In this document: in pieces, positions 1-64,000 of the stretch
How positions within the stretch are numbered: the stretch's first letter is position 1
Layout of the letters: every line of letters starts with the position of its first letter
Assembly: GCA_944324795.1 (NCBI GenBank)
Contig: CALUXR010000005.1
Span: 1 to 64,000, forward strand
Direction of reading: 5' to 3'
Source of the DNA: an uncultured Acholeplasmatales bacterium
Lineage (GTDB): Bacteria > Bacillota_I > Bacilli_A > Acholeplasmatales > Anaeroplasmataceae
Length of the DNA: 64,000 bases
Position numbers and translations under genes: made by a program
Notes under the pieces: generated by a model
Told to the model about the DNA's origin: nothing
Databases searched by the model: none
Seen by the model: the letters and a program-made list of their open reading frames with translations, nothing else

Positions 1-1020
1 ATAATAAAAAAATGAATACATACAATTGTACATTTTAACTGTACCCAAATTGTACATATTCATTATACCTTTAACAACGTTAAACATTGTTTTTTTATAA
101 CATACAACAGAGTTTAAACTTAGCCATTCTACATCTTCAGTAAATTTGTTACCATCGATTCTAAAAAATTCTCTTTTTTCTACTTGATTATGGTTCTTTT
201 CTAATTCCATTTTAAAATAATTTTTATTATCTTTTTTGATTTCATCTAATTTAGAATTAAATAATTTATTAGCACTATCATAAAAATCATTATGATTAGC
301 TTTTAAAGCTAAAACGTAATCCCCATTATTTTTAACAATAGTTTCTACAGTTTTCTTTTGTGTGTTCATCGCATCAGCAGTAACAATTTTGTTTTTTAAA
401 TCTAGTGTAGAAAGAACTTTTTGTGCAATAGGTATTTCATTAGTTTTTTCATCAATAGCTACACTTTTAATACACATTTGATTAGAAACATCCCAAAAAT
501 GCATAATTTGATTATTGGCTATAGCTTCAGCTGTATCATATTTTCTCCCACTACCCTTAATTTGTTTACCATCAATAGCCAATATATTTAAACCATCTTC
601 TGATTTATTAATATTATTATGTACAACTAAATTTATACATTCTTTTAAGAAATTTAAAACAGTATTTTCTAATGTATTAGAATTAATAAGAGAAAAAACT
701 CTCATAAAGGTGTCGTGACTTGGGATAGTGTCAGAATAATCCAGATATTTTTCTAGAATATTTTTTCTATCATAAGCAAAATCAGCTATTTCTTGCCAAG
801 TTTCTCTTTCATCAAAGATAGCTAAAAATGTTATAACTACAATAAATTTTGTAGAATATTTACATTTGTAAGGTACTCTTTGATCTGTTACTTGATCGAA
901 TAAGTTAATAAATTCTCTTAATCTTTTACCATCATCTATGAATGTATTAGTTATAAACAAAAGATTAAATTCTTCTAATATTTTTTTATAATTTTCTATA
1001 GCATAATTAATCTTTGACAT
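1..1020 (-). CDS. ISAs1-family transposase (C-terminus beyond window)
   Basis: Reading the minus strand from the ATG at 1020 gives an uninterrupted frame of about 340 residues to the window edge, so the gene is incomplete only because the window ends. It should catalyse cut-and-paste transposition with a DDE RNase H-like domain. Visible ISAs1-type motifs in order are a helical region with ETWQEIADFA, IPSHDTFMRVFS, LAIDGKQIKGSGRK (first catalytic Asp), VTADAMNTQKKT (second Asp) and HNQVEKREFF (probable catalytic Glu). The start codon lies inside the end of the upstream ORF (14-nt overlap), which suggests translational coupling. The family call is firm; activity cannot be judged because the C-terminus and the distal IS end are missing. 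Confidence 0.85.
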   Translation of the reverse strand, partial: MSKINYAIENYKKILEEFNLLFITNTFIDDGKRLREFINLFDQVTDQRVPYKCKYSTKFIVVITFLAIFDERETWQEIADFAYDRKNILEKYLDYSDTIPSHDTFMRVFSLINSNTLENTVLNFLKECINLVVHNNINKSEDGLNILAIDGKQIKGSGRKYDTAEAIANNQIMHFWDVSNQMCIKSVAIDEKTNEIPIAQKVLSTLDLKNKIVTADAMNTQKKTVETIVKNNGDYVLALKANHNDFYDSANKLFNSKLDEIKKDNKNYFKMELEKNHNQVEKREFFRIDGNKFTEDVEWLSLNSVVCYKKTMFNVVKGIMNMYNLGTVKMYNCMYSFFYY

Positions 1021-1624
1021 ATATTTTTACCTCATAATTAAATTTGTTAAATATTTCTATTACCTTGTCATTATAATTAGATAAATAAAATCTTTTATTA
1101 ATCTTAACTAAGTAAAGAGTCGATAAAACATTCCTTAATATTTCATAATCATAATCTATACTATTAATTGTAGAATCAATCATTTTAATTACTCTTTGAA
1201 TTTCAACTTTAACTTTTTCAATATTTAAATCGTCAAACGAATATTTAGAATAAAATAAAGATAAAGAGATATTATCTAAATTAATAAAAGAAATATTAAA
1301 GTAATCTATTAAAGCAAATAACATAATACTATCAGCGTATTTTTTATTAAGCCTCTTTTGACCTTTATAAATATTTTCTGTTAAAAGGTAGATGAAGTAG
1401 TAAAAACCATATTCATAAACCATAATATTAGAAGAAACTATACCTTTAGAAGGAATTAAACCATCTTTTTCAGTTACTTTTCCTACATATCCATCAGAAA
1501 TACGAATATTTTTACCATTAATACGCTCACAATGGGCTTTATAAAGATAATAATTATCACCAACTTTATTTACATAAATGCCCTTAGTTTTATATTTGAG
1601 AACAAAATCCGGATAATTAGCCAT
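1007..1624 (-). CDS. Small ORF resembling a transposase N-terminal domain, coupled to the ISAs1 gene
   Basis: A 205-residue protein with a good Shine-Dalgarno (AGGGGGT on the minus strand) before its ATG. Residues 1-60 (KGIYVNKVGDNYYLYKA, then GKNIRISDGYVGKVTEKDGL) look like the N-terminal beta-rich domain of large IS1634/IS4-like transposases of Firmicutes. The remainder is Lys/Asn/Ile-rich with no recognisable catalytic core. Its TAA stop overlaps the ATG of the downstream ISAs1-type transposase, so the two are probably co-translated. It may be an accessory DNA-binding subunit of the element or a relic of another transposase. The N-terminal resemblance is from memory of the family and was not tested by a search. 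Confidence 0.5.
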   Translation of the reverse strand: MANYPDFVLKYKTKGIYVNKVGDNYYLYKAHCERINGKNIRISDGYVGKVTEKDGLIPSKGIVSSNIMVYEYGFYYFIYLLTENIYKGQKRLNKKYADSIMLFALIDYFNISFINLDNISLSLFYSKYSFDDLNIEKVKVEIQRVIKMIDSTINSIDYDYEILRNVLSTLYLVKINKRFYLSNYNDKVIEIFNKFNYEVKIYVKD

Positions 1625-1636
1625 ATAGACCCCCTA

Positions 1637-1654
1637 TATTACATATATGTAATA
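1637..1654. promoter_or_regulatory. 18-bp perfect palindrome upstream of the IS ORF pair
   Basis: TATTACATATATGTAATA is a perfect 18-bp palindrome just upstream of the Shine-Dalgarno of the minus-strand ORF at 1007-1624. A dimeric repressor operator controlling transposase expression is a reasonable guess. In such AT-rich DNA chance palindromes also occur. Confidence 0.35.
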
Positions 1655-1746
1655 GAATTATAACAAAAAAACAATTAAAAAAACATATGTCAATATTAAA
1701 AAATAGATTTTTTGATGCGTTTATCCTAATTTTAAATAAAAAAAAC

Positions 1747-1775
1747 TTGCATAAAAGCATACATTATAGTAAAAT
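1747..1775 (+). promoter_or_regulatory. Predicted sigma-A promoter of rplM-rpsI
   Basis: TTGCAT (1747-1752), a 17-bp spacer and TAAAAT (1770-1775). The spacing is ideal and the site lies about 65 bp before rplM. An overlapping inverted repeat (ATAGT, then ACTAT) surrounds the -10 box. Confidence 0.55.
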
Positions 1776-1808
1776 ACTATGCGGTACATTTTTATTATAT
1801 CCACAGCC

Positions 1809-1828
1809 CTTAAATAAATTTAAGGAGG
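1809..1828 (+). promoter_or_regulatory. Leader hairpin overlapping the rplM Shine-Dalgarno
   Basis: CTTAAAT-AA-ATTTAAG (1809-1824) is a perfect 7-bp hairpin whose 3' arm runs into the Shine-Dalgarno AAGGAGG (1822-1828). Folding would partly occlude the ribosome site. Leaders of L13 operons are known autoregulatory targets in Firmicutes; assigning this hairpin to that role is inference. Confidence 0.4.
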
Positions 1829-1838
1829 AATAAAAATT

Positions 1839-2273
1839 ATGAAAACATATATGGCTAATAATGAAACTGTAAAACATGATTGGTATGTTGTTGATGCAAC
1901 AGGTTTAACTCTAGGTCGTTTAGCTACTGAAGTTGCTACAATCTTAAGAGGTAAACATAAACCTACTTATACTCCACATGTAAACTGTGGTGACAACGTT
2001 ATAGTTATCAATGCTACTAAAGTTAAATTAACTGGTAAAAAGTGGTCAGATAAATTATATCGTTCACACTCAGAATACAATGGTGGCTTACGTACTTTAA
2101 CTGCTGAGGAATTAATGGCTAAATATCCTACTAGAATGGTAGAATATGCTATTAAAGGTATGTTACCTCATACTAAACTTGGTGATGTTCAACGTAAACA
2201 ATTATATGTTTATGCTGATGCTAACCATCCTCATCAAGCACAAAAACCACAAGAATTAAAGGTAAAGGCATAA
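1839..2273 (+). CDS. rplM: 50S ribosomal protein L13
   Basis: 144 residues, the normal bacterial length. L13 binds 23S rRNA early in large-subunit assembly. Diagnostic stretches are [47 protein letters not shown], and GMLPHTKLG near the C-terminus. The gene has a strong Shine-Dalgarno (AAGGAGG) and is followed after 16 nt by rpsI, the classic L13-S9 operon. Codon use is regular, as expected of a highly expressed gene. Confidence 0.98.
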
Positions 2274-2289
2274 GGGAGGAGTAGAAGAA

Positions 2290-2685
2290 ATGGCAAAATT
2301 AGTTCAATATTTAGGTACAGGTCGTCGTAAAAGTTCAGTTGCTAGAGTTATTTTAAGACCTGGTAAAGGTTCATTTACTGTTAATGGCCGTACATTTGAA
2401 GACTACATTCCATCAGCAGCTCTTCGTTTAGACGTTTTACAACCACTTGAATTAACTGAAAATGTAGAAAAATTTGACATTATCGTTAATGTTTGTGGTG
2501 GTGGTATTACAGGTCAAGCTGGTGCTATTCGTCATGGTATTACTAGAGCTTTACTTGAAGTAAATCCTGAATATCGTCAAACTTTAAAACCTGCTGGTTT
2601 AATTACACGTGATTCACGTGTTAAAGAACGTAAAAAGTATGGTCTTAAAAAAGCCCGTCGTGCAAGTCAGTTCTCAAAACGTTAA
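2290..2685 (+). CDS. rpsI: 30S ribosomal protein S9
   Basis: 131 residues, full length. S9 sits in the small-subunit head, and its basic C-terminal tail reaches the P-site tRNA. Typical segments are [14 protein letters not shown] at the N-terminus, [19 protein letters not shown] in the middle, and a C-terminus ending QFSKR with [17 protein letters not shown] before it. It is co-transcribed with rplM, has its own GGGAGGA ribosome site, and is followed by a terminator. Confidence 0.98.
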
Positions 2686-2726
2686 TACATGTTTCAAATT
2701 TAAGCGATATAAAAAATATAATAAAA

Positions 2727-2762
2727 GGCAAGGACTTCTCACCCTTGTCTTTTTTTGTTTTT
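2727..2762 (+). terminator. Rho-independent terminator after rpsI
   Basis: A 7-bp stem (GGCAAGG with CCTTGTC, one G-U pair) and a 9-nt loop, followed by a long T-rich tail from 2750. Confidence 0.85.
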
Positions 2763-2785
2763 TTAATAAAAAGTTTATATTATAA

Positions 2786-2815
2786 TTGACAGTAATAACT
2801 AAGAAAGCGTATACT
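2786..2815 (+). promoter_or_regulatory. Promoter of the 1670-residue lipoprotein gene
   Basis: A perfect TTGACA (2786-2791), an 18-bp spacer and TATACT (2810-2815). GAAAGCGTATAC inside the promoter (2803-2814) matches the Firmicutes cre consensus at about 12 of 14 positions, so catabolite control is possible but unproven. Confidence 0.6.
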
Positions 2816-2849
2816 ATAATCACAAAAAAGAGAAAGGAAACGGAGAAAA

Positions 2850-5800
2850 ATGAAAAAGATTTTGTCAATTTTAGCACTAATCCTAGTGATTGTGTTAGCA
2901 GCTTGTGATGATAATGCTCAAGTTGAATTAAAAATTGATGGTATTAAAGGTCATACAGATGCCGTAATCGATAATGAAAATAAATCTATTAGTTTCAATG
3001 TTGATAATAGTATTGCTACTTTTGATGTAGCTGACATTTTATTACCAGAGATGATTGATGTAAATGTTTATTCTGATGAAGCTCATCAAAATAGTCTTGA
3101 AGGCGATTTAAATCTTGAAGTTGGCTTAAATACTTATTATTTAAACATTTACTATACTGAAGACTCATCTATTAATGAAAATTGGAAATTAGAAATTACT
3201 CGTTTAAATATAGAAGTTGGTATTAAAAATATAGCTGTAAAGGAATTAAAATCAACTTATGTATTAAATGAATCTCTAGCAAGTGGTACATTACTTGTAA
3301 CATATTTAGATGAATCTACTAAAGAAGTTGCTATTACTAGCGATATGGTAAGTGGTTTCGACACTTCAAAAGTTGGTAGTGGTACAATGCGTATTACATA
3401 TAATGGTCAATTTGTTGATTATCCTTATATTGTAGGAGAAACAATTGATGAAATTGTAAGTGTTAATACAGCTGTTAACTATTATGTAGGTGAAGCATTT
3501 AAAGGTGGTACAATCACAGTTAAAATTGGTGATACAACAAAAGAAATAACAATTATTGATTCAATGGTAAGTGGCTTTGATAGTTCAAAACCTGGTCAAG
3601 TTGTTTTAAAAATTACATATTTAGATAAAGTTAAAGAAATAGTAATAAATGTTGTTAATAAGCCAGAATCTGATTTTGAAATGCCTGAAGAAACAACAAT
3701 TGTATTTGACAATATTAAAGATGATTTTGTAAATAATTTTGCAAATATTATGACTATTATTGATCCTTCTTTAACTATTGATAGTGCTAAAGAAATGCTT
3801 GAAGGCAAAATGAATAGTGAAGTTGGTCAAGAAGCAACTAATAATATTATTTCTATAATTCAAAAAGTTGGTTTAAGTGAAACTGAAGTTAAAGAAATAA
3901 TTGCTTTACTAGCTGATGAAGATGTTAAAGTTGCTGTTAGAGACTTTGCAGAAATGGTAAACCAATCACCTGAATCAGGTGCAGAAATGATGTCTTTATT
4001 AATTGGTTTTTATGAAAAACATACTAATACAGTACTTAGTGTTTTAAAACAAATTAAATCATATTTAGATGATGATCAATTAACAGTTTTAGTAGTAGAT
4101 GTATTAATACCTTTAATGACTTCATCTTCTGTCGGCTCAGGTAATGAGCAAATTTATTATTATTTAATTGATATGGTAAGTGAACCACTTCAATTAACTT
4201 ATGAAGCTTTAATTGCTAAATTAGAAGAAAACCCAGAACTTAGTATAGTTGTAGATTTCATAAATAAAGTTAATAATTATGAAAAAGAAGATATAACATT
4301 AGAATATAGTGAAGCTAAAGTTATGGTTTCAGTTCTAAGTGATTTAATTGATATTTTAGTAGAACATCCTACAGAATTTTTAGAAATTGTTAAAGGAATA
4401 AATTCTATAGCTAATAGTCAAAGTGGTCCTTCAATGGAAGATTTAGCTAATTTAGCTAAGAATGCAGCTGTAATAATTGATGAATTATATAAACAAACAA
4501 ATGGTTTCTTAACTGCTGATGATATTGCTAAAATAATTATTAATATGTGTGAATATTATTCATATAGTGATTATTTATCAATATCTGTAACGACTGATTT
4601 AATTGTTCAACTTGCTAAAAATTTAGATGTTGTAGTAGATATAGCTAAAGATATTACAGCTAGTGATATTGAAGTTATAATGTATGTTATTAATTCTATG
4701 CAAACAGGTGAATTTGAAGGTGATTTATTAATTAAAGCATCAAAAATCTTACTACCTCTAGCAGAAAGAATTAAAAATACTCCAAGTTTAAGTAATGCAA
4801 TTGGCATGTATTTAGCTTTAGAAGGAATGCCACAAACTTATGTTAGTCAACTTGTAGATTTAATCATTGAAACAGCAGCTAAAGCAGAAGGTAGTATCGA
4901 TGATGCAGGTTTACAAGAAATAATGGAAGAAATTCAACCACAAATGGATGGACAAATACAAGTCAGTTATAAAAATAATGGTTCTGTTCCCCTTGTAAAG
5001 AAAGGCAGTTCAGATGATGAAATAATTAATGTTCTTAATGATTCATTAGAAGTAATTTATTTTGATTATACTAATTCAACTAGTCAATCTAATCCCATTA
5101 TAATTAATAAAGATAATATTAGATTAAGTGGTAGTAGTGAAGCAGGTTATAAATTAGCATATTTAACTCAAGGTAATATAACTCAACATATTGTTTATTT
5201 CGTTTATGAAAATGAAAGTGATTTTGAAGTTATTAATATGAGTGATTTAACAAATTTATATGATATAGTTTATTTCATGCCATTAAATGGTGATACATTA
5301 GCTGAAAATGGTATGTATAAAGCAACAGGTGAAATCGCCCCATATGCATCTGATAAATTAAATTATCTTTCAGGAACAATTAAATATAAAGGTACAAATT
5401 GTTATTTCACAGTTTCAGGAAATCGTGAAAACACTACATATATTGTTGATAGTAGTAGTGTTGGTTTAAAAGATGGTTATATTAAAGTTTCTGGTATAAC
5501 TGATTTATATTTCCCAATTCAAGTATATGTTTATGATGAAGAAAATCCTATATATACGTATGATAATATTAGTGTTAATTATACGGCTAGTTATTTAGGA
5601 CAGATGAATAGCTATGATGCAGGAATTAGTTCTGATAATGTTGTTGCTGTATTGCAAAATTCAACCATTACCGATATAAGTATTAAATATTTAAGAGAAA
5701 ATTATATATTTAATGCAAGTTATGATTATATTGATATTTCTAAAGATGAAATCAATTTAGATCTTGATACTTCAGTTGTAGGCATACAAGAAGCTATATT

Positions 5801-7862
5801 AAGCTATAATGGTATGAACATTAAAATTATATTTGATGTTTTCCCTATGGGTTATAAAAATCATATTTTAGACATAGATAGAAAAGAATCAATTTATTTA
5901 TTAAAAGATAATCCAAGCTTCCCAGAGAATATGGCAGTTAGGGTTGTTATGAATAATGGTAGAGAAGCTAGAGTATTACTTTCAGAATTAGAAACATATG
6001 TTAATTCAACTAGTGTCTATCCTGCAAATACAGAAATAAAAGTTGATTATGATATAGATAATAGTCAAGTTATTATTAGTATTGTTAATGAGGAAAAAGA
6101 TATTAATGATGTTTATTATTTACCAGCTACTTATCTAAGTGAAGAAGAATATTATTATTATGAAAGTGATATAAATTATTATGAACATACATACTTAGTT
6201 GATAGTTATGATGAATATAGTTTAGAAAATTATATAAATAGTTTAGAAAGAATAACATTTGAATATAGATATTTAAATAAAGTTTATGAATATCGTGGTA
6301 ATAACATCTATGAACAACTAATTAATGATGGTTATTCATTTAATTTAACAACTTCTAATTTTGATGATTATCAAGCTTATTACTATTATGATGTTGTTGA
6401 TAAAGATGGTCATATATCACAATTATATGTAAATATAGGATTAAATAGTGGCAAAATAGTTAATGGTATAAGTGTTTATTCTACTAATAACTATGGTGAT
6501 ATTTATATTTATGGTATTCCTACAGAAGAAAATATTTTAGAATTAATAGCAAATCAAATATATGTTGATGTATCTTATAAAAATGGTTATAGTGAAAAAA
6601 TTTATGGCGAAGAAGCAATCAACATCATTAATCAATATTTAATTGATGGAGTACATCTTGAATATGATGGTGGTAGATATTCTCGTGTTAGATTTGAATT
6701 TGATTTTGGCAATGGTTATCCATCTAGTAGTGATCAATCTTTAGTAATATTTGAACCTAATACCTTTAATTATCAAATTGACTTGATTTATAACGAATGT
6801 TTTGTTTTCTATGATGAATATAGCATAGAAGCATTAGCTGAACAAATCAATAAAATTCGTATTGATGGTAATTATACTATTGATACTCAAAATGAAATAT
6901 TAAAATTTGTTGAAGCTTATTTATCTGATATTACTTTAGAACAAAGTAATGATATTATAGATACATATTGGTATATTGGCAGTAATGAAATTTTTGTTTC
7001 ATATGTTTATATTCCTAGTGATCTTAGTTTAGCTAATATTGATATTAATAATTATGATTATATTATTTATGATGGTGATAGCAGTAATTTAGATGCCATA
7101 AAGAAAAACTTTATTGAGCAAATTTCTATAGATTATGCTATTATTAGTTTACCTCAAGAATATAGAGATAGATTCCTTGTTGCTGAAAACATAACTATTA
7201 GTCATGATTCAAGTGATTTATATATAGCTAATATTAATGGCGAGGTAGATGTTTACTTCTATTTGAGAAGTAGTGATAATTTTAAGTTAGATATTGTTAT
7301 AAACGGTCATTCTAATGGTTCTACTGTTGGTGGAGCTGAAACATATTACATTTATACTGATTTAGATATGAATGAAGAAGAAGAATTGAAATATCTTAAA
7401 TACGAGGGAGTTAATCAGTTAGTTTATTATAATAGATATTATTCACCTGCTAAATATTCAACTTATTATGATTCATTATATGATAAAATAGTTAGACTAG
7501 AAAAAGAATATGATCATAGATATAAATTATATTTAGGTGATAGTGAATACCCTTCTGCATATATTGTCTTTGAGACGATTGATGAAAATTCTATTGATAG
7601 TCTTCATATAAACTTTTATTCAAGTGTTGTACCTAAAGTAAATAGCATTGAAGAACTAGTAGAAAGTATAGAATCAATTGAAATAAACTATCTTAATGAT
7701 GATCATAGCGTAAATAATAACATTTATAATAAAGATGAAATTATATCTATATTAAAAAGTGTAAATTTAAAATTTGAAGAAGATGGTATTTATTATGATA
7801 ATGGATTTGCAAGCGGAAGCTATCATTTTGTAACAGTATTTACTTTACTTGCAGAATTTTAA
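2850..7862 (+). CDS. Large surface lipoprotein with N-terminal Ig-like repeats
   Basis: 1670 residues. The signal peptide MKKILSILALILVIVLAAC ends in a lipobox (LAAC), so lipid anchoring on the outer face of the membrane is expected. Residues about 110-275 contain at least two bacterial Ig-like (Big_3-type) units with the repeated pattern of a short strand, ...YFVGE/LNESLASGT..., and VSGFDTSK or VSGFDSSK before a G-rich strand. A helical Ile/Leu-rich region follows (about 290-700), then a very Tyr/Asp/Asn-rich beta-like region to the C-terminus. No enzymatic motif is recognised. It stands alone between its own promoter and terminator. An adhesin or structural role is plausible but inferred from architecture only. 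Confidence 0.75.
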   Translation: MKKILSILALILVIVLAACDDNAQVELKIDGIKGHTDAVIDNENKSISFNVDNSIATFDVADILLPEMIDVNVYSDEAHQNSLEGDLNLEVGLNTYYLNIYYTEDSSINENWKLEITRLNIEVGIKNIAVKELKSTYVLNESLASGTLLVTYLDESTKEVAITSDMVSGFDTSKVGSGTMRITYNGQFVDYPYIVGETIDEIVSVNTAVNYYVGEAFKGGTITVKIGDTTKEITIIDSMVSGFDSSKPGQVVLKITYLDKVKEIVINVVNKPESDFEMPEETTIVFDNIKDDFVNNFANIMTIIDPSLTIDSAKEMLEGKMNSEVGQEATNNIISIIQKVGLSETEVKEIIALLADEDVKVAVRDFAEMVNQSPESGAEMMSLLIGFYEKHTNTVLSVLKQIKSYLDDDQLTVLVVDVLIPLMTSSSVGSGNEQIYYYLIDMVSEPLQLTYEALIAKLEENPELSIVVDFINKVNNYEKEDITLEYSEAKVMVSVLSDLIDILVEHPTEFLEIVKGINSIANSQSGPSMEDLANLAKNAAVIIDELYKQTNGFLTADDIAKIIINMCEYYSYSDYLSISVTTDLIVQLAKNLDVVVDIAKDITASDIEVIMYVINSMQTGEFEGDLLIKASKILLPLAERIKNTPSLSNAIGMYLALEGMPQTYVSQLVDLIIETAAKAEGSIDDAGLQEIMEEIQPQMDGQIQVSYKNNGSVPLVKKGSSDDEIINVLNDSLEVIYFDYTNSTSQSNPIIINKDNIRLSGSSEAGYKLAYLTQGNITQHIVYFVYENESDFEVINMSDLTNLYDIVYFMPLNGDTLAENGMYKATGEIAPYASDKLNYLSGTIKYKGTNCYFTVSGNRENTTYIVDSSSVGLKDGYIKVSGITDLYFPIQVYVYDEENPIYTYDNISVNYTASYLGQMNSYDAGISSDNVVAVLQNSTITDISIKYLRENYIFNASYDYIDISKDEINLDLDTSVVGIQEAILSYNGMNIKIIFDVFPMGYKNHILDIDRKESIYLLKDNPSFPENMAVRVVMNNGREARVLLSELETYVNSTSVYPANTEIKVDYDIDNSQVIISIVNEEKDINDVYYLPATYLSEEEYYYYESDINYYEHTYLVDSYDEYSLENYINSLERITFEYRYLNKVYEYRGNNIYEQLINDGYSFNLTTSNFDDYQAYYYYDVVDKDGHISQLYVNIGLNSGKIVNGISVYSTNNYGDIYIYGIPTEENILELIANQIYVDVSYKNGYSEKIYGEEAINIINQYLIDGVHLEYDGGRYSRVRFEFDFGNGYPSSSDQSLVIFEPNTFNYQIDLIYNECFVFYDEYSIEALAEQINKIRIDGNYTIDTQNEILKFVEAYLSDITLEQSNDIIDTYWYIGSNEIFVSYVYIPSDLSLANIDINNYDYIIYDGDSSNLDAIKKNFIEQISIDYAIISLPQEYRDRFLVAENITISHDSSDLYIANINGEVDVYFYLRSSDNFKLDIVINGHSNGSTVGGAETYYIYTDLDMNEEEELKYLKYEGVNQLVYYNRYYSPAKYSTYYDSLYDKIVRLEKEYDHRYKLYLGDSEYPSAYIVFETIDENSIDSLHINFYSSVVPKVNSIEELVESIESIEINYLNDDHSVNNNIYNKDEIISILKSVNLKFEEDGIYYDNGFASGSYHFVTVFTLLAEF

Positions 7863-7868
7863 TAAATT

Positions 7869-7896
7869 AGGTGTCTAGTTTTAGGCACCTTTTTTA
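7869..7896 (+). terminator. Terminator after the large lipoprotein gene
   Basis: A 9-bp stem (AGGTGTCTA with TTAGGCACCT, one G-U pair), a four-base loop and six Ts. Confidence 0.85.
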
Positions 7897-7897
7897 A

Positions 7898-7928
7898 ATA
7901 AAAAAAACTAGAGTTTATTCTCTAGTTT
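7898..7928 (-). terminator. Minus-strand terminator overlapping the end of the convergent gene
   Basis: AAACTAGAG (7905-7913) pairs with CTCTAGTTT (7920-7928). Read on the minus strand, a run of about seven Ts follows. It overlaps the stop codon of the gene ending at 7915. Confidence 0.75.
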
Positions 7929-8607
7929 CACTATCTTTAATATAGAATTTTAGTTTTTTATCTTTTATTTCTAATTTATCATATAAATAAAAGATAAACG
8001 CAATAGCGATAAAAACAACTAATAATATTAAAACCCATAATAGTACTTTTCCTATTCCTATTTCATTAACATTTAAAAAGAAATAAGGATAAATTGTACC
8101 ATTATAATCTTGAGGTAAGATGTGCCCTCTTATTAATATTATTATTACATATATTAATGGTAGGACTGTACATAAAAGACAATCATACCATTTGATTTGA
8201 TGATGTTTATCAAATAAAATAAAATCAAATATAAATAATAGGGGACAAATTATATGTAATAACAAATTACCTAAACTATTCCAACCCTCACCAAACATAT
8301 TATCTGTAAGTAATATATTATAAACTAAGAATGTTACTAATATTATTATTACTGTATAGAATTTTAATTTATTTATAATTGTATTATTTCCTTTCATTTC
8401 GCCTTTAATTAGATGTTTATATGTACTTATTAAAACGATTAATGTTACTATAAAACATAAATAATTAGATAAATTGGTATAATAAACAAGACAATCTAAA
8501 TTTGGTGTTTGACCATATAATAAGCCAAAACTTTGAACTATACCTATTAATTCTAAAGCCAGAAAAATTGAACGATAAATTAATTGAATAAGTCTATTTT
8601 TAATCAT
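7915..8607 (-). CDS. Pr6Pr-type polytopic membrane protein
   Basis: 230 residues with about six or seven hydrophobic segments. The pattern YYTNLSNYLCF near residue 45, LLHIICPLLFIFDFILFD in the middle and the short acidic/basic C-terminus match the Pr6Pr (FAR-17a/AIG1-like) membrane family found in many Firmicutes. The molecular function of bacterial members is not established. The gene has a Shine-Dalgarno (GGAGGTT on its strand), stands alone and is convergent with the large lipoprotein gene. Confidence 0.65.
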   Translation of the reverse strand: MIKNRLIQLIYRSIFLALELIGIVQSFGLLYGQTPNLDCLVYYTNLSNYLCFIVTLIVLISTYKHLIKGEMKGNNTIINKLKFYTVIIILVTFLVYNILLTDNMFGEGWNSLGNLLLHIICPLLFIFDFILFDKHHQIKWYDCLLCTVLPLIYVIIILIRGHILPQDYNGTIYPYFFLNVNEIGIGKVLLWVLILLVVFIAIAFIFYLYDKLEIKDKKLKFYIKDSETRE

Positions 8608-8688
8608 TTTTTAACCTCCAAACGCAAAAAATTATATAAGAAATCGATATAAAATGTCAAGAAGATTTTACATTTTAAGTTAAAACAA

Positions 8689-8716
8689 TTGCAAATTTTT
8701 AAAAAATTAGTATAAT
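8689..8716 (+). promoter_or_regulatory. Promoter of the stand-alone FakA-like domain gene
   Basis: TTGCAA (8689-8694), a 16-bp spacer and TATAAT (8711-8716), then GTAGGAGG before the ATG at 8736. Confidence 0.65.
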
Positions 8717-8735
8717 ATTTGTAGGAGGAAGAATT

Positions 8736-8987
8736 ATGTTAGAATATAGATATGATACTCAATTATTAATTGAGGGTGAAGATTTAGACGAAAATGTGAT
8801 TTCTGAATATTTTAATAAAAACTTTAAAGGAGATTGTTTACTTGCGGTTGGCGATGATGAATTAATTAAAATTCATTTTCATACTAACGAACCATGGAAA
8901 GTATTAGAATATTGTAGTACTTTAGGTGAAATCTATGATATAGTTGTTGAAGATATGGATAGACAATCTAGAGGATTAAAAGGATAA
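8736..8987 (+). CDS. Stand-alone FakA/YloV middle-domain protein
   Basis: 83 residues corresponding to the central domain of the fatty-acid kinase FakA (DhaK/DhaL-related). The pattern is YDTQLLIEGEDLDE, GDCLLAVGDDELIKIHFHTNEPWKVLEY, then LGEIYDIVVEDMDRQ. FakA proteins are over 500 residues and use this domain for zinc binding and dimerisation. Here only this domain is present, under its own promoter and terminator. Both histidines of the IHFH motif are kept, but the position usually occupied by Cys (YCT in FakA) is Asp (YDT). Short proteins annotated as relatives of dihydroxyacetone kinase exist in Clostridia, so this is likely a real small family rather than a gene fragment. Its function is unknown. 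Confidence 0.7.
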   Translation: MLEYRYDTQLLIEGEDLDENVISEYFNKNFKGDCLLAVGDDELIKIHFHTNEPWKVLEYCSTLGEIYDIVVEDMDRQSRGLKG

Positions 8988-9010
8988 GTGGTTTTGCCAC
9001 TTATTTTTTT
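8984..9010 (+). terminator. Terminator after the FakA-like gene
   Basis: ATAAGTGG (8984-8991) and CCACTTAT (8997-9004) form an 8-bp stem with a TTTTG loop and a T tail. It overlaps the stop codon. Confidence 0.85.
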
Positions 9011-9122
9011 GTGAATAAAACGTGTTTTTATATCTATCTTAATTAAAATATGTTAAAATATCTAAAAGTTTAGTTTATTCTAAATTGTTTTTATTATATA
9101 ATTAGTCAAGTGGTGAATATAA

Positions 9123-9845
9123 ATGAATGAAAAAATTGATATAAATAATATTCCTAAGCATATCGCTATTATTTTAGATGGTAATGGTAGGTGGGCTAAA
9201 AAAAGAAATAGACCTCGGATTTATGGACATCGTAAAGGAGCCTTTAATATTGAACGAATTTGTAAATATGCAGATAGTTTAGGGGTTAAAGTTCTTAGTA
9301 TATATTGTTTTTCAACAGAAAATTGGCACCGTCCTAGTGATGAAGTTAATTATTTAATGCATTTACCTATTAGATATTTTATGCGTTACCGTAATCAAAT
9401 TAAGGATAGTAATATTAAGATTGTATTTAGTGGTAGAAGAGATAGAATTAGTAATAAATTAAATGATTTAGCTAAAGATATTGAAGATATGACTAAAAAT
9501 CATCAAGGCATTACTTTAAATATTTGTTTTGATTATGGTAGTAGAGATGAAATTATTAGAGCTATAAAAAAGTTAAATGAAGCTGGTGAAGATATTAAAA
9601 ACTTAAATGAAGAAACATTTAGTAAATATCTAGATACAGCTAATTTAGGTGATGTTGACTTACTTATTAGAACTTCTGGCGAATTGCGTTTAAGCAATTT
9701 CTTACTTTGGCAAATTGCGTATGCTGAATTTTATTTTACGGATATTTTATGGCCTGATTTTGATGAATTAGAGCTTGATAAAGCCATTATTTCTTATCAA
9801 AATAGAAATAGAAGATTCGGTGGGATAAAGGAGGAAAATAAATGA
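9123..9845 (+). CDS. uppS: Undecaprenyl diphosphate synthase (isoprenyl transferase)
   Basis: 240 residues, normal length. It condenses farnesyl diphosphate with isopentenyl diphosphate units in cis to give the C55 carrier lipid for cell-wall glycan export. IAIILDGNGRWAKKR holds the catalytic Asp and the diphosphate-binding Gly-Asn-Gly-Arg. Further conserved blocks are STENWHRP, NICFDYGSRDEI, DLLIRTSGELRLSNFL and the C-terminal Trp-Pro-Asp-Phe. It is the first gene of uppS-cdsA-dxr-rseP-galE and overlaps cdsA by 4 nt (ATGA). A TATAAT box lies at 9097-9102, but no convincing -35 was seen. Confidence 0.96.
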   Translation: MNEKIDINNIPKHIAIILDGNGRWAKKRNRPRIYGHRKGAFNIERICKYADSLGVKVLSIYCFSTENWHRPSDEVNYLMHLPIRYFMRYRNQIKDSNIKIVFSGRRDRISNKLNDLAKDIEDMTKNHQGITLNICFDYGSRDEIIRAIKKLNEAGEDIKNLNEETFSKYLDTANLGDVDLLIRTSGELRLSNFLLWQIAYAEFYFTDILWPDFDELELDKAIISYQNRNRRFGGIKEENK

Positions 9846-10771
9846 AAGAAAGAACATTAACAGGTATAATTTTAGTTGCGATATTTATACCTTTATTATT
9901 AGTAGATGAGTTATTCATTTTATTTCAAATTTTAATGATTGTTCTAACTATAATAGCATCTAACGAAATGATTAGAATGTATGAAAAACAAAAACCTATC
10001 CCTTTATCTATGAAATTAATAACAATCTTTTGTTCTTTATTATTATATTTAGCTGTATTAGCAGAATTAGATCCGCACAGCATTACTAGTCAAACATTAG
10101 AATTGTTTAATATAAAATTACAATTTTTACCAACAACAATTTTAATACTTTTAATTCTATTTGCTTCAACAGTCTTTTGTCATGAATATGATGCGACTGA
10201 CATAGGTAAAAGTATTACAACAATTATGTATGTTGGACTTGGTTTTGGCGCGATCACTTTCTTAAAATACTTAGGTACTAGATATATTGTTTATTTATTT
10301 TTAATTACAATTTGTACAGATGTTTTTGCATATTTAACAGGTATGTTATTTGGCAAACATAAGATGGCACCAACTATTAGTCCTAAAAAGACTTGGGAAG
10401 GGGCAATTGGTGGTAGTGCAGTAGCTACTATTGTAGCAACTTGTTTTGCCTTATTTTATGGTAATGTGTTTGGTGATTTTTTTGGTAATGATACAATAAC
10501 TATTTTAGATAAAATAATTGATGTTGATTATGTTGGACATGTTGGCGTTATATTTATTATTATCTTTTTAACATTATTTAGCACTGTTTTTTCTCAAATT
10601 GGGGATTTAGTAGCTTCAAGAATGAAAAGAACTTACGGCATTAAAGATTTTGGTAATTGTTTCCCTGGTCATGGTGGAGTATTAGATAGACTAGACTCAG
10701 CTATTATGACATCTATTTTCTTGCTTTCAATCTTTAAGATTTTAGCTTATTTAATTCCGGTGGCAGTATGA
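9842..10771 (+). CDS. cdsA: Phosphatidate cytidylyltransferase
   Basis: 309 residues with multiple membrane helices. It forms CDP-diacylglycerol from phosphatidic acid and CTP, the precursor of the cell's anionic phospholipids. The CDS signature is complete near the C-terminus: SRMKRTYGIKDFGNCFPGHGG followed by DRLDS. ISPKKTWEGAIGG in the middle is also typical. It overlaps uppS and dxr through ATGA junctions, so the genes are translationally coupled. Confidence 0.95.
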   Translation: MKERTLTGIILVAIFIPLLLVDELFILFQILMIVLTIIASNEMIRMYEKQKPIPLSMKLITIFCSLLLYLAVLAELDPHSITSQTLELFNIKLQFLPTTILILLILFASTVFCHEYDATDIGKSITTIMYVGLGFGAITFLKYLGTRYIVYLFLITICTDVFAYLTGMLFGKHKMAPTISPKKTWEGAIGGSAVATIVATCFALFYGNVFGDFFGNDTITILDKIIDVDYVGHVGVIFIIIFLTLFSTVFSQIGDLVASRMKRTYGIKDFGNCFPGHGGVLDRLDSAIMTSIFLLSIFKILAYLIPVAV

Positions 10772-11910
10772 TAGACTTATATATTTTAGGAGCTAGTGGT
10801 TCAATAGGTAGACAAACTATTGATATTATAAGCAATTACAAAGATAAATTTAGAGTTGTTGCTATGTCTGTTGGTCATGATCTTACATTAGCTAATAAAT
10901 TATGTAATATAGCTAAACCAAGTTTAGTTTGTTTAAGAAATAAATTTGATAAAATAAGTTATAATGCTAAATTTGTTTATGGTGATGAAGGGCTTTTAGA
11001 AATAGCTAAATATAAATATAGTGATAATTATGCAATATTAATTAATGCGTTAGTTGGTAGTGCTGGTTTAAAGCCTACTATTTTAGCTATAAAAAATGGT
11101 AAAAATATTGCCTTAGCTAATAAAGAAACTTTAGTTATGGCTGGAGATATAATCAATTCTTTAATTAAAGAATATAATGTTAAACTTACACCTATCGATA
11201 GTGAACATAATGCTATTTGGCAATGTTTAAAAGGTGAAGAAAAGAAAGATGTTAAACGTCTAATCATTACCGCAAGCGGCGGTGCTTTTAGAGATAAAAG
11301 TAGAGAAGAATTAAAAGATGTAACTAAAGAAATGGCTTTAAAACACCCTAATTGGCAAATGGGAGCTAAAATAACAATCGATAGTGCAACTATGATGAAT
11401 AAAGGTTTTGAAGTTATTGAGGCTCATCACTTATTTAATATTCCTTATAATAAAATAAGTACTATTTTACATAAAGAAAGTGTTTGTCATTCATTAGTTG
11501 AATTTAATGATTTATCTATTAAAGCTGTACTTGGTAGTCCTGATATGCGCATACCTATTTTATATGCTTTATCATATCCTGTGCATTTAGAAATCAAAAG
11601 TTTAGAAAATTTAATTTTAGAAGGTATAACACTTTCATTTAATAAATTAGATGAAGAAAGATTTCCTTTATTAAAGGCTGCTTATTATTGTGGAGAAAAG
11701 GGTGGATTCTATCCAACTGTTTTAAATGCTTGTAATGAAGCTGCCGTAAGATTGTTTTTAGATGATAAGATTAAATTTTTAGATATTGAAAACATCATTT
11801 TTTCATATATTAAGGAAGATTATTCTAATATGGAATATAATGTTGATAATATAATAAAATTAGATGAAATGATACAAACAGAAATTTTAAAGAAATATGG
11901 TGATATATAA
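10768..11910 (+). CDS. dxr: 1-deoxy-D-xylulose 5-phosphate reductoisomerase
   Basis: 380 residues. It catalyses the NADPH-dependent rearrangement and reduction of DXP to methylerythritol 4-phosphate, the committed MEP-pathway step. An N-terminal LGASGSIGRQTIDII forms the nucleotide-binding loop. PIDSEHNAIWQCL, SGGAFRD, HPNWQMGAKITIDSATMMNKG and EAHHLF supply metal and substrate residues. Together with ispG at 47.8 kb it shows that isoprenoids are made by the MEP route, feeding the adjacent uppS. It overlaps cdsA by 4 nt and rseP by 1 nt. Confidence 0.97.
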   Translation: MIDLYILGASGSIGRQTIDIISNYKDKFRVVAMSVGHDLTLANKLCNIAKPSLVCLRNKFDKISYNAKFVYGDEGLLEIAKYKYSDNYAILINALVGSAGLKPTILAIKNGKNIALANKETLVMAGDIINSLIKEYNVKLTPIDSEHNAIWQCLKGEEKKDVKRLIITASGGAFRDKSREELKDVTKEMALKHPNWQMGAKITIDSATMMNKGFEVIEAHHLFNIPYNKISTILHKESVCHSLVEFNDLSIKAVLGSPDMRIPILYALSYPVHLEIKSLENLILEGITLSFNKLDEERFPLLKAAYYCGEKGGFYPTVLNACNEAAVRLFLDDKIKFLDIENIIFSYIKEDYSNMEYNVDNIIKLDEMIQTEILKKYGDI

Positions 11911-13607
11911 TGTTTTTAGCCTTAGAAGGTTTTTGGCTAATTGTAGTATCTTTAATAGTTTTTATATTTATCATTGGTATAATTATAATCGTTCATGAAT
12001 TTGGTCATTTTCTAGTAGCTAGAAAATCAGGAATATTATGTCATGAATTTTCAATAGGTATGGGGCCTTGTGTTTATAAAAAGCAATTTAAAAATACTTT
12101 ATTTTGCTTACGGGCTATTCCTATTGGGGGATATGTTCAAATGGCTGATGATGAAACAAGCATATTATTAACTAAAGGAGATAAAGTATATTTGGATATT
12201 GAAGATGACGAAGTAACTAAAATATCTTTAATTGAAAATAGTTTATGCGATGTAATTGGAACGATTAAAGATTATGATTTTGAAAATAAATTAGGAGATG
12301 GTATGACTATTACTATCTCTAGTGATGATGATTTAATTTCTACTTTTAAAGTTCGTAATAAAGCTATAATAGTTTTAGATAAAAACACAAATTATAAGAT
12401 TGCATCTTATAAAGAAACATTTTCAGGGAAACCTTTATGGCAACGTTTCTTAACTTTAGCTGCTGGTCCTTGTATGAATTTTATCTTAGCTATTTTGATT
12501 TATTTTATTTATTTTTGTGCCTTAGGAGTCCCTAATTATGATTCAAATGTAATTGGGGAAGTTGGTTATGGTTATGCTAGCTATAACATTTTAAATGTTG
12601 GTGATAAAATTGTAAGTGTTGAAGGTGAAGATGTTACAAGCTGGCAAGATTTTGAAATAATTATCGATGATTATAATAAAAATTATCCTGCAAGTATCAA
12701 TTTAGGTATAGAAGATATAAATGGTAATTATAGAGAAGAAGAAATTGAATATTCAATAATTATCAATTCAATCGGTCTATCTAATTTAGAAAATTATGGG
12801 CTTAGTATGCCAGATGATATTACTAGTGGGGTTTTAGTTGGTAATGTAGCTTTAAATTATAATAATAAAAATGCCAACCCTACTAATCCTCTTAGTAGAG
12901 GAGATGTTATATTAAGTATGCGAGTTGACCCATATTTAAGTGCTAATAGACCAACAATAGGAGAAGAAATTGTTGTTGATTCTTGGTCTGATATTATTAA
13001 TAATTTAAAAGATGTAGATGTTGCAGAAGTAAGATTTAGTTATTATGATACTGATAGTAAAACTATTATTAAGATTGATGAATCTGAACCATTAATAACA
13101 TGGGGTAATGAAACTTTAACAAATCAAAAAATTGAAAAAATCGAATTAAAATTAGGCATTTCTCCAACTTATCATTTTTCACTTGGTGGGGTTTTAAAAT
13201 CAACTTTTAGTGGTTTTTGGTCTGATTTTACTTTAGTATTTAGAACATTAAAACTACTTATTGCTCCTAGTGGGATTAGACAAGTTGGTGTTTCTAATTT
13301 AACTAGTGTTGTCGGTATATTTGATATGGTTAAAGATTTAGTTCAAACAGGTATTTTACCTATTTTAGCTTTTACGGCGATGTTATCTGTCAACATTGGA
13401 ATAGTTAATTTATTACCTATACCGGCTTTAGATGGTGGTAGAATCATCTTCTTATTATATGAACTTATAACTCATAAAAAACCTAATAAGAAATTTGAAG
13501 CAATTTTAAATGCAATTTTCTTTTTCTTATTAATAATTTTATTCTTATATGTAACATATAATGATATATTAAGATTTAATTTAATTAGTTTTAATTGGAG
13601 GCTATAA
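11910..13607 (+). CDS. rseP: Site-2 intramembrane metalloprotease (RseP/RasP)
   Basis: 565 residues, longer than the roughly 420 of Bacillus RasP. The zinc site H29-E30-FG-H33 lies in the first transmembrane helix, and the second motif LLPIPALDGGR lies near residue 505 before the last helix. A PDZ-containing extracytoplasmic region with extra sequence (about residues 75-160 and 270-390) accounts for the length. Family members cut membrane-embedded substrates such as anti-sigma factors and signal-peptide remnants. The position after dxr is the usual one in Bacilli. The ATG overlaps the last base of the dxr stop. Confidence 0.93.
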   Translation: MFLALEGFWLIVVSLIVFIFIIGIIIIVHEFGHFLVARKSGILCHEFSIGMGPCVYKKQFKNTLFCLRAIPIGGYVQMADDETSILLTKGDKVYLDIEDDEVTKISLIENSLCDVIGTIKDYDFENKLGDGMTITISSDDDLISTFKVRNKAIIVLDKNTNYKIASYKETFSGKPLWQRFLTLAAGPCMNFILAILIYFIYFCALGVPNYDSNVIGEVGYGYASYNILNVGDKIVSVEGEDVTSWQDFEIIIDDYNKNYPASINLGIEDINGNYREEEIEYSIIINSIGLSNLENYGLSMPDDITSGVLVGNVALNYNNKNANPTNPLSRGDVILSMRVDPYLSANRPTIGEEIVVDSWSDIINNLKDVDVAEVRFSYYDTDSKTIIKIDESEPLITWGNETLTNQKIEKIELKLGISPTYHFSLGGVLKSTFSGFWSDFTLVFRTLKLLIAPSGIRQVGVSNLTSVVGIFDMVKDLVQTGILPILAFTAMLSVNIGIVNLLPIPALDGGRIIFLLYELITHKKPNKKFEAILNAIFFFLLIILFLYVTYNDILRFNLISFNWRL

Positions 13608-13608
13608 A

Positions 13609-14625
13609 ATGAAAAATGTAGTTGTTACAGGTGGAGCAGGCTATATTGGTAGTCATACTGTTTTATCGTTAATAGAATATGGATATAATCCTATTATTGT
13701 TGATAATTTTTCTAATTCTAGTCCTAAAGTAATAGAAAGATTAGAAAAAATAAGTAATAGAGATATTAAATGTTATAATATTGATTGTTGTAATAAAGAT
13801 GAATTAGATAAAGTTTTTAAAGAAAATGATGTTTTTGGTGTTATTCATTTTGCAGGATATAAGGCTGTTGGTGAATCTGTTAAATTACCTTTAAAATATT
13901 ATGAAAATAATTTAATAAGTCTATTAAATGTTGTTGAAGTTATGCATAATAATAATTCTAATAATTTAATATTTAGTTCATCAGCTACTGTTTATGGTGA
14001 TCCGGCATCAGTTCCGATTTATGAAGATTTCCCTCTTCATGTTACTAATCCATATGGACGTACTAAACTTATGATTGAAGAAATATTAAAAGATTATGTT
14101 AAAGCAAACCCTGATTTCAAAGTTGCATTATTAAGATATTTTAATCCAATCGGAGCCCATGAATCTGGTTTAATTGGTGAAGATCCTAATGGTATTCCTA
14201 ATAATTTAATGCCATATATTACCCAAGTCTGTATTGGTAAATTAGATCATTTAAATGTCTTTGGGGATGACTATGATACAATCGATGGTACAGGTGTTAG
14301 AGATTATGTTCATGTTCTTGATTTAGCTCGTGGTCATAGTTTAACTTTAAAAAAGATGGAAGAAATAAATGATAATTTATTAATTTATAATTTAGGTACT
14401 GGTAAAGGTAGTTCTGTATTAGAAGTGGTACATGAAATGGAAAAAGTGGTTGGACATAAAATACATTATGTTATAGCTAATAGACGTGCTGGTGATATTG
14501 CAACATGTTATGCTAATTGTGATAAAGCTTATAAAGAATTAGGTTTTAAAACACAATATAATTTATATGATATGTGCCAATCTAGTTGGAATTTTCAACA
14601 AAAAAATCCTAATGGGATAAGATAA
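13609..14625 (+). CDS. galE: UDP-glucose 4-epimerase
   Basis: 338 residues, the usual length. It interconverts UDP-glucose and UDP-galactose. The N-terminal NAD site is GGAGYIGSHT, the catalytic Ser/Thr region is SSSATVYG, and the YxxxK pair is in NPYGRTKLMIEE. RYFNPIGAH and the C-terminal NRRAGDIATCYA are also typical. It follows rseP by 1 nt and is the last gene of the operon, ending before a terminator. Supplying UDP-sugars for surface glycans fits its envelope-biosynthesis neighbours. Confidence 0.95.
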   Translation: MKNVVVTGGAGYIGSHTVLSLIEYGYNPIIVDNFSNSSPKVIERLEKISNRDIKCYNIDCCNKDELDKVFKENDVFGVIHFAGYKAVGESVKLPLKYYENNLISLLNVVEVMHNNNSNNLIFSSSATVYGDPASVPIYEDFPLHVTNPYGRTKLMIEEILKDYVKANPDFKVALLRYFNPIGAHESGLIGEDPNGIPNNLMPYITQVCIGKLDHLNVFGDDYDTIDGTGVRDYVHVLDLARGHSLTLKKMEEINDNLLIYNLGTGKGSSVLEVVHEMEKVVGHKIHYVIANRRAGDIATCYANCDKAYKELGFKTQYNLYDMCQSSWNFQQKNPNGIR

Positions 14626-14636
14626 AAAAGTATTTT

Positions 14637-14665
14637 AAAAAGAGCCTAATAAAGCTCTTTTTATT
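14637..14665 (+). terminator. Terminator after galE
   Basis: AAAAAGAGC (14637-14645) pairs with GCTCTTTTT (14654-14662). Confidence 0.85.
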
Positions 14666-14684
14666 GTTTTAGGGAAAATGTGAA

Positions 14685-14713
14685 ATGTAAGCGGTTTTAA
14701 TAAAGCGTTTTCT
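14685..14713 (+). promoter_or_regulatory. Two cre-like operator sites upstream of adhE
   Basis: Site 1 is ATGTAAGCGGTTTTA (14685-14699) and site 2 is AATAAAGCGTTTTCT (14699-14713). Each matches the CcpA cre consensus TGWAARCGYTWNCW at about 12 of 14 positions, and they lie just upstream of the promoter at 14726. Site 2 recurs as an exact 15-mer before pstS (39742-39756). A LacI/GalR-family protein such as the one at 48948 could be the ligand. Confidence 0.5.
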
Positions 14714-14725
14714 ATAGTTATTAGT

Positions 14726-14754
14726 TTGTAAAAAAAGAATAGAAAGTATATAAT
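14726..14754 (+). promoter_or_regulatory. Promoter of adhE
   Basis: TTGTAA (14726-14731), a 17-bp spacer and TATAAT (14749-14754). AAAGGAGAA follows before the ATG at 14785. Confidence 0.7.
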
Positions 14755-14784
14755 AAGACGGATTTTAAAAAAAGGAGAATTTAT

Positions 14785-17418
14785 ATGCAAGAAAATAATG
14801 CAAAACAAGCTGCTGAAGCTGAAGTAGATGGTTTAGTTCAAAAAGCCTTAGTTGCTTTAAATGAATATGCTTCATTTACTCAAGAACAAGTAGATTATAT
14901 TGTTGCAAAATGTAGCGTTGCCGCTCTTGATAAACATGGTGTTTTAGCAAAAGCTGCAATTGAAGAAACAAAACGTGGCATTTTTGAAGATAAAGCTACA
15001 AAAAATTTATTTGCCTGTGAATATGTTACTCACCATATGAAAAGACTTAAAACTGTTGGTGTTATTTCTGAAGATGATGTTACAGGCATTACTGAAATAG
15101 CTGAACCAGTAGGTGTTGTTGCTGGTATTACTCCTGTTACAAACCCAACTTCTACAGCAATTTTTAAATCTTTAATATGTTTAAAAACTCGTAACCCTAT
15201 TATTTTTGCATTCCATCCAAACGCTCAAAACTCTAGTGCTATGGCTGCAAAAGTAGTTTATGACGCAGCAGTTGAAGCTGGTGCTCCTAAAAATTGTATT
15301 CAATGGATTGAACACCCTTCAATGGATGCAACATCTGCTTTAATGCAACATCCAGGTGTATCAACAATTTTAGCTACTGGTGGTAATGCGATGGTTAAGG
15401 CTGCTTATTCATGCGGTAAACCTGCCCTTGGTGTTGGTGCTGGTAACGTTCCTGCTTATATGGAAAAAACATGTGATGTTCGTCAAGCAGTCAATGATAT
15501 CGTTATGTCTAAATCATTTGATAATGGTATGGTTTGTGCATCTGAACAAGCCGCAATTATTGATGGTGAAATTTATGATGAAGCAATCAATTTATTTAAA
15601 CAATATCATTGTTATTTTGTAAATAAAGATGAAAAGAAAAAATTAGAAAAATTCATGTTTGGGGTAGAAAATAAAGAAGATAAACCAAATGCTAGATTAA
15701 ATAGTGCAGTTGCTGGTAAATCACCTCAATGGATTGCTGAACAAGCTGGATTCAGTGTACCTGAACATATCGGTGTTATTTGTGTTGAATGTAAAGAAGT
15801 AGGCGTAAATGAACCTTTAACTAGAGAAAAATTAAGCCCTGTCTTAGCTATTTTAAAATCAAAATCTACAGAAGATGGTATTAACTTAGCTAAACAAATG
15901 GTTGAATTTAACGGTTTAGGTCATAGTGCGGCAATTCATACAAAGAATCAAGAATTAGTAGATAAATTTGGCGATGTAATCCCAGCTATTCGTATTATTT
16001 GGAATTCACCTTCTTCTTTTGGTGGTATTGGTAATATTTATAACTCATTTATACCATCATTAACACTTGGTTGTGGTTCTTATGGTCATAATTCAGTTGC
16101 AGGTAACGTAAGTGCGTTTAACTTGTTAAATATTAAGAAAGTAGGTAGAAGAAGAAATAATATGCAATGGTTTAAGATTCCTTCAAAAATTTATTTTGAA
16201 CGTGATTCTATCGAATACCTACATCAAATGAAAGAAATGACTAAAGTTATGATTATAACTGACCGTTCAATGGTTGATTTAGGTTTCTTAAAGAAAGTAA
16301 CAGATCAATTAGAATTACGTCATCCAAAAGTTCCATATTCAATTTTCTGTGATGTTGAACCAGATCCATCACTTGAAACAGTTAAAAAAGGTGTTGAATT
16401 AATGCGTTCATTTGAACCAGACACAATCATCGCTTTAGGTGGTGGTTCATCTATGGATGCTGCTAAAGGTATGTGGTTATTCTATGAACACCCTGAAGTA
16501 AATTTCAACGATTTAAAACAAAAATTTATGGATATTAGAAAACGTGCTTTCCAATATCCTGAACTTGGTCATAAAGCAAAACTTGTATGTATTCCTACAA
16601 CATCTGGTACTGGTAGTGAAGTTACACCATTTGCGGTTATTACTGATAAAGTTAATCAAATTAAATATCCATTAACAGATTATAGTTTAACTCCAACTGT
16701 AGCTATTTTAGACCCAGCATTAACATATAGCTTACCTAGATCTGTTACTGCCGATACAGGTATGGATGTATTAACACATGCTACTGAAGCTTTTGTTTCT
16801 ACAATGGCTAATGATTTTACAGATGGTTTATGTATTCAATCAATTAAAATGGTATTTGAATATTTAGAAAGATGTTATAACAATGGTGCAAATGATCATG
16901 AAGCTCGTGAAAAAATGCATAATGCTTCATGTATGGCTGGTATGGCATTCGCTAATGCTTTCCTTGGTATGAACCATTCAATGGCTCATAAAGTAGGTGG
17001 TGAATTCCACGTTCCTCATGGTCGTGCAAACGCAATTTTATTACCATTTACAATTAGATATAATGGTATTTTACCTGAAAAATTATCTACATGGCCAAAA
17101 TATAATAAATATTGTGCTGGTGAACGTTATCAAGAACTAGCAAGATTACTTGGTCTTCCTGCTTCAACAGTTGAAGAAGGTGTAGAATCATACGCTAAAG
17201 CTTGTGGTGAACTTGGTATGCGTATTGGCATCAAGATGAACTTCAAATCTCAAGGTATCGATGAAAAAGAATGGTTAGATAACTTAGAAAGAATGGCATT
17301 CAATGCTTATGAAGATCAATGTAGCCCTGTTAACCCACGTGTTCCTATGGTTAAAGATATGGAAGAAATCTTAAAACAAGCTTACTACACAGAAGAATTT
17401 TTCCCTAAAAAACAATAA
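14785..17418 (+). CDS. adhE: Bifunctional acetaldehyde/alcohol dehydrogenase
   Basis: 877 residues, the full AdhE length. The N-terminal half is a CoA-acylating aldehyde dehydrogenase with catalytic Cys251 (DNGMVCASEQA) and GVGAGNVPAY. The C-terminal half (from about 450, WFKIPSKIYFERD) is an iron-dependent alcohol dehydrogenase with IALGGGSSMDAAKG, IPTTSGTGSEVTPFAV and the metal-binding GMNHSMAHKVGGEFHVPHG. It reduces acetyl-CoA to ethanol and regenerates two NAD+, which implies fermentative life. The gene is monocistronic with its own promoter, cre-like sites and terminator. Its regular codon use suggests high expression. Confidence 0.97.
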   Translation: MQENNAKQAAEAEVDGLVQKALVALNEYASFTQEQVDYIVAKCSVAALDKHGVLAKAAIEETKRGIFEDKATKNLFACEYVTHHMKRLKTVGVISEDDVTGITEIAEPVGVVAGITPVTNPTSTAIFKSLICLKTRNPIIFAFHPNAQNSSAMAAKVVYDAAVEAGAPKNCIQWIEHPSMDATSALMQHPGVSTILATGGNAMVKAAYSCGKPALGVGAGNVPAYMEKTCDVRQAVNDIVMSKSFDNGMVCASEQAAIIDGEIYDEAINLFKQYHCYFVNKDEKKKLEKFMFGVENKEDKPNARLNSAVAGKSPQWIAEQAGFSVPEHIGVICVECKEVGVNEPLTREKLSPVLAILKSKSTEDGINLAKQMVEFNGLGHSAAIHTKNQELVDKFGDVIPAIRIIWNSPSSFGGIGNIYNSFIPSLTLGCGSYGHNSVAGNVSAFNLLNIKKVGRRRNNMQWFKIPSKIYFERDSIEYLHQMKEMTKVMIITDRSMVDLGFLKKVTDQLELRHPKVPYSIFCDVEPDPSLETVKKGVELMRSFEPDTIIALGGGSSMDAAKGMWLFYEHPEVNFNDLKQKFMDIRKRAFQYPELGHKAKLVCIPTTSGTGSEVTPFAVITDKVNQIKYPLTDYSLTPTVAILDPALTYSLPRSVTADTGMDVLTHATEAFVSTMANDFTDGLCIQSIKMVFEYLERCYNNGANDHEAREKMHNASCMAGMAFANAFLGMNHSMAHKVGGEFHVPHGRANAILLPFTIRYNGILPEKLSTWPKYNKYCAGERYQELARLLGLPASTVEEGVESYAKACGELGMRIGIKMNFKSQGIDEKEWLDNLERMAFNAYEDQCSPVNPRVPMVKDMEEILKQAYYTEEFFPKKQ

Positions 17419-17430
17419 TTAATAATTTAT

Positions 17431-17469
17431 AGAGTGTTATCTAAAATTTATAGGTAACACTCTTTTTAT
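17431..17469 (+). terminator. Terminator after adhE
   Basis: AGAGTGTTA (17431-17439) pairs with TAACACTCT (17455-17463), extendable to about 13 bp, with a T tail. The next stretch (17470-17712) is AT-rich with stops in all frames, and I see no gene in it. Confidence 0.88.
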
Positions 17470-17712
17470 TTATAAAATTTTAAATAAAGGAATATGTTTT
17501 ATAATCTAATCTTTCAAACATTTTATAAATTTTAGCTAAAAATAACTAATATTAACTAAAATAATAGTTGTAAAAGTTCTATAAAGAAATCTAAATTGAA
17601 AACAATAAATTTAAATAATAGATTAAATTTTATATATGAATTTTATAATTCTACCACCATATACTTAAATTTTTATTAAACTATAATATAATTTTAAACA
17701 AACCCCATATAA

Positions 17713-18486
17713 AAAAGTGTATTCTTTTTTAGTGCCGCATGTAATAATATTCAATTAGCATTAAATGTTGTAGGAATTGGTGCTTTAGATGCTGCATTTA
17801 ATTCTTGTAATATTGTTAAATTAAATCAATATAATAAACCAGATAGAAGACCTACATATATGAATTGTTATGGTATATATGGTTATTATGAAGATTTGCA
17901 ACATTTTTATAACATTATTCAATTCCCATTTGGCTTACCAGTAATAAAACCAATATTTTATAATACTAAGTTTGACTTAGAAGAAGATAGTATTTATATA
18001 GATGATGAATCTGATTTTTATAGATATCCTCAATATTTACATTATATTAATGGAAATATATATGTCCCCCAAAGAATCTACTCTAATAATTTATATGGTA
18101 TAAAAGGGTATATGGCGTTTGCTTTATTGTCAAATAATCCTAGTAATAAGCTATTTATTGATTACAATTTATTATCAAATTACATAAATGATAGAATTAG
18201 TGACAAAGACTATGAGGAAGGATATTTAGTCACGTTTGTTCATGACAATAATTTATATAAAGATGATGCATCTGTATTATTTAGAACTAATGATAATTAT
18301 AATTTAGTAGATAAAGTTAATAAAACTTCATTATATATAACAATTGCTGGTTATTATGGTTTAAATAGAGAAAATCATGAATTTATAGAACATGAAAGAA
18401 GTTATGAAGTAATAGAGGATGTCAATAAAATTAATCTTAATATGGCAAATGATTTAAATGACGTTATTAGTTTTTTAAATAGTTAA
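17713..18486 (+). pseudogene. 5'-truncated gene of unknown function
   Basis: The frame that reads MNCYGIYGYYEDLQ from the ATG at 17860 (208 residues) continues open upstream to a stop at 17710-17712. It translates to coding-like sequence (SAACNNIQLALNVVGIGALDAAFNSC) but contains no ATG, GTG or TTG with a ribosome site. No Shine-Dalgarno precedes the ATG at 17860. The simplest reading is a gene that has lost its 5' end. The protein is Tyr/Asn/Asp-rich with no motif I recognise. A functional 208-residue product cannot be excluded. Confidence 0.45.
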
Positions 18487-18494
18487 AATATTAT

Positions 18495-18523
18495 TTGCAA
18501 ATGCTCCTTATTTTTATTATAAT
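18495..18523 (+). promoter_or_regulatory. Promoter of the zinc-ribbon membrane protein gene
   Basis: TTGCAA (18495-18500), a 17-bp spacer and TATAAT (18518-18523), then TAAGGAGAG before the ATG at 18558. Confidence 0.7.
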
Positions 18524-18557
18524 TTAGCTATAATAATTTTTAAGGAGAGAATAAAAT

Positions 18558-18863
18558 ATGTATTGCAGAAACTGTGGTAAAGAAATCCCTAATGATTCAA
18601 GAATTTGCCCATTTTGTGGTAAAGAACAAAACAATTCTGTTGATGCTAATTATGATGATTCTGGTAGTGTTGGTTGGGCAATACTTGGCTTTTTCATCCC
18701 GCTTGCTGGTCTAATCTTATTTTTAGTTTGGAAAGATTCAAAACCAAATTGTGCGAAAAAAGCAGGTGTTGGAGCTCTAATCTCTGTTTTAGCTAGTATT
18801 ATAATTAGTATTGTTTATGTTATTTGTTTAGTAGGAATGATAGGTGCTGGTTCAGCTATGTAG
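18558..18863 (+). CDS. Small zinc-ribbon membrane protein
   Basis: 101 residues. An N-terminal zinc ribbon (MYCRNCGKEIPNDSRICPFCGKEQ, two CxxC pairs) is followed by an acidic linker and two hydrophobic segments (about 38-54 and 65-95) separated by a short polar turn with Lys and Cys. This architecture is common in Firmicutes and usually has no assigned function. The gene has its own promoter and a downstream hairpin. It opens a run of small membrane and regulatory genes up to 20.1 kb. Confidence 0.8.
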   Translation: MYCRNCGKEIPNDSRICPFCGKEQNNSVDANYDDSGSVGWAILGFFIPLAGLILFLVWKDSKPNCAKKAGVGALISVLASIIISIVYVICLVGMIGAGSAM

Positions 18864-18870
18864 TTATGAT

Positions 18871-18908
18871 ATATCGCTAGAAGTTATCTTTTAGCGATAT
18901 GTTTATTT
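18871..18908 (+). terminator. Hairpin, probable weak terminator
   Basis: ATATCGCTA (18871-18879) pairs perfectly with TAGCGATAT (18892-18900). The following GTTTATTT is only moderately T-rich, so read-through into the next gene is likely. Confidence 0.55.
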
Positions 18909-18920
18909 ATAAGGAGAAAA

Positions 18921-19418
18921 ATGCTTAAATTTATCTTACCATTTTATGGTATTAAAGAAATTGTTTTAAAAAAAGGTAATATTATAATTAATATCTTAGC
19001 TACAATCATATCAATTATCTTATATTTATTATATTTTGTCAGTGTTATTTTATTATTTTCATATTTATTTGATAAAGATAATTTTGGCCTTATTCCATTA
19101 TGCAATAAAATCAAAGATAGAGCATTAACTATTAATGGTTTTACTTTTCCTTTATGTTATAGGTGTCTATCTATAACACTAATGATATTTTTATTTTTTC
19201 CATTTTTCATGTTTGGAATAAATAAATATTATAAATCATTTTTTATAATAGCTATAATATTTATATTAATAGGTTTAATAGATGGAATATTACAATATGG
19301 CTTTAATATTATGTCAAATAATATAAGAAGGATAATTACAGGCGGTATTGCTGGAATTGGCATTTCTTATGTTTTAGCTTATTTTTTACAATTATTTTTT
19401 AAAAAATTTAAAATTTAA
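18921..19418 (+). CDS. DUF2085-type membrane protein
   Basis: 165 residues with about four transmembrane segments. The segment GFTFPLCYRCLSI (around residue 74) corresponds to the conserved Phe-Pro-x-Cys-x-Arg-Cys of DUF2085. GLIDGILQYGFNIMSNNIRRIITGG corresponds to the family's downstream IDG..Q and N..R..TG motifs. The function of the family is unknown. A clear AAGGAG precedes the ATG, and the hairpin upstream may only partly separate it from the zinc-ribbon gene. Confidence 0.7.
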   Translation: MLKFILPFYGIKEIVLKKGNIIINILATIISIILYLLYFVSVILLFSYLFDKDNFGLIPLCNKIKDRALTINGFTFPLCYRCLSITLMIFLFFPFFMFGINKYYKSFFIIAIIFILIGLIDGILQYGFNIMSNNIRRIITGGIAGIGISYVLAYFLQLFFKKFKI

Positions 19419-19489
19419 GAAGAAACTAATAGTTGCTTGAAAATAAAAAGAAGAATAGCTAATATCTAGTTATAAAAGAGGTAGATTTT

Positions 19490-20143
19490 ATGAATTTAAG
19501 TGAAAAAATTGTAAAGATAAGAAAAGAAAATAATCTTACTCAAGAAGAAATGGCAAAAAGATTATTTGTAACAAGACAAGCAGTATCAAAATGGGAAAGA
19601 GGAATTAGTTATCCTTCTCTTGATATATTAGAATTAATTAATAAAGAATTTAAAATAAGTATTAATAATTTATTAGATGTAAATGAAAATAAAAAGAACA
19701 AGGAATATAAAGCTATAGGATTTAAACATTATGGTTTTATAATTCTATATGCTTTAATGTTTTTAATTGTTGGTGCTGCAATAATTATTTTTAATATTTT
19801 AGTTAAAGAAACAAATACTTCGTTATGGGCTATTATTTTTTATAATGTTTTACTTGGAATTGTAATTTTTAGTATTATTTATATGCTAATTCAATCGATT
19901 TTTCCTATTAATAGTATTCTTGTTGAATATAATGATTTTGGAATAAGAATTAAGACATTAAAAGGAATTAAAGAAATACCTTTTGCAAAAATAATGTCAT
20001 TAGAAATTAAGACCCATGGTAATTATACAGCCGGAAGATTAATAATTAAAACAGCTGATATAAATTATATAGTCTATCCTTTAAAAGATTTAAATCAAGT
20101 TAAGACAATTTTAGATGAAGTTAAAATATTAAATCGTTATTAA
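19490..20143 (+). CDS. XRE-family regulator with membrane-anchored C-terminal domain
   Basis: 217 residues. Residues 1-62 form a Cro/C1-type helix-turn-helix (KIRKENNLTQEEMAKRLFVTRQAVSKWERG). Two transmembrane helices follow (about 82-105 and 115-137), then an approximately 75-residue beta-rich domain outside the DNA-binding part (ILVEYNDFGIRIKTLKGIKEIPFAKI) that resembles small bacterial PH-like domains. A membrane-tethered transcription factor is the likely reading. Its targets are unknown; the adjacent small membrane protein genes are candidates. A terminator follows. Confidence 0.75.
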   Translation: MNLSEKIVKIRKENNLTQEEMAKRLFVTRQAVSKWERGISYPSLDILELINKEFKISINNLLDVNENKKNKEYKAIGFKHYGFIILYALMFLIVGAAIIIFNILVKETNTSLWAIIFYNVLLGIVIFSIIYMLIQSIFPINSILVEYNDFGIRIKTLKGIKEIPFAKIMSLEIKTHGNYTAGRLIIKTADINYIVYPLKDLNQVKTILDEVKILNRY

Positions 20144-20149
20144 TTTATT

Positions 20150-20175
20150 GAGCTCAAAAAATGAGCTCTTTATTT
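20150..20175 (+). terminator. Terminator after the XRE gene
   Basis: GAGCTCA (20150-20156) pairs with TGAGCTC (20162-20168) and is followed by TTTATTT. Confidence 0.75.
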
Positions 20176-20244
20176 ATGTAAAATAATAAATTAAAAGTAT
20201 AAAAATAAGTACTTTTGTGGTATGATATTAAAGAGGTAGAGATT

Positions 20245-20529
20245 ATGACAACAAAACAAATAGCACATCTAAAAAGTATAGCTCATGATTTAAAACCAGT
20301 TTTACAAATTGGTAAATATGGTGTTCATCAAAATTTAATAGATGATATATTAATACAATTAGATGCTCATGAATTAATAAAAGTAAGTTTACTTAAAAAT
20401 AGTGATGTAGATGAAGTTGAATTAAAAAGTTTATTAATAACAAATGGTGTAACTGTAGTTTCTAAGATTGGTCGAATTTTGATTTTATATCGTTATAGTA
20501 AAAAGTTAACAAAACATATAGAGTTTTAA
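20245..20529 (+). CDS. yhbY: YhbY-type CRM-domain RNA-binding protein
   Basis: 94 residues from the ATG at 20245. This start follows AAGAGG and removes ten non-conserved residues of the longer frame, which would overlap a -10-like TATGAT. The protein is one CRM domain: TTKQIAHLKSIAHDLKPVLQIGKYG, then VSLLKNSDVDE and the C-terminal IGRILILYRYS. The family binds RNA and is associated with ribosome assembly. It sits 10 nt upstream of polA and is probably co-transcribed with it. Confidence 0.92.
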   Translation: MTTKQIAHLKSIAHDLKPVLQIGKYGVHQNLIDDILIQLDAHELIKVSLLKNSDVDEVELKSLLITNGVTVVSKIGRILILYRYSKKLTKHIEF

Positions 20530-20539
20530 GGGGGTTATA

Positions 20540-23161
20540 ATGATGAAAAGAATGATTTTAATAGATGGTAACTCCTTAATGTATAAAGCTTATTTTGGAA
20601 CAGCTTACGGAAATCAAATGAAAACATCAAAAGGTATTTATACTAATGCAACTTATGCTTTTGCTAATATGATTAATAGTTTATGTAATAGTGAATATGA
20701 TGCAATCTTAGTAGCTTTTGATGCAGGTAAGAAAACATTTCGTCATGAATTTATGGATGATTATAAAGCTGGTCGGAACCCAATGCCAGATGAGATGCGT
20801 ATGCAAATTGCTTATATTAAGCAATTTTTAGATTTAAAAAGAATCAAACGCTATGAAGTACCATTATATGAAGCTGATGATATTATAGGTACAATGGCAA
20901 AAATGGCTGAAGATAGCGGTTATCATGTTGATATTTATTCAGGAGATAAAGATTTATTACAACTTATTACAAATAATACAACTGTTCATATTACTAAAAA
21001 AGGAGTCACTGATTTAGAAGATTATACACCAGAATCTTTTTTAGAAAAATATGAAATACCAGTTTCTAGTTTCGTTGATTTAAAGGCTTTGATGGGCGAT
21101 ACATCAGACCACTATCCTGGAGTTCCTGGAATTGGGGAGAAGAAAGGCATTAAATATTTAAAAACATATTTGCATGTTGAAGATATTTTAGCTAATGTAG
21201 ATGATATAAAAGGTAGTGATCATGATAAGTTTATAAATTATGGTGAACAAGCCTTACTTTGTAAAAAAATGGCTACAATTCTTCGTGATGCTCCTATTGA
21301 GATAAATGTATCTGATACAATTAAAAAAAGTGAAGATGAAGTAAATTTATATCAATTTTATGAAGAATTGGAATTTAAATCTTTCTTAAAGCCGATTAAA
21401 AAAGAAACTAAAAAGGTAAGTTATGAAATATTAAATGAAGATAATATTAAAGATTATTTATTAGAAGGTTCAGCAATAATTTGTGAAAATAGTGATTATA
21501 ATTATCATAAATATCCAATTTTAGCGATCGGTTTAAGTAATGAATTAGGTAATTTTATTATTGAACAAAAATTATTTACTAATCCTTATTTTAAAGATTT
21601 TATCGAAAATACTCCTAAAGTTTGTTACGATTTAAAAAGAATATATGTTAGTTTAAAACATTTTAATTTAAATTTAGCTAATGTTAATTTTGATTTATAT
21701 CTAGCAACATATATTTTAAGGTCTGATATAACTAAATATGATTTTAAAGATGTTATCAATTATTATTATCAAAAAGATATATTAGCTGAAGATAAAAATG
21801 ATGTTTTATCAAGTGAAGAAATATATGGTAAAGGGGCTAAAAGAAAGATCCCTGAACTAGATATTTTATATAATTATATAGCTAGTAAAAGTGCTAAAGT
21901 ATATCAATTGATTAATAAATCTAAAAATGAATTGATAAAAGTTGATGGTCTTAATTTATTAACTGATATCGATATACCATTAAGTTTTATTCTTGGTGAT
22001 ATGGAATATAATGGTATGATGGTTTCAACTTCTGAATTAGAAAAAATGGATAAAGATTTAGAAGTTAGAATTAATAGCTTAGAACAAGAAATATATGAAT
22101 TAGCCGGTAAAAGTTTTAATATTTCTAGTCCTAAACAATTAGCTGAAGTTTTATTTACTGATTTAAATATACCTTATCCTAGTGATTCAAAAAAAGGATA
22201 TAAAACTGATGCGGAAACATTAAGTAAAATAGAAACCCTACACCCAATTGTTAATAAAGTGTTAGATTATAGACAATTAACTAAATTATATACTACTTAT
22301 ATTAATGGTTTAAGAGAACAAATTTTCCCTGATGGTAAAGTTCATACAATCTTTGAACAAGCTTTAACAGAAACAGGTAGATTATCAAGTGTTGAACCAA
22401 ATCTACAAAATATACCAATTAGAACGGAAGAAGGGCGTTTAATTAGAAAATTATTCATCCCATCTAATATAGAAAATAAAATGTATTCTGCTGATTATTC
22501 TCAAATTGAACTTAGAGTTTTAGCTAGTGTAGCCGATGTTAAACATTTAATAGAAGCTTTTAATAATAATGAAGATATTCATACGTCAACAGCGAAAAAG
22601 ATATTTGGTCATGATGATATTACATCTCTTGAACGAAGAAAGGCCAAAGCTGTTAATTTTGGAATCGTTTATGGTATTTCACCTTTTGGATTAGCAAAAG
22701 ATATTAATACAACCCAAAAAGAAGCTAAAGAGTTCATTAATAAATATTATGAAATCAATCCTGAAGTTAAAGAATATATGAATAATATTATTTCTGAATG
22801 TAAAGAAAATGGCTATGTTGAAACTTTATTTAAAAGAAGAAGATATATATTAGAGGTTAATAGCTCAAATCACACTATTAGAGAAATTGGTAAAAGAATG
22901 GCTATGAATGCGCCTATTCAAGGGGCCGCATCTGATATAATTAAGATAGCTATGATCAAGATTTCTAAAGCTTTAAAAGAAGAAAAATTAAAATCAAAAA
23001 TGTTAGTTCAAGTTCATGATGAATTAGTATTTGAAGTTTATCCTAATGAAGAAGAAAAACTTCAAGAATTAGTAAAAAAACATATGATAAATGCTTATAA
23101 ACTTCAAGTACCACTTGAAGTTGCTGATGGATTTGGTAATAATTGGTATGAATTAAAATAG
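20540..23161 (+). CDS. polA: DNA polymerase I
   Basis: 873 residues, full length. Residues 1 to about 290 form the 5'-nuclease (FDAGKKTFRHEF, YEADDIIGT, GDKDLLQL, GDTSDHYPGVPGIGEKK), which removes RNA primers. The middle domain (about 290-470) has the proofreading fold but lacks the acidic catalytic residues, as in Bacillus, so proofreading is probably absent. The polymerase domain has DYSQIELRV (motif A), RRKAKAVNFGIVYGIS (O helix) and VQVHDELVFEV (motif C). The gene opens the replication/repair operon through dnaI. Two adjacent ATGs (20540 and 20543) follow GGGGGT. Confidence 0.97.
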   Translation: MMKRMILIDGNSLMYKAYFGTAYGNQMKTSKGIYTNATYAFANMINSLCNSEYDAILVAFDAGKKTFRHEFMDDYKAGRNPMPDEMRMQIAYIKQFLDLKRIKRYEVPLYEADDIIGTMAKMAEDSGYHVDIYSGDKDLLQLITNNTTVHITKKGVTDLEDYTPESFLEKYEIPVSSFVDLKALMGDTSDHYPGVPGIGEKKGIKYLKTYLHVEDILANVDDIKGSDHDKFINYGEQALLCKKMATILRDAPIEINVSDTIKKSEDEVNLYQFYEELEFKSFLKPIKKETKKVSYEILNEDNIKDYLLEGSAIICENSDYNYHKYPILAIGLSNELGNFIIEQKLFTNPYFKDFIENTPKVCYDLKRIYVSLKHFNLNLANVNFDLYLATYILRSDITKYDFKDVINYYYQKDILAEDKNDVLSSEEIYGKGAKRKIPELDILYNYIASKSAKVYQLINKSKNELIKVDGLNLLTDIDIPLSFILGDMEYNGMMVSTSELEKMDKDLEVRINSLEQEIYELAGKSFNISSPKQLAEVLFTDLNIPYPSDSKKGYKTDAETLSKIETLHPIVNKVLDYRQLTKLYTTYINGLREQIFPDGKVHTIFEQALTETGRLSSVEPNLQNIPIRTEEGRLIRKLFIPSNIENKMYSADYSQIELRVLASVADVKHLIEAFNNNEDIHTSTAKKIFGHDDITSLERRKAKAVNFGIVYGISPFGLAKDINTTQKEAKEFINKYYEINPEVKEYMNNIISECKENGYVETLFKRRRYILEVNSSNHTIREIGKRMAMNAPIQGAASDIIKIAMIKISKALKEEKLKSKMLVQVHDELVFEVYPNEEEKLQELVKKHMINAYKLQVPLEVADGFGNNWYELK

Positions 23162-23171
23162 GAGGTTAATT

Positions 23172-23687
23172 ATGTTAGATATTATTTTAAAAAGACGTTC
23201 AATTAGAGAATTTAGTGATAAAGAAATTGCAAAATCTGATTTATTAGATTTAGTTAAATGTGGTTTTATGGCCCCATCTGCAAGAGCTCAAGAAAGTCGT
23301 GATTTTGTTATAATTGATGATAAAGAAATTTTAAATAAATTAAGTGAAGTATCTATTGGAGCTAAAGTATTAGCAAGAGCGAAAGCCGCAATCGCGGTAA
23401 TTTGCCCTAATGTTGATAGTTTAACTACTCCTGATATGGCTCTTGAAGATTTAGCTGCCGCAACTGAAAATATTTTACTTGCTGCTACTTCAAAACAAAT
23501 TGGTTCATGTTGGATTGGTATAGCCCCAAATGATGAAAGAATTGAAAAGGCTAGTAAAATTTTAAATTTAGACAATGTTAGTTTTGTATTTAGCTTAATA
23601 GCTCTTGGTTACCCTTTAAGTGATGATGCATTTTATATTAAAGATAAAGTAAAAGAAAATTTAATATACTGGAATAAGGTGGAATAA
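23172..23687 (+). CDS. Nitroreductase-family flavoprotein
   Basis: 171 residues. RRSIREFSDKEI near the N-terminus is the FMN phosphate-binding motif, and MAPSARAQESRDFVII and the GSCWIGIAPN region complete the family pattern. Such enzymes use FMN and NAD(P)H to reduce nitro groups, quinones or related compounds; the substrate cannot be inferred. It lies between polA and mutM with GGAGG upstream and a 1-nt stop/start overlap (TAATG) downstream, so it is an operon member. This is not a usual place for such a gene. Confidence 0.88.
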   Translation: MLDIILKRRSIREFSDKEIAKSDLLDLVKCGFMAPSARAQESRDFVIIDDKEILNKLSEVSIGAKVLARAKAAIAVICPNVDSLTTPDMALEDLAAATENILLAATSKQIGSCWIGIAPNDERIEKASKILNLDNVSFVFSLIALGYPLSDDAFYIKDKVKENLIYWNKVE

Positions 23688-25054
23688 TGCCTGAACTTGC
23701 GGAAGTTGAAACTGTAAGAAATGTTTTAAAAGAAGATTTAATAGGACGTAAGATTATAAATATTGATTTAATATATGATAAGATTTTTGAAAATAAAGAA
23801 GAAATTAATAATTTAATTGGTGCTATTTACAAAGATATTTTAAGATATGGTAAATATTTAATATTTTGTTTTGATAAAGGTTATTTATTATCTCATTTAA
23901 GAATGGAAGGTAAATATTTTTATGTTTTAAAAGATTATCCTTTAAATAAACATATGCATGTTATATTTTATTTAGATAATGATAAAAAATTGATTTATCA
24001 AGATGTTCGTAAATTTGGTAGAATGCATTATTATAAAACTTTAGATGATTTAAAAAAAGATCTAGACTTAGGTCCTGATGCTAATATGGCTCTACCTTAT
24101 ATAGATATATTATATGAAAAATTAAAGAAGAGTAATAAACCGATTAAAACTTTACTTTTAGAACAAAATTTTATTGCAGGTCTTGGAAATATTTATGTAG
24201 ATGAAGTTTTATATAAAGCTCAAATTTTACCAAATAGAAGTGCATCAACACTTAATAAAGAAGATTTAAATAATATTTTAGTTGCTAGTAAAGAAATTTT
24301 AGATTTAGCTATTAAAAATAAAGGAACAACAATCAAAAGTTATACTTCAAGTCTTAATGGTAATGGTAATTATCAAAATTATTTAGCTGTTCATACTAAA
24401 TTAAAATGCCCTTTAAATCATGATATAATGACTTTTAAAATTGGTGGTAGAACTACTTATTTTTGTCCTATTTGTCAAATGAAAAATATCAAATATACTA
24501 TTGGCTTAACAGGTAGTATAGCTAGTGGTAAAAGTAATATTTTAAATGTTTTAAAAGAAATGGGTTTTGTTGTTGCAGATAGTGATAAAATAGTAAAAGA
24601 AGCTTATAATGATTTAAATATATCTTTAAAAATAAAAGAAATATTTAATACATTAGATAGAAAAGAAATAGCTAAAATAATCTTTAATAATAAAGAAAAA
24701 AAGGCTTTATTAGAACAAATTATTCATCCTTATGTAATAGAAAAATTAGAAAATATTAAAAATAATAATAATGGATTGATATTTTTAGACATACCATTAT
24801 TATATGAAGCTAAATTAAATTATTTAGTAGATAAAGTTGTCCTAGCTTATCTTCCTTATGAATTAGAATTAAAAAGATTAATTGAAAGAGATAATATTGA
24901 TATAAATTATGCTAAATTAAAAATAGAAAATCAAATGTCTTTAGAAGAAAAAGCTAAATTAGCTGATTATATAATAGACACAAGTGGTAGTTTTAAAGAA
25001 ACTAAAAACAATATATTAAAAGTAGTAAAGGAGATTATTTATGGCTTATACTAG
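23687..25054 (+). CDS. MutM-CoaE fusion: formamidopyrimidine-DNA glycosylase plus dephospho-CoA kinase
   Basis: 455 residues in one uninterrupted frame. Residues 1-264 are MutM/Fpg: catalytic Pro2-Glu3 (MPELAEVET, where the usual Pro5 is Ala), the Lys of RYGKYL, GLGNIYVDE, and a zinc finger ending GGRTTYFCPICQ. The first Cys pair of that finger is altered (CPLNH). Only about five residues later, residues 270-455 are CoaE: the P-loop GLTGSIASGKS, DSDKIVKEAY, HPYVIEKL and FLDIPLLYEA. MutM excises 8-oxoguanine; CoaE phosphorylates dephospho-CoA in the last CoA step. Bacilli keep the two genes adjacent but separate. There is no stop or alternative start at the junction. Confidence 0.93.
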   Translation: MPELAEVETVRNVLKEDLIGRKIINIDLIYDKIFENKEEINNLIGAIYKDILRYGKYLIFCFDKGYLLSHLRMEGKYFYVLKDYPLNKHMHVIFYLDNDKKLIYQDVRKFGRMHYYKTLDDLKKDLDLGPDANMALPYIDILYEKLKKSNKPIKTLLLEQNFIAGLGNIYVDEVLYKAQILPNRSASTLNKEDLNNILVASKEILDLAIKNKGTTIKSYTSSLNGNGNYQNYLAVHTKLKCPLNHDIMTFKIGGRTTYFCPICQMKNIKYTIGLTGSIASGKSNILNVLKEMGFVVADSDKIVKEAYNDLNISLKIKEIFNTLDRKEIAKIIFNNKEKKALLEQIIHPYVIEKLENIKNNNNGLIFLDIPLLYEAKLNYLVDKVVLAYLPYELELKRLIERDNIDINYAKLKIENQMSLEEKAKLADYIIDTSGSFKETKNNILKVVKEIIYGLY

Positions 25055-25391
25055 AGAGACTGCAGAAGGTCAAGATATTGAATTACTTAAGACTCATTAT
25101 TATAAAACTAATTATGAAGCTATGCGTAACGCAACAATTGAATTTTTAGAAAAAAATCATTTTGAATATATGCCTTTTAATGATGATTATGGTGAAACAA
25201 TGTGTCAAAAAGGTAAATTCACAATAACTATTAAAATAATTCAACAAAATTTAAGAGAAACTAGTATTGATTTCTTTATGCAATATGAAGGCTTTTTTGG
25301 TCGTAAAAGAAAAATGATTAATTTTTTAACTAATATTTATAATCATCTTAATAAAAAATTTGAATTTAAAGGTTTAGGATTACATCAATAA
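25041..25391 (+). CDS. Small conserved-looking protein of unknown function
   Basis: 116 residues, starting inside the end of the mutM-coaE gene (14-nt overlap) after GGAG. I do not recognise a family. The predicted order is helix, a four-stranded sheet (FEYMPFN.., MCQKGKFTITIKIIQQ, TSIDFFMQYEG) and a C-terminal helix with a basic turn (GRKRKMINFLTNIYNHLNKKFEF). There is no signal or membrane segment. Bacillus carries nrdR at about this position before dnaB, but this protein lacks NrdR's N-terminal zinc ribbon and ATP-cone. Its embedding between coaE and dnaB with overlapping ends suggests a maintained function. Confidence 0.7.
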   Translation: MAYTRETAEGQDIELLKTHYYKTNYEAMRNATIEFLEKNHFEYMPFNDDYGETMCQKGKFTITIKIIQQNLRETSIDFFMQYEGFFGRKRKMINFLTNIYNHLNKKFEFKGLGLHQ

Positions 25392-26566
25392 TGGAGGCAC
25401 CAATTAAGTTTTATTCTAATTTTTCATTAAATAATGAAGATATTAGAACTATTAATTTATTATATTTACCACTTATTGGCTTTGAAGCTACCACACTATA
25501 TAGTTTCTTACATACTATTTTAAATAAAGTGACTTTAGAATCAGAAATAATTGATAAACCTAATTTAGTTAATCTTTTAGGCCTTAAAATAAATACCTTT
25601 AATCAAGCCCTAGCTAAATTAGAAGGAATTAATCTTGCAAGGACCTTTACTTCAGCTGATTTAACAATCGTTATATTACTTCCGCCATTTACACCTAAAA
25701 ATTTCTTAAAAGATACGATTCTTGGCTCTTATTTATATCAAATAGTTGGTGAAAATTGGTTTAATAAATTAGTTAAACAATTTAGTATTCCCCCTCTTGA
25801 TTTAAAAGATTATAAAGAAGTAACAAGAACTTTTGGTGAAGTTTTTAAAGAAGAAATCAATGAAAATTATTTTAAAGTTGATGAAAATATATCAGGTAGA
25901 AGGCCAAATCACCGCAATTTAACTAGTAATTCAGATTTTGATATGGATTTATTTTTAAGTAAAATTGATGTAACTAAGTTAAAAGATGGCATCACTGATG
26001 ATTTTAAAAAGAAAATAACATCTATTTGTTTTGTTTATAATTTTTCTTTAGAACAAATGACTAATTTATTTTATGATAGTATTAAAGATGATGGCTATTT
26101 TAGTTATGATATATTAAAAAAGAAGGCTCAAAGTTTATATAATTTTTTACATAAATTTAAAGAACCTGTTGAAAATAATAATAAAGAAGAAAAAATTGTA
26201 GAAGCATTAGATAACCTAAAACCAGAAGCTTTACTATCATCTTTGATGGGGGAAAATTTCCCTACCATTTTATTACAAAAGATTAATGAATTATATAACA
26301 ATATTAATTTAGCACCAGGCTTAATTAATTTAATGATTATTAAAGTATATGCTAGTAAAAAAAGTATTCCAGCTTTATCTTATTTTCAAAAGGTTGCTAA
26401 ATCATGGCAAGATAGTGGTATATTTACGACTTATGACGCTATTGTTAAAAATGTATATAAAGAAAATAAACCAAAAAGAAAAAATAAAGTTGATGATATA
26501 AAATTAGAAGATTGGCAAATTGAAGGGATGGAAGAAATAATGAAAGGATTTAAGAATAATGGATAA
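25391..26566 (+). CDS. dnaB: Replication initiation and membrane attachment protein DnaB (DnaD/DnaB family)
   Basis: 391 residues. It begins with the winged-helix-like module of Bacillus DnaB (FSLNNEDIRTINLLYLPLIGFEATTLYSFL) and has two DnaD-like helical regions. The last carries the YxxxIxxxW-like segment (LINLMIIKVYASKKSIPALSYFQKVAKSW). In Bacilli this protein acts with DnaD and DnaI to load the helicase at oriC or stalled forks. The dnaB-dnaI order is diagnostic. It overlaps the preceding stop by 1 nt (TAATG) and dnaI by 8 nt. Confidence 0.88.
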   Translation: MEAPIKFYSNFSLNNEDIRTINLLYLPLIGFEATTLYSFLHTILNKVTLESEIIDKPNLVNLLGLKINTFNQALAKLEGINLARTFTSADLTIVILLPPFTPKNFLKDTILGSYLYQIVGENWFNKLVKQFSIPPLDLKDYKEVTRTFGEVFKEEINENYFKVDENISGRRPNHRNLTSNSDFDMDLFLSKIDVTKLKDGITDDFKKKITSICFVYNFSLEQMTNLFYDSIKDDGYFSYDILKKKAQSLYNFLHKFKEPVENNNKEEKIVEALDNLKPEALLSSLMGENFPTILLQKINELYNNINLAPGLINLMIIKVYASKKSIPALSYFQKVAKSWQDSGIFTTYDAIVKNVYKENKPKRKNKVDDIKLEDWQIEGMEEIMKGFKNNG

Positions 26567-27416
26567 ATTAAACATTAAAGTTAATAATAATTTTAATTTA
26601 GATAAAGTGATTAAAGAATTATCTAAAAATCCCCTATTAACTAATATAGATATTAATATAGATAATTTAAATAATTGTTTAATATTAGTTGATGAAAATA
26701 ATAATTGTAAAAAATGTCCCGGGTTAGCTAATTGTCCTAATACTCAAAAAGGTTATTTTACAGCTTATGATAATGAAAAATTAGAATTTGTTTTTAAAAG
26801 TTGTAAATTAAAACAAGCAGAAAACATAACAAATAAAGAAAATGAATTAATTAAAACGATCTATATGCCTAAAACTATTAGAGAAGCTGATTTAGCTGAT
26901 TTTAATTTAGGTAGTGAGGAAAGAAAAAATGCTTATAAAATGGTTGTTAATTTTATAACTAATTATCCTAATTCAAAAGGTTTATATTTATCTGGAAGTT
27001 ATGGAACAGGTAAAACATATTTACTTGGATGTTTAGCTAAAGAATTAGCTAAAAGAAATATTTCTTCTTTATTAATTTATTTTCCTGATTTAATTAGAGA
27101 ATTAAAAGATAGTTTAAAAGAAGATAGATTTAGCAATTTAATGAATCTATTAAAAGAAATTGATGTTTTAATGCTTGATGATTTAGGTAGTGAAAATATG
27201 ACACCTTTTGTTAGAGATGAAATATTAGGTCCTTTATTAAATTATAGGATGGCTGATAAAAAACCTATTTTTATTTCAAGTAATTTAACGATAGAACAAC
27301 TTGCTAATCATTTAACGATCACAAATGATCTTCTAGATAAAACAAAAACGATGCGTTTAATGAGTAGAATTAGCCAAGTATGTAATCTTTGTTATATTGG
27401 TAAAAAAGTTTTTTAA
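26559..27416 (+). CDS. dnaI: Primosomal helicase loader DnaI
   Basis: 285 residues. The N-terminal part has the zinc-binding Cys cluster of DnaI (CKKCPGLANCPN, then CKLK). The C-terminal AAA+ domain has Walker A GSYGTGKTYLLG and Walker B VLMLDDLGSE followed by ISSNLTIEQL. DnaI loads the replicative hexameric helicase during initiation. The gene overlaps dnaB and ends the polA operon. The thrS T-box promoter begins within a few bases of its stop. Confidence 0.93.
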   Translation: MDKLNIKVNNNFNLDKVIKELSKNPLLTNIDINIDNLNNCLILVDENNNCKKCPGLANCPNTQKGYFTAYDNEKLEFVFKSCKLKQAENITNKENELIKTIYMPKTIREADLADFNLGSEERKNAYKMVVNFITNYPNSKGLYLSGSYGTGKTYLLGCLAKELAKRNISSLLIYFPDLIRELKDSLKEDRFSNLMNLLKEIDVLMLDDLGSENMTPFVRDEILGPLLNYRMADKKPIFISSNLTIEQLANHLTITNDLLDKTKTMRLMSRISQVCNLCYIGKKVF

Positions 27417-27421
27417 AGTAG

Positions 27422-27450
27422 TTGACTTTAAAAATTAAAAAGACTAAAAT
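27422..27450 (+). promoter_or_regulatory. Promoter of the thrS T-box transcript
   Basis: TTGACT (27422-27427), a 17-bp spacer and TAAAAT (27445-27450), immediately after dnaI. Confidence 0.7.
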
Positions 27451-27454
27451 AATT

Positions 27455-27664
27455 AGCGGTAAGGACAAGATAATATATAGATTTGTATATTAGAGAGACA
27501 TGTTGGTGAAAATTGTCATACTATATATATTATTACTCCCTTATAAGTAAGTAGAAAACTACTCGTTGACTGCGTTAAAGTTTTAGAGTGCTAGAAATAT
27601 CTAGAACTAAGGTGGTACCACGGGTTTATTTCGTCCTTAACATATAGTTAAGGGTGTTTTTTTA
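27455..27664 (+). promoter_or_regulatory. T-box riboswitch, probably threonine-specific, with terminator
   Basis: The leader contains the canonical T-box AAGGTGGTACCACGGG (27609-27624). It is followed by a competing terminator, CCTTAAC (27635-27641) with GTTAAGG (27647-27653) and eight Ts. Stem I starts near 27456; TAAGG pairs with CCTTA and ATAATATATAG with CTATATATATTAT. This leaves ACT (27535-27537) in the specifier loop, a threonine codon matching thrS downstream. AGAGA and the GTTGGTGAA region fit the conserved K-turn and apical elements. Uncharged tRNA-Thr would pair with the specifier and the TGGT bulge and permit read-through. Confidence 0.92.
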
Positions 27665-27678
27665 TGGAGGAAAAGAAA

Positions 27679-29580
27679 ATGATTAAAGTAACTTTAAAAG
27701 ATGGAAAAATAAAAGAATTTAATGAAGGTATATCTTTTTTAGATGTTATTAAAAATATATCTATCAGTTTAGCTAAAGAAGCTGTAGCTGTTAAATTTAA
27801 TGGTGAATTAGAAAATTTAAATGATAAATTAGTAAATGATGGTATTTTAGAAGTTATAACATCAAAAGATAAAGAAGCAATTGATATATTAAATCATAGT
27901 ACAGCTCATTTACTTGCAGAAGCTATAAAGGAAATGTATCCTGGTAGTTGTTTTGGGGTAGGTCCTACTATTGAAGAAGGATTCTATTATGATATGGAAA
28001 TTAAAGGAGCTAATATAACTATTAATGATCTAGCTAAAATTGAAAAAGAAATGCATAAATTAGCTAGTAAAAATGAAGAAATAATTCATAAAGTAGTAGA
28101 TAAAGCAGAAGCATTAGAAATCTTTAAAAATGATAAATATAAACAAGAATTAATAAACGCTATTGAAGATGATAAAGTTAATTTATATTATCAAGGTAAT
28201 TATATCGATGTATGTCGTGGACCTCATGTTTTAAATACTAGTAAAATTAAGCATTTTAAATTATTAAATGTTGCCGGAGCTTATTGGCGAGGAGATTCAA
28301 ATAATCCTATGCTAACAAGAATTTATGGTATTTCTTTCTTTAAAGAAAATGAATTAGAAAATTATTTAAAATTAGTTGAAGAAAGAAAAGAAAGAGACCA
28401 TCGTAAAATAGGTAAAGACCTAGACTTATTTATGATTTCTGAATATGGTCCTGGTTTCCCATTTTGGTTACCTAAAGGAATGTTATTGAAGAATGCTTTA
28501 ACTAATTTTTGGATGGACGTTCACACTAAAGCTGGTTATCAGTTCATTCAAACACCTATTATGTTAAATAAAGAATTATGGGAGATTAGTGGACATTGGT
28601 TTAATTATAAAGAAAATATGTATACTTCAACTATCGATGAAAAAGAATTCGCTATTAAACCGATGAATTGCCCAGGTGGTATGTTAGTTTATAAAAATCA
28701 AATTCATTCATATCGTGACTTACCTTTAAGACTGGCTGAACTTGGTTTAGTTCATCGTCATGAAGCAAGTGGGGCTTTATCTGGTTTATTTAGAGTTAGA
28801 TCATTTACTCAAGATGATGCTCATATCTTTATGACAGAAGAACAAATTACAGATGAAATAGCTAATATTATCAATTTATTTAAAAAAGTATATGATGTGT
28901 TTGGTTTATCATTCCATATAGAACTTTCTACAAGACCAGAAAAGAAATATATTGGCGATATTGCTATATGGGATAAAACAGAAAAAGCTTTAGCTGATGC
29001 TTGTCATAAAGCTGGTTTTGAATATAAAATAAATCCAGGGGACGGAGCTTTTTATGGCCCTAAACTTGATTTTAAATTAAGAGATTCAATGAATAGAATT
29101 TGGCAATGTGGTACAATTCAATTAGATATGAACTTACCAGAAAGATTTGATTTAACTTATATTGCTGAAGATGGCACAAAGAAACGTCCGGTTATGGCTC
29201 ACCGAGCTTTATTTGGAAGCTTTGAAAGATTTATCGGTATCTTAACTGAACATTATGCTGGTGCTTTCCCAACATGGCTTGCCCCATATCAAGTTAGAAT
29301 TATCCCAGTTTCTAATAATCATATCGAATATGCAAATAAAGTTAAAGAAAAATTAATGGAACATAATATTAGAGTTGAAGAAGATTTAAGAGAAGAAAAA
29401 TTAGGTTATAAGATTAGAGAAGCTCAAACTAAGAAAGTACCATATACATTAGTAATTGGTGATAATGAAGTTAAAGATAATAGTGTAACTTATCGTAAAC
29501 ATAAATCAACTGAACAAGTTACATTAACATTAGATGAATTTGTTTTATATCTAGAAGAAGAAATTAAAAATTTACATTAA
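27679..29580 (+). CDS. thrS: Threonyl-tRNA synthetase
   Basis: 633 residues from the ATG at 27679. An in-frame ATG at 27664 exists, but the Shine-Dalgarno GGAGGA (27667-27672) lies between the two and selects the second, which starts at the TGS domain (MIKVTLKDGKIKEF). After TGS comes the editing domain (HSTAHLLAEAIKEMYPG). The class II core has motif 2 (RHEASGALSGLFRVRSFTQDDAHIF) and motif 3 (HRALFGSFERFIGILTEHYAG), and the anticodon-binding domain is C-terminal. All domains are intact. Expression is controlled by the upstream T-box. Confidence 0.97.
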   Translation: MIKVTLKDGKIKEFNEGISFLDVIKNISISLAKEAVAVKFNGELENLNDKLVNDGILEVITSKDKEAIDILNHSTAHLLAEAIKEMYPGSCFGVGPTIEEGFYYDMEIKGANITINDLAKIEKEMHKLASKNEEIIHKVVDKAEALEIFKNDKYKQELINAIEDDKVNLYYQGNYIDVCRGPHVLNTSKIKHFKLLNVAGAYWRGDSNNPMLTRIYGISFFKENELENYLKLVEERKERDHRKIGKDLDLFMISEYGPGFPFWLPKGMLLKNALTNFWMDVHTKAGYQFIQTPIMLNKELWEISGHWFNYKENMYTSTIDEKEFAIKPMNCPGGMLVYKNQIHSYRDLPLRLAELGLVHRHEASGALSGLFRVRSFTQDDAHIFMTEEQITDEIANIINLFKKVYDVFGLSFHIELSTRPEKKYIGDIAIWDKTEKALADACHKAGFEYKINPGDGAFYGPKLDFKLRDSMNRIWQCGTIQLDMNLPERFDLTYIAEDGTKKRPVMAHRALFGSFERFIGILTEHYAGAFPTWLAPYQVRIIPVSNNHIEYANKVKEKLMEHNIRVEEDLREEKLGYKIREAQTKKVPYTLVIGDNEVKDNSVTYRKHKSTEQVTLTLDEFVLYLEEEIKNLH

Positions 29581-29604
29581 GGAATCGTTTTTGATTCCTT
29601 TTTT
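29579..29604 (+). terminator. Terminator after thrS
   Basis: AAGGAATC (29579-29586) pairs with GATTCCTT (29593-29600), followed by Ts. It overlaps the stop codon. Confidence 0.85.
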
Positions 29605-29662
29605 AAATTTAATATTTCTAAAAAATAATAATTATTATATAATTAAAAAAGTTGGTGATATT

Positions 29663-30598
29663 ATGTTATTAAAAGAAATATTAAGTAATCTTACAATAAA
29701 TAAATTAAAAGATTTAAAAGTTAGTTATGGTATTGATATTAAAAAAGATAATAAAAAAGAATTAATTGAAAGACTAAATGAAACAATTTTAAATAATGAT
29801 AATTTATTAATATCTTTAATGCGATTAAATTCCGAAATATATCATTTTATAGAAACAATTAAAGATAAAAAGATTAAAATAACTAAAGATAATATTAATT
29901 ATATTTTAGATTTATGTTATATAGGTGTTGGCTTTATAGATAATAATTATTTTTTAATTGCTAGTGATTTTTATAAAATATATCAAGAATTGAGAAAAAA
30001 TAAGTTATATGAACCTTTCTTTACAAATATGAATTATGCATATAAAATATTAATTTTTTCTTTAAAATTTTATGGTGTAATAAAAGAAGATTTTTTAATT
30101 AAAATCTTTAATTTAAATAAAAAATATGCTAGTAATAGAGAACAAATAATCGAATATTTTAATTTAATAAATCAATGTATTACTTTATTTAAAAAAGAAA
30201 ATGATTCTTATATTAGTTTAATAGATAATAATATAGATAATATATTAATAAAACAACAAAAAATTAATCCTTATATACCTAATTTAAATGATATTTTAGA
30301 ATTTAATAAATATAGTTATTTAAATAATAATTCACTTGAAACGATTAAAAAATTATTAAAGATGGCATATAGTATCTATGATAGTGAAGTATATTTAAGA
30401 TATATTTATAATGAATTAATAACTAATGATGTTGATTTTTTAATTCCTTTTATTAAAGATATCTTTTTACCAAAAAATGATAGTGATGTTAAAATGTTAA
30501 CAAATTTATTTATATCATTAAATATAGAAGTAAGAAAAATAGCTTATAATGGCCATAATTTAAAAGAATTAATTGAAAATAAAGGTGAAGATAAATGA
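29663..30598 (+). CDS. Unknown protein with SAP-like N-terminus, upstream of an ABC-F gene
   Basis: 311 residues from the ATG at 29663, preceded by GGTGA. The longer frame from 29591 would run through the thrS terminator tail and is unlikely. The N-terminal 40 residues (TINKLKDLKVSYGIDIKKDNKKELIERLNETI) resemble a SAP helix-extended-loop-helix, a nucleic-acid-binding motif. The rest is helical, rich in Lys/Ile/Asn, with no motif I recognise and no signal peptide. It overlaps the ABC-F gene by 4 nt (ATGA), so the two are co-translated. The SAP call is by eye only. Confidence 0.6.
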   Translation: MLLKEILSNLTINKLKDLKVSYGIDIKKDNKKELIERLNETILNNDNLLISLMRLNSEIYHFIETIKDKKIKITKDNINYILDLCYIGVGFIDNNYFLIASDFYKIYQELRKNKLYEPFFTNMNYAYKILIFSLKFYGVIKEDFLIKIFNLNKKYASNREQIIEYFNLINQCITLFKKENDSYISLIDNNIDNILIKQQKINPYIPNLNDILEFNKYSYLNNNSLETIKKLLKMAYSIYDSEVYLRYIYNELITNDVDFLIPFIKDIFLPKNDSDVKMLTNLFISLNIEVRKIAYNGHNLKELIENKGEDK

Positions 30599-32130
30599 GT
30601 ATATTAGAAGTTAAAGATTTAAAATTTAAATATAAAGATATTGATTTATTTAATAATGCTACATTTCATCTAGAAGATAAGGAACATATTTGTTTAGTTG
30701 GGGAAAATGGGGTTGGTAAATCAACATTTATGAAACTAATCTCTAAAAATTTAATACCTGATAAGGGAACAATAACTTGGCTTCCACATATAAAATATAG
30801 TTATTTAGACCAACATTTAGAAATGAATAATGATATTGAAATAGATACATATCTACAAGGAACATTTAAAAAATTATATGATTTAGAAAAAGAATTGATT
30901 AAATGTTATGAAGATTTAGGAAATGTAAATGAAACTTTATATAATAAAATAATTAAAAGAATCGATATTATAAATAAAGAATTAGAAGATAATAATTTTT
31001 ATGCTATATCATCAACAATATCTAATGTTAAAAATGGTCTTGGCATTAATAATATTTTAGGAAATAGAATGATTGCCTCATTATCTGGTGGTGAAAAAAT
31101 GAAAGTTTATTTAGCTAAAATATTATTAGAAGAACCAAACGTCTTATTAATGGATGAACCAACCAATTTTTTAGATCAAATTCAAGTGATTTGGTTAGCT
31201 AAATATTTAAAATCTTTTAAAGGATCTTTTATTATAATTAGTCATGATGAATCTTTTATTAGAGAAATTGCAGATGTTATTTATGAACTTAGTAATAAAG
31301 AATTTATTAAATATAAGATGAATTATGATAATTATTTAAAAGAAAGAGCTATTAGAAAAGAATCATATTTAAAAGCTTATAATGCTGAACAAAAAAAGAT
31401 TAAAGAAATCGAAAACTTTATAGCTAAAAACATCGTTAGAGCTACAACAACAAAAAGGGCTCAATCACGCCGTAAAATGCTAGAAAAGATGGAAAAATTA
31501 CCAAAACCTAAAAATAGAGTACCCTTAAAAATTAATTTTCCATTTTCAAGTTCAACTGGCGATGAAGTTTTAATTCTTAATAATTTAATTATTGGTTATG
31601 ATATACCTTTATTAAATCCTATTAATTATAAATTAATGAAAAATAAAAAAATTGCAATAATAGGTCGAAATGGGGTTGGTAAATCAACATTAATTAAAAC
31701 AATATTAGGACAAATTAAACCTATTAACGGAGAATATAGATGGAATTTATCAGCTAATATCAATTATTTTTCTCAAGAAGAAAATGAATTTGATGAATTA
31801 ACACCTATAAATTACTTACGTTATTATTATCATTTAAAGACAGATGGTGAATTAAGAAGTATCTTAGCTAAAGTAGGTATTGGTAAAGATTTATGTTTAA
31901 AACCGATTAAAGAGTTAAGTGGTGGCGAAAGAACGCGTGTTCGTTTAGCTTTAATGAGTATGAAAAAAAGTAATATATTAATTTTAGATGAACCAACTAA
32001 TCACCTAGACCCAGAAACAAAATTAGAATTGTTCGATGCTTTAAATAAATTTCCGGGAACATTAATATTAGTAAGTCATGAAAAAGATTTTTATGATGAA
32101 CTTGTTGATGACGAATTATATTTTTCTTAA
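30595..32130 (+). CDS. ABC-F family ATPase
   Basis: 511 residues with two ATP-binding cassettes and no membrane domain, which defines ABC-F. Cassette 1 has GENGVGKST, LSGGEKMKV and LLMDEPTNFLD. Cassette 2 has GRNGVGKST, LSGGERTRV and LILDEPTNHLD. Between them is the charged P-site tRNA-interaction linker (TTKRAQSRRKMLEKMEKLPKP). Family members act on ribosomes as translation factors or antibiotic-resistance proteins. The linker is short, favouring a housekeeping YkpA/YbiT-like role, but this is not decisive. Confidence 0.88.
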   Translation: MSILEVKDLKFKYKDIDLFNNATFHLEDKEHICLVGENGVGKSTFMKLISKNLIPDKGTITWLPHIKYSYLDQHLEMNNDIEIDTYLQGTFKKLYDLEKELIKCYEDLGNVNETLYNKIIKRIDIINKELEDNNFYAISSTISNVKNGLGINNILGNRMIASLSGGEKMKVYLAKILLEEPNVLLMDEPTNFLDQIQVIWLAKYLKSFKGSFIIISHDESFIREIADVIYELSNKEFIKYKMNYDNYLKERAIRKESYLKAYNAEQKKIKEIENFIAKNIVRATTTKRAQSRRKMLEKMEKLPKPKNRVPLKINFPFSSSTGDEVLILNNLIIGYDIPLLNPINYKLMKNKKIAIIGRNGVGKSTLIKTILGQIKPINGEYRWNLSANINYFSQEENEFDELTPINYLRYYYHLKTDGELRSILAKVGIGKDLCLKPIKELSGGERTRVRLALMSMKKSNILILDEPTNHLDPETKLELFDALNKFPGTLILVSHEKDFYDELVDDELYFS

Positions 32131-32132
32131 TT

Positions 32133-32156
32133 AGAAGGTAAAACCTTCTTTTTTTG
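32133..32156 (+). terminator. Terminator after the ABC-F gene
   Basis: AGAAGGT (32133-32139) pairs with ACCTTCT (32143-32149), followed by a run of Ts. Confidence 0.88.
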
Positions 32157-32162
32157 GCTTGA

Positions 32163-32238
32163 AAACGTTCTATTTTAAAAGTTATAACGCTTTTACATGT
32201 AAAATCAGCTTGACATTTTACCTCAAATTATATAAAAT
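32163..32238 (+). promoter_or_regulatory. Promoter region of the giant surface protein with palindromes
   Basis: The promoter is TTGACA (32210-32215), a 17-bp spacer and TAAAAT (32233-32238). TTTTACATGTAAAA (32191-32204) is a perfect 14-bp palindrome just upstream. A second inverted repeat, GTAAAAT (32199-32205) with ATTTTAC (32215-32221), spans the -35 box. TGAAAACGTTCTAT upstream resembles a cre half-site (about 12 of 14). Together these suggest regulated expression; the regulator is unknown. Confidence 0.5.
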
Positions 32239-32269
32239 TAGGAGAAATTTTACATAGTAGGTGAAATTT

Positions 32270-35200
32270 ATGAGAAAGAAAATTATAATAATTGTCTCCA
32301 TTTTAGCAATAATTGGTATCGCTATCGGAGTTACAGCTTTAATTAATAATAAAACAAATAATAAAGGCCCGGTTGAGGCTTATGGATATACAACAACCAC
32401 GATGTCGCGCCCAACTGATGGAACAACGATAGATGATTATAATAGTTATGATAATTTAGCTATTGTTGCCGGAGTTATGGCAAATGCGGATTTTAATGGT
32501 GTTACAGAAGGGGAAGTTAAAGCTAAAGTAGCTTTTATCAACTACACTCAAGATGTATATAATATTAGAACTATTATAGGTGATGAAGGTTTTCAACAAG
32601 CAATCTCTACCTCAAGTTTAAAATCAGTAGCAATTCAAAAATATTTTTTATTTGCTGAGGATAAAGCTTTAACTAGAAATCCTGATAAAATAAATGGTAA
32701 AGATACTACATGGCTTGATGAAACACCACAAGTTTATTCAACTAATCAATATTTAAATATATATGGTTGGTTACCTAATCAAATATCATCATATATTTTA
32801 TGTAAGGAATCAATACTTGAAATATCAGATATAATTTTAAATGATGATGAAACTTATTCAATAAATTTAAGTCTAGATCCGAATATAGCTCCTGCTAATT
32901 ATCAATATGAAGTTAAAACTTATGGTGGATCTAGTGATTTTCCAAGTTTTTCTAGTATTAATTTAACTATAAAATTTGATGCAAATTGGCAATTATTAGA
33001 AATATCAAGTGACGAAGTTTATGATATTACAATGCCTGTAATAGGTAGTATTACCTGTACAGCTAATATGACAGAAACATTTACTTATGATAATTTAGAA
33101 ATTAAAGATCGAGATTTCTTCGCTGATTATTTTGATTTAACTCCTTCAGATAATGTACCGACAACACCAGAAGAATTAAAACCAACCGATTATTTTATGT
33201 ATGGTTTTGGTAATTATTTAAATGGTGATATTTTAACAGCTGATATATCAATAAATATTAATGATAAATTAATAAATGGAACACTATCTTTAGACATTTT
33301 AAATAATAAATATATTTTTAAATCTAATGATTTATTAGTAAATGTTATAAAAGATGATATTTATTTATCTTATGATGAAATTAAAATAAAAACAAATCTT
33401 AATGAATTAACTAATTTATTATCAACTACAGATTTAAATACAATGCTTGATACTACAGCCCTCATGCAAGCATTAGATAGTAGTGAAATAATTAAAGAAA
33501 ATGATAAAATCATCTTAAAAGCTAATTTACCAATATTAAATCAAAATATAGCTGTTGAGTTTAGTTTTAATAATGATTATAGTATTAATTATATTAAAGC
33601 TAATTTAAGTATTAATGATATTAATATCAATATTGATGCTAAAATAAGCCCTAATAAATTAGAAATAAATGAAGATTTTAATACTTATCAAGATTTAGCC
33701 AATTTAAATTATTTAATAGATGATATTAAAAATATAATAAATAATAAAGCTTTAAAATTAGATATTAATTTTAATAAAGATGACATTATAGTAAATGGAC
33801 AAATTAAGGCTTCATTTAAAGATAATTTATTAATTAATGGAATATTAAATATCAATTATAATAATCAAGATATTATTGCTAAAATAAATTATAAAGATAA
33901 TATAATTTATCTTGATTTAGCTGGTTTAAAATTAAGTTTAGATACAACTGTTATAACTAATAATATAGATAAAAATGAAATAGATATAAATAAAATAATA
34001 GATCTTATTTATAATATTGATTATAAAAAATTAATAAATAATTTTAATTTAACTAATATCTTAGAATTAGGAATTGATTTATCTAGTTATTCATTATCTA
34101 ATTATAATTTAACAATTAAAGAAGAAAATGAAGGATTTAGTATAAATATAAATGAACTTAATTTATCTTTAATAATTAATCCATTAAAAGAAAATATTAT
34201 AAATGATATTGAAGGTAAATATTATGATATATCAAATATAATAAATAATAGTGATAAAATAATTGATTTATTAAAAGAAGAATATTTAAATATAAATTTA
34301 AATACAACTATAAATTATAATGATATTAATATTCCAATTAATTTAGATGTTAACATTAATATGTTAAATAAAGAAATATATGCTAAAGGAAGTATAAATT
34401 TATTTAATAATATTTTAAATATTGAACTAATTTATAAAGATAAATTAGTTATAAAAATTGGTAATAATCTAATAGCTGATTTAACAGATTTAAATATCAA
34501 TAATTTAAATGAATCTATCTTAGATTTAAGTTTCTTAAATGATATATTAGATAAATTAATCATAAATATTAATGATAATAATTTATTATTAAATATAGAT
34601 AATATTAATATATCAGGAATTAATATAAATAATTTAAATTTAAATATAACTAAAGGTAATGAATTTGAAACACCTACATATAATCCTAATTTAAATACGA
34701 CAGATTTAATTAATTTAATTAATAATATTAATAAAATTATAGATATAATTAGTAAAGATAATATTAATATTTTATTTAATTATAATGGTATTGAAGGAAA
34801 TATTATTATTGATAAAGAATTTAATATTGAAGCTTTAATTAATATTAATGATCTAGAATTTAAAGTTAATTATTATAATGATGGTAGTATTTATCTAACA
34901 TATAATAATATAAGTATTTCTACAAATATAGATGAATTAATAAATATTATTAATAAATATTTTAATAATAGTGATAATGAATTAAGTTTAGATTTAAATA
35001 ATTTAATTAATAATTTAGAAATAAGAGAAGATGAAATTAATTTAAATATTTTAGATTTTATAATAAATTTAAAAATTAGTGATGTAATAAAATTAAATAT
35101 AAATGATATTAATTTAGAAATAACTAATACAAAAAATAATATTAGTGATAAACCATTAACTAGTATATCTTTAAATTTATTATTACCATATATTGATAAA

Positions 35201-38200
35201 TTAATTGATTTTGTAAATAATAATTATTTAAATATTAATATAAATACTAATATTAATAATTTAATTAATATTGATGGTTTAATAGAAATTGATATTAAGA
35301 ATTTAATAATAAAAGGAAATATTAAATTAAATATATTAGATAATATATTAGATATAGAATTATTATATAAAGATAAATTATATTTAAAGATAGGTAATAA
35401 TATAATTAGTGAAATAAAATTAAATGAATTGTTAAAACATATAAATGATGATTTTAATATCGATTCAAATAATTTAATTAATAAAATTGAAGTAGATAAT
35501 GGATTATTAATAAATATCTTTGGTATTGATTTAAAATTAAATATTAATGATAATAATTTATTATTAAATATAGATAATATTAATATATCAGGAATTAATA
35601 TAAATAATTTAAATTTAAATATAACTAAAGGTAATGAATTTGAAATACCTACATATAATCCTAATTTAAATACAACAGATTTAATTAATTTAATAAATAA
35701 TATTAATAAAATTATAGATATAATTAGTAAAGATAATATTAATGTTTTATTTAATTATAATGGTATTGAAGGAAATATTATTATTGATAAAGAATTTAAT
35801 ATAGAAGCTTTAATTAATATTAATGATCTAGAATTTAAAGTTAATTATTATAATGATGGTAGTATTTATCTAACATATAATAATATAAGTATTTCTACAA
35901 ATATAGATGAATTAATAAATATTATTAATAAATATTTTAATAATAGTGATAATGAATTAAGTTTAGATTTAAATAATTTAATTAATAATTTAGAAATAAG
36001 AGAAGATGAAATTAATTTAAATATTTTAGATTTTATAATAAATTTAAAAATTAGTGATGTAATAAAATTAAATATAAATGATATTAATTTAGAAATAACT
36101 AATACAAAAAATAATATTAGTGATAAACCATTAACTAGTATATCTTTAAATTTATTATTACCATATATTGATAAATTAATTGATTTTGTAAATAATAATT
36201 ATTTAAATATTAATATAAATACTAATATTAATAATTTAATTAATATTGATGGTTTAATAGAAATTGATATTAAGAATTTAATAATAAAAGGAAATATTAA
36301 ATTAAATATATTAGATAATATATTAGATATAGAATTATTATATAAAGATAAATTATATTTAAAGATAGGTAATAATATAATTAGTGAAATAAAATTAAAT
36401 GAATTGTTAAAACATATAAATGATGATTTTAATATCGATTCAAATAATTTAATTAATAAAATTGAAGTAGATAATGGATTATTAATAAATATCTTTGGTA
36501 TTGATTTAAAATTAAATATTAATGATAATAATTTATTATTAAATATAGATAATATTAATATATCAGGAATTAATATAAATAATTTAAATTTAAATATAAC
36601 TAAAGGTAATGAATTTGAAATACCTACATATAATCCTAATTTAAATACAACAGATTTAATTAATTTAATAAATAATATTAATAAAATTATAGATATAATT
36701 AGTAAAGATAATATTAATGTTTTATTTAATTATAATGGTATTGAAGGAAATATTATTATTGATAAAGAATTTAATATTAATGGTCTTATTAATATAAATG
36801 GTGAAGAAATAAGCATTAATTATATAGATAATTTATTATATATTAGTTATGGTAATATTGGCCTTAAAGGTACAATTAATGATTTAATTAATATAATTAA
36901 TGAATTTAGTGATAATAAAGTTGATAATATTAATTTTGATTTAAATGATTTAATTAAATCAATTTCTACAACAGAAAATAGTATTAATTTAAATATTTTA
37001 GGATTAGATTTAAATATAGAAGTTAGTGATAGTATCAACATTATTGAAAAGAATAATAATATTTTAATCAATATAGCTACTACAACTACTAATATAAGTG
37101 CTATTAAAGATATTAATTATTTAGATGTTAATGTAATATATTTGTTTATTCCAAGTATTAAAGAATTATTAAATAATAAAACTATTAATTTAGATTTAAA
37201 TACTAATATTAATAATATTTTAATAAATGGTTTAATTAATATTGATTTAAATGGAAGAATTTATGCTGATATAAAATTAAATAATAAGATTAATTTATTA
37301 TTAAGTTTAAATAATAATATTATGAAGATTAAATTTAATAATAATGTTATTGAAGTTGATTTAAATAAATTGATTAATAATTATTCTAGTTTAAGTTCAT
37401 TATTTAACTATTTAAAATATGAAAATGAAGAATTATTATTAGGATTAAATATTAAAGATATTAATCTTAACTTAGTTATTGATAAAGATTTAAATATTAA
37501 ATTAAATGATTTAAACGTTAATAATATTATAATTAAAGATAGTTATATTAATACTTCATTTAATAATTTAGATATTTTAGATATTAATGATGATATTACA
37601 ATTAAACATGATGATTTAATTTCTATTATTGATGAAATTTATAAATTAATTGAATTATTTAATAATGAAGTAATTAATATTAAATTAAATACTGAATTAA
37701 TTGCTGAAGAAACGAAGTTTATAATTGATGGTAATTTTAATATTAATTTAAATGAATTTAGTTTAATTGGTAGTGTTAATTTTATAACTAGTGCGGGATT
37801 AAAACATATTGTTTATATTAATTATTTAAATAATAATTTAAGTTTAGCTTATGGTAATTTAGGAATTGATTTAAGTGTTTCAGAATTAGAATTGTTAATA
37901 AATAGAATAATTGAGATGTTTAATATTGATAATAATATAAGTTTAGATTTTGATTTATATAAAATTATTAATAGTTTAGAATTTAATTATAATAATGGAT
38001 TAAATGTATCTTTAGATTTATTGAATTTTGGCCTAATTAAGCTAAATTTAAATGATAATAAAATTAATATTTCTGATATTAATTTTGATGTTTTAAGTTT
38101 AAATAATTTAAATGTTTCTATTAATTTAGAAGATAGAGTTGATAATTTACCAAACATTAAATACTTAAATTATAATGATTTAAATATTTTATTAGACTAT

Positions 38201-39694
38201 GTTTTAGAAATTATTAATTTAAGTAAAGAAGAAGGATTTAGTTTTAATATTTTAGGAACTATTAATTTAAATGGTGTTAATTATAATATTAATGGTGAAA
38301 TCTTAATTTTATTAAAAAATGGGTTTGAATTAAAAGCTCTTATTAATGTTGGTGATGAACATTATTTAGAAATATATCGAGTTATTGAAGATAATAAAGC
38401 TAAATATTATGCTATATATGATAATCTATTATTAAATGATGAAGGTGAAGAATTAAAAACATCATCATTGAATTTTAAAGCTAATGAAGATGATTTAATG
38501 GGTTTAATTAATACATTATCTAATTTCTTTAATTTTGATTTTTCAAATATTGAAGGTAATTTAGCTGAACTTAATGGCTTTAATATTATAGATATTGTTG
38601 ATAAGATTGATTTTTCTAAATTATTAAAATCTATTAATATTATTAATAATGATAACGAATTAGCTTTAAATATTATTATTGGTAAAGAATTATTATCTTT
38701 AAATAATGATATTACTTTAAGTGTTGTTGCAAATAAAGGAGAAAACTTTAGTTTAGCTAGAATAGAAGTTATTAATCTTGGAATTAGTTCTATTAATATT
38801 TCTAATTTAGAAATAGATTATAATGGTATTTATAATAATGATATTGAAGTTCCTTCATTAAATTATTATGATTTGTCGATGTTAAATCCATTATTACAAA
38901 CAATATTTAATACAGCATTATTAACTGATTTTAATATTAAAGGAAATATTAATGTAAATGCTAAATTAATAGGTATTAATGTTCCGATGAATATTGCTTT
39001 AGATGCTAAAATTAAAAGAGTTGATGGAAGTAATATTCCAGAAATCTATATTAAATTAGCAAATATTCCAATTTTAGGTCTAATTAATAATGATACACCT
39101 CATAGTGCGATTACTAATGCTAATAGAACATTAGAAATATTATTTAAAGATGGTTATGTTTATCTAAATAGAATTGATAGTTATAAATATTGGTTTATAA
39201 ATCATAACTATTATAAACAATTAAAGTTAGCTAGTAGTGATTTTATGAATGATATTTTATATTATTTACTTCAATATGGTTTTGGCTTTAGTGAAAAAAT
39301 AATGAATGCGATAAATGATGGTATTAGTACAGACCATACTATTGATTTTACAAATGTTATTACTGATTTTAATACTACAGAAAATAATGATTTATATTCT
39401 ATTGGTATTAATTTGGCTGAAGTTACAGGTAATGATATGTTAGATTCATTTACATTAGATATATATCCTACTAATAAATATGAAAAAACATATTTAGGAA
39501 AATTAGCATTTAATGTTCACATGCCACTTTTAGATAATGTTGCAGAAATTGATATTTCAACATCTGATTTAACATTAGTTAATATTGGTGATGATATTGA
39601 TTTATCATATTTATATAATTTTATAAATAATTATAAACATGAAGTAGGTGTTAAAATGACATCTACTAATGGAACTGATTGGGAGAATGAATAA
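32270..39694 (+). CDS. Giant repetitive extracellular protein with N-terminal signal anchor
   Basis: About 2474 residues from the ATG at 32270 (AGGTGA upstream; a GTG nine bases earlier is less likely). The N-terminus RKKIIIIVSILAIIGIAIGVTALI is an uncleaved anchor or signal peptide. The first 290 residues are ordinary in composition. From there to about 2300 the protein is an unusual Asn/Ile/Leu/Asp-rich series of short alternating strands such as LNIDNINISGININNLNLNITKG and LLYKDKLYLKIGNNII, recurring every 100-200 residues. The C-terminal 250 residues are more complex again. No enzyme motif is visible. The strand pattern could form long curved sheets like LolA- or AsmA-type folds, which is speculation. 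One frame stays open across 7.4 kb, so the gene is maintained. Confidence 0.75.
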   Translation: MRKKIIIIVSILAIIGIAIGVTALINNKTNNKGPVEAYGYTTTTMSRPTDGTTIDDYNSYDNLAIVAGVMANADFNGVTEGEVKAKVAFINYTQDVYNIRTIIGDEGFQQAISTSSLKSVAIQKYFLFAEDKALTRNPDKINGKDTTWLDETPQVYSTNQYLNIYGWLPNQISSYILCKESILEISDIILNDDETYSINLSLDPNIAPANYQYEVKTYGGSSDFPSFSSINLTIKFDANWQLLEISSDEVYDITMPVIGSITCTANMTETFTYDNLEIKDRDFFADYFDLTPSDNVPTTPEELKPTDYFMYGFGNYLNGDILTADISININDKLINGTLSLDILNNKYIFKSNDLLVNVIKDDIYLSYDEIKIKTNLNELTNLLSTTDLNTMLDTTALMQALDSSEIIKENDKIILKANLPILNQNIAVEFSFNNDYSINYIKANLSINDININIDAKISPNKLEINEDFNTYQDLANLNYLIDDIKNIINNKALKLDINFNKDDIIVNGQIKASFKDNLLINGILNINYNNQDIIAKINYKDNIIYLDLAGLKLSLDTTVITNNIDKNEIDINKIIDLIYNIDYKKLINNFNLTNILELGIDLSSYSLSNYNLTIKEENEGFSININELNLSLIINPLKENIINDIEGKYYDISNIINNSDKIIDLLKEEYLNINLNTTINYNDINIPINLDVNINMLNKEIYAKGSINLFNNILNIELIYKDKLVIKIGNNLIADLTDLNINNLNESILDLSFLNDILDKLIININDNNLLLNIDNINISGININNLNLNITKGNEFETPTYNPNLNTTDLINLINNINKIIDIISKDNINILFNYNGIEGNIIIDKEFNIEALININDLEFKVNYYNDGSIYLTYNNISISTNIDELINIINKYFNNSDNELSLDLNNLINNLEIREDEINLNILDFIINLKISDVIKLNINDINLEITNTKNNISDKPLTSISLNLLLPYIDKLIDFVNNNYLNININTNINNLINIDGLIEIDIKNLIIKGNIKLNILDNILDIELLYKDKLYLKIGNNIISEIKLNELLKHINDDFNIDSNNLINKIEVDNGLLINIFGIDLKLNINDNNLLLNIDNINISGININNLNLNITKGNEFEIPTYNPNLNTTDLINLINNINKIIDIISKDNINVLFNYNGIEGNIIIDKEFNIEALININDLEFKVNYYNDGSIYLTYNNISISTNIDELINIINKYFNNSDNELSLDLNNLINNLEIREDEINLNILDFIINLKISDVIKLNINDINLEITNTKNNISDKPLTSISLNLLLPYIDKLIDFVNNNYLNININTNINNLINIDGLIEIDIKNLIIKGNIKLNILDNILDIELLYKDKLYLKIGNNIISEIKLNELLKHINDDFNIDSNNLINKIEVDNGLLINIFGIDLKLNINDNNLLLNIDNINISGININNLNLNITKGNEFEIPTYNPNLNTTDLINLINNINKIIDIISKDNINVLFNYNGIEGNIIIDKEFNINGLININGEEISINYIDNLLYISYGNIGLKGTINDLINIINEFSDNKVDNINFDLNDLIKSISTTENSINLNILGLDLNIEVSDSINIIEKNNNILINIATTTTNISAIKDINYLDVNVIYLFIPSIKELLNNKTINLDLNTNINNILINGLINIDLNGRIYADIKLNNKINLLLSLNNNIMKIKFNNNVIEVDLNKLINNYSSLSSLFNYLKYENEELLLGLNIKDINLNLVIDKDLNIKLNDLNVNNIIIKDSYINTSFNNLDILDINDDITIKHDDLISIIDEIYKLIELFNNEVINIKLNTELIAEETKFIIDGNFNINLNEFSLIGSVNFITSAGLKHIVYINYLNNNLSLAYGNLGIDLSVSELELLINRIIEMFNIDNNISLDFDLYKIINSLEFNYNNGLNVSLDLLNFGLIKLNLNDNKINISDINFDVLSLNNLNVSINLEDRVDNLPNIKYLNYNDLNILLDYVLEIINLSKEEGFSFNILGTINLNGVNYNINGEILILLKNGFELKALINVGDEHYLEIYRVIEDNKAKYYAIYDNLLLNDEGEELKTSSLNFKANEDDLMGLINTLSNFFNFDFSNIEGNLAELNGFNIIDIVDKIDFSKLLKSINIINNDNELALNIIIGKELLSLNNDITLSVVANKGENFSLARIEVINLGISSINISNLEIDYNGIYNNDIEVPSLNYYDLSMLNPLLQTIFNTALLTDFNIKGNINVNAKLIGINVPMNIALDAKIKRVDGSNIPEIYIKLANIPILGLINNDTPHSAITNANRTLEILFKDGYVYLNRIDSYKYWFINHNYYKQLKLASSDFMNDILYYLLQYGFGFSEKIMNAINDGISTDHTIDFTNVITDFNTTENNDLYSIGINLAEVTGNDMLDSFTLDIYPTNKYEKTYLGKLAFNVHMPLLDNVAEIDISTSDLTLVNIGDDIDLSYLYNFINNYKHEVGVKMTSTNGTDWENE
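34564..36780 (+). repeat. 975-bp in-frame tandem repeat inside the giant gene
   Basis: A 975-bp (325-codon) unit occurs about 2.3 times: copies begin near 34564, 35539 and 36514. Segment 34831-35805 and segment 35806-36780 look identical base for base by eye. The part of the first copy before 34831 differs from the later ones at a few positions. The near identity indicates a recent tandem duplication. Confidence 0.9.
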
Positions 39695-39704
39695 ATAAAG
39701 ATTT

Positions 39705-39733
39705 AGTCAAGTTTTAGGCTTGACTTTTTCTTT
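39705..39733 (+). terminator. Terminator after the giant gene
   Basis: AGTCAAG (39705-39711) pairs with CTTGACT (39719-39725), followed by a T-rich tail. Confidence 0.85.
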
Positions 39734-39741
39734 TTTAAGAA

Positions 39742-39756
39742 AATAAAGCGTTTTCT
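39742..39756 (+). promoter_or_regulatory. cre-like operator before pstS
   Basis: AATAAAGCGTTTTCT is identical over 15 bases to the site at 14699-14713 upstream of adhE. It abuts the first PhoP box. Its core AAAGCGTTTTC matches the cre consensus, except at the first two positions of the 14-bp site. Confidence 0.45.
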
Positions 39757-39783
39757 TTACAACTTTTTTACAACTTCTTTACA
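39756..39783 (+). promoter_or_regulatory. PhoP boxes: three TTTACA direct repeats at 11-bp spacing
   Basis: TTTACA occurs at 39756-39761, 39767-39772 and 39778-39783, each exactly 11 bp after the previous one. This matches the Bacillus PhoP box (TTHACA hexamers with about 5-bp spacers on one helix face). It lies upstream of pstS, and the cluster encodes its own PhoP and PhoR, so autoregulated phosphate-starvation control is strongly suggested. Confidence 0.85.
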
Positions 39784-39792
39784 GGTTTATGG

Positions 39793-39821
39793 TTTTTTGA
39801 AAATTGTAAAATCTATATAAT
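39793..39821 (+). promoter_or_regulatory. pstS promoter with poor -35 box
   Basis: TATAAT lies at 39816-39821. The -35 position (39793-39798) is TTTTTT, as expected for an activator-dependent promoter with PhoP boxes just upstream. Confidence 0.55.
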
Positions 39822-39846
39822 GGTAGCGGAAAAAGGAGAAGAGAAA

Positions 39847-41775
39847 ATGAAAAAAATTATTTTAGGCTTATCTAGCTTATTATTATGTGGTTTTGCCTTA
39901 GTTGGTTGTACTGATACACCAAACGTTCCTAATGATCCAGATAATAGTGGTGAAAATGGTGATAATCAAGGTGGAAATCAAGGTGGAAATCAAGATGAAT
40001 TTGATTTAAATGCTGAAATTCAAGTTTATTCAAGAGATACTTCGTCTGGTACACGTGATGGTTTCTTTACAGCTTTAGGAAGAGAAGATATGAAGGGTGA
40101 TGACAAATTACTAGCAGAAGGTACAAGTATCGTAGCTGGTAATGGTGATATGATCAATTCTATTAAAAACGATAAATATGGTATTGGTTATGCATCACTT
40201 GCTTCAGTAGAAGAAAATGCTGATTCTGTTAAAGGCTTAACATTTAATGGTGTTGAAGCTAGCGCTAAAACTGTAATCGATGGCAGTTATAAATTATCTC
40301 GTAATTTTAATTATATTATTTCAACTCATTTAAATGAAAATGAGGAAGTTATGGTAAATGCTTTCTTAGCATATATGAATTCTAAAGAAGGTTTAGGAAT
40401 CATTGCTAGTGAAGATGGTATTTTAGAAAAAAATATTAATGATGCTATGTCTTGGCAAGAATTAACTACATCTAATGAAGATGTAAAACAAGCTTTAGCT
40501 TTATCTGAACAAGGTACAAAAGTATCAATTAATTTAGGTGGTTCTACATCAGTAGAAGGAATCGCAACAGCTTTAACTTCTTCATTTGAAGAATTAGTTG
40601 AAGGTTTTGTTCCAAGCCATAATCATACAGGCTCTGGTGATGCCTATAAAAATACTCAAGGAAGCGGCTCTACAGGTACAAGCGCATTACAAATTGGTTT
40701 CTTATCAAGAGAAATAAAATTAGATGGTGATGAAAAGGCAGCAGAAGGTACTTATGGTAGAATTTGTAAAGATGGTATTGTAGCTGTTATAAACCCAGCT
40801 AATACTACATTAACTGACGCTAGTGCTGCATTATTACTTGCAATATTTGATGGTACTCTTACAACATGGAATGCTGTAAAAAATTATGAAGGTCCATTAA
40901 CAGGAGATATTCAAGTTTATTCAAGAGATACTACATCTGGTACACGTGATGGTTTCTTCACAGCTTTAGGCGAATCAAGTTTAAAGGGTGATGATGAAGC
41001 ATTAGCTGAAGGTGTAAGTATCGTAGCTAGCAATGGTGATATGATCAATTCTATTAAAAACGATAAATATGGTATTGGTTATGCATCACTTGCTTCAGTA
41101 GAAGAAAATGCTGATTCTGTTAAAGGCTTAACATTTAATGGTGTTGAAGCTAGCGCTAAAACTGTAATCGATGGCAGTTATAAATTATCTCGTAATTTTA
41201 ATTATATTATTTCAACTCATTTAAATGAAAATGAGGAAGTTATGGTAAATGCTTTCTTAGCATATATGAATTCTAAAGAAGGTTTAGGAATCATTGCTAG
41301 TGAAGATGGTATTTTAGAAAAAAATATTAATGATGCTATGTCTTGGCAAGAATTAACTACATCTAATGAAGATGTAAAACAAGCTTTAGCTTTATCTGAA
41401 CAAGGTACAAAAGTATCAATTAATTTAGGTGGTTCTACATCAGTAGAAGGAATCGCTGAAGCATTAACTTCTTCATTTAGTTCTTTAGTTAAAGGATTTG
41501 TTGCAAATCATAATCATACAGGCTCTGGTGATGCTTATAAAAACACTCAAGGTAGTGGTGCAGAAGGTACAAGCGCATTACAAATTGGTTTCTTATCAAG
41601 AGAAATTGAATTAGATGGTGATGAAAAGGCAGCAGAAGGTACTTATGGTAGAATTTGTAAAGATGGTATCGTATGTATTGTAAATCCAAAAAATAATGTA
41701 TTAAGTGATGCTGATGCAGATTTATTATTAGCTATCTTCAAAGGTGAAATAACTAAGTGGGAAGATGTTAAATAA
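39847..41775 (+). CDS. pstS: Tandem phosphate-binding lipoprotein with permuted half-domains
   Basis: 642 residues from the ATG at 39847, preceded by AAAGGAGAA. The signal peptide ends in a lipobox (ALVGC, Cys21), then a Gly/Asn-rich linker to about residue 50. Two 297-residue units follow. Each begins with the normally C-terminal half of PstS (IQVYSRDTSSGTRDGFF, GIGYASLASVEEN, DGSYKLSRNFNYIIST). It is followed by the normally N-terminal half (GGSTSVEGIA, IGFLSREI, ICKDGIVAVINP, W-x-x-V). The order is thus II-I-II-I, with one canonical I-II pair only in the middle. Most of II is duplicated as a perfect DNA repeat. It should bind phosphate for PstCAB. Confidence 0.88.
   Translation: MKKIILGLSSLLLCGFALVGCTDTPNVPNDPDNSGENGDNQGGNQGGNQDEFDLNAEIQVYSRDTSSGTRDGFFTALGREDMKGDDKLLAEGTSIVAGNGDMINSIKNDKYGIGYASLASVEENADSVKGLTFNGVEASAKTVIDGSYKLSRNFNYIISTHLNENEEVMVNAFLAYMNSKEGLGIIASEDGILEKNINDAMSWQELTTSNEDVKQALALSEQGTKVSINLGGSTSVEGIATALTSSFEELVEGFVPSHNHTGSGDAYKNTQGSGSTGTSALQIGFLSREIKLDGDEKAAEGTYGRICKDGIVAVINPANTTLTDASAALLLAIFDGTLTTWNAVKNYEGPLTGDIQVYSRDTTSGTRDGFFTALGESSLKGDDEALAEGVSIVASNGDMINSIKNDKYGIGYASLASVEENADSVKGLTFNGVEASAKTVIDGSYKLSRNFNYIISTHLNENEEVMVNAFLAYMNSKEGLGIIASEDGILEKNINDAMSWQELTTSNEDVKQALALSEQGTKVSINLGGSTSVEGIAEALTSSFSSLVKGFVANHNHTGSGDAYKNTQGSGAEGTSALQIGFLSREIELDGDEKAAEGTYGRICKDGIVCIVNPKNNVLSDADADLLLAIFKGEITKWEDVK
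40141..40565 (+). repeat. 425-bp perfect direct repeat in pstS, copy 1
   Basis: By eye this is base-for-base identical to 41032-41456, offset 891 bp (297 codons, in frame). Flanking sequence continues similar but diverged. Confidence 0.93.
41032..41456 (+). repeat. 425-bp perfect direct repeat in pstS, copy 2
   Basis: Second copy of the repeat at 40141-40565. Identity at synonymous sites implies recent duplication or gene conversion. Confidence 0.93.
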
Positions 41776-41791
41776 TAAAAAATTTAATATG

Positions 41792-41811
41792 AAGGCCTAA
41801 GGGCCTTTTTG
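41792..41811 (+). terminator. Hairpin between pstS and pstC
   Basis: AAGGCC (41792-41797) pairs with GGCCTT (41802-41807), followed by TTTTT. Partial termination here would make the binding protein more abundant than the permease, a common arrangement in transporter operons. Confidence 0.75.
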
Positions 41812-41831
41812 CGTATTATGAGGAGAAATAT

Positions 41832-42764
41832 ATGGAATTAACTAGCTCAAAAAGAAAGACTATTTTTGATGAAATATTTAAATATTTCTTTCTACTTATC
41901 GCTATTTTAGCTGCCTCATCAATAGTCTTTATTATCGTTTTCATTTTAATTCAAGGTATCAAACCTTTTGTAAATAATTATCCTGATGTTAGTGGTAGAT
42001 TAACACAGGCTGATCTTTTAACTTTCCTTACATCTAATACTTGGACTGATTTAAATTATGGTGCTTTAGGAGCTTTAGGTAATACGATTTATTTAACAGC
42101 TTTAGCTACAATTATTGCATTACCTATATCAGTTTTAACTTCTTTATTTATTGTTAGAATAGCTCCTAAATGGTTAGCTATAATTTTAAAAAATATAGTT
42201 GAGCTACTTGCGGCTATACCTTCTATTATTTTTGGTTTATTTGGTGTTGGTATTATAAATCCTCTAGTTAGAGATTTTGCTGAAGGATTTGGAATTCAAA
42301 CTGCTGGTGGCTTATCTGGTTTATCAACAATCATAGTATTATGTATTATGATGATTCCAACTATTACAATGCTTACAATAACTAGTATGCAAGCTGTTAA
42401 AAAACCTCTTATTGAAGCGAGTTTAGCTCTTGGGGCAAGTAAAACTCAAACCGATTTTAAAATCGTAATGAGTGGAGCAAAATCAGGAATTACAGCCGCT
42501 TTAATATTAGGTGTTGGTAGAGCACTTGGTGAAGCAACTGCCGTATCGATGGTTTGTGGTAATAATATTACTGGCCCAAATTGGAATTTATTTGATACAA
42601 CTAGAACATTAACTTCAACTATGATGCTTGGTTTGCATGAATCAAGTGGTATTGCCTACGACATTCGTTTTAGTGTTGGTATTTTATTAATTGTAACTAT
42701 TTTAGTAGTTAATGTTATTTTAAATTTAGTAAAGAGGGTAATTTGTCGTTATGAACAAGCTTAA
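41832..42764 (+). CDS. pstC: Phosphate ABC transporter permease PstC
   Basis: 310 residues with six hydrophobic segments. It forms half of the membrane channel of the high-affinity phosphate importer. The cytoplasmic coupling loop [26 protein letters not shown], and ELLAAIPSIIFGLFGVGI, are characteristic. It has AGGAGA upstream, follows the pstS hairpin and overlaps pstA by 14 nt. Confidence 0.95.
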   Translation: MELTSSKRKTIFDEIFKYFFLLIAILAASSIVFIIVFILIQGIKPFVNNYPDVSGRLTQADLLTFLTSNTWTDLNYGALGALGNTIYLTALATIIALPISVLTSLFIVRIAPKWLAIILKNIVELLAAIPSIIFGLFGVGIINPLVRDFAEGFGIQTAGGLSGLSTIIVLCIMMIPTITMLTITSMQAVKKPLIEASLALGASKTQTDFKIVMSGAKSGITAALILGVGRALGEATAVSMVCGNNITGPNWNLFDTTRTLTSTMMLGLHESSGIAYDIRFSVGILLIVTILVVNVILNLVKRVICRYEQA

Positions 42765-44028
42765 TGAAAATAATAATCTAATTACTACTGTAGTAGAAGA
42801 AACTAATCAAAATAAAATAAGAAAAAATAATTTAATGGCTAAAAGAATTGCGGATATATTACGTTTAATACCGACCTATTTATCAAGTATTTTAGTAGTT
42901 GTAGTATTAGCCGCTATCATTATTTATGTCTTTGTAACAGGAGCTCCGGCTTTTTCATTAAAATTATTAACTGATGATTATAAAGAAAAAATAACAGCTG
43001 TTACTTATACGGGTGATTTAACTACTAATTTTGAAGACCCTAATATTAATGGTTCATATTTTAGTATTAAATATGGTATAGCTGTTGCTGATAGTAGAGA
43101 TACAGCTAATGAAAAATGTATGATTGTTACATATATTGCCGATAATTCACCTTTAAAAAATGTTCAAATAGCAAATGGTGAGGGCAATTATAGTGTTTCA
43201 GTAGATGATAGATTAGATACAGTTATGTTATATGATGAAGATGGTCTTATTGAAGTAATTGGAAAATCTAAAGGAGCAGAAAAATTGGTTGAAGCTCTAG
43301 ATTCTAGTACAGGAATAATGAATATGCAGTGCAAGACCTCTGGTGGTGGTGCTAGAGGAAGTTTAATAACAACCATTTATTTAATTTTATTAACTTTAAT
43401 AATCGCCCTTCCAATTGGTGTTATTGCTTCTATTTTTTTAACTCAATATGCTCGCGATGGGATTGTAAGAACAATCATTACGACAATGATTGATATGACA
43501 TCTGGTATTCCATCAATCATCTTTGGCTTTTGTGGAGCTTTGATATTTATTCCTTTTTGTGACGGTACATTTAATACAAGTGGCTATAGTGTTTTAGCAG
43601 GTGCCTTTACTATGACTATTGTTTTATTGCCAACCATTATTAAAACTGTTAGTGAAAGTTTGCTTGTAATACCTCGTCATTATACAATGGCTAGTTTAGC
43701 TCTTGGGGCAAGTAAAACCCAGACAGTATTTAAAGTTATTTTACCTAATTCAATTCCAGGTATCTTAACAGCTACCTTGCTTTCAATAGGAAGAATTATA
43801 GGTGAATCAGCAGCCTTGATATTTGTTATGGGAACAAGCATTCAAGATGATATAAATGTGACAAAAGCTTCAACATCTTTAGCTGTTCATATTTGGTCTA
43901 TTACGCAAGGTGAAAGTCCAAATTATGGAGGAGCTTGTGCAATTGCGATATTTATTTTGATTGTCGTATTGGTATTGTCTATTTTAGTGAAACTAATTTC
44001 AAAGAAAATGAATAAGATGGCGGTGTAG
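42751..44028 (+). CDS. pstA: Phosphate ABC transporter permease PstA with extracytoplasmic insertion
   Basis: 425 residues, against about 280-300 usually. TM1 is at about 42-63. The remaining permease core starts near residue 203 ([21 protein letters not shown]) and includes [17 protein letters not shown] and the coupling loop [21 protein letters not shown]. Residues about 75-200, between TM1 and TM2 and so outside the cell, are an added domain. Its [45 protein letters not shown] and [11 protein letters not shown] resemble a PDZ-like fold (inference). The domain could contact the unusual PstS. It overlaps pstC and is followed after 2 nt by pstB. Confidence 0.9.
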
Positions 44029-44030
44029 TT

Positions 44031-44801
44031 ATGCAAAATACAGAAATTAAAAATGAATTAGATTTTGAAATTAATAATGTAAATTTATTTTACGGGGAAA
44101 AACATACTTTAAAAAATGTTAATTTAAAAATAAACCATAATGAAGTTACAGCTTTTATTGGTCCTTCTGGATGTGGTAAATCAACATTACTTAGATGTTT
44201 AAATAGAATGAATGATTTAATCCCAAGTTGTAAAATTGAAGGAGATATTTTATTTAAAGGTGAAGATATTAAAGTAATGAATCCGATTGATTTAAGAACG
44301 AGAGTAGGTATGGTTTTTCAACAACCAAATCCATTCCCAATGTCAATATTTGATAATGTTGCTTATGGTCCACGTTGTAGTGGTATTAAAAATAAAGCTA
44401 AATTACAAGAAATTGTAGTTGATTCTTTAAAAAAAGCAAGTTTATATGAAGAAGTTAAAGAAAGACTTAAAGATAATGCCCTTGGTTTATCTGGTGGACA
44501 ACAACAACGTCTTTGTATTGCTAGAGCGATTGCGATGAGGCCAGAAGTAATCTTAATGGATGAACCAACAAGTGCCTTAGATCCGATTGCCACTTTAAAA
44601 ATAGAAGAACTTATTGGTGAACTTAAAAAAGATTATACGATCGTTATAGTTACCCATAATATGCAACAAGCTACCCGTGTATCTGATAAAACAGCTTTCT
44701 TCTTGCTTGGTGAAATGGTAGAATTTAATGAAACGACAGAATTGTTTAAAAATCCTAGAGATAAAAGGACAGAAGATTATATTACAGGAAGGTTTGGTTA
44801 G
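44031..44801 (+). CDS. pstB: Phosphate ABC transporter ATPase PstB
   Basis: 256 residues, normal length. It powers the PstCA permease by ATP hydrolysis. Walker A is [19 protein letters not shown]. The Q-loop is in [23 protein letters not shown], the signature is [16 protein letters not shown], and Walker B is [12 protein letters not shown] with the following VTHNMQQA histidine. RMNDL and FPMSIFDN are PstB-specific. It sits between pstA and phoU with gaps of 2 and 5 nt. Confidence 0.97.
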
Positions 44802-44806
44802 AATTT

Positions 44807-45445
44807 ATGAAATTAAAAGATGAAATTGAAAACCTTAAACAAATGGTTTTAAAAATGGGTGATGTTGTAGTTGATAATATTGATAGTTCAATCAATAATT
44901 ATTTAGGTAAAACTAATGAATTAGTTAATGATGATATTGTTGATAAATTTGAACGTTTAATTGAAGAAATGTGTTTAACAATCTTATTAAGAGAACGTCC
45001 TTATGCCTCTGATTTAAAAGAAGTAACAGGTATTTTAAAATTAGTAAGTGACTTAGAACGAATTGGGGATCATGCAGAAGATATTATAACTTTTACTAAT
45101 AAATTAAAAGAAGTCAATATTAGAACAAAACATTTAGAAGCTATTGATAATTTAGCTCAATATGTTTTAAATATGTTAAAGAATTCAATTAAAGCGTATA
45201 TCAATAGTGATACTAAACTAGCTCAAGAAATAATTGATAGCGATGATTATGTTGATAATAAATATGATGAAATAGTTGAATCTTTAGCCCATATAGAAAG
45301 TAAAGAACAAGGTTATCTACCTTTTGCAATTTATAGTACTTTAGTGGTAAAATATCTTGAAAGAATTGCTGATCATTCAGTTAATATTGCTGAATGGGTA
45401 ATTTATATTGTCAGTGGTTTTTATAAAGATAAAAAAATATATTAG
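44807..45445 (+). CDS. phoU: Phosphate signalling regulator PhoU
   Basis: 212 residues forming two three-helix PhoU repeats. The metal-binding E/DxxxD segments are recognisable as LVSDLERIGDHAEDI in repeat 1 and KYLERIADHSVNIAEW in repeat 2. PhoU connects Pst transporter activity to the PhoR kinase and restrains uptake when phosphate is plentiful. It is placed between pstB and phoP, so transporter, signal adaptor and two-component system form one locus. Confidence 0.94.
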   Translation: MKLKDEIENLKQMVLKMGDVVVDNIDSSINNYLGKTNELVNDDIVDKFERLIEEMCLTILLRERPYASDLKEVTGILKLVSDLERIGDHAEDIITFTNKLKEVNIRTKHLEAIDNLAQYVLNMLKNSIKAYINSDTKLAQEIIDSDDYVDNKYDEIVESLAHIESKEQGYLPFAIYSTLVVKYLERIADHSVNIAEWVIYIVSGFYKDKKIY

Positions 45446-45457
45446 GGGCGTGGTATT

Positions 45458-46123
45458 ATGTCATTTCTAATCTATTCAATCGAAGATGATAAAGATATTG
45501 CTCAAATAATCAATAAAACACTTTTAAAACAAGGTTATGATGTTAGAACATTTAATAATGGTAAAGATTTTTTTCAAGCTTTTAATATCAAAAAGCCTGA
45601 TTTAATTCTTTTAGATTTAATGTTACCAGATATTTCTGGTCTTGATATATTAAAAGAAATTAGGAAGGATAATGAAAATGAAGATATCGATATCATTATT
45701 GTCTCTGCTAAGCATATGTTAGTAGATAAAGTAGAAGGTTTAGATTTAGGAGCCGATGATTATATTGAAAAACCTTTTGATTTATTAGAATTAATGAGTA
45801 GAGTAAATGCTAAATTAAGAAGACATAAAAAAATTAAAAGACATTTAGATTTTGGTAATTTAATTTTAGATCAAGATAAAAGAGAATGTTATTTTAATCA
45901 TAAATTAATTGATTTAACTAATAAAGAATTTGATATTTTAATGACTTTAGCCTTAAATAATAATAAAGTATTAAATAGGGAAGAAATATTTAAAAATGTT
46001 TGGGGAACAAGTTTTGGTTTTGAAACGAGAACTCTTGATATGCATATTAAATCAATTAGAAAAAAGACAAATGATGATTTAATTAAAACTATTTATGGGG
46101 TAGGATATAAAGTAGAATTATGA
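45458..46123 (+). CDS. phoP: OmpR-family response regulator, probably PhoP
   Basis: 221 residues. The receiver domain (1-120) has the phospho-acceptor Asp53 in LILLDLMLPD, acidic DD at 10-11 and Lys in IEKPF. The C-terminal winged helix (about 128-221) has the OmpR/PhoB pattern LTNKEFDILMTLALNNNKVLNREEIFKNVWG and DMHIKSIRKK. Its position after phoU and the PhoP boxes before pstS support assignment as the phosphate regulator. It overlaps phoR by 4 nt. Confidence 0.9.
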   Translation: MSFLIYSIEDDKDIAQIINKTLLKQGYDVRTFNNGKDFFQAFNIKKPDLILLDLMLPDISGLDILKEIRKDNENEDIDIIIVSAKHMLVDKVEGLDLGADDYIEKPFDLLELMSRVNAKLRRHKKIKRHLDFGNLILDQDKRECYFNHKLIDLTNKEFDILMTLALNNNKVLNREEIFKNVWGTSFGFETRTLDMHIKSIRKKTNDDLIKTIYGVGYKVEL

Positions 46124-47778
46124 AAAAAAGATTTATAATTTTAGCCTCTTTAATATCTTTATTATCTTTATTATTATTATATTTAGTATCAGTTTTAATG
46201 ATTGTTAATGAAAATAAAAATAAAGCTAAAGAAGAAATAAATATTTATCTTGAAGTAGCTGCATCTTATTTTGATGGTACAAATTTTGAAGAAACATCTA
46301 ATATTATGTTAGGTTATGATGATCGATTAAGATTAACCTTTATTGACCTAGATGGTAAAGTTATCTATGATAGTACTTTAAAATATAGTATTGAAAATTT
46401 AGATAATCATTTAAATCGTCCGGAAATAGAAAATCCTGGTGAAGTTATAATTAGAAAATCAGACAATACTAAAGATGATATGATGTATATTTCAACTATC
46501 GATCATAATATTTATTTAAGACTTGCTTTTAACACATCTTATTTTACAACTTCAACAACACTATATGTCGTAGTAGCCTTGATTGCTATTATAATTATTT
46601 TTAGTTTATCGCTTATAATATTATATTTTTTGTCAAAAAAAATGTTAAAACCTGTAGATAAAAAAATAAATGAATTAGCTAATATAGCAGATGCTGATAT
46701 AATATTTAAAGCTGACACAATTGATAAATTACCAGAAATAATTGCAGCTTTAAAATTATTAATTAATAATAAAATTAGTCAAATTAAAGAAGAAAATATT
46801 AAAAATGATACAATTATTCAAGCTATAGATGAATGCTTAATTCTAATAAAAAATGATATTATAACTTTAGTTAATCAAAAAACATTAAATATCTTTAAAT
46901 TAGAAGAAGAAAATATAATTGGTAAAAATTATATATATTTAACTCGTAATAGTTTATTATTAGATAATATTTATGAAGCTATCGAAAAAAGAATTAGAAA
47001 AAGATTAACAATCGTTATCGACAATAAGACTTATGATTGTAATATTATTCCTTTTAATTCATCACAAATATTAATATCATTAAAAGATATAACAGAAAGA
47101 GAACAGATAGAAATAATAAAAAAAGATTTCTTCGCTAACGCAAGCCATGAATTAAAAAGTCCTTTAACTTCAATAATTGGTTATGAACAAATGATTTTAA
47201 ACGGAATTATAGATGATAAAGAAGAAATAAAAGAAGCTTCTTTAAAAATATTAAAAGAAGCTAATAGGATGAATCAAATAATAATTGATATGTTAGAATT
47301 ATCTAATTTAGAATTTTCAAAAACATATGATTTAAAAGAGGAAAACATTACAAATTTATTAAATGATGTAATAAAAAGTTATCAAACTAAAATTAATAAT
47401 AAAAATATTAAATTAAATTTAAATATTGATAATGTTATATTAAATTGTAATAAAGAACAATTAGAAACATTGTTTTCTAATTTATTAGATAATGCTATTA
47501 AATATAATAAAGATAATGGTACTATTGATATCAGTTTAACTAAAGAATATTTTAAAATTAAAGATAGCGGTATAGGTATTCCTAAAGAAGAACAAAATAG
47601 AGTTTTTGAAAGGTTTTATCGTGTTGATAAAGCCAAGTCAAAAGAAACGGGTGGTACTGGTTTAGGACTTGCGATTGTTAAACATATTTGTGAAAAGTTC
47701 GGTTATTCGGTAACATTAGAGAGTGAAGTTGATAATGGGACAACTTTTATAATTAAATTTCAATTGATATTTAACTGA
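46120..47778 (+). CDS. phoR: Sensor histidine kinase, probably PhoR
   Basis: 552 residues. TM1 (about 5-28) and TM2 (about 148-171) bracket an extracytoplasmic region of about 120 residues, followed by a PAS-like segment (about 225-325). HisKA has His343 in ANASHELKSPLTSIIGY. The ATPase has the N box LLDNAIKYNKDNG, G1 IKDSGIGIPKEEQNRVFERFYRV and G2 GGTGLGLAIVKHI. The layout matches Bacillus PhoR. The last gene of the pst-pho locus, it ends at a bidirectional terminator facing ispG. Confidence 0.9.
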   Translation: MKKRFIILASLISLLSLLLLYLVSVLMIVNENKNKAKEEINIYLEVAASYFDGTNFEETSNIMLGYDDRLRLTFIDLDGKVIYDSTLKYSIENLDNHLNRPEIENPGEVIIRKSDNTKDDMMYISTIDHNIYLRLAFNTSYFTTSTTLYVVVALIAIIIIFSLSLIILYFLSKKMLKPVDKKINELANIADADIIFKADTIDKLPEIIAALKLLINNKISQIKEENIKNDTIIQAIDECLILIKNDIITLVNQKTLNIFKLEEENIIGKNYIYLTRNSLLLDNIYEAIEKRIRKRLTIVIDNKTYDCNIIPFNSSQILISLKDITEREQIEIIKKDFFANASHELKSPLTSIIGYEQMILNGIIDDKEEIKEASLKILKEANRMNQIIIDMLELSNLEFSKTYDLKEENITNLLNDVIKSYQTKINNKNIKLNLNIDNVILNCNKEQLETLFSNLLDNAIKYNKDNGTIDISLTKEYFKIKDSGIGIPKEEQNRVFERFYRVDKAKSKETGGTGLGLAIVKHICEKFGYSVTLESEVDNGTTFIIKFQLIFN

Positions 47779-47793
47779 TTTTACAAAATGAAA

Positions 47794-47838
47794 AATGCTA
47801 GTTAACGGCTTAATAAAGCCAAAAACTAGCATTATTTT
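47794..47838. terminator. Bidirectional terminator between phoR and ispG
   Basis: AATGCTAGTT (47794-47803) pairs perfectly with AACTAGCATT (47824-47833). A nested hairpin GGCTT/AAGCC sits in the loop. An A-run on the left and a T-rich right flank allow termination from both convergent genes. Confidence 0.85.
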
Positions 47839-48875
47839 TATAATAAATCAATTTCTTTTTTTAACTCATTTATAATATCTTTTTCAGAAACTTTTCTTAT
47901 AATTTTACCTTTTTTAAATAATATTGCTTCACCTTTACCACCAGCTATGCCTAAGTCAGCATCTTTAGCTTCTCCAGGCCCATTTACAGCACAACCCATT
48001 ACGGCAACCGTGATGTTTTTATTGATTGTACTTAGATAATTTTCAATTTCTTTGGCAATTGGAATCATGTTATATTGAATTCTACCACAAGTAGGACAAC
48101 TTATTAAATTAGGAATATCTTTTCTAATCCCTAAATCTTTTAAGATTTCTTTAGCGGCTTTAATTTCTAAAATAGGATCATCTGTTAAAGATACTCTAAT
48201 AGTATTGCCAATACCTAAATTTAAAATTTTAGATATACCGATTGAACTTTTAATTAAACCAGAAAAACTAGTCCCAGATTCAGTTATACCAATATGTAGT
48301 GGGTAAGGAAAAATTTCACTTGCTAATTTATAACTTTCATAAGCAAGGTCAATATCACTTGCTTTTAAAGATAGGCAAATATTTTTAAAATTTAATTTTT
48401 CTAATATATTAATATGACGTTTAGCTGCTTCAACAATCCCTTCTTTTGTTTTTTCTAAATCACGAGGCAAAGAACCACTATTAACACCTATTCTAATAGG
48501 AACATTTCGCTCTTTACATAATTCTACAATCTTTTCAATCTTTTCTTTATTAGTAATATTTCCGGGATTTAATCTTATTTTATCAGCCCCATTTAAAATA
48601 GATAAAATAGCTAATTCAGGGTCAAAATGAATATCAGTTACTAAAGGAATATTAATATGTTTTTTTATTTCTTTTATCGCTAAAGCATCAGCTTTGTCGA
48701 ATATGGCAACTCTTATTATTTCACATCCGGCTTTTTCTAATTCATTTATTTGTTTAATTGTATTTATAATATCACTAGTTTTAGTATTGGTCATACTTTG
48801 AATATAGACTTTATCATTGCCACCAAAATCTAGATTTTTAACTTTAAAACTTCTAGTATTATTTCTTAAATACAT
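47838..48875 (-). CDS. ispG: 4-hydroxy-3-methylbut-2-enyl diphosphate synthase (GcpE)
   Basis: 345 residues on the minus strand, the standard bacterial length. It converts methylerythritol cyclodiphosphate to HMBPP with a [4Fe-4S] cluster, the penultimate MEP-pathway step. The cluster ligands are in SCPTCGR and [11 protein letters not shown]. The N-terminal barrel has [24 protein letters not shown] and [10 protein letters not shown]. It complements dxr at 10.8 kb. It is transcribed alone, divergent from the LacI-type gene. Confidence 0.96.
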
Positions 48876-48947
48876 AAATAAATACTTCCTTTCACTTGAT
48901 TTTTTTAAATTATATCATATAATTTAGCTAAAGGAGAAGTGGTCTAA

Positions 48948-49928
48948 GTGAAAATTAACATTTATGATATTGCTAGAGAAGCTGATACAAGCATATCAAC
49001 AGTATCACGTTATTTAAATAAAAAAAATGTACGTCCAGAAACAAAAAAAAGAATAGAAGAAGTTATATCTAAATATAATTATCGTCCGAGCGCAATAGCT
49101 AAAGGACTTGTTGCCCATTCAATGAAAACGGTAGCTGTATTTGTTGTCGATATTAGAATGCCACATTATGCTAATGCTGCATACTATATTGATAATGAAT
49201 TAAGTAAATATGGTTATAGAACAATTATATGTAATACTATGGGTGAATTATCAACAATTTTTAAATATGTTGATGAAGTTTCAAGTCAAGTCGATGGCAT
49301 CATTTTTATTGGTTCAATATTTAATGAAATAAATCGTTTTAAAGATATTTTACAAACTATTAATTATATACCAATTGTAAGTACTAATGGTAAAATTGAT
49401 GTAAAACGTTCAAGAGCTATTTATGTTGATGATCAAAAAGGAATATATGATGCGACAAAATATTTGATAAATCAAGGACGTAAAACGATTTGTTATATTC
49501 AATATACAAATAATGTTTCAGCATTAAAAAAAGCTGAAGGATATAAGCTTGCTATGGCAGAAGCTAAATTACCTGCCCTAGTTTACCATACTAATGAAAT
49601 ATTTAGTGGTTATGATATTACTAAAAACATTTTATTTGATTATCGTTTTGTTGAAGGTATTATTAGTGGTGAAGATTTATTAGCTATGGGGGCTATTAGA
49701 GCTTTAAGAAGTCAAAATATTGAAGTTGGTAAAGATTGTGCAGTTATTGGTTTTAATGATAGTAGATATTGTGAATTAACATCACCAACTCTTACAGCTA
49801 TCGATAATAAAATTGAAGAATCTGCAGTTGCAGCAGCCTTGAGTTTAAAAGAAATGATTGAAGATGAAGAGGCTAGCTTAGATGATATTACTTTTAATTG
49901 TGAATTAAAAATTAAAGAAAGTGCATAA
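48948..49928 (+). CDS. LacI/GalR-family transcriptional regulator
   Basis: 326 residues from a GTG start preceded by AAGGAGA. The N-terminal helix-turn-helix is NIYDIAREADTSISTVSRYLN with hinge-helix residues NYRPSAIAKGL. The sugar-binding-protein-like core runs from about residue 62 (KTVAVFVVDIRMPHYANAAYYI), with IISGEDLLAMGAIRAL and VIGFNDSRYCELTSPTLTAID at the end. It is 20 nt from the pectinesterase gene, so local control of pectin breakdown is likely. A CcpA-like global role at the cre-like sites is the alternative. The effector is unknown. Confidence 0.88.
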   Translation: MKINIYDIAREADTSISTVSRYLNKKNVRPETKKRIEEVISKYNYRPSAIAKGLVAHSMKTVAVFVVDIRMPHYANAAYYIDNELSKYGYRTIICNTMGELSTIFKYVDEVSSQVDGIIFIGSIFNEINRFKDILQTINYIPIVSTNGKIDVKRSRAIYVDDQKGIYDATKYLINQGRKTICYIQYTNNVSALKKAEGYKLAMAEAKLPALVYHTNEIFSGYDITKNILFDYRFVEGIISGEDLLAMGAIRALRSQNIEVGKDCAVIGFNDSRYCELTSPTLTAIDNKIEESAVAAALSLKEMIEDEEASLDDITFNCELKIKESA

Positions 49929-49948
49929 ACACCTTTACGAGGTAAATT

Positions 49949-50752
49949 ATGGATATTAGTAATAGTAATATTAGTTTAGATGAAGCTATTAAATTAGCTA
50001 AAGAAAATGAAATAATATATTTAGGTAATCGTTCATTTAAAGAGAAAATTCTTTTAAATAGGCCAAATATTACATTAATAGGCAATGGTGCATTAATAAC
50101 AAATGATTTAAATCACGGCAAAATTAATCCTATAACCAATAAAAAATATGGTACTACTGGAAGTTCTACATTTACTGTTCAAGAAAAGGGTTATAATTTT
50201 AAAGCTATTGGCATTACCTTTGAAAATAGTTATAAAAGAATTATAAATAAAGATGGTCAAGCTGTAGCATTTAAAAGTGAAACTAGTAATGTTACTTTAG
50301 AAAGATGTCAGTTTATAGGTTGTCAAGACACATTATATTTAGATAATGGTATAAATATAAACGTAAATAATTGTTATATCTGTGGTGATATAGATTTTAT
50401 TTTTGGTAGTAGTAGTGTTAACTTTAATAATTGTTATATAAAAATAGTAAATGATGGTTATTTTTTAGCACCAGATACATATATAACTTTCCCATATGGT
50501 TTTAATTTTAATAATTGTTACTTTAAAGCAAATAGAAAAATTAAAGCTTATTTAGGTAGACCATGGTATCCAGGTGGGGCATTACAAGAAGTTAAACCAC
50601 AGGTTGTATTAAATAATTGTAAATTAAGTTCTAATATAATATTAGAATTATTACAAATGCATAAACAAGATAAAATAGACTATAAATTAATATTAAATAA
50701 TTGTTATTATAAAAATAAAATTATTAATAAAGATTTAAGTAAATCTTTATAA
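49949..50752 (+). CDS. Pectinesterase-family protein lacking a signal peptide
   Basis: 267 residues forming a right-handed beta-helix of carbohydrate esterase family 8 type. The family removes methyl groups from polygalacturonate. Catalytic landmarks are present in order: GQAVAFKSE, CQDTLYL (Gln and Asp), DFIFGSS (Asp) and LGRPWYPGG (Arg). The protein starts directly at the fold (MDISNSNISLDEAIKLAKENEIIYLG) with no signal peptide, so it should act inside the cell on imported oligomers. It forms an operon with the LacI-type regulator and ends before tandem terminators. Confidence 0.87.
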   Translation: MDISNSNISLDEAIKLAKENEIIYLGNRSFKEKILLNRPNITLIGNGALITNDLNHGKINPITNKKYGTTGSSTFTVQEKGYNFKAIGITFENSYKRIINKDGQAVAFKSETSNVTLERCQFIGCQDTLYLDNGININVNNCYICGDIDFIFGSSSVNFNNCYIKIVNDGYFLAPDTYITFPYGFNFNNCYFKANRKIKAYLGRPWYPGGALQEVKPQVVLNNCKLSSNIILELLQMHKQDKIDYKLILNNCYYKNKIINKDLSKSL

Positions 50753-50804
50753 TTCTAATTTTAAACCCTTGCTTTTAAATGATTTATGACTTATATATAG
50801 CTAG

Positions 50805-50843
50805 GAAATAAAGGTGGGTGGAGTCGCCTATTTCTTGTTTTTT
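50805..50843 (+). terminator. Terminator 1 after the pectinesterase gene
   Basis: GAAATA (50805-50810) pairs with TATTTC (50829-50834). A GGTGG/TCGCC inner stem and a 2-nt bulge add to it, and TTGTTTTTT follows. The hairpin is unusually GC-rich for this genome. Confidence 0.7.
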
Positions 50844-50844
50844 C

Positions 50845-50874
50845 GAGCCTTGTTTTGGGCTCTTTCTTTTTTTA
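50845..50874 (+). terminator. Terminator 2 after the pectinesterase gene
   Basis: GAGCCT (50845-50850) pairs with GGGCTC (50857-50862), followed by a T-rich tail. It directly follows terminator 1. The rest of the gap up to the rpmG promoter (50875-51006) shows no gene. Confidence 0.7.
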
Positions 50875-51006
50875 GTTCTAAATATGATTTTATTAAATCA
50901 AATAGAGCTTTAAAAAGATTTAAAACTAAGATTAATAATATATTGTATTTTATATAGCGGAATTTACTTTTACAGTTAAGATTCTTAAAATTAATTTTAT
51001 TGCCTA

Positions 51007-51035
51007 TTGCAATATAAATTGATATTTGCTATAAT
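51007..51035 (+). promoter_or_regulatory. Promoter of rpmG
   Basis: TTGCAA (51007-51012), a 17-bp spacer and TATAAT (51030-51035). GGAGGG follows before the ATG at 51071. Confidence 0.75.
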
Positions 51036-51070
51036 TAACAAGCGAAAAAAATAGTGTCTGGAGGGATATT

Positions 51071-51220
51071 ATGAGAGATTTAGTTAAATTAGTTTGTACT
51101 GAATGTAAAAATGAGAATTATTATACAGATAAAAATAAAAAAACTACACCAGAACGTATTGAATTTAAAAAATATTGTCCTCATTGCCGCAAACATACAA
51201 TTCATAGAGAAAAGAAGTAA
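51071..51220 (+). CDS. rpmG: 50S ribosomal protein L33, zinc-binding form
   Basis: 49 residues: [20 protein letters not shown], then [20 protein letters not shown] and a basic tail. It is a complete L33 with both CxxC pairs (CTEC and CPHC), the zinc-containing C+ form. L33 sits near the E site of the large subunit. The gene has its own promoter and Shine-Dalgarno and ends in a terminator that overlaps its stop codon. Confidence 0.95.
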
Positions 51221-51239
51221 GCTTTTTTAAGCTTTTTTC
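51219..51239 (+). terminator. Terminator after rpmG
   Basis: AAGCTT (51219-51224) pairs with AAGCTT (51229-51234) across a TTTT loop, followed by TTTT. It begins in the rpmG stop codon. Confidence 0.7.
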
Positions 51240-51244
51240 TTTAT

Positions 51245-51850
51245 ATGGTAGAAACTATTGTTAATGGTTCCTTTTATGTTAATACTTATTTAATAATTAA
51301 AGGCAATGAATGTGTTATAATAGACCCGGGAATGGGTTTATATGCGGATGATATTATAAATAAGTATAATGTTATAGGAATATTAATTACTCATGCTCAT
51401 ATTGATCATATTGATGGAATTAAACATTTTTTAAATGTACCTATATATATTTCACATTTAGATAGATTAAAACTTAATAATAGAGAAGAAAGTTTATATC
51501 GAATGGTAGGATTAAATATACCATTTGATTCTAATAATTTAAATATTATTGAAGTTAATGATAATGATATTATTAATTTATTAGATAGTGAAATTAAAGT
51601 TATAGCTACACCAGGTCATACAGATGGTTCAGTTTGTTATTTATATAAAAATATCTTATTTAGTGGGGATACATTATTTTCAAATAGTATAGGCAGAACA
51701 GATTTTCCAACAGGTAGCATAAAAATGATGAAAGAAAGTTTAGCTAAATTAAGTCATTTAAGCAACCAAATTAAAGTTTATCCTGGCCATGATTTAAAGA
51801 CCACTATTAAAGATGAAAAAGAAAATAATCCATACTTGAAGAGGTCTTAG
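51245..51850 (+). CDS. MBL-fold metallohydrolase (glyoxalase II-like)
   Basis: 201 residues. The metallo-beta-lactamase motif THAHIDHIDG carries the HxHxDH metal site. Further ligands are in TPGHTDGSVCY, LFSGDTLF and YPGHD. Small proteins of this type are often glyoxalase II-like thioester hydrolases; the true substrate is unknown. The ATG lies six bases after the rpmG terminator and no Shine-Dalgarno precedes it, so expression may be low, leaderless or by read-through. A terminator overlaps the stop codon. Confidence 0.88.
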   Translation: MVETIVNGSFYVNTYLIIKGNECVIIDPGMGLYADDIINKYNVIGILITHAHIDHIDGIKHFLNVPIYISHLDRLKLNNREESLYRMVGLNIPFDSNNLNIIEVNDNDIINLLDSEIKVIATPGHTDGSVCYLYKNILFSGDTLFSNSIGRTDFPTGSIKMMKESLAKLSHLSNQIKVYPGHDLKTTIKDEKENNPYLKRS

Positions 51851-51866
51851 ACTTCTTTTTTCTTGT
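51838..51866 (+). terminator. Terminator overlapping the end of the MBL-fold gene
   Basis: GAAGAGGTC (51838-51846), loop TTA and GACTTCTTT, with two G-U pairs and a T tail. Confidence 0.75.
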
Positions 51867-51891
51867 TTTAAATAAAGATATTTAATATAAT
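51863..51891 (+). promoter_or_regulatory. Promoter of the Clp-like operon
   Basis: TTGTTT (51863-51868), a 17-bp spacer and TATAAT (51886-51891). AGAAAGGAGA precedes the ATG at 51919. Confidence 0.6.
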
Positions 51892-51918
51892 ATTAGTTGC
51901 CTTAGAAAGGAGATAATT

Positions 51919-54153
51919 ATGCAAATATTACATAATGATATCAATAAAATATTAGAAGAGGCTAGTATGATTAGTTTAAATAAAGGAATTACTGAAATTG
52001 ATACAGGAGTCTTATTTTTAGCTATCATTAACTTCTTACAAAATAGTAAAAATAAAGAATATTTTGATTTAAAAAGCGATGTGTTTAAAATACTAGATCG
52101 TTATAATTTAAATTATATAAATATAGATAATGCATACAATAGTTTATATGGAATTAAAGAAAGTTTACCTTTTGATACTGATACAAATCTTAGTAGTGAT
52201 GTTTTAAATGTTATAGAACAATTAAAAGCTAAGGCTAAAGATGAAGAACATACTATGGGGATTACAGATTTATTACAAACATTATTTTCTAATATTGAAT
52301 ATGAATTATTTAATGTTCTTGATAAATGTAATTTAATGCAAGAAAAAGCTTATGATGATGCTGTTAAAAATAATGTTAGTCCTAATGATCTACCAGAAAA
52401 TGGTTTTTCTGTTAATGCATTATATGATGAATTTAGACAAACTTTATTAAAATATAATGTAAGAGAAGTTAAAAGCTTAGAAGATGATAAGTTAAAAAAA
52501 TATTTAACTAATATTAATAAATATGTTTTAAAACATAAAGATATGCGTTTTATTGGTATGAAACAAGAATTTTTAGCTTTAGAAGTAGCTTTAGCCGGAA
52601 GAACTAAAAAAAGTGCTGTGTTAGTTGGGCCAGCTGGGACAGGTAAAACCACACTTGTCTATATGCTAGCTAATGCAATCAATAATAATAGTTCTGATTT
52701 AAGTGAAAATTTAAAAAACAAAGTGATTTATGAACTTCATTTAGATGCTATAGTTGCAGGAACGCAATTTAGAGGTCAGTTCGAACAAAGAATATTAAAT
52801 ATTTTAGATACTGTATCTAAACTTGATAATGTCATTTTATTTATAGATGAAATACATACATTAGCTCGTTCTGGTGGTAATGAAGGTGATTTAACAGCTG
52901 CTAATATCATTAAACCATATTTATCTAGAGGAGATATACAAGTTATTGGTGCTACAACAAACGATGAATTTAATGAATATTTAGAAAAAGATAAAGCTAT
53001 ATCACGTCGTTTTGTTAAAGTATTAGTTGAAGAACCAACTAAAGAAGAAACTTTAGAAATAATGCGAGAAACTTTAGAAATTAATGAGGAATATTTTGCT
53101 AAAGAAATGCATGAATCATTATTATCTAAGATATATGAATTATCTTTACAATATAATATGCATAGTGCAAATCCTGATAAAGCTTTAACAATGCTTGAAA
53201 GTGCATTTGCTTATTCTAAAGTATGTAAAGAAGAAAATAAAGAAGTTTTACTTGATGATGTTATCAATTCTATAAGGGTTCAATTTAATATTAATATGTC
53301 TAACACTAAAGTTTTAGATACTAAAAATGATTTAGAAAAAGAAGTTTTAGGTCAAGATAAACCTCTTAAAGAAGTTTTAGAATATTTAAATATGATAGAA
53401 TTAAATATTGTTGACCCTGAAAAACCAAAATGTAATTTATTATTCGCAGGTCCTAGTGGTACAGGTAAAACATTTACTGCTAAATTAATAGCTAAAAATT
53501 TTACAGGCAGTGAGAAAAATTTAATCACAGTTGAATGTTCACAACTTCAACAAGAAACAGCCGTTAATAGTCTATTTGGTAGTGATCCTGGTTATGTTGG
53601 TTTTAAACAAACAAGTGATTTTTTAGCTAAAGTTAAACAAAACCCAAATTGTGTTGTCTTATTTGATGAAATAGAGAAAGCTCATTCTAGTGTTTTTAAA
53701 TCACTTTTAAATATCTTAGATGAAGGTTATGCAACTGATAAAGGTGGTAATAAAGTAAGTTTTAGAAGTGCTATTATTATATTTACGACTAATCTTGGGT
53801 ATGGTAAAACTAATAAAAAAGGTACTGCCTTTATGAGCCTTGGTAAAAATGATGAAGAATCAGCAATTGATGCTATAAATAATCATTTTTCACCAGAATT
53901 CTTAGGACGTTTAGATAAAATCATTATTTTTAATCGTCTTGATAATAAAGTTAGTGATAAATTAATAACAAGATATAAAGAAAAATATGAAAAATTATCA
54001 GGATTAACTTGTAAATTTAGTAAAGCTGATATTGAAAAAATTAAAGAAGAGGCTAATATGCATGATTTTGGAGCTCGTAATTTAGAACATACTGTTAAAT
54101 TAGCATTCTTAAATAAAGTTTTAAAGGAGAAAGAAAAAAATGGAAGAAACTAA
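51919..54153 (+). CDS. ClpA-like two-domain AAA+ unfoldase
   Basis: 744 residues. Residues 1-150 weakly resemble a Clp N-domain. AAA-1 has Walker A GPAGTGKT (237-244), Walker B ILFIDEIH (about 306-313), FRGQFEQR and ATTNDEF. AAA-2 has Walker A GPSGTGKT (511-518), Walker B VVLFDEIEKAH (about 579-589) and the sensor-2 segment GARNLEHTV. No coiled-coil M domain separates the modules, so it is closer to ClpA than to ClpB or ClpC. The loop after TTNLG that normally carries an [ILV]GF ClpP-docking motif reads GTAFMSLG here. It is followed with a 14-nt overlap by a ClpP-like gene, its presumed partner. Confidence 0.88.
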   Translation: MQILHNDINKILEEASMISLNKGITEIDTGVLFLAIINFLQNSKNKEYFDLKSDVFKILDRYNLNYINIDNAYNSLYGIKESLPFDTDTNLSSDVLNVIEQLKAKAKDEEHTMGITDLLQTLFSNIEYELFNVLDKCNLMQEKAYDDAVKNNVSPNDLPENGFSVNALYDEFRQTLLKYNVREVKSLEDDKLKKYLTNINKYVLKHKDMRFIGMKQEFLALEVALAGRTKKSAVLVGPAGTGKTTLVYMLANAINNNSSDLSENLKNKVIYELHLDAIVAGTQFRGQFEQRILNILDTVSKLDNVILFIDEIHTLARSGGNEGDLTAANIIKPYLSRGDIQVIGATTNDEFNEYLEKDKAISRRFVKVLVEEPTKEETLEIMRETLEINEEYFAKEMHESLLSKIYELSLQYNMHSANPDKALTMLESAFAYSKVCKEENKEVLLDDVINSIRVQFNINMSNTKVLDTKNDLEKEVLGQDKPLKEVLEYLNMIELNIVDPEKPKCNLLFAGPSGTGKTFTAKLIAKNFTGSEKNLITVECSQLQQETAVNSLFGSDPGYVGFKQTSDFLAKVKQNPNCVVLFDEIEKAHSSVFKSLLNILDEGYATDKGGNKVSFRSAIIIFTTNLGYGKTNKKGTAFMSLGKNDEESAIDAINNHFSPEFLGRLDKIIIFNRLDNKVSDKLITRYKEKYEKLSGLTCKFSKADIEKIKEEANMHDFGARNLEHTVKLAFLNKVLKEKEKNGRN

Positions 54154-54739
54154 ATTAAATGTTTGGAATATAGAAGAACAATTACTTCAAGCACGTATTA
54201 TTAAAATAGATGGTGAAATTAATACAGCAATGGCTCAAAGAGTAACATCATATTTAGATGTTTTAGCTAATGATGATCCTAATGCGATTATTAAACTTGA
54301 GATTTGTTCTGGTGGTGGAAGTGTCCTTGATGGTTTTGCGATCGTTGATAAAATTAGAGAAATACCTAATCCGGTTGTAGCTTTTAATACAGGATTATGT
54401 GCTTCTATGGCAACTATTATAAGTTCTGTATGTGATTATGCTTATGGTTCAGAAAATGCTCAATTTATGATTCATGAACTTGCTTCAGGTGTTGAAGGTA
54501 AATTTAGAGTATTAAAAAATTCAATTGAATTTGATGAAAAATTAAATAAAAGATTATTTGCTATTTTAACTAAAAAAACAGGTAAAACGGAAGAAGAATT
54601 AATGACTATTGCCACTTATGATTTTTGGATGAATAGTGAAGAAGCATTAAAATTTGGTTTAATCGATGCTATTAGAAAACCTGCTAAAAAGAATAATAAA
54701 CTTTTAGATGACTTTATTAAAGAATTAGATAAGGAGTAA
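54140..54739 (+). CDS. Divergent ClpP-like serine peptidase
   Basis: 199 residues. The triad is intact with near-normal spacing: Ser89 (GLCASMA), His112 (FMIHE) and Asp161 (TYDFWM). The oxyanion strand is EICSGGGSVLDGFAI. Sequence around the serine (NTGLCASMATIISSVCDYAYGS) and after the histidine (LASGVEG, where ClpP has QPLGG) departs from housekeeping ClpP, so this is a second, specialised type. It should form a degradation chamber fed by the ClpA-like protein, whose gene it overlaps by 14 nt. AAGGAGA precedes its ATG. Confidence 0.88.
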   Translation: MEETKLNVWNIEEQLLQARIIKIDGEINTAMAQRVTSYLDVLANDDPNAIIKLEICSGGGSVLDGFAIVDKIREIPNPVVAFNTGLCASMATIISSVCDYAYGSENAQFMIHELASGVEGKFRVLKNSIEFDEKLNKRLFAILTKKTGKTEEELMTIATYDFWMNSEEALKFGLIDAIRKPAKKNNKLLDDFIKELDKE

Positions 54740-54742
54740 TTT

Positions 54743-55954
54743 ATGCCAATTAAGAATTTAGATAATTCTTTATTTAGTGAAGATAAAAATAAAAAAAATA
54801 AAAAAGAAAAAAATAAAATAAATCCAGAAGCTTTCTTGAATTCTGAAAATGCTTCTGATATTCAAGAAAGTATCAATAATTTTATGGATAATTTACCACC
54901 TGAGGTATTAGAACAATTTAATAATTTATCGGCTGATTTATATCCTAAATTAGAAAATATGAATTTAGGTGATCTATTTAATGTTGAAGTTAATAGAGTG
55001 GAATTTAATACTCCTAGCTTGATGCGATTATTTAAAATTTTAACTAAATTTAATAGTAAAGAATTAGAAGAAAAAGAAATAAGTGCTAAAATAGATGAAT
55101 TGAGTTCTTTTTTAGAAAATAAACTAGCAAATAATAATGAAAATAATGAAGTTAAAGAAGAAATAGATTTAAATAAATTAGCAAATGATAAAATAAAAGA
55201 AATAGCTAGTTATGAAGATGATGTTTTAAGTGTTTTAGTAGAACCTTTTAATAAAGATGAATTTATCAATGAAATTAATTTTAAATTAGAAGAAAATAAT
55301 TATATTTTAACTGATTTAACTAATATTGATTTAATTAATCCTATTACAAATAATAAATTAGATTTAGCTAATGCAATTATGGTTTATGGAATAAATGAAA
55401 TAAGTTGTAATAGTATTTTAGGTGATAGAGTATTACTTTATTTAAATAAAGAAGATAAATCTAATTATATTATTTTATATGCTTATAAAAGTGATAATAA
55501 ATATCATTTTTATATTCCTAAAAAAACTAATTATGGATTATTTAATATTGAAGATAAATTTATTTTAAAAAAAGTAAAACAAGCATTCTTTAGATATAAA
55601 AATGTTAAATCTTGTTTAGAAGAGATGGAAAGTATTTTTATATTAAAAAATGAAGTTAAAATGCCATTATTAAATATAGGAGAAATAATTAAAGATAATC
55701 CATATTATAGTGGAGATAGTTTAATAAAAATTGGTAGTTTTAATTTTAAAAATGATAGCGAAGAATTTAGAATTAAATTTGATATTTCTGATTTAAATTT
55801 ACCATTTTATATAAAGATTAAAGCAAATTGGCAAGAAGAAAAAATAAATGACTTTGTTAATAAGATTAAAGAATATGATTTTAATTCAGCTATTTTAAAT
55901 AACTTTGAGTTAAAGTTTAATAATTTAAAAAATTATTTATATATAGAATTATAG
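54743..55954 (+). CDS. Unknown soluble protein of the Clp-like operon
   Basis: 403 residues, 3 nt after the ClpP-like gene with AAGGAG, and last in the operon. I do not recognise a family. The N-terminal 30 residues are strongly basic (DKNKKNKKEKNK). An acidic, helical region follows (about 30-150: SENASDIQESINNFMDNLPPEVLEQF). The C-terminal 240 residues look alpha/beta (ILGDRVLLYLNKEDKSNYIILYAYKSDNKYHFYIPKK). There is no signal peptide, membrane segment or enzyme motif. Its placement suggests an adaptor, regulator or substrate of the Clp-like machine (inference). Confidence 0.75.
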   Translation: MPIKNLDNSLFSEDKNKKNKKEKNKINPEAFLNSENASDIQESINNFMDNLPPEVLEQFNNLSADLYPKLENMNLGDLFNVEVNRVEFNTPSLMRLFKILTKFNSKELEEKEISAKIDELSSFLENKLANNNENNEVKEEIDLNKLANDKIKEIASYEDDVLSVLVEPFNKDEFINEINFKLEENNYILTDLTNIDLINPITNNKLDLANAIMVYGINEISCNSILGDRVLLYLNKEDKSNYIILYAYKSDNKYHFYIPKKTNYGLFNIEDKFILKKVKQAFFRYKNVKSCLEEMESIFILKNEVKMPLLNIGEIIKDNPYYSGDSLIKIGSFNFKNDSEEFRIKFDISDLNLPFYIKIKANWQEEKINDFVNKIKEYDFNSAILNNFELKFNNLKNYLYIEL

Positions 55955-55978
55955 AAGGTTCAAAACTTCTATTTTTTT
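55953..55978 (+). terminator. Terminator after the Clp-like operon
   Basis: AGAAG (55953-55957) pairs with CTTCT (55966-55970) and is followed by ATTTTTTTA. The stem is short. Confidence 0.65.
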
Positions 55979-56002
55979 ATTTTAATTACTTAAAAATAAA
56001 AG

Positions 56003-56008
56003 TATAAT
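56003..56008 (+). promoter_or_regulatory. Possible -10 box of the DUF362-lar operon
   Basis: TATAAT at 56003-56008 with only a poor -35 (TTTAAT near 55981). AGAAAGGAAATG precedes the ATG at 56034. Confidence 0.4.
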
Positions 56009-56033
56009 ATAAGTAAAGAAAGGAAATGATAAT

Positions 56034-56900
56034 ATGGCAAAAGTATATTTTACAAAAAATATTACACCTCAAAGTTTAATAAAATTATATGAAATTGTAG
56101 GTAAAAAATTAAATGGGAAAGTAGCAGTTAAATTGCATTCTGGTGAAGATGGTAATAAAAATTATTTAAAACCAGAATTTGTAAAAGATATGATAGATTA
56201 TGTTAAAGGAACTGTTGTTGAATGTAATACAGCTTATACAGGTGCGCGTGATACAACAGAAAAACATTGGCATTTGATGGATAAACATTTATGGACTAAA
56301 TATTTTGATGTTGATATTATGGATAGTGAAGGTCCAGATTTAAAATTAGAGATGCCATATGGTGTTCAAATAAAAGAAAATTATGTTGGGAAACATCTAG
56401 CTAATTATGATTCAATGCTTGTTTTATCTCATTTTAAAGGTCATCAAATGGGTGGTTTTGGGGGAGCTTTAAAACAATTATCGATTGGTTGTGCTTCAAG
56501 TTTTGGTAAGAAATATATTCATGGAGCAGGTGATCCTAGTGGTGATTATATGGCAACAGCTCAAATTCCATTTGTTACGGCGATGGGAGATGCAGCAACA
56601 TCAGTTCATAAATATTTTAATGGTAATATTGTCTATATTAATTCAATGGTAAATATTTCTATTGATTGTGATTGTGATGGAAATGCTAAAGCTCCTTGTA
56701 TGAAGGATATTGGTATTTTAGCTAGTTTAGACCCAGTTGCATTAGACCAAGCATGTCTTGATTTAGTTTATAATTCTAATGATCCAGGTAAAAAAGAATT
56801 AATAGCTCGATTTGAAGAAAAAATAGGTCATTTAATAATTGAAACAGCAGAAAAGGAAGGATGCGGCTCAACTTGTTATGAGCTTATAAATATTGACTAA
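56034..56900 (+). CDS. DUF362 domain protein
   Basis: 288 residues matching DUF362: VAVKLHSGEDGNKNYLKPEFVKDMI, VECNTAYTGARDTTEKHWHL, LSHFKGHQMGGFGGALKQLSIGCASSFGKK, and the C-terminal DPVALDQACLDLVYNS. Many DUF362 proteins also carry a ferredoxin domain; this one has only a CDCDGNAKAPC cysteine group near residue 210. The biochemical role of the family is not established. It is the first gene of the lar operon, one base before the larC ATG, so a link to the nickel cofactor is suggested by context only. Confidence 0.85.
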   Translation: MAKVYFTKNITPQSLIKLYEIVGKKLNGKVAVKLHSGEDGNKNYLKPEFVKDMIDYVKGTVVECNTAYTGARDTTEKHWHLMDKHLWTKYFDVDIMDSEGPDLKLEMPYGVQIKENYVGKHLANYDSMLVLSHFKGHQMGGFGGALKQLSIGCASSFGKKYIHGAGDPSGDYMATAQIPFVTAMGDAATSVHKYFNGNIVYINSMVNISIDCDCDGNAKAPCMKDIGILASLDPVALDQACLDLVYNSNDPGKKELIARFEEKIGHLIIETAEKEGCGSTCYELINID

Positions 56901-56901
56901 A

Positions 56902-58047
56902 ATGAAAGTTTTATATTTTGATTGTAGTAGCGGTATTTCTGGTAATATGACTTTAGCAGCATTATTAGAAATAATTGATGATAATGAATATTTTTTAAAT
57001 GAAATAAAAAAATTAAATGTTGATGGATATAAAATAGAAATAAGTAAAAAAATAAAAAACGGCATAACTGCAACTTATGTTGATGTTATATTAGATGAAG
57101 ACAACCATACTCATCGTCATTTAAGTGATATTTATCAAATAATTGATGAAAGCTTGTTAGATGATAATGTAAAAAAACTAGCTAAAGATATGTTTTTAAA
57201 AGTAGCAGAAGCTGAAAGTAAAGTTCATAATAAAGATCTAAACGAAGTTCATTTTCATGAAGTTGGGGCAATAGATTCGATTATTGATATAGTTGGAAGT
57301 GCTATTTTAATAAATAAAATTAAACCAGATATTATCTATTCTAGCATTGTAAATGATGGTTATGGGTTTATCAATTGTGCTCATGGGAAAATGGCAGTAC
57401 CTGTACCAGCAACCCTAGAAATATTTAAAAATAACAAAGTTAAATTTAGGCAAATAGATATTCCTACAGAACTAGTTACACCTACAGGTGCCGCAATTAT
57501 AGCCACTTTAGCAAAAACTTATCAAATGATGCCATCTATTAATTTAGAAAAAATAGGTTATGGAGCCGGAAGTAAAGATTTAGAAATACCTAATATTTTA
57601 AGAGTTAGTTATGGAGAAATTTTAGAAAATGAAGAAATAGTTAAAATTGAAAGTAATATCGATGATTCAAATGGGGAAATACTTGCATATACTATGGAAT
57701 TATTATTTAAAGCGGGGGCTTTAGATGTTTTTTACACACCTATTTATATGAAAAAGAATCGTCCTAGTTATTTATTAAATGTAATATGTAATATTTTAGA
57801 TTTAAAAAAATTAGAAAATATTATATTTAGAGAAACGACTACTATTGGACTTAGATATTATAAAGTTAATAGGACTAAATTAGAAAGAAAAAAAGGCACT
57901 ATAAAGACAAAATATGGCAATATTGATGTTAAGATTGTTAAATTAAATGATGAAATTTTTACATATCCTGAATATGAAAGTATAAAACAAATTGCAAATA
58001 AAAATAATATTCCTTTAAAAGAATTATATAAATTGGTAGGGAATTAA
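56902..58047 (+). CDS. larC: LarC, nickel insertion protein for the NPN cofactor
   Basis: 381 residues from the ATG at 56902; a TTG nine bases earlier overlaps the DUF362 gene and is unlikely. N-terminal KVLYFDCSSGISGNMTLAALLE is the LarC signature. HEVGAIDSIIDIVGSAI, NCAHGKMAVPVPATLEI and ELVTPTGAAI follow. The C-terminal LarC2 part is fused in frame (ANIDD-like SNIDDSNGEIL, and MKKNRPSYLL). LarC inserts nickel into the pincer cofactor in a CTP-dependent reaction. Some Lactobacillaceae make LarC by frameshifting between two ORFs; here it is a single ORF. Confidence 0.93.
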   Translation: MKVLYFDCSSGISGNMTLAALLEIIDDNEYFLNEIKKLNVDGYKIEISKKIKNGITATYVDVILDEDNHTHRHLSDIYQIIDESLLDDNVKKLAKDMFLKVAEAESKVHNKDLNEVHFHEVGAIDSIIDIVGSAILINKIKPDIIYSSIVNDGYGFINCAHGKMAVPVPATLEIFKNNKVKFRQIDIPTELVTPTGAAIIATLAKTYQMMPSINLEKIGYGAGSKDLEIPNILRVSYGEILENEEIVKIESNIDDSNGEILAYTMELLFKAGALDVFYTPIYMKKNRPSYLLNVICNILDLKKLENIIFRETTTIGLRYYKVNRTKLERKKGTIKTKYGNIDVKIVKLNDEIFTYPEYESIKQIANKNNIPLKELYKLVGN

Positions 58048-58048
58048 A

Positions 58049-58797
58049 ATGGAATTAAAAGAAATATTAGAAAATTATAAAAAAATAAAATAGATTTAGA
58101 AGAATGTTTAAATGAAATAAAGAAAAATCAATATGAAGATTTAGGATATGCTAAAATAGATCATAATAGAAAAGAAAGAACAGGTATTAGTGAAGTTATA
58201 TTTTGTCAAAATAAAGAAGATGATTTTTTAATTAATATATTTAAAAAATTATTAAAAGAAAATAAAGAAGTTTTAGGAACAAGAGCGAATATTAAACAAT
58301 ATGAATTGATTAAAAAAGAAATTCCTGAGGTTAAATATAATGATATATCACACATTTTAAAAATTGAAAAAGAAAAAGAATTAGTAGGTAATGTAGTAGT
58401 CTTAACAGCTGGTACTGCTGATATTAAGGTAGCTGAAGAAGCGGCAGAAACTTTAGAATTTTTTGGTAGCAAAGTTATTAGAATTTATGATTGTGGAGTT
58501 TCAGGAATTCATCGTTTATTAAATCAAACAACTAAATTAAATGAAGCTAATGTCATAATCGCTGTTGCAGGAATGGAGGGTGCTTTAGCTTCTGTTGTTG
58601 CAGGCCTTGTTAAAGTACCTGTTATTGCGGTCCCAACTAGCGTTGGTTATGGTGCTAATTTTGGTGGCTTATCAGCTTTACTTACAATGCTTAATTCTTG
58701 CAGTAATGGTATAGCTACAGTTAATATTGATAATGGATATGGGGCTGCATATATTGCAAATCAAATAAATAAATTAATTTGTGGTAAAAATGAATAA
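58049..58797 (+). pseudogene. larB: larB with a frameshift at an A7 run (NaAD carboxylase/hydrolase of NPN synthesis)
   Basis: The ATG at 58049 (1 nt after larC) opens a frame reading MELKEILENYKK that stops at TAG 58091. The rest of LarB is open in another frame from 58093 (DLEECLNEIKKNQYEDLGYAKIDHNRKERTGI) to 58797, with ..NVVVLTAGTADIKVAEEAA, DCGVSGIHR, VAGMEGALASVVAGL and VPTSVGYGANFGG. The break falls at AAAAAAA (58079-58085). One extra A would restore NYKKNKIDLEE. LarB carboxylates nicotinic acid adenine dinucleotide and releases AMP, the first NPN step. A sequencing error, phase variation, slippage or true loss are all possible. Confidence 0.88.
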
Positions 58798-59572
58798 AGA
58801 AGAAAAATTGATAAATTATTTAAAAAAAATAAATAAAGTTGCTATATGTTATTCAGGTGGGATTGATTCTGCTTATCTTTTAACTTTAGCTAATAATGTT
58901 TTAGATAGAAAAAATGTTTTAGCTTTAATCGCTAAAGGTATTATGACAGCTAAAAATGATTATTTAGAAGCTATAAATTATTTAAAAAATAATAATTATG
59001 ATTATCAAGAAATAGAATATAACCCTTTAGAATTAGAAAACTTTAGAGAAAATAAAATTGATAGATGTTATTATTGTAAAAAAACTTTATTAAGTTTATT
59101 AGTAAATAAAGCTCATGAATTAAATTTTTATAATATATTAGATGGCAGCAATTTTGATGATTTAAATAAATATAGACCCGGACTTAAAGCTTTAAAAGAA
59201 TTAAATATAATTAGTCCTTTAGCTATATGTGAATTAACAAAAAAAGAAATTAGAGAAAATAGTAAAAAATTAGAAATTCCTTTTTATAACAAACCATCTA
59301 ATTCATGTTTAGCAACTAGATTTCCTTATAATACTAAATTAAATAAAGAATTATTAAATAAAGTTGATGAAGTAGAAGAATTAATAAAAAAATATAATGT
59401 TAATAAAGTAAGAGCTAGAATTCATAACGATTTATTAAGAATTGAAGTAGATAAAAAAGATTTCAATTTAATTATAAACAACAAAGAATTAATTGATAAA
59501 TTAAAACAATATTTTAATTATATAACAATAGATTTAGAAGGATATTCTAGTGGTAAATTCGATAAAACATAA
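58790..59572 (+). CDS. larE: LarE, ATP-dependent sacrificial sulfur transferase
   Basis: 260 residues from the ATG at 58790, inside the last codons of larB (8-nt overlap); an upstream GTG in frame is less likely. The PP-loop is VAICYSGGIDSAYLL. RCYYCKKTLL and DGSNFDDLNKYRPGLKAL are conserved. Cys173 in PSNSCLATRFPY corresponds to the sulfur-donating cysteine of LarE. The enzyme adenylates the pyridinium dicarboxylate intermediate and gives up its own sulfur, converting the carboxylates to thiocarboxylates. No larA is in the window, so the client enzyme lies elsewhere. Confidence 0.93.
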   Translation: MNKEEKLINYLKKINKVAICYSGGIDSAYLLTLANNVLDRKNVLALIAKGIMTAKNDYLEAINYLKNNNYDYQEIEYNPLELENFRENKIDRCYYCKKTLLSLLVNKAHELNFYNILDGSNFDDLNKYRPGLKALKELNIISPLAICELTKKEIRENSKKLEIPFYNKPSNSCLATRFPYNTKLNKELLNKVDEVEELIKKYNVNKVRARIHNDLLRIEVDKKDFNLIINNKELIDKLKQYFNYITIDLEGYSSGKFDKT

Positions 59573-59590
59573 AACTTCATCAATAATATT

Positions 59591-59613
59591 CCCGGTTAAA
59601 AACCGGGTTTTTT
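59591..59613 (+). terminator. Terminator after larE
   Basis: CCCGGTT (59591-59597), AAA, AACCGGG (59601-59607), then TTTTTT. The strongest hairpin in the region. Confidence 0.92.
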
Positions 59614-59632
59614 ATATAAAGATGAAAGAAAT

Positions 59633-59715
59633 ATAGTAAAAATGTGTAAAATGGTATTGAAAAACATAGTAAAAATGTGTAAAATTGTATTGAAAAACAT
59701 ACTAAAAATGTGTAG
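59633..59715 (+). repeat. 2.5 tandem 33-bp repeats forming a promoter before the AAA_14 gene
   Basis: Units at 59633-59665 and 59666-59698 differ at one base, and a partial unit follows (59699-59715). Each unit contains ATAGTAAAAATGTGTAAAAT and then TATTGAAAAAC. TTGAAA of unit 1 (59657-59662) and TAAAAT of unit 2 (59680-59685) are exactly 17 bp apart, so the repeat junction makes a good sigma-A promoter. The third unit is cut where the next -10 box would be, by the ribosome site. Confidence 0.8.
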
Positions 59716-59728
59716 GGAAGTGATGTAA

Positions 59729-61021
59729 ATGAAAAGAAAAGCTATAGTCGACTTAATAAAATGGAAAAATGATATTGATAGAAAACCTTTAGTTATAAGA
59801 GGGGCTAGACAAGTTGGTAAGACTTGGTTAATGAAAGAGTTTGGAAAAAATTATTATGATGATTACATTTATTTAAACTTTGATGAAAATGAAGAAATTA
59901 AATCCATTTTTTTAAATAATAAGAATCCTAAACGGATAATCGAATTGTTGTCTTTAATTTTTAATAAATCTATTCTTCCTAATAAGACACTTATCATATT
60001 TGATGAGATACAAGAATGTCCTGAGGCTTTAAATTCGCTAAAATATTTTAAAGAAAATGCTAATGAATATCATATTATATGTGCTGGCAGTTTGCTTGGT
60101 ACACTATTAGCTAGGCCTAAATCATATCCGGTTGGGATGGTGAATTTATTGAATTTATATCCTTTAACATATGCTGAATTTTTAGAATCTATAGATGAAA
60201 GTATGTATAAATATTATTTAAATATTAAAAAGAATGATATTATAGAGGATATTTTTCATAACCGTTTATTAGATATTTATAATTTATATTTAATAATAGG
60301 TGGTATGCCAGAAGCTCTGTATTCTTGGATTAAATATCACGATTATAATAAAATCATGCAAATTCAAAATGAATTAATTACAATTTATGAAAATGATTTT
60401 TCTAAACACAATAATAAAGTAAATAGTGCTAAATTGTTATTAATTTTTAGAGGTATTGTTTCGCAACTTGCGAAAGATAATGAAAAATTTATTTATAGTG
60501 CTTTAAAAGAAGGAGCAAGAGCGCGTGAATATGAAGAAGCAATTGAATGGTTAGTATCAGCTGGCATAATTAATAGAATATATAATGTCTCTAAGTTAGA
60601 ACACCCTTTAAATGCTTTTAAGAAATTAGATCAATTTAAAGTTTTTTTATTTGACACAGGTTTATTGAAGTATATGGCAGGTATAGAAAATGAATCTTTA
60701 TTATTACAATTAAATTATCAGTTTAAAGGTCAACTAACAGAAAATTATGTTTTACAACAATTAAAAGATATATTTCTCGTTGAAGTGGCTTATTATAGCA
60801 ATAGATATGGTGAAATTGATTTTGTCATTCAAAAGGGTATGGATATAATTCCTATTGAAGTAAAGGCTGGAGAAAATAAAAGTGCCCCTGTATTTAAAAA
60901 TTATGTTAATAAAGAAAAACCTAAAACGGCTATTCGCTTTTCTAAATTAAATTATAAAAAAGACGGTTTAATTACTAATATTCCTCTTTATTTAGTGGAT
61001 AAGATTAAAGATTTATTATAA
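59729..61021 (+). CDS. AAA_14/DUF4143 family ATPase
   Basis: 430 residues. Walker A is VIRGARQVGKTWLM, Walker B is TLIIFDEIQECPEALNSLKYF, and sensor 1 is IICAGSLLGTLL. LYPLTYAEFLES is a family hallmark. The C-terminal DUF4143 part contains FDTGLLKYM and the nuclease-like YSNRYGEIDFVIQ...IPIEVKAG (a PD-(D/E)xK pattern). These proteins are abundant, variably distributed ATPases of anaerobes with no proven function. The gene stands alone behind the tandem repeats and before a terminator. Such mobile, repeat-flanked genes are often horizontally acquired. Confidence 0.9.
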   Translation: MKRKAIVDLIKWKNDIDRKPLVIRGARQVGKTWLMKEFGKNYYDDYIYLNFDENEEIKSIFLNNKNPKRIIELLSLIFNKSILPNKTLIIFDEIQECPEALNSLKYFKENANEYHIICAGSLLGTLLARPKSYPVGMVNLLNLYPLTYAEFLESIDESMYKYYLNIKKNDIIEDIFHNRLLDIYNLYLIIGGMPEALYSWIKYHDYNKIMQIQNELITIYENDFSKHNNKVNSAKLLLIFRGIVSQLAKDNEKFIYSALKEGARAREYEEAIEWLVSAGIINRIYNVSKLEHPLNAFKKLDQFKVFLFDTGLLKYMAGIENESLLLQLNYQFKGQLTENYVLQQLKDIFLVEVAYYSNRYGEIDFVIQKGMDIIPIEVKAGENKSAPVFKNYVNKEKPKTAIRFSKLNYKKDGLITNIPLYLVDKIKDLL

Positions 61022-61095
61022 TAGTTAAGAATAATTTTAATTTTTTCTTGTATGTTAATGTCAATAAAAAAATGTAGAGTGTAAATTTAATATTT

Positions 61096-61142
61096 AAGCT
61101 ATTTGATATGATAACGTTAACAGATAGCTTTTTTATTTTTTT
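61096..61142 (+). terminator. Terminator after the AAA_14 gene
   Basis: AAGCTATTTG (61096-61105) pairs with CAGATAGCTT (61121-61130, one G-U pair), followed by TTTTTATTTTTTT. Confidence 0.85.
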
Positions 61143-61167
61143 GGCACTATTTTATTGACAGTGCCAA
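61141..61167. promoter_or_regulatory. CIRCE operator 1 (HrcA site)
   Basis: TTGGCACTA, 9 bp, CAGTGCCAA. The arms and the 9-bp spacer match CIRCE (TTAGCACTC-N9-GAGTGCTAA) with symmetrical changes. It overlaps the -35 box of the hrcA promoter. Confidence 0.9.
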
Positions 61168-61183
61168 AAGAAAAGATTATAAT
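61155..61183 (+). promoter_or_regulatory. Promoter of hrcA-grpE-dnaK
   Basis: A perfect TTGACA (61155-61160), a 17-bp spacer and a perfect TATAAT (61178-61183), embedded between two CIRCE operators. Confidence 0.92.
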
Positions 61184-61186
61184 ATG

Positions 61187-61213
61187 CTTGCACATTAAGG
61201 TTAAGAGTGCAAA
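61187..61213. promoter_or_regulatory. CIRCE operator 2 (HrcA site)
   Basis: CTTGCACAT, 9 bp (TAAGGTTAA), GAGTGCAAA. The spacing is exact; the 3' arm is close to consensus and the 5' arm weaker. It lies just downstream of the -10 box, over the likely transcription start. Confidence 0.75.
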
Positions 61214-61225
61214 GAAGGTGAACAA

Positions 61226-62239
61226 ATGCTATCTGATAGACAAAAATTGATTTTAAAGGCAATTGTTGAAGAATATATTTCAACTAATGAACCAATAGGA
61301 TCAAAAAGCTTAACAGATAAACCATATCTTAAGTTTAGTTCGGCGACTATTCGTTATGATATGCAATATCTAGAAGAGACAGGCTATTTAGAAAAAACTC
61401 ATACATCAAGTGGGCGTATTCCCTCACAACTTGGTTATAGATATTATGTAGATAACTTGCTTACTCGTGATGAAGACGTTAAAAACATATATTTAAATAT
61501 TGACAATATATTAAGCAACAAACTTCTAACAAAAGAAACAGCTGTTGTTGAAGTATTAAATTATATAGCTAAACTTAGTGGTTGTTTTTTAGCAATTGTC
61601 GGTTCTAATGCTTGTTATGCTAAAGTCAAAAAGATGGAAATAGTTCCTTTAAATGATAGAGACGCCTTACTTTTAATTGTTACTAGTCAAGGTGTTGTAA
61701 GAAGCCAAAGAATTAATATTCCTAAGGATTTTAAGATGGATGATTTACTTAGAATCATGAATATGTTTGATGTAGCAATGTACGATCAAGCGATTTATGA
61801 AATAAGGGAAATATTAGCTCGTGAGGCTACTAAACCAAGGATTAGAGAAATCGTTGATTATAGAGATGACATATTAAACTTTATGATTAAAGGTTTTGCT
61901 AGTTTCTTAAATAATGAATGTTATAAATCAAGTATGACACCGCTATTTAATGAGCCTGAATTTAAAGATTACGTTGTAATGCAAAAATTCGTTAAAGCAA
62001 TTGATAGCATTGAAGTTACAGGCTTGATTTATAATGATAAAAAAGGTTTACAAATTAGGATTGGTGAAGAGAATAAAGAACTTGGCCTTAATGATTGTGC
62101 GATTGTTAGTATCCCGTATTATTTAGATTTAAATGAATATGGAACTATTGTTGCAGTCGGGCCTTTAAGAATGAATTATAAAGGAGTTGTGCCAATTTTA
62201 GAATATTTGGCAAACAGCTTACCTAAATTGTATAAGTAA
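61226..62239 (+). CDS. hrcA: Heat-inducible transcription repressor HrcA
   Basis: 337 residues, full length. The N-terminal winged helix (LSDRQKLILKAIVEEYISTNEPIGSKSL, then SSATIRYDMQYLEETGYLEKTHTSSGRIPSQLGYRYYV) binds CIRCE. The remaining GAF-like dimerisation region ends with IVAVGPLRMNYKGVVPILEYLA. HrcA represses chaperone genes until heat or GroEL shortage inactivates it. It is first in its own operon under two CIRCE sites, so it is autoregulated. Confidence 0.97.
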   Translation: MLSDRQKLILKAIVEEYISTNEPIGSKSLTDKPYLKFSSATIRYDMQYLEETGYLEKTHTSSGRIPSQLGYRYYVDNLLTRDEDVKNIYLNIDNILSNKLLTKETAVVEVLNYIAKLSGCFLAIVGSNACYAKVKKMEIVPLNDRDALLLIVTSQGVVRSQRINIPKDFKMDDLLRIMNMFDVAMYDQAIYEIREILAREATKPRIREIVDYRDDILNFMIKGFASFLNNECYKSSMTPLFNEPEFKDYVVMQKFVKAIDSIEVTGLIYNDKKGLQIRIGEENKELGLNDCAIVSIPYYLDLNEYGTIVAVGPLRMNYKGVVPILEYLANSLPKLYK

Positions 62240-62251
62240 GGAGGATGTCTA

Positions 62252-64000
<1,749 letters not shown>

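Follow-up and report, generated by a model that had tools for sequence, protein, structure and literature searches.

The pstS gene of an uncultured Acholeplasmatales bacterium raises the question of how a phosphate-binding protein is organized when the halves of its sequence follow one another in the order II-I-II-I. Here, I denotes the half of PstS that contains GSTSVEG and DGIVAVINP and II the half that contains SGTR, canonical proteins being I-II and permuted ones II-I. These are sequence halves and not the two lobes of the protein, and we take the cut to fall inside the second lobe, as judged from the known PstS fold. The gene lies on contig CALUXR010000005.1 of assembly GCA_944324795.1 (1.70 Mb, 51 contigs), of which we analyzed positions 1 to 64,000 of the forward strand, a 64,000-nt stretch hereafter called the window. 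It is the only pstS copy in this genome and occupies an open reading frame at 39820-41775 on the plus strand, which codes for 651 amino acid residues, or 642 if the ATG at 39847 is used.

Profile HMMs built for each half detected the order II-I-II-I in this lipoprotein (E values of about 1e-46 to 1e-54), and a repeat period of 891 nt, or 297 codons, divides it into two 297-residue units that each start with the SGTR half, as the original prediction had described. All features lie on the plus strand. The chain opens with a signal peptide and an LVGC lipobox (39847-39909, lipid-modified cysteine at 39907-39909), comparable to those of its relatives, followed by a low-complexity Gly/Asn/Asp tether (39910-40014; low pLDDT over residues 1-49). 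Unit 1 comprises half II (40015-40425, E = 1.4e-54), an intra-unit linker (40426-40518) with high pLDDT in the unit model, and half I (40519-40869, E = 5.9e-46). A 12-residue inter-unit junction, NAVKNYEGPLTG (40870-40905), leads into unit 2, made of half II (40906-41316, E = 3.5e-54), its own linker (41317-41409) and half I (41410-41760, E = 1.7e-47), the latter ending in ITKWEDVK. The II-I-II-I architecture of the frame at 39847-41775 is confirmed as real and is not a chance pattern. The protein also passes the PstS model TIGR02136 with 215.8 bits against a cut-off of 206.6, its best stretch being the central I-II pair, while matches to EF-hand_15, DUF7625 and other unrelated Pfam families fell below their cut-offs and were taken as chance. 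The phosphate-contacting motifs GST, TGS, SRE and SGTR are found in the protein, and across eight aligned array segments neither unit shows any change in the residues of its SGTR, GGS, GS and SR motifs. The proposal that one lipid anchor carries two binding sites is supported, and both sites probably bind phosphate.

The two units share 88.8% identity in protein and 90.3% in DNA, and 425 nt in their middle form a single identical run. Coming from an assembly of 51 contigs, such an identical stretch could reflect a unit duplicated by assembly error, a pitfall that had been foreseen for this locus. The copies nevertheless differ at both ends, DNA identity dropping to 60-80% in the first part of II and in the last part of I; between them we counted 32 nonsynonymous and 23 synonymous codon differences. 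The same architecture recurs in six further species of the order, one of them with a frameshift in the first unit, and although the tandem genomes are mostly multi-contig drafts, the tandems of G076 and G152 reside in single-contig assemblies. We consider an artefact extremely improbable on these grounds.

We then compared the unit with PstS proteins of known structure. A profile of single II-I units aligns colinearly with 4H1X, a single natural II-I chain that is PstS2 (SP_2084) of S. pneumoniae, profile positions 7-289 matching chain positions 4-265, and the chain end of the window PstS, ITKWEDVK, aligns at the same place as that of 4H1X, LTTWDKIK. In contrast, canonical PstS proteins (4Q8R, 4GD5, 1TWY and others) match this profile in two stretches of swapped order. 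An AlphaFold model computed from one window unit and 30 natural relatives reached a pLDDT of 95.6 and a pTM of 0.89, with an ordered linker of two short helices between II and I. In Foldseek searches its best PDB match was 4H1X (TM 0.88 by target, rmsd 3.0), whereas canonical PstS scored a TM of about 0.35 at most. Each unit is accordingly modeled as a permuted PBP that aligns colinearly with 4H1X and shares its fold, in keeping with the reading of the protein as tandem circularly permuted phosphate-binding units. That the halves had been mis-assigned, each unit being a standard PBP, is rejected because the HMMs and Foldseek agree on the permutation. The II-I arrangement itself is not new, being structurally known from 4H1X, and the assumption that no PstS of this order had been described does not hold, even if a literature search with limited coverage of subscription journals, and thus weak as evidence of absence, turned up no article that deals with a permuted PstS or with 4H1X.

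Which halves pair within the full-length chain is a separate matter. The original prediction suggested that the outer II1 and I2 could form a second, permuted PBP beside a central I1-II2 pair of normal order, or else that chains could swap halves to form dimers. Such a nested arrangement derives some support from the canonical Pfam model PF12849, whose best stretch is the central I-II pair (residues 221-478), and from the 12-residue junction, which lies within the 12-16 residues found between I and II in canonical relatives nested in the permuted clade and is also long enough for a canonical I-II core, a point that counts against the pairing we favor. The full-length AlphaFold model, however, built from a shallow alignment of 8 sequences (pLDDT 83, pTM 0.52, the five models ranging in pLDDT from 83 to 54), again has 4H1X as its best PDB match, superposed over one II-I unit with a TM of 0.84 and an rmsd of 3.5, while canonical PstS proteins superpose with an rmsd of 23-32 Å and a TM of about 0.3-0.4. 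The central pair is therefore not one globule in this model, which disfavors a canonical central domain; the canonical topology, with I before II within one domain, is not that of the window PstS. Moreover, a lone II-I unit gives a complete and confident model, like the single-unit relatives and 4H1X, and the intra-unit linker is conserved and ordered whereas inter-unit junctions vary in length, being Pro/Glu-rich in a triple array. Because coevolution cannot distinguish units that are nearly identical, the evidence for the pairing comes from the model and the linkers. Their simplest reading is that II1 would pack with I1 and II2 with I2, without a central I1-II2 globule, and we regard nested or swapped halves as quite improbable.

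PstS proteins consisting of one II-I unit occur widely across the class, and in the window's order they are the usual form. Among 160 genomes of the order surveyed, 72 had a match: about 57 code for a single II-I protein, 7 for a tandem (G000, G003, G004, G053, G070, G076 and G152, the last with a frameshifted first unit), 3 for a canonical I-II protein (G015, G019 and G047) and 1 for a permutant cut at a second site (G087), the rest being fragments. In another order of the class, locus L114 of G403 (1281-4010, plus strand) holds a 910-residue open frame that codes for three units in a row, II-I-II-I-II-I, with Pro/Glu-rich inter-unit linkers of 23 and 18 residues; G196, a sister species of G403, has one PstS unit. 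One scan of genome contigs for a tandem in a named species returned single-unit relatives and no tandem. In the tree, 4H1X groups with the permuted L120, L121 and L128, close to the canonical L125 and apart from the bulk of the permuted proteins. Two unusual frames were encountered in the survey. In G196, the PstS frame L133 (1364-2464, plus strand) ends in a sequence resembling that of a PhoR-type kinase C-terminus (RFYRVDKGRS...) without pstC after it, which looks like an operon deletion or an assembly join. In G101, L044 (1451-3460, minus strand) is an open frame that runs from a CorA-like protein into PstS downstream of it, uninterrupted by a stop codon.

Comparison of the units within and between arrays points to their concerted evolution, which is apparently new for such proteins. 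When rotated units were placed in a tree (119 rows), those from the same array grouped with each other, and in four species the units share identical runs of 425-798 nt but differ in the final 30-40 codons of I. These tails are informative in the genus of G053 and G152, where 31 of 36 positions match between the I1 tails of the two species and 33 of 36 between their I2 tails, against 23 and 26 of 36 between I1 and I2 within each species. Since matches across species exceed those within species, the tandem in this genus predates the split of G053 and G152, the remainder of the units having been homogenized. In the window's genus, the I1 and I2 tail identities among G000, G003 and G004 speak neither for nor against a single ancestral tandem. 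At the other extreme, the units of L015 and L006 have diverged to 80-86% protein identity. L049 was considered as a collapsed tandem since its I tail resembles that of I1; no II remnant was found downstream and this candidate was dropped.

A different explanation is that the second unit adds no function and that tandems are short-lived neutral by-products of recombination. The scattering of tandem and single forms among close relatives would fit, as would the near-identity of units, which suggests frequent duplication or conversion, and the frameshift in the first unit of G152. The latter (L039/L072) lies close to a stretch of consecutive A, in a genome assembled as a single contig, and is either a sequencing error or the decay of one unit. 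Against this explanation, the units of G053 and G152 have kept distinct ends across speciation, most arrays retain an open frame and undamaged binding motifs in each of their two units, and the units of L015 and L006 persist despite their divergence. We find neutrality doubtful overall, while granting it an appreciable share of probability.

Two further forms suggest that such arrays can be cut again at other points. The canonical proteins L011-L013, which belong to the window's family, are nested among permuted relatives in the tree, their grouping with L014 receiving weak to moderate support in single-half trees. A tree constrained to unite the canonical proteins in one clade is rejected (delta lnL of 192), a value to be read with the post hoc choice of the group and the presence of long branches in mind. 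L011-L013 carry a C-terminal tail of 25-26 residues (for example TKNVNDAKSWDEIKNSNKDFKELCSK) that resembles the intra-unit linker of permutants (EKNINDAMSWQELTTSNEDVKQ in the window PstS; median length of 24 in single permutants), whereas canonical PstS proteins outside the clade end 3-8 residues after II, with the exception of L037, a distant weak match. This nesting and the linker-like tail suggest that L011-L013 derive from a permuted ancestor through an array. The second form, L042 of G087 (1498-2442, minus strand), reads lipobox, end of II, I and start of II, followed by pstC, and is cut in the loop that connects the RPFMFVT strand to the helix after it. G087 belongs to the same genus as G076, which has a tandem. 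We rejected a broken tandem as the origin of L042 because pstC follows directly and a search of all frames on either side of the gene found no remnant of II. As judged from its sequence, L042 is another natural circular permutation of PstS, distinct from the II-I form.

The genetic context of the window pstS is that of a phosphate importer. Downstream of the gene and in the same orientation lie pstC (41832-42764) and pstA (42751-44028), coding for the permeases, pstB (44031-44801), coding for the ATPase, phoU (44807-45445), and genes for a PhoB/PhoP-type response regulator (45458-46123) and a PhoR/PnpS-type sensor kinase (46120-47778), in the order pstC-pstA-pstB-phoU-phoB-phoR. PstC, PstB and PhoU score above the cut-offs of TIGR02138, TIGR00972 and TIGR02135, respectively, and PstA scores 191.1 bits against the 193.45 of TIGR00974; the regulator and kinase were assigned from their position and from PhoB-family and NF046044/TIGR02966 matches, respectively, that lie below equivalog cut-offs. 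In PstA (425 residues), the permease domain is preceded by a long N-terminal extension of about 190 residues, and the match to TIGR00974 covers residues 192-421. A triple Pho-box-like site, TTTACA-N5-TTTACA-N5-TTTACA (39756-39783, plus strand), precedes the ATG at 39847 by 63 nt. Zero-mismatch matches to TTTACAN5TTTACA occur in the window only at this site, whereas allowing two mismatches yields matches at chance level. TTTACA repeats are read as phosphate control from the Pho boxes of Bacillus, and by this analogy the triple site suggests phosphate control of pstS. Directly upstream of pstS, 32261-39694 codes for a 2477-residue Asn/Ile/Leu-rich repetitive protein of about 17% GC with an N-terminal membrane segment, for which no NCBIfam match was found.

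Taken together, our results give us high confidence that the PstS of this PstSCAB importer presents two complete permuted domains on one anchor and belongs to arrays that are born by duplication, homogenized and open to re-cutting. Each domain would be a natural circular permutant II-I in which the conserved, ordered linker connects the former C-terminus of II with the former N-terminus of I, and each would trap one phosphate, two per chain, for delivery to one PstCA pair. Arrays would arise when a gene with one II-I unit, the form most often seen in the order, is duplicated in tandem and in frame; gene conversion or unequal crossing-over would keep their units alike, and re-cutting at new points would produce permutants with other termini or even restore the canonical order. 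More broadly, we lean toward the view that the pstS locus of this order moves round the permutation circle via functional arrays, whose re-cutting leaves fossil linkers behind. Two sites per anchor may improve uptake.

Compared with canonical PstS (TIGR02136/PF12849; 4Q8R, 4GD5, 1TWY and 1IXH of E. coli), the window protein has the same halves, motifs and pst operon but differs from their single unit and I-II order. S. pneumoniae PstS2 (4H1X), also a binding protein of a phosphate ABC transporter, shares the II-I order and nearly the same N- and C-terminal cut; it is a single unit, and its II-I linker is unlike that of the window protein. The most likely role of the tandem is to provide two independent phosphate traps per lipid anchor that would feed PstCA, by analogy with GlnPQ, an ABC importer in which two substrate-binding domains are joined by a flexible linker of 14 residues (PMC8025302). 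Two domains, predicted from models in the window protein, and a short linker (12 residues in the window protein) are common to both, whereas the domains of GlnPQ form one chain with the permease and have different specificities and those described here are permuted, near-identical and carried on a separate lipid anchor. Two near-identical domains per anchor offer a clean system in which to ask whether domain number speeds phosphate uptake when phosphate is low. The permuted N-terminus may suit tethering, as its authors suggested for TpMglB-2 of Treponema pallidum ("Type Ic"), a natural circularly permuted lipoprotein that binds a transport substrate (PMC4990184) and differs in having a Type I sugar-binding fold, another cut site and a single unit. 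Finally, the model of permutation by duplication predicts functional tandem intermediates, which few gene families have shown; in saposin/swaposin and the DNA methyltransferases, tandem duplicates and partial forms are the intermediates (PMC3320104). Here, one orthologous gene locked in an operon exhibits singles, doubles, a second cut and an apparent reversion within one order, along with a triple in the class, natural variants that make the model directly testable. In the literature that could be searched, neither the tandem and triple forms nor the second cut and the apparent reversion seem to have been described. What sets them apart from the saposin and methyltransferase cases is that arrays, two cut sites and an apparent reversion occur at one orthologous locus in one order, and together they look like permutation by duplication in action.
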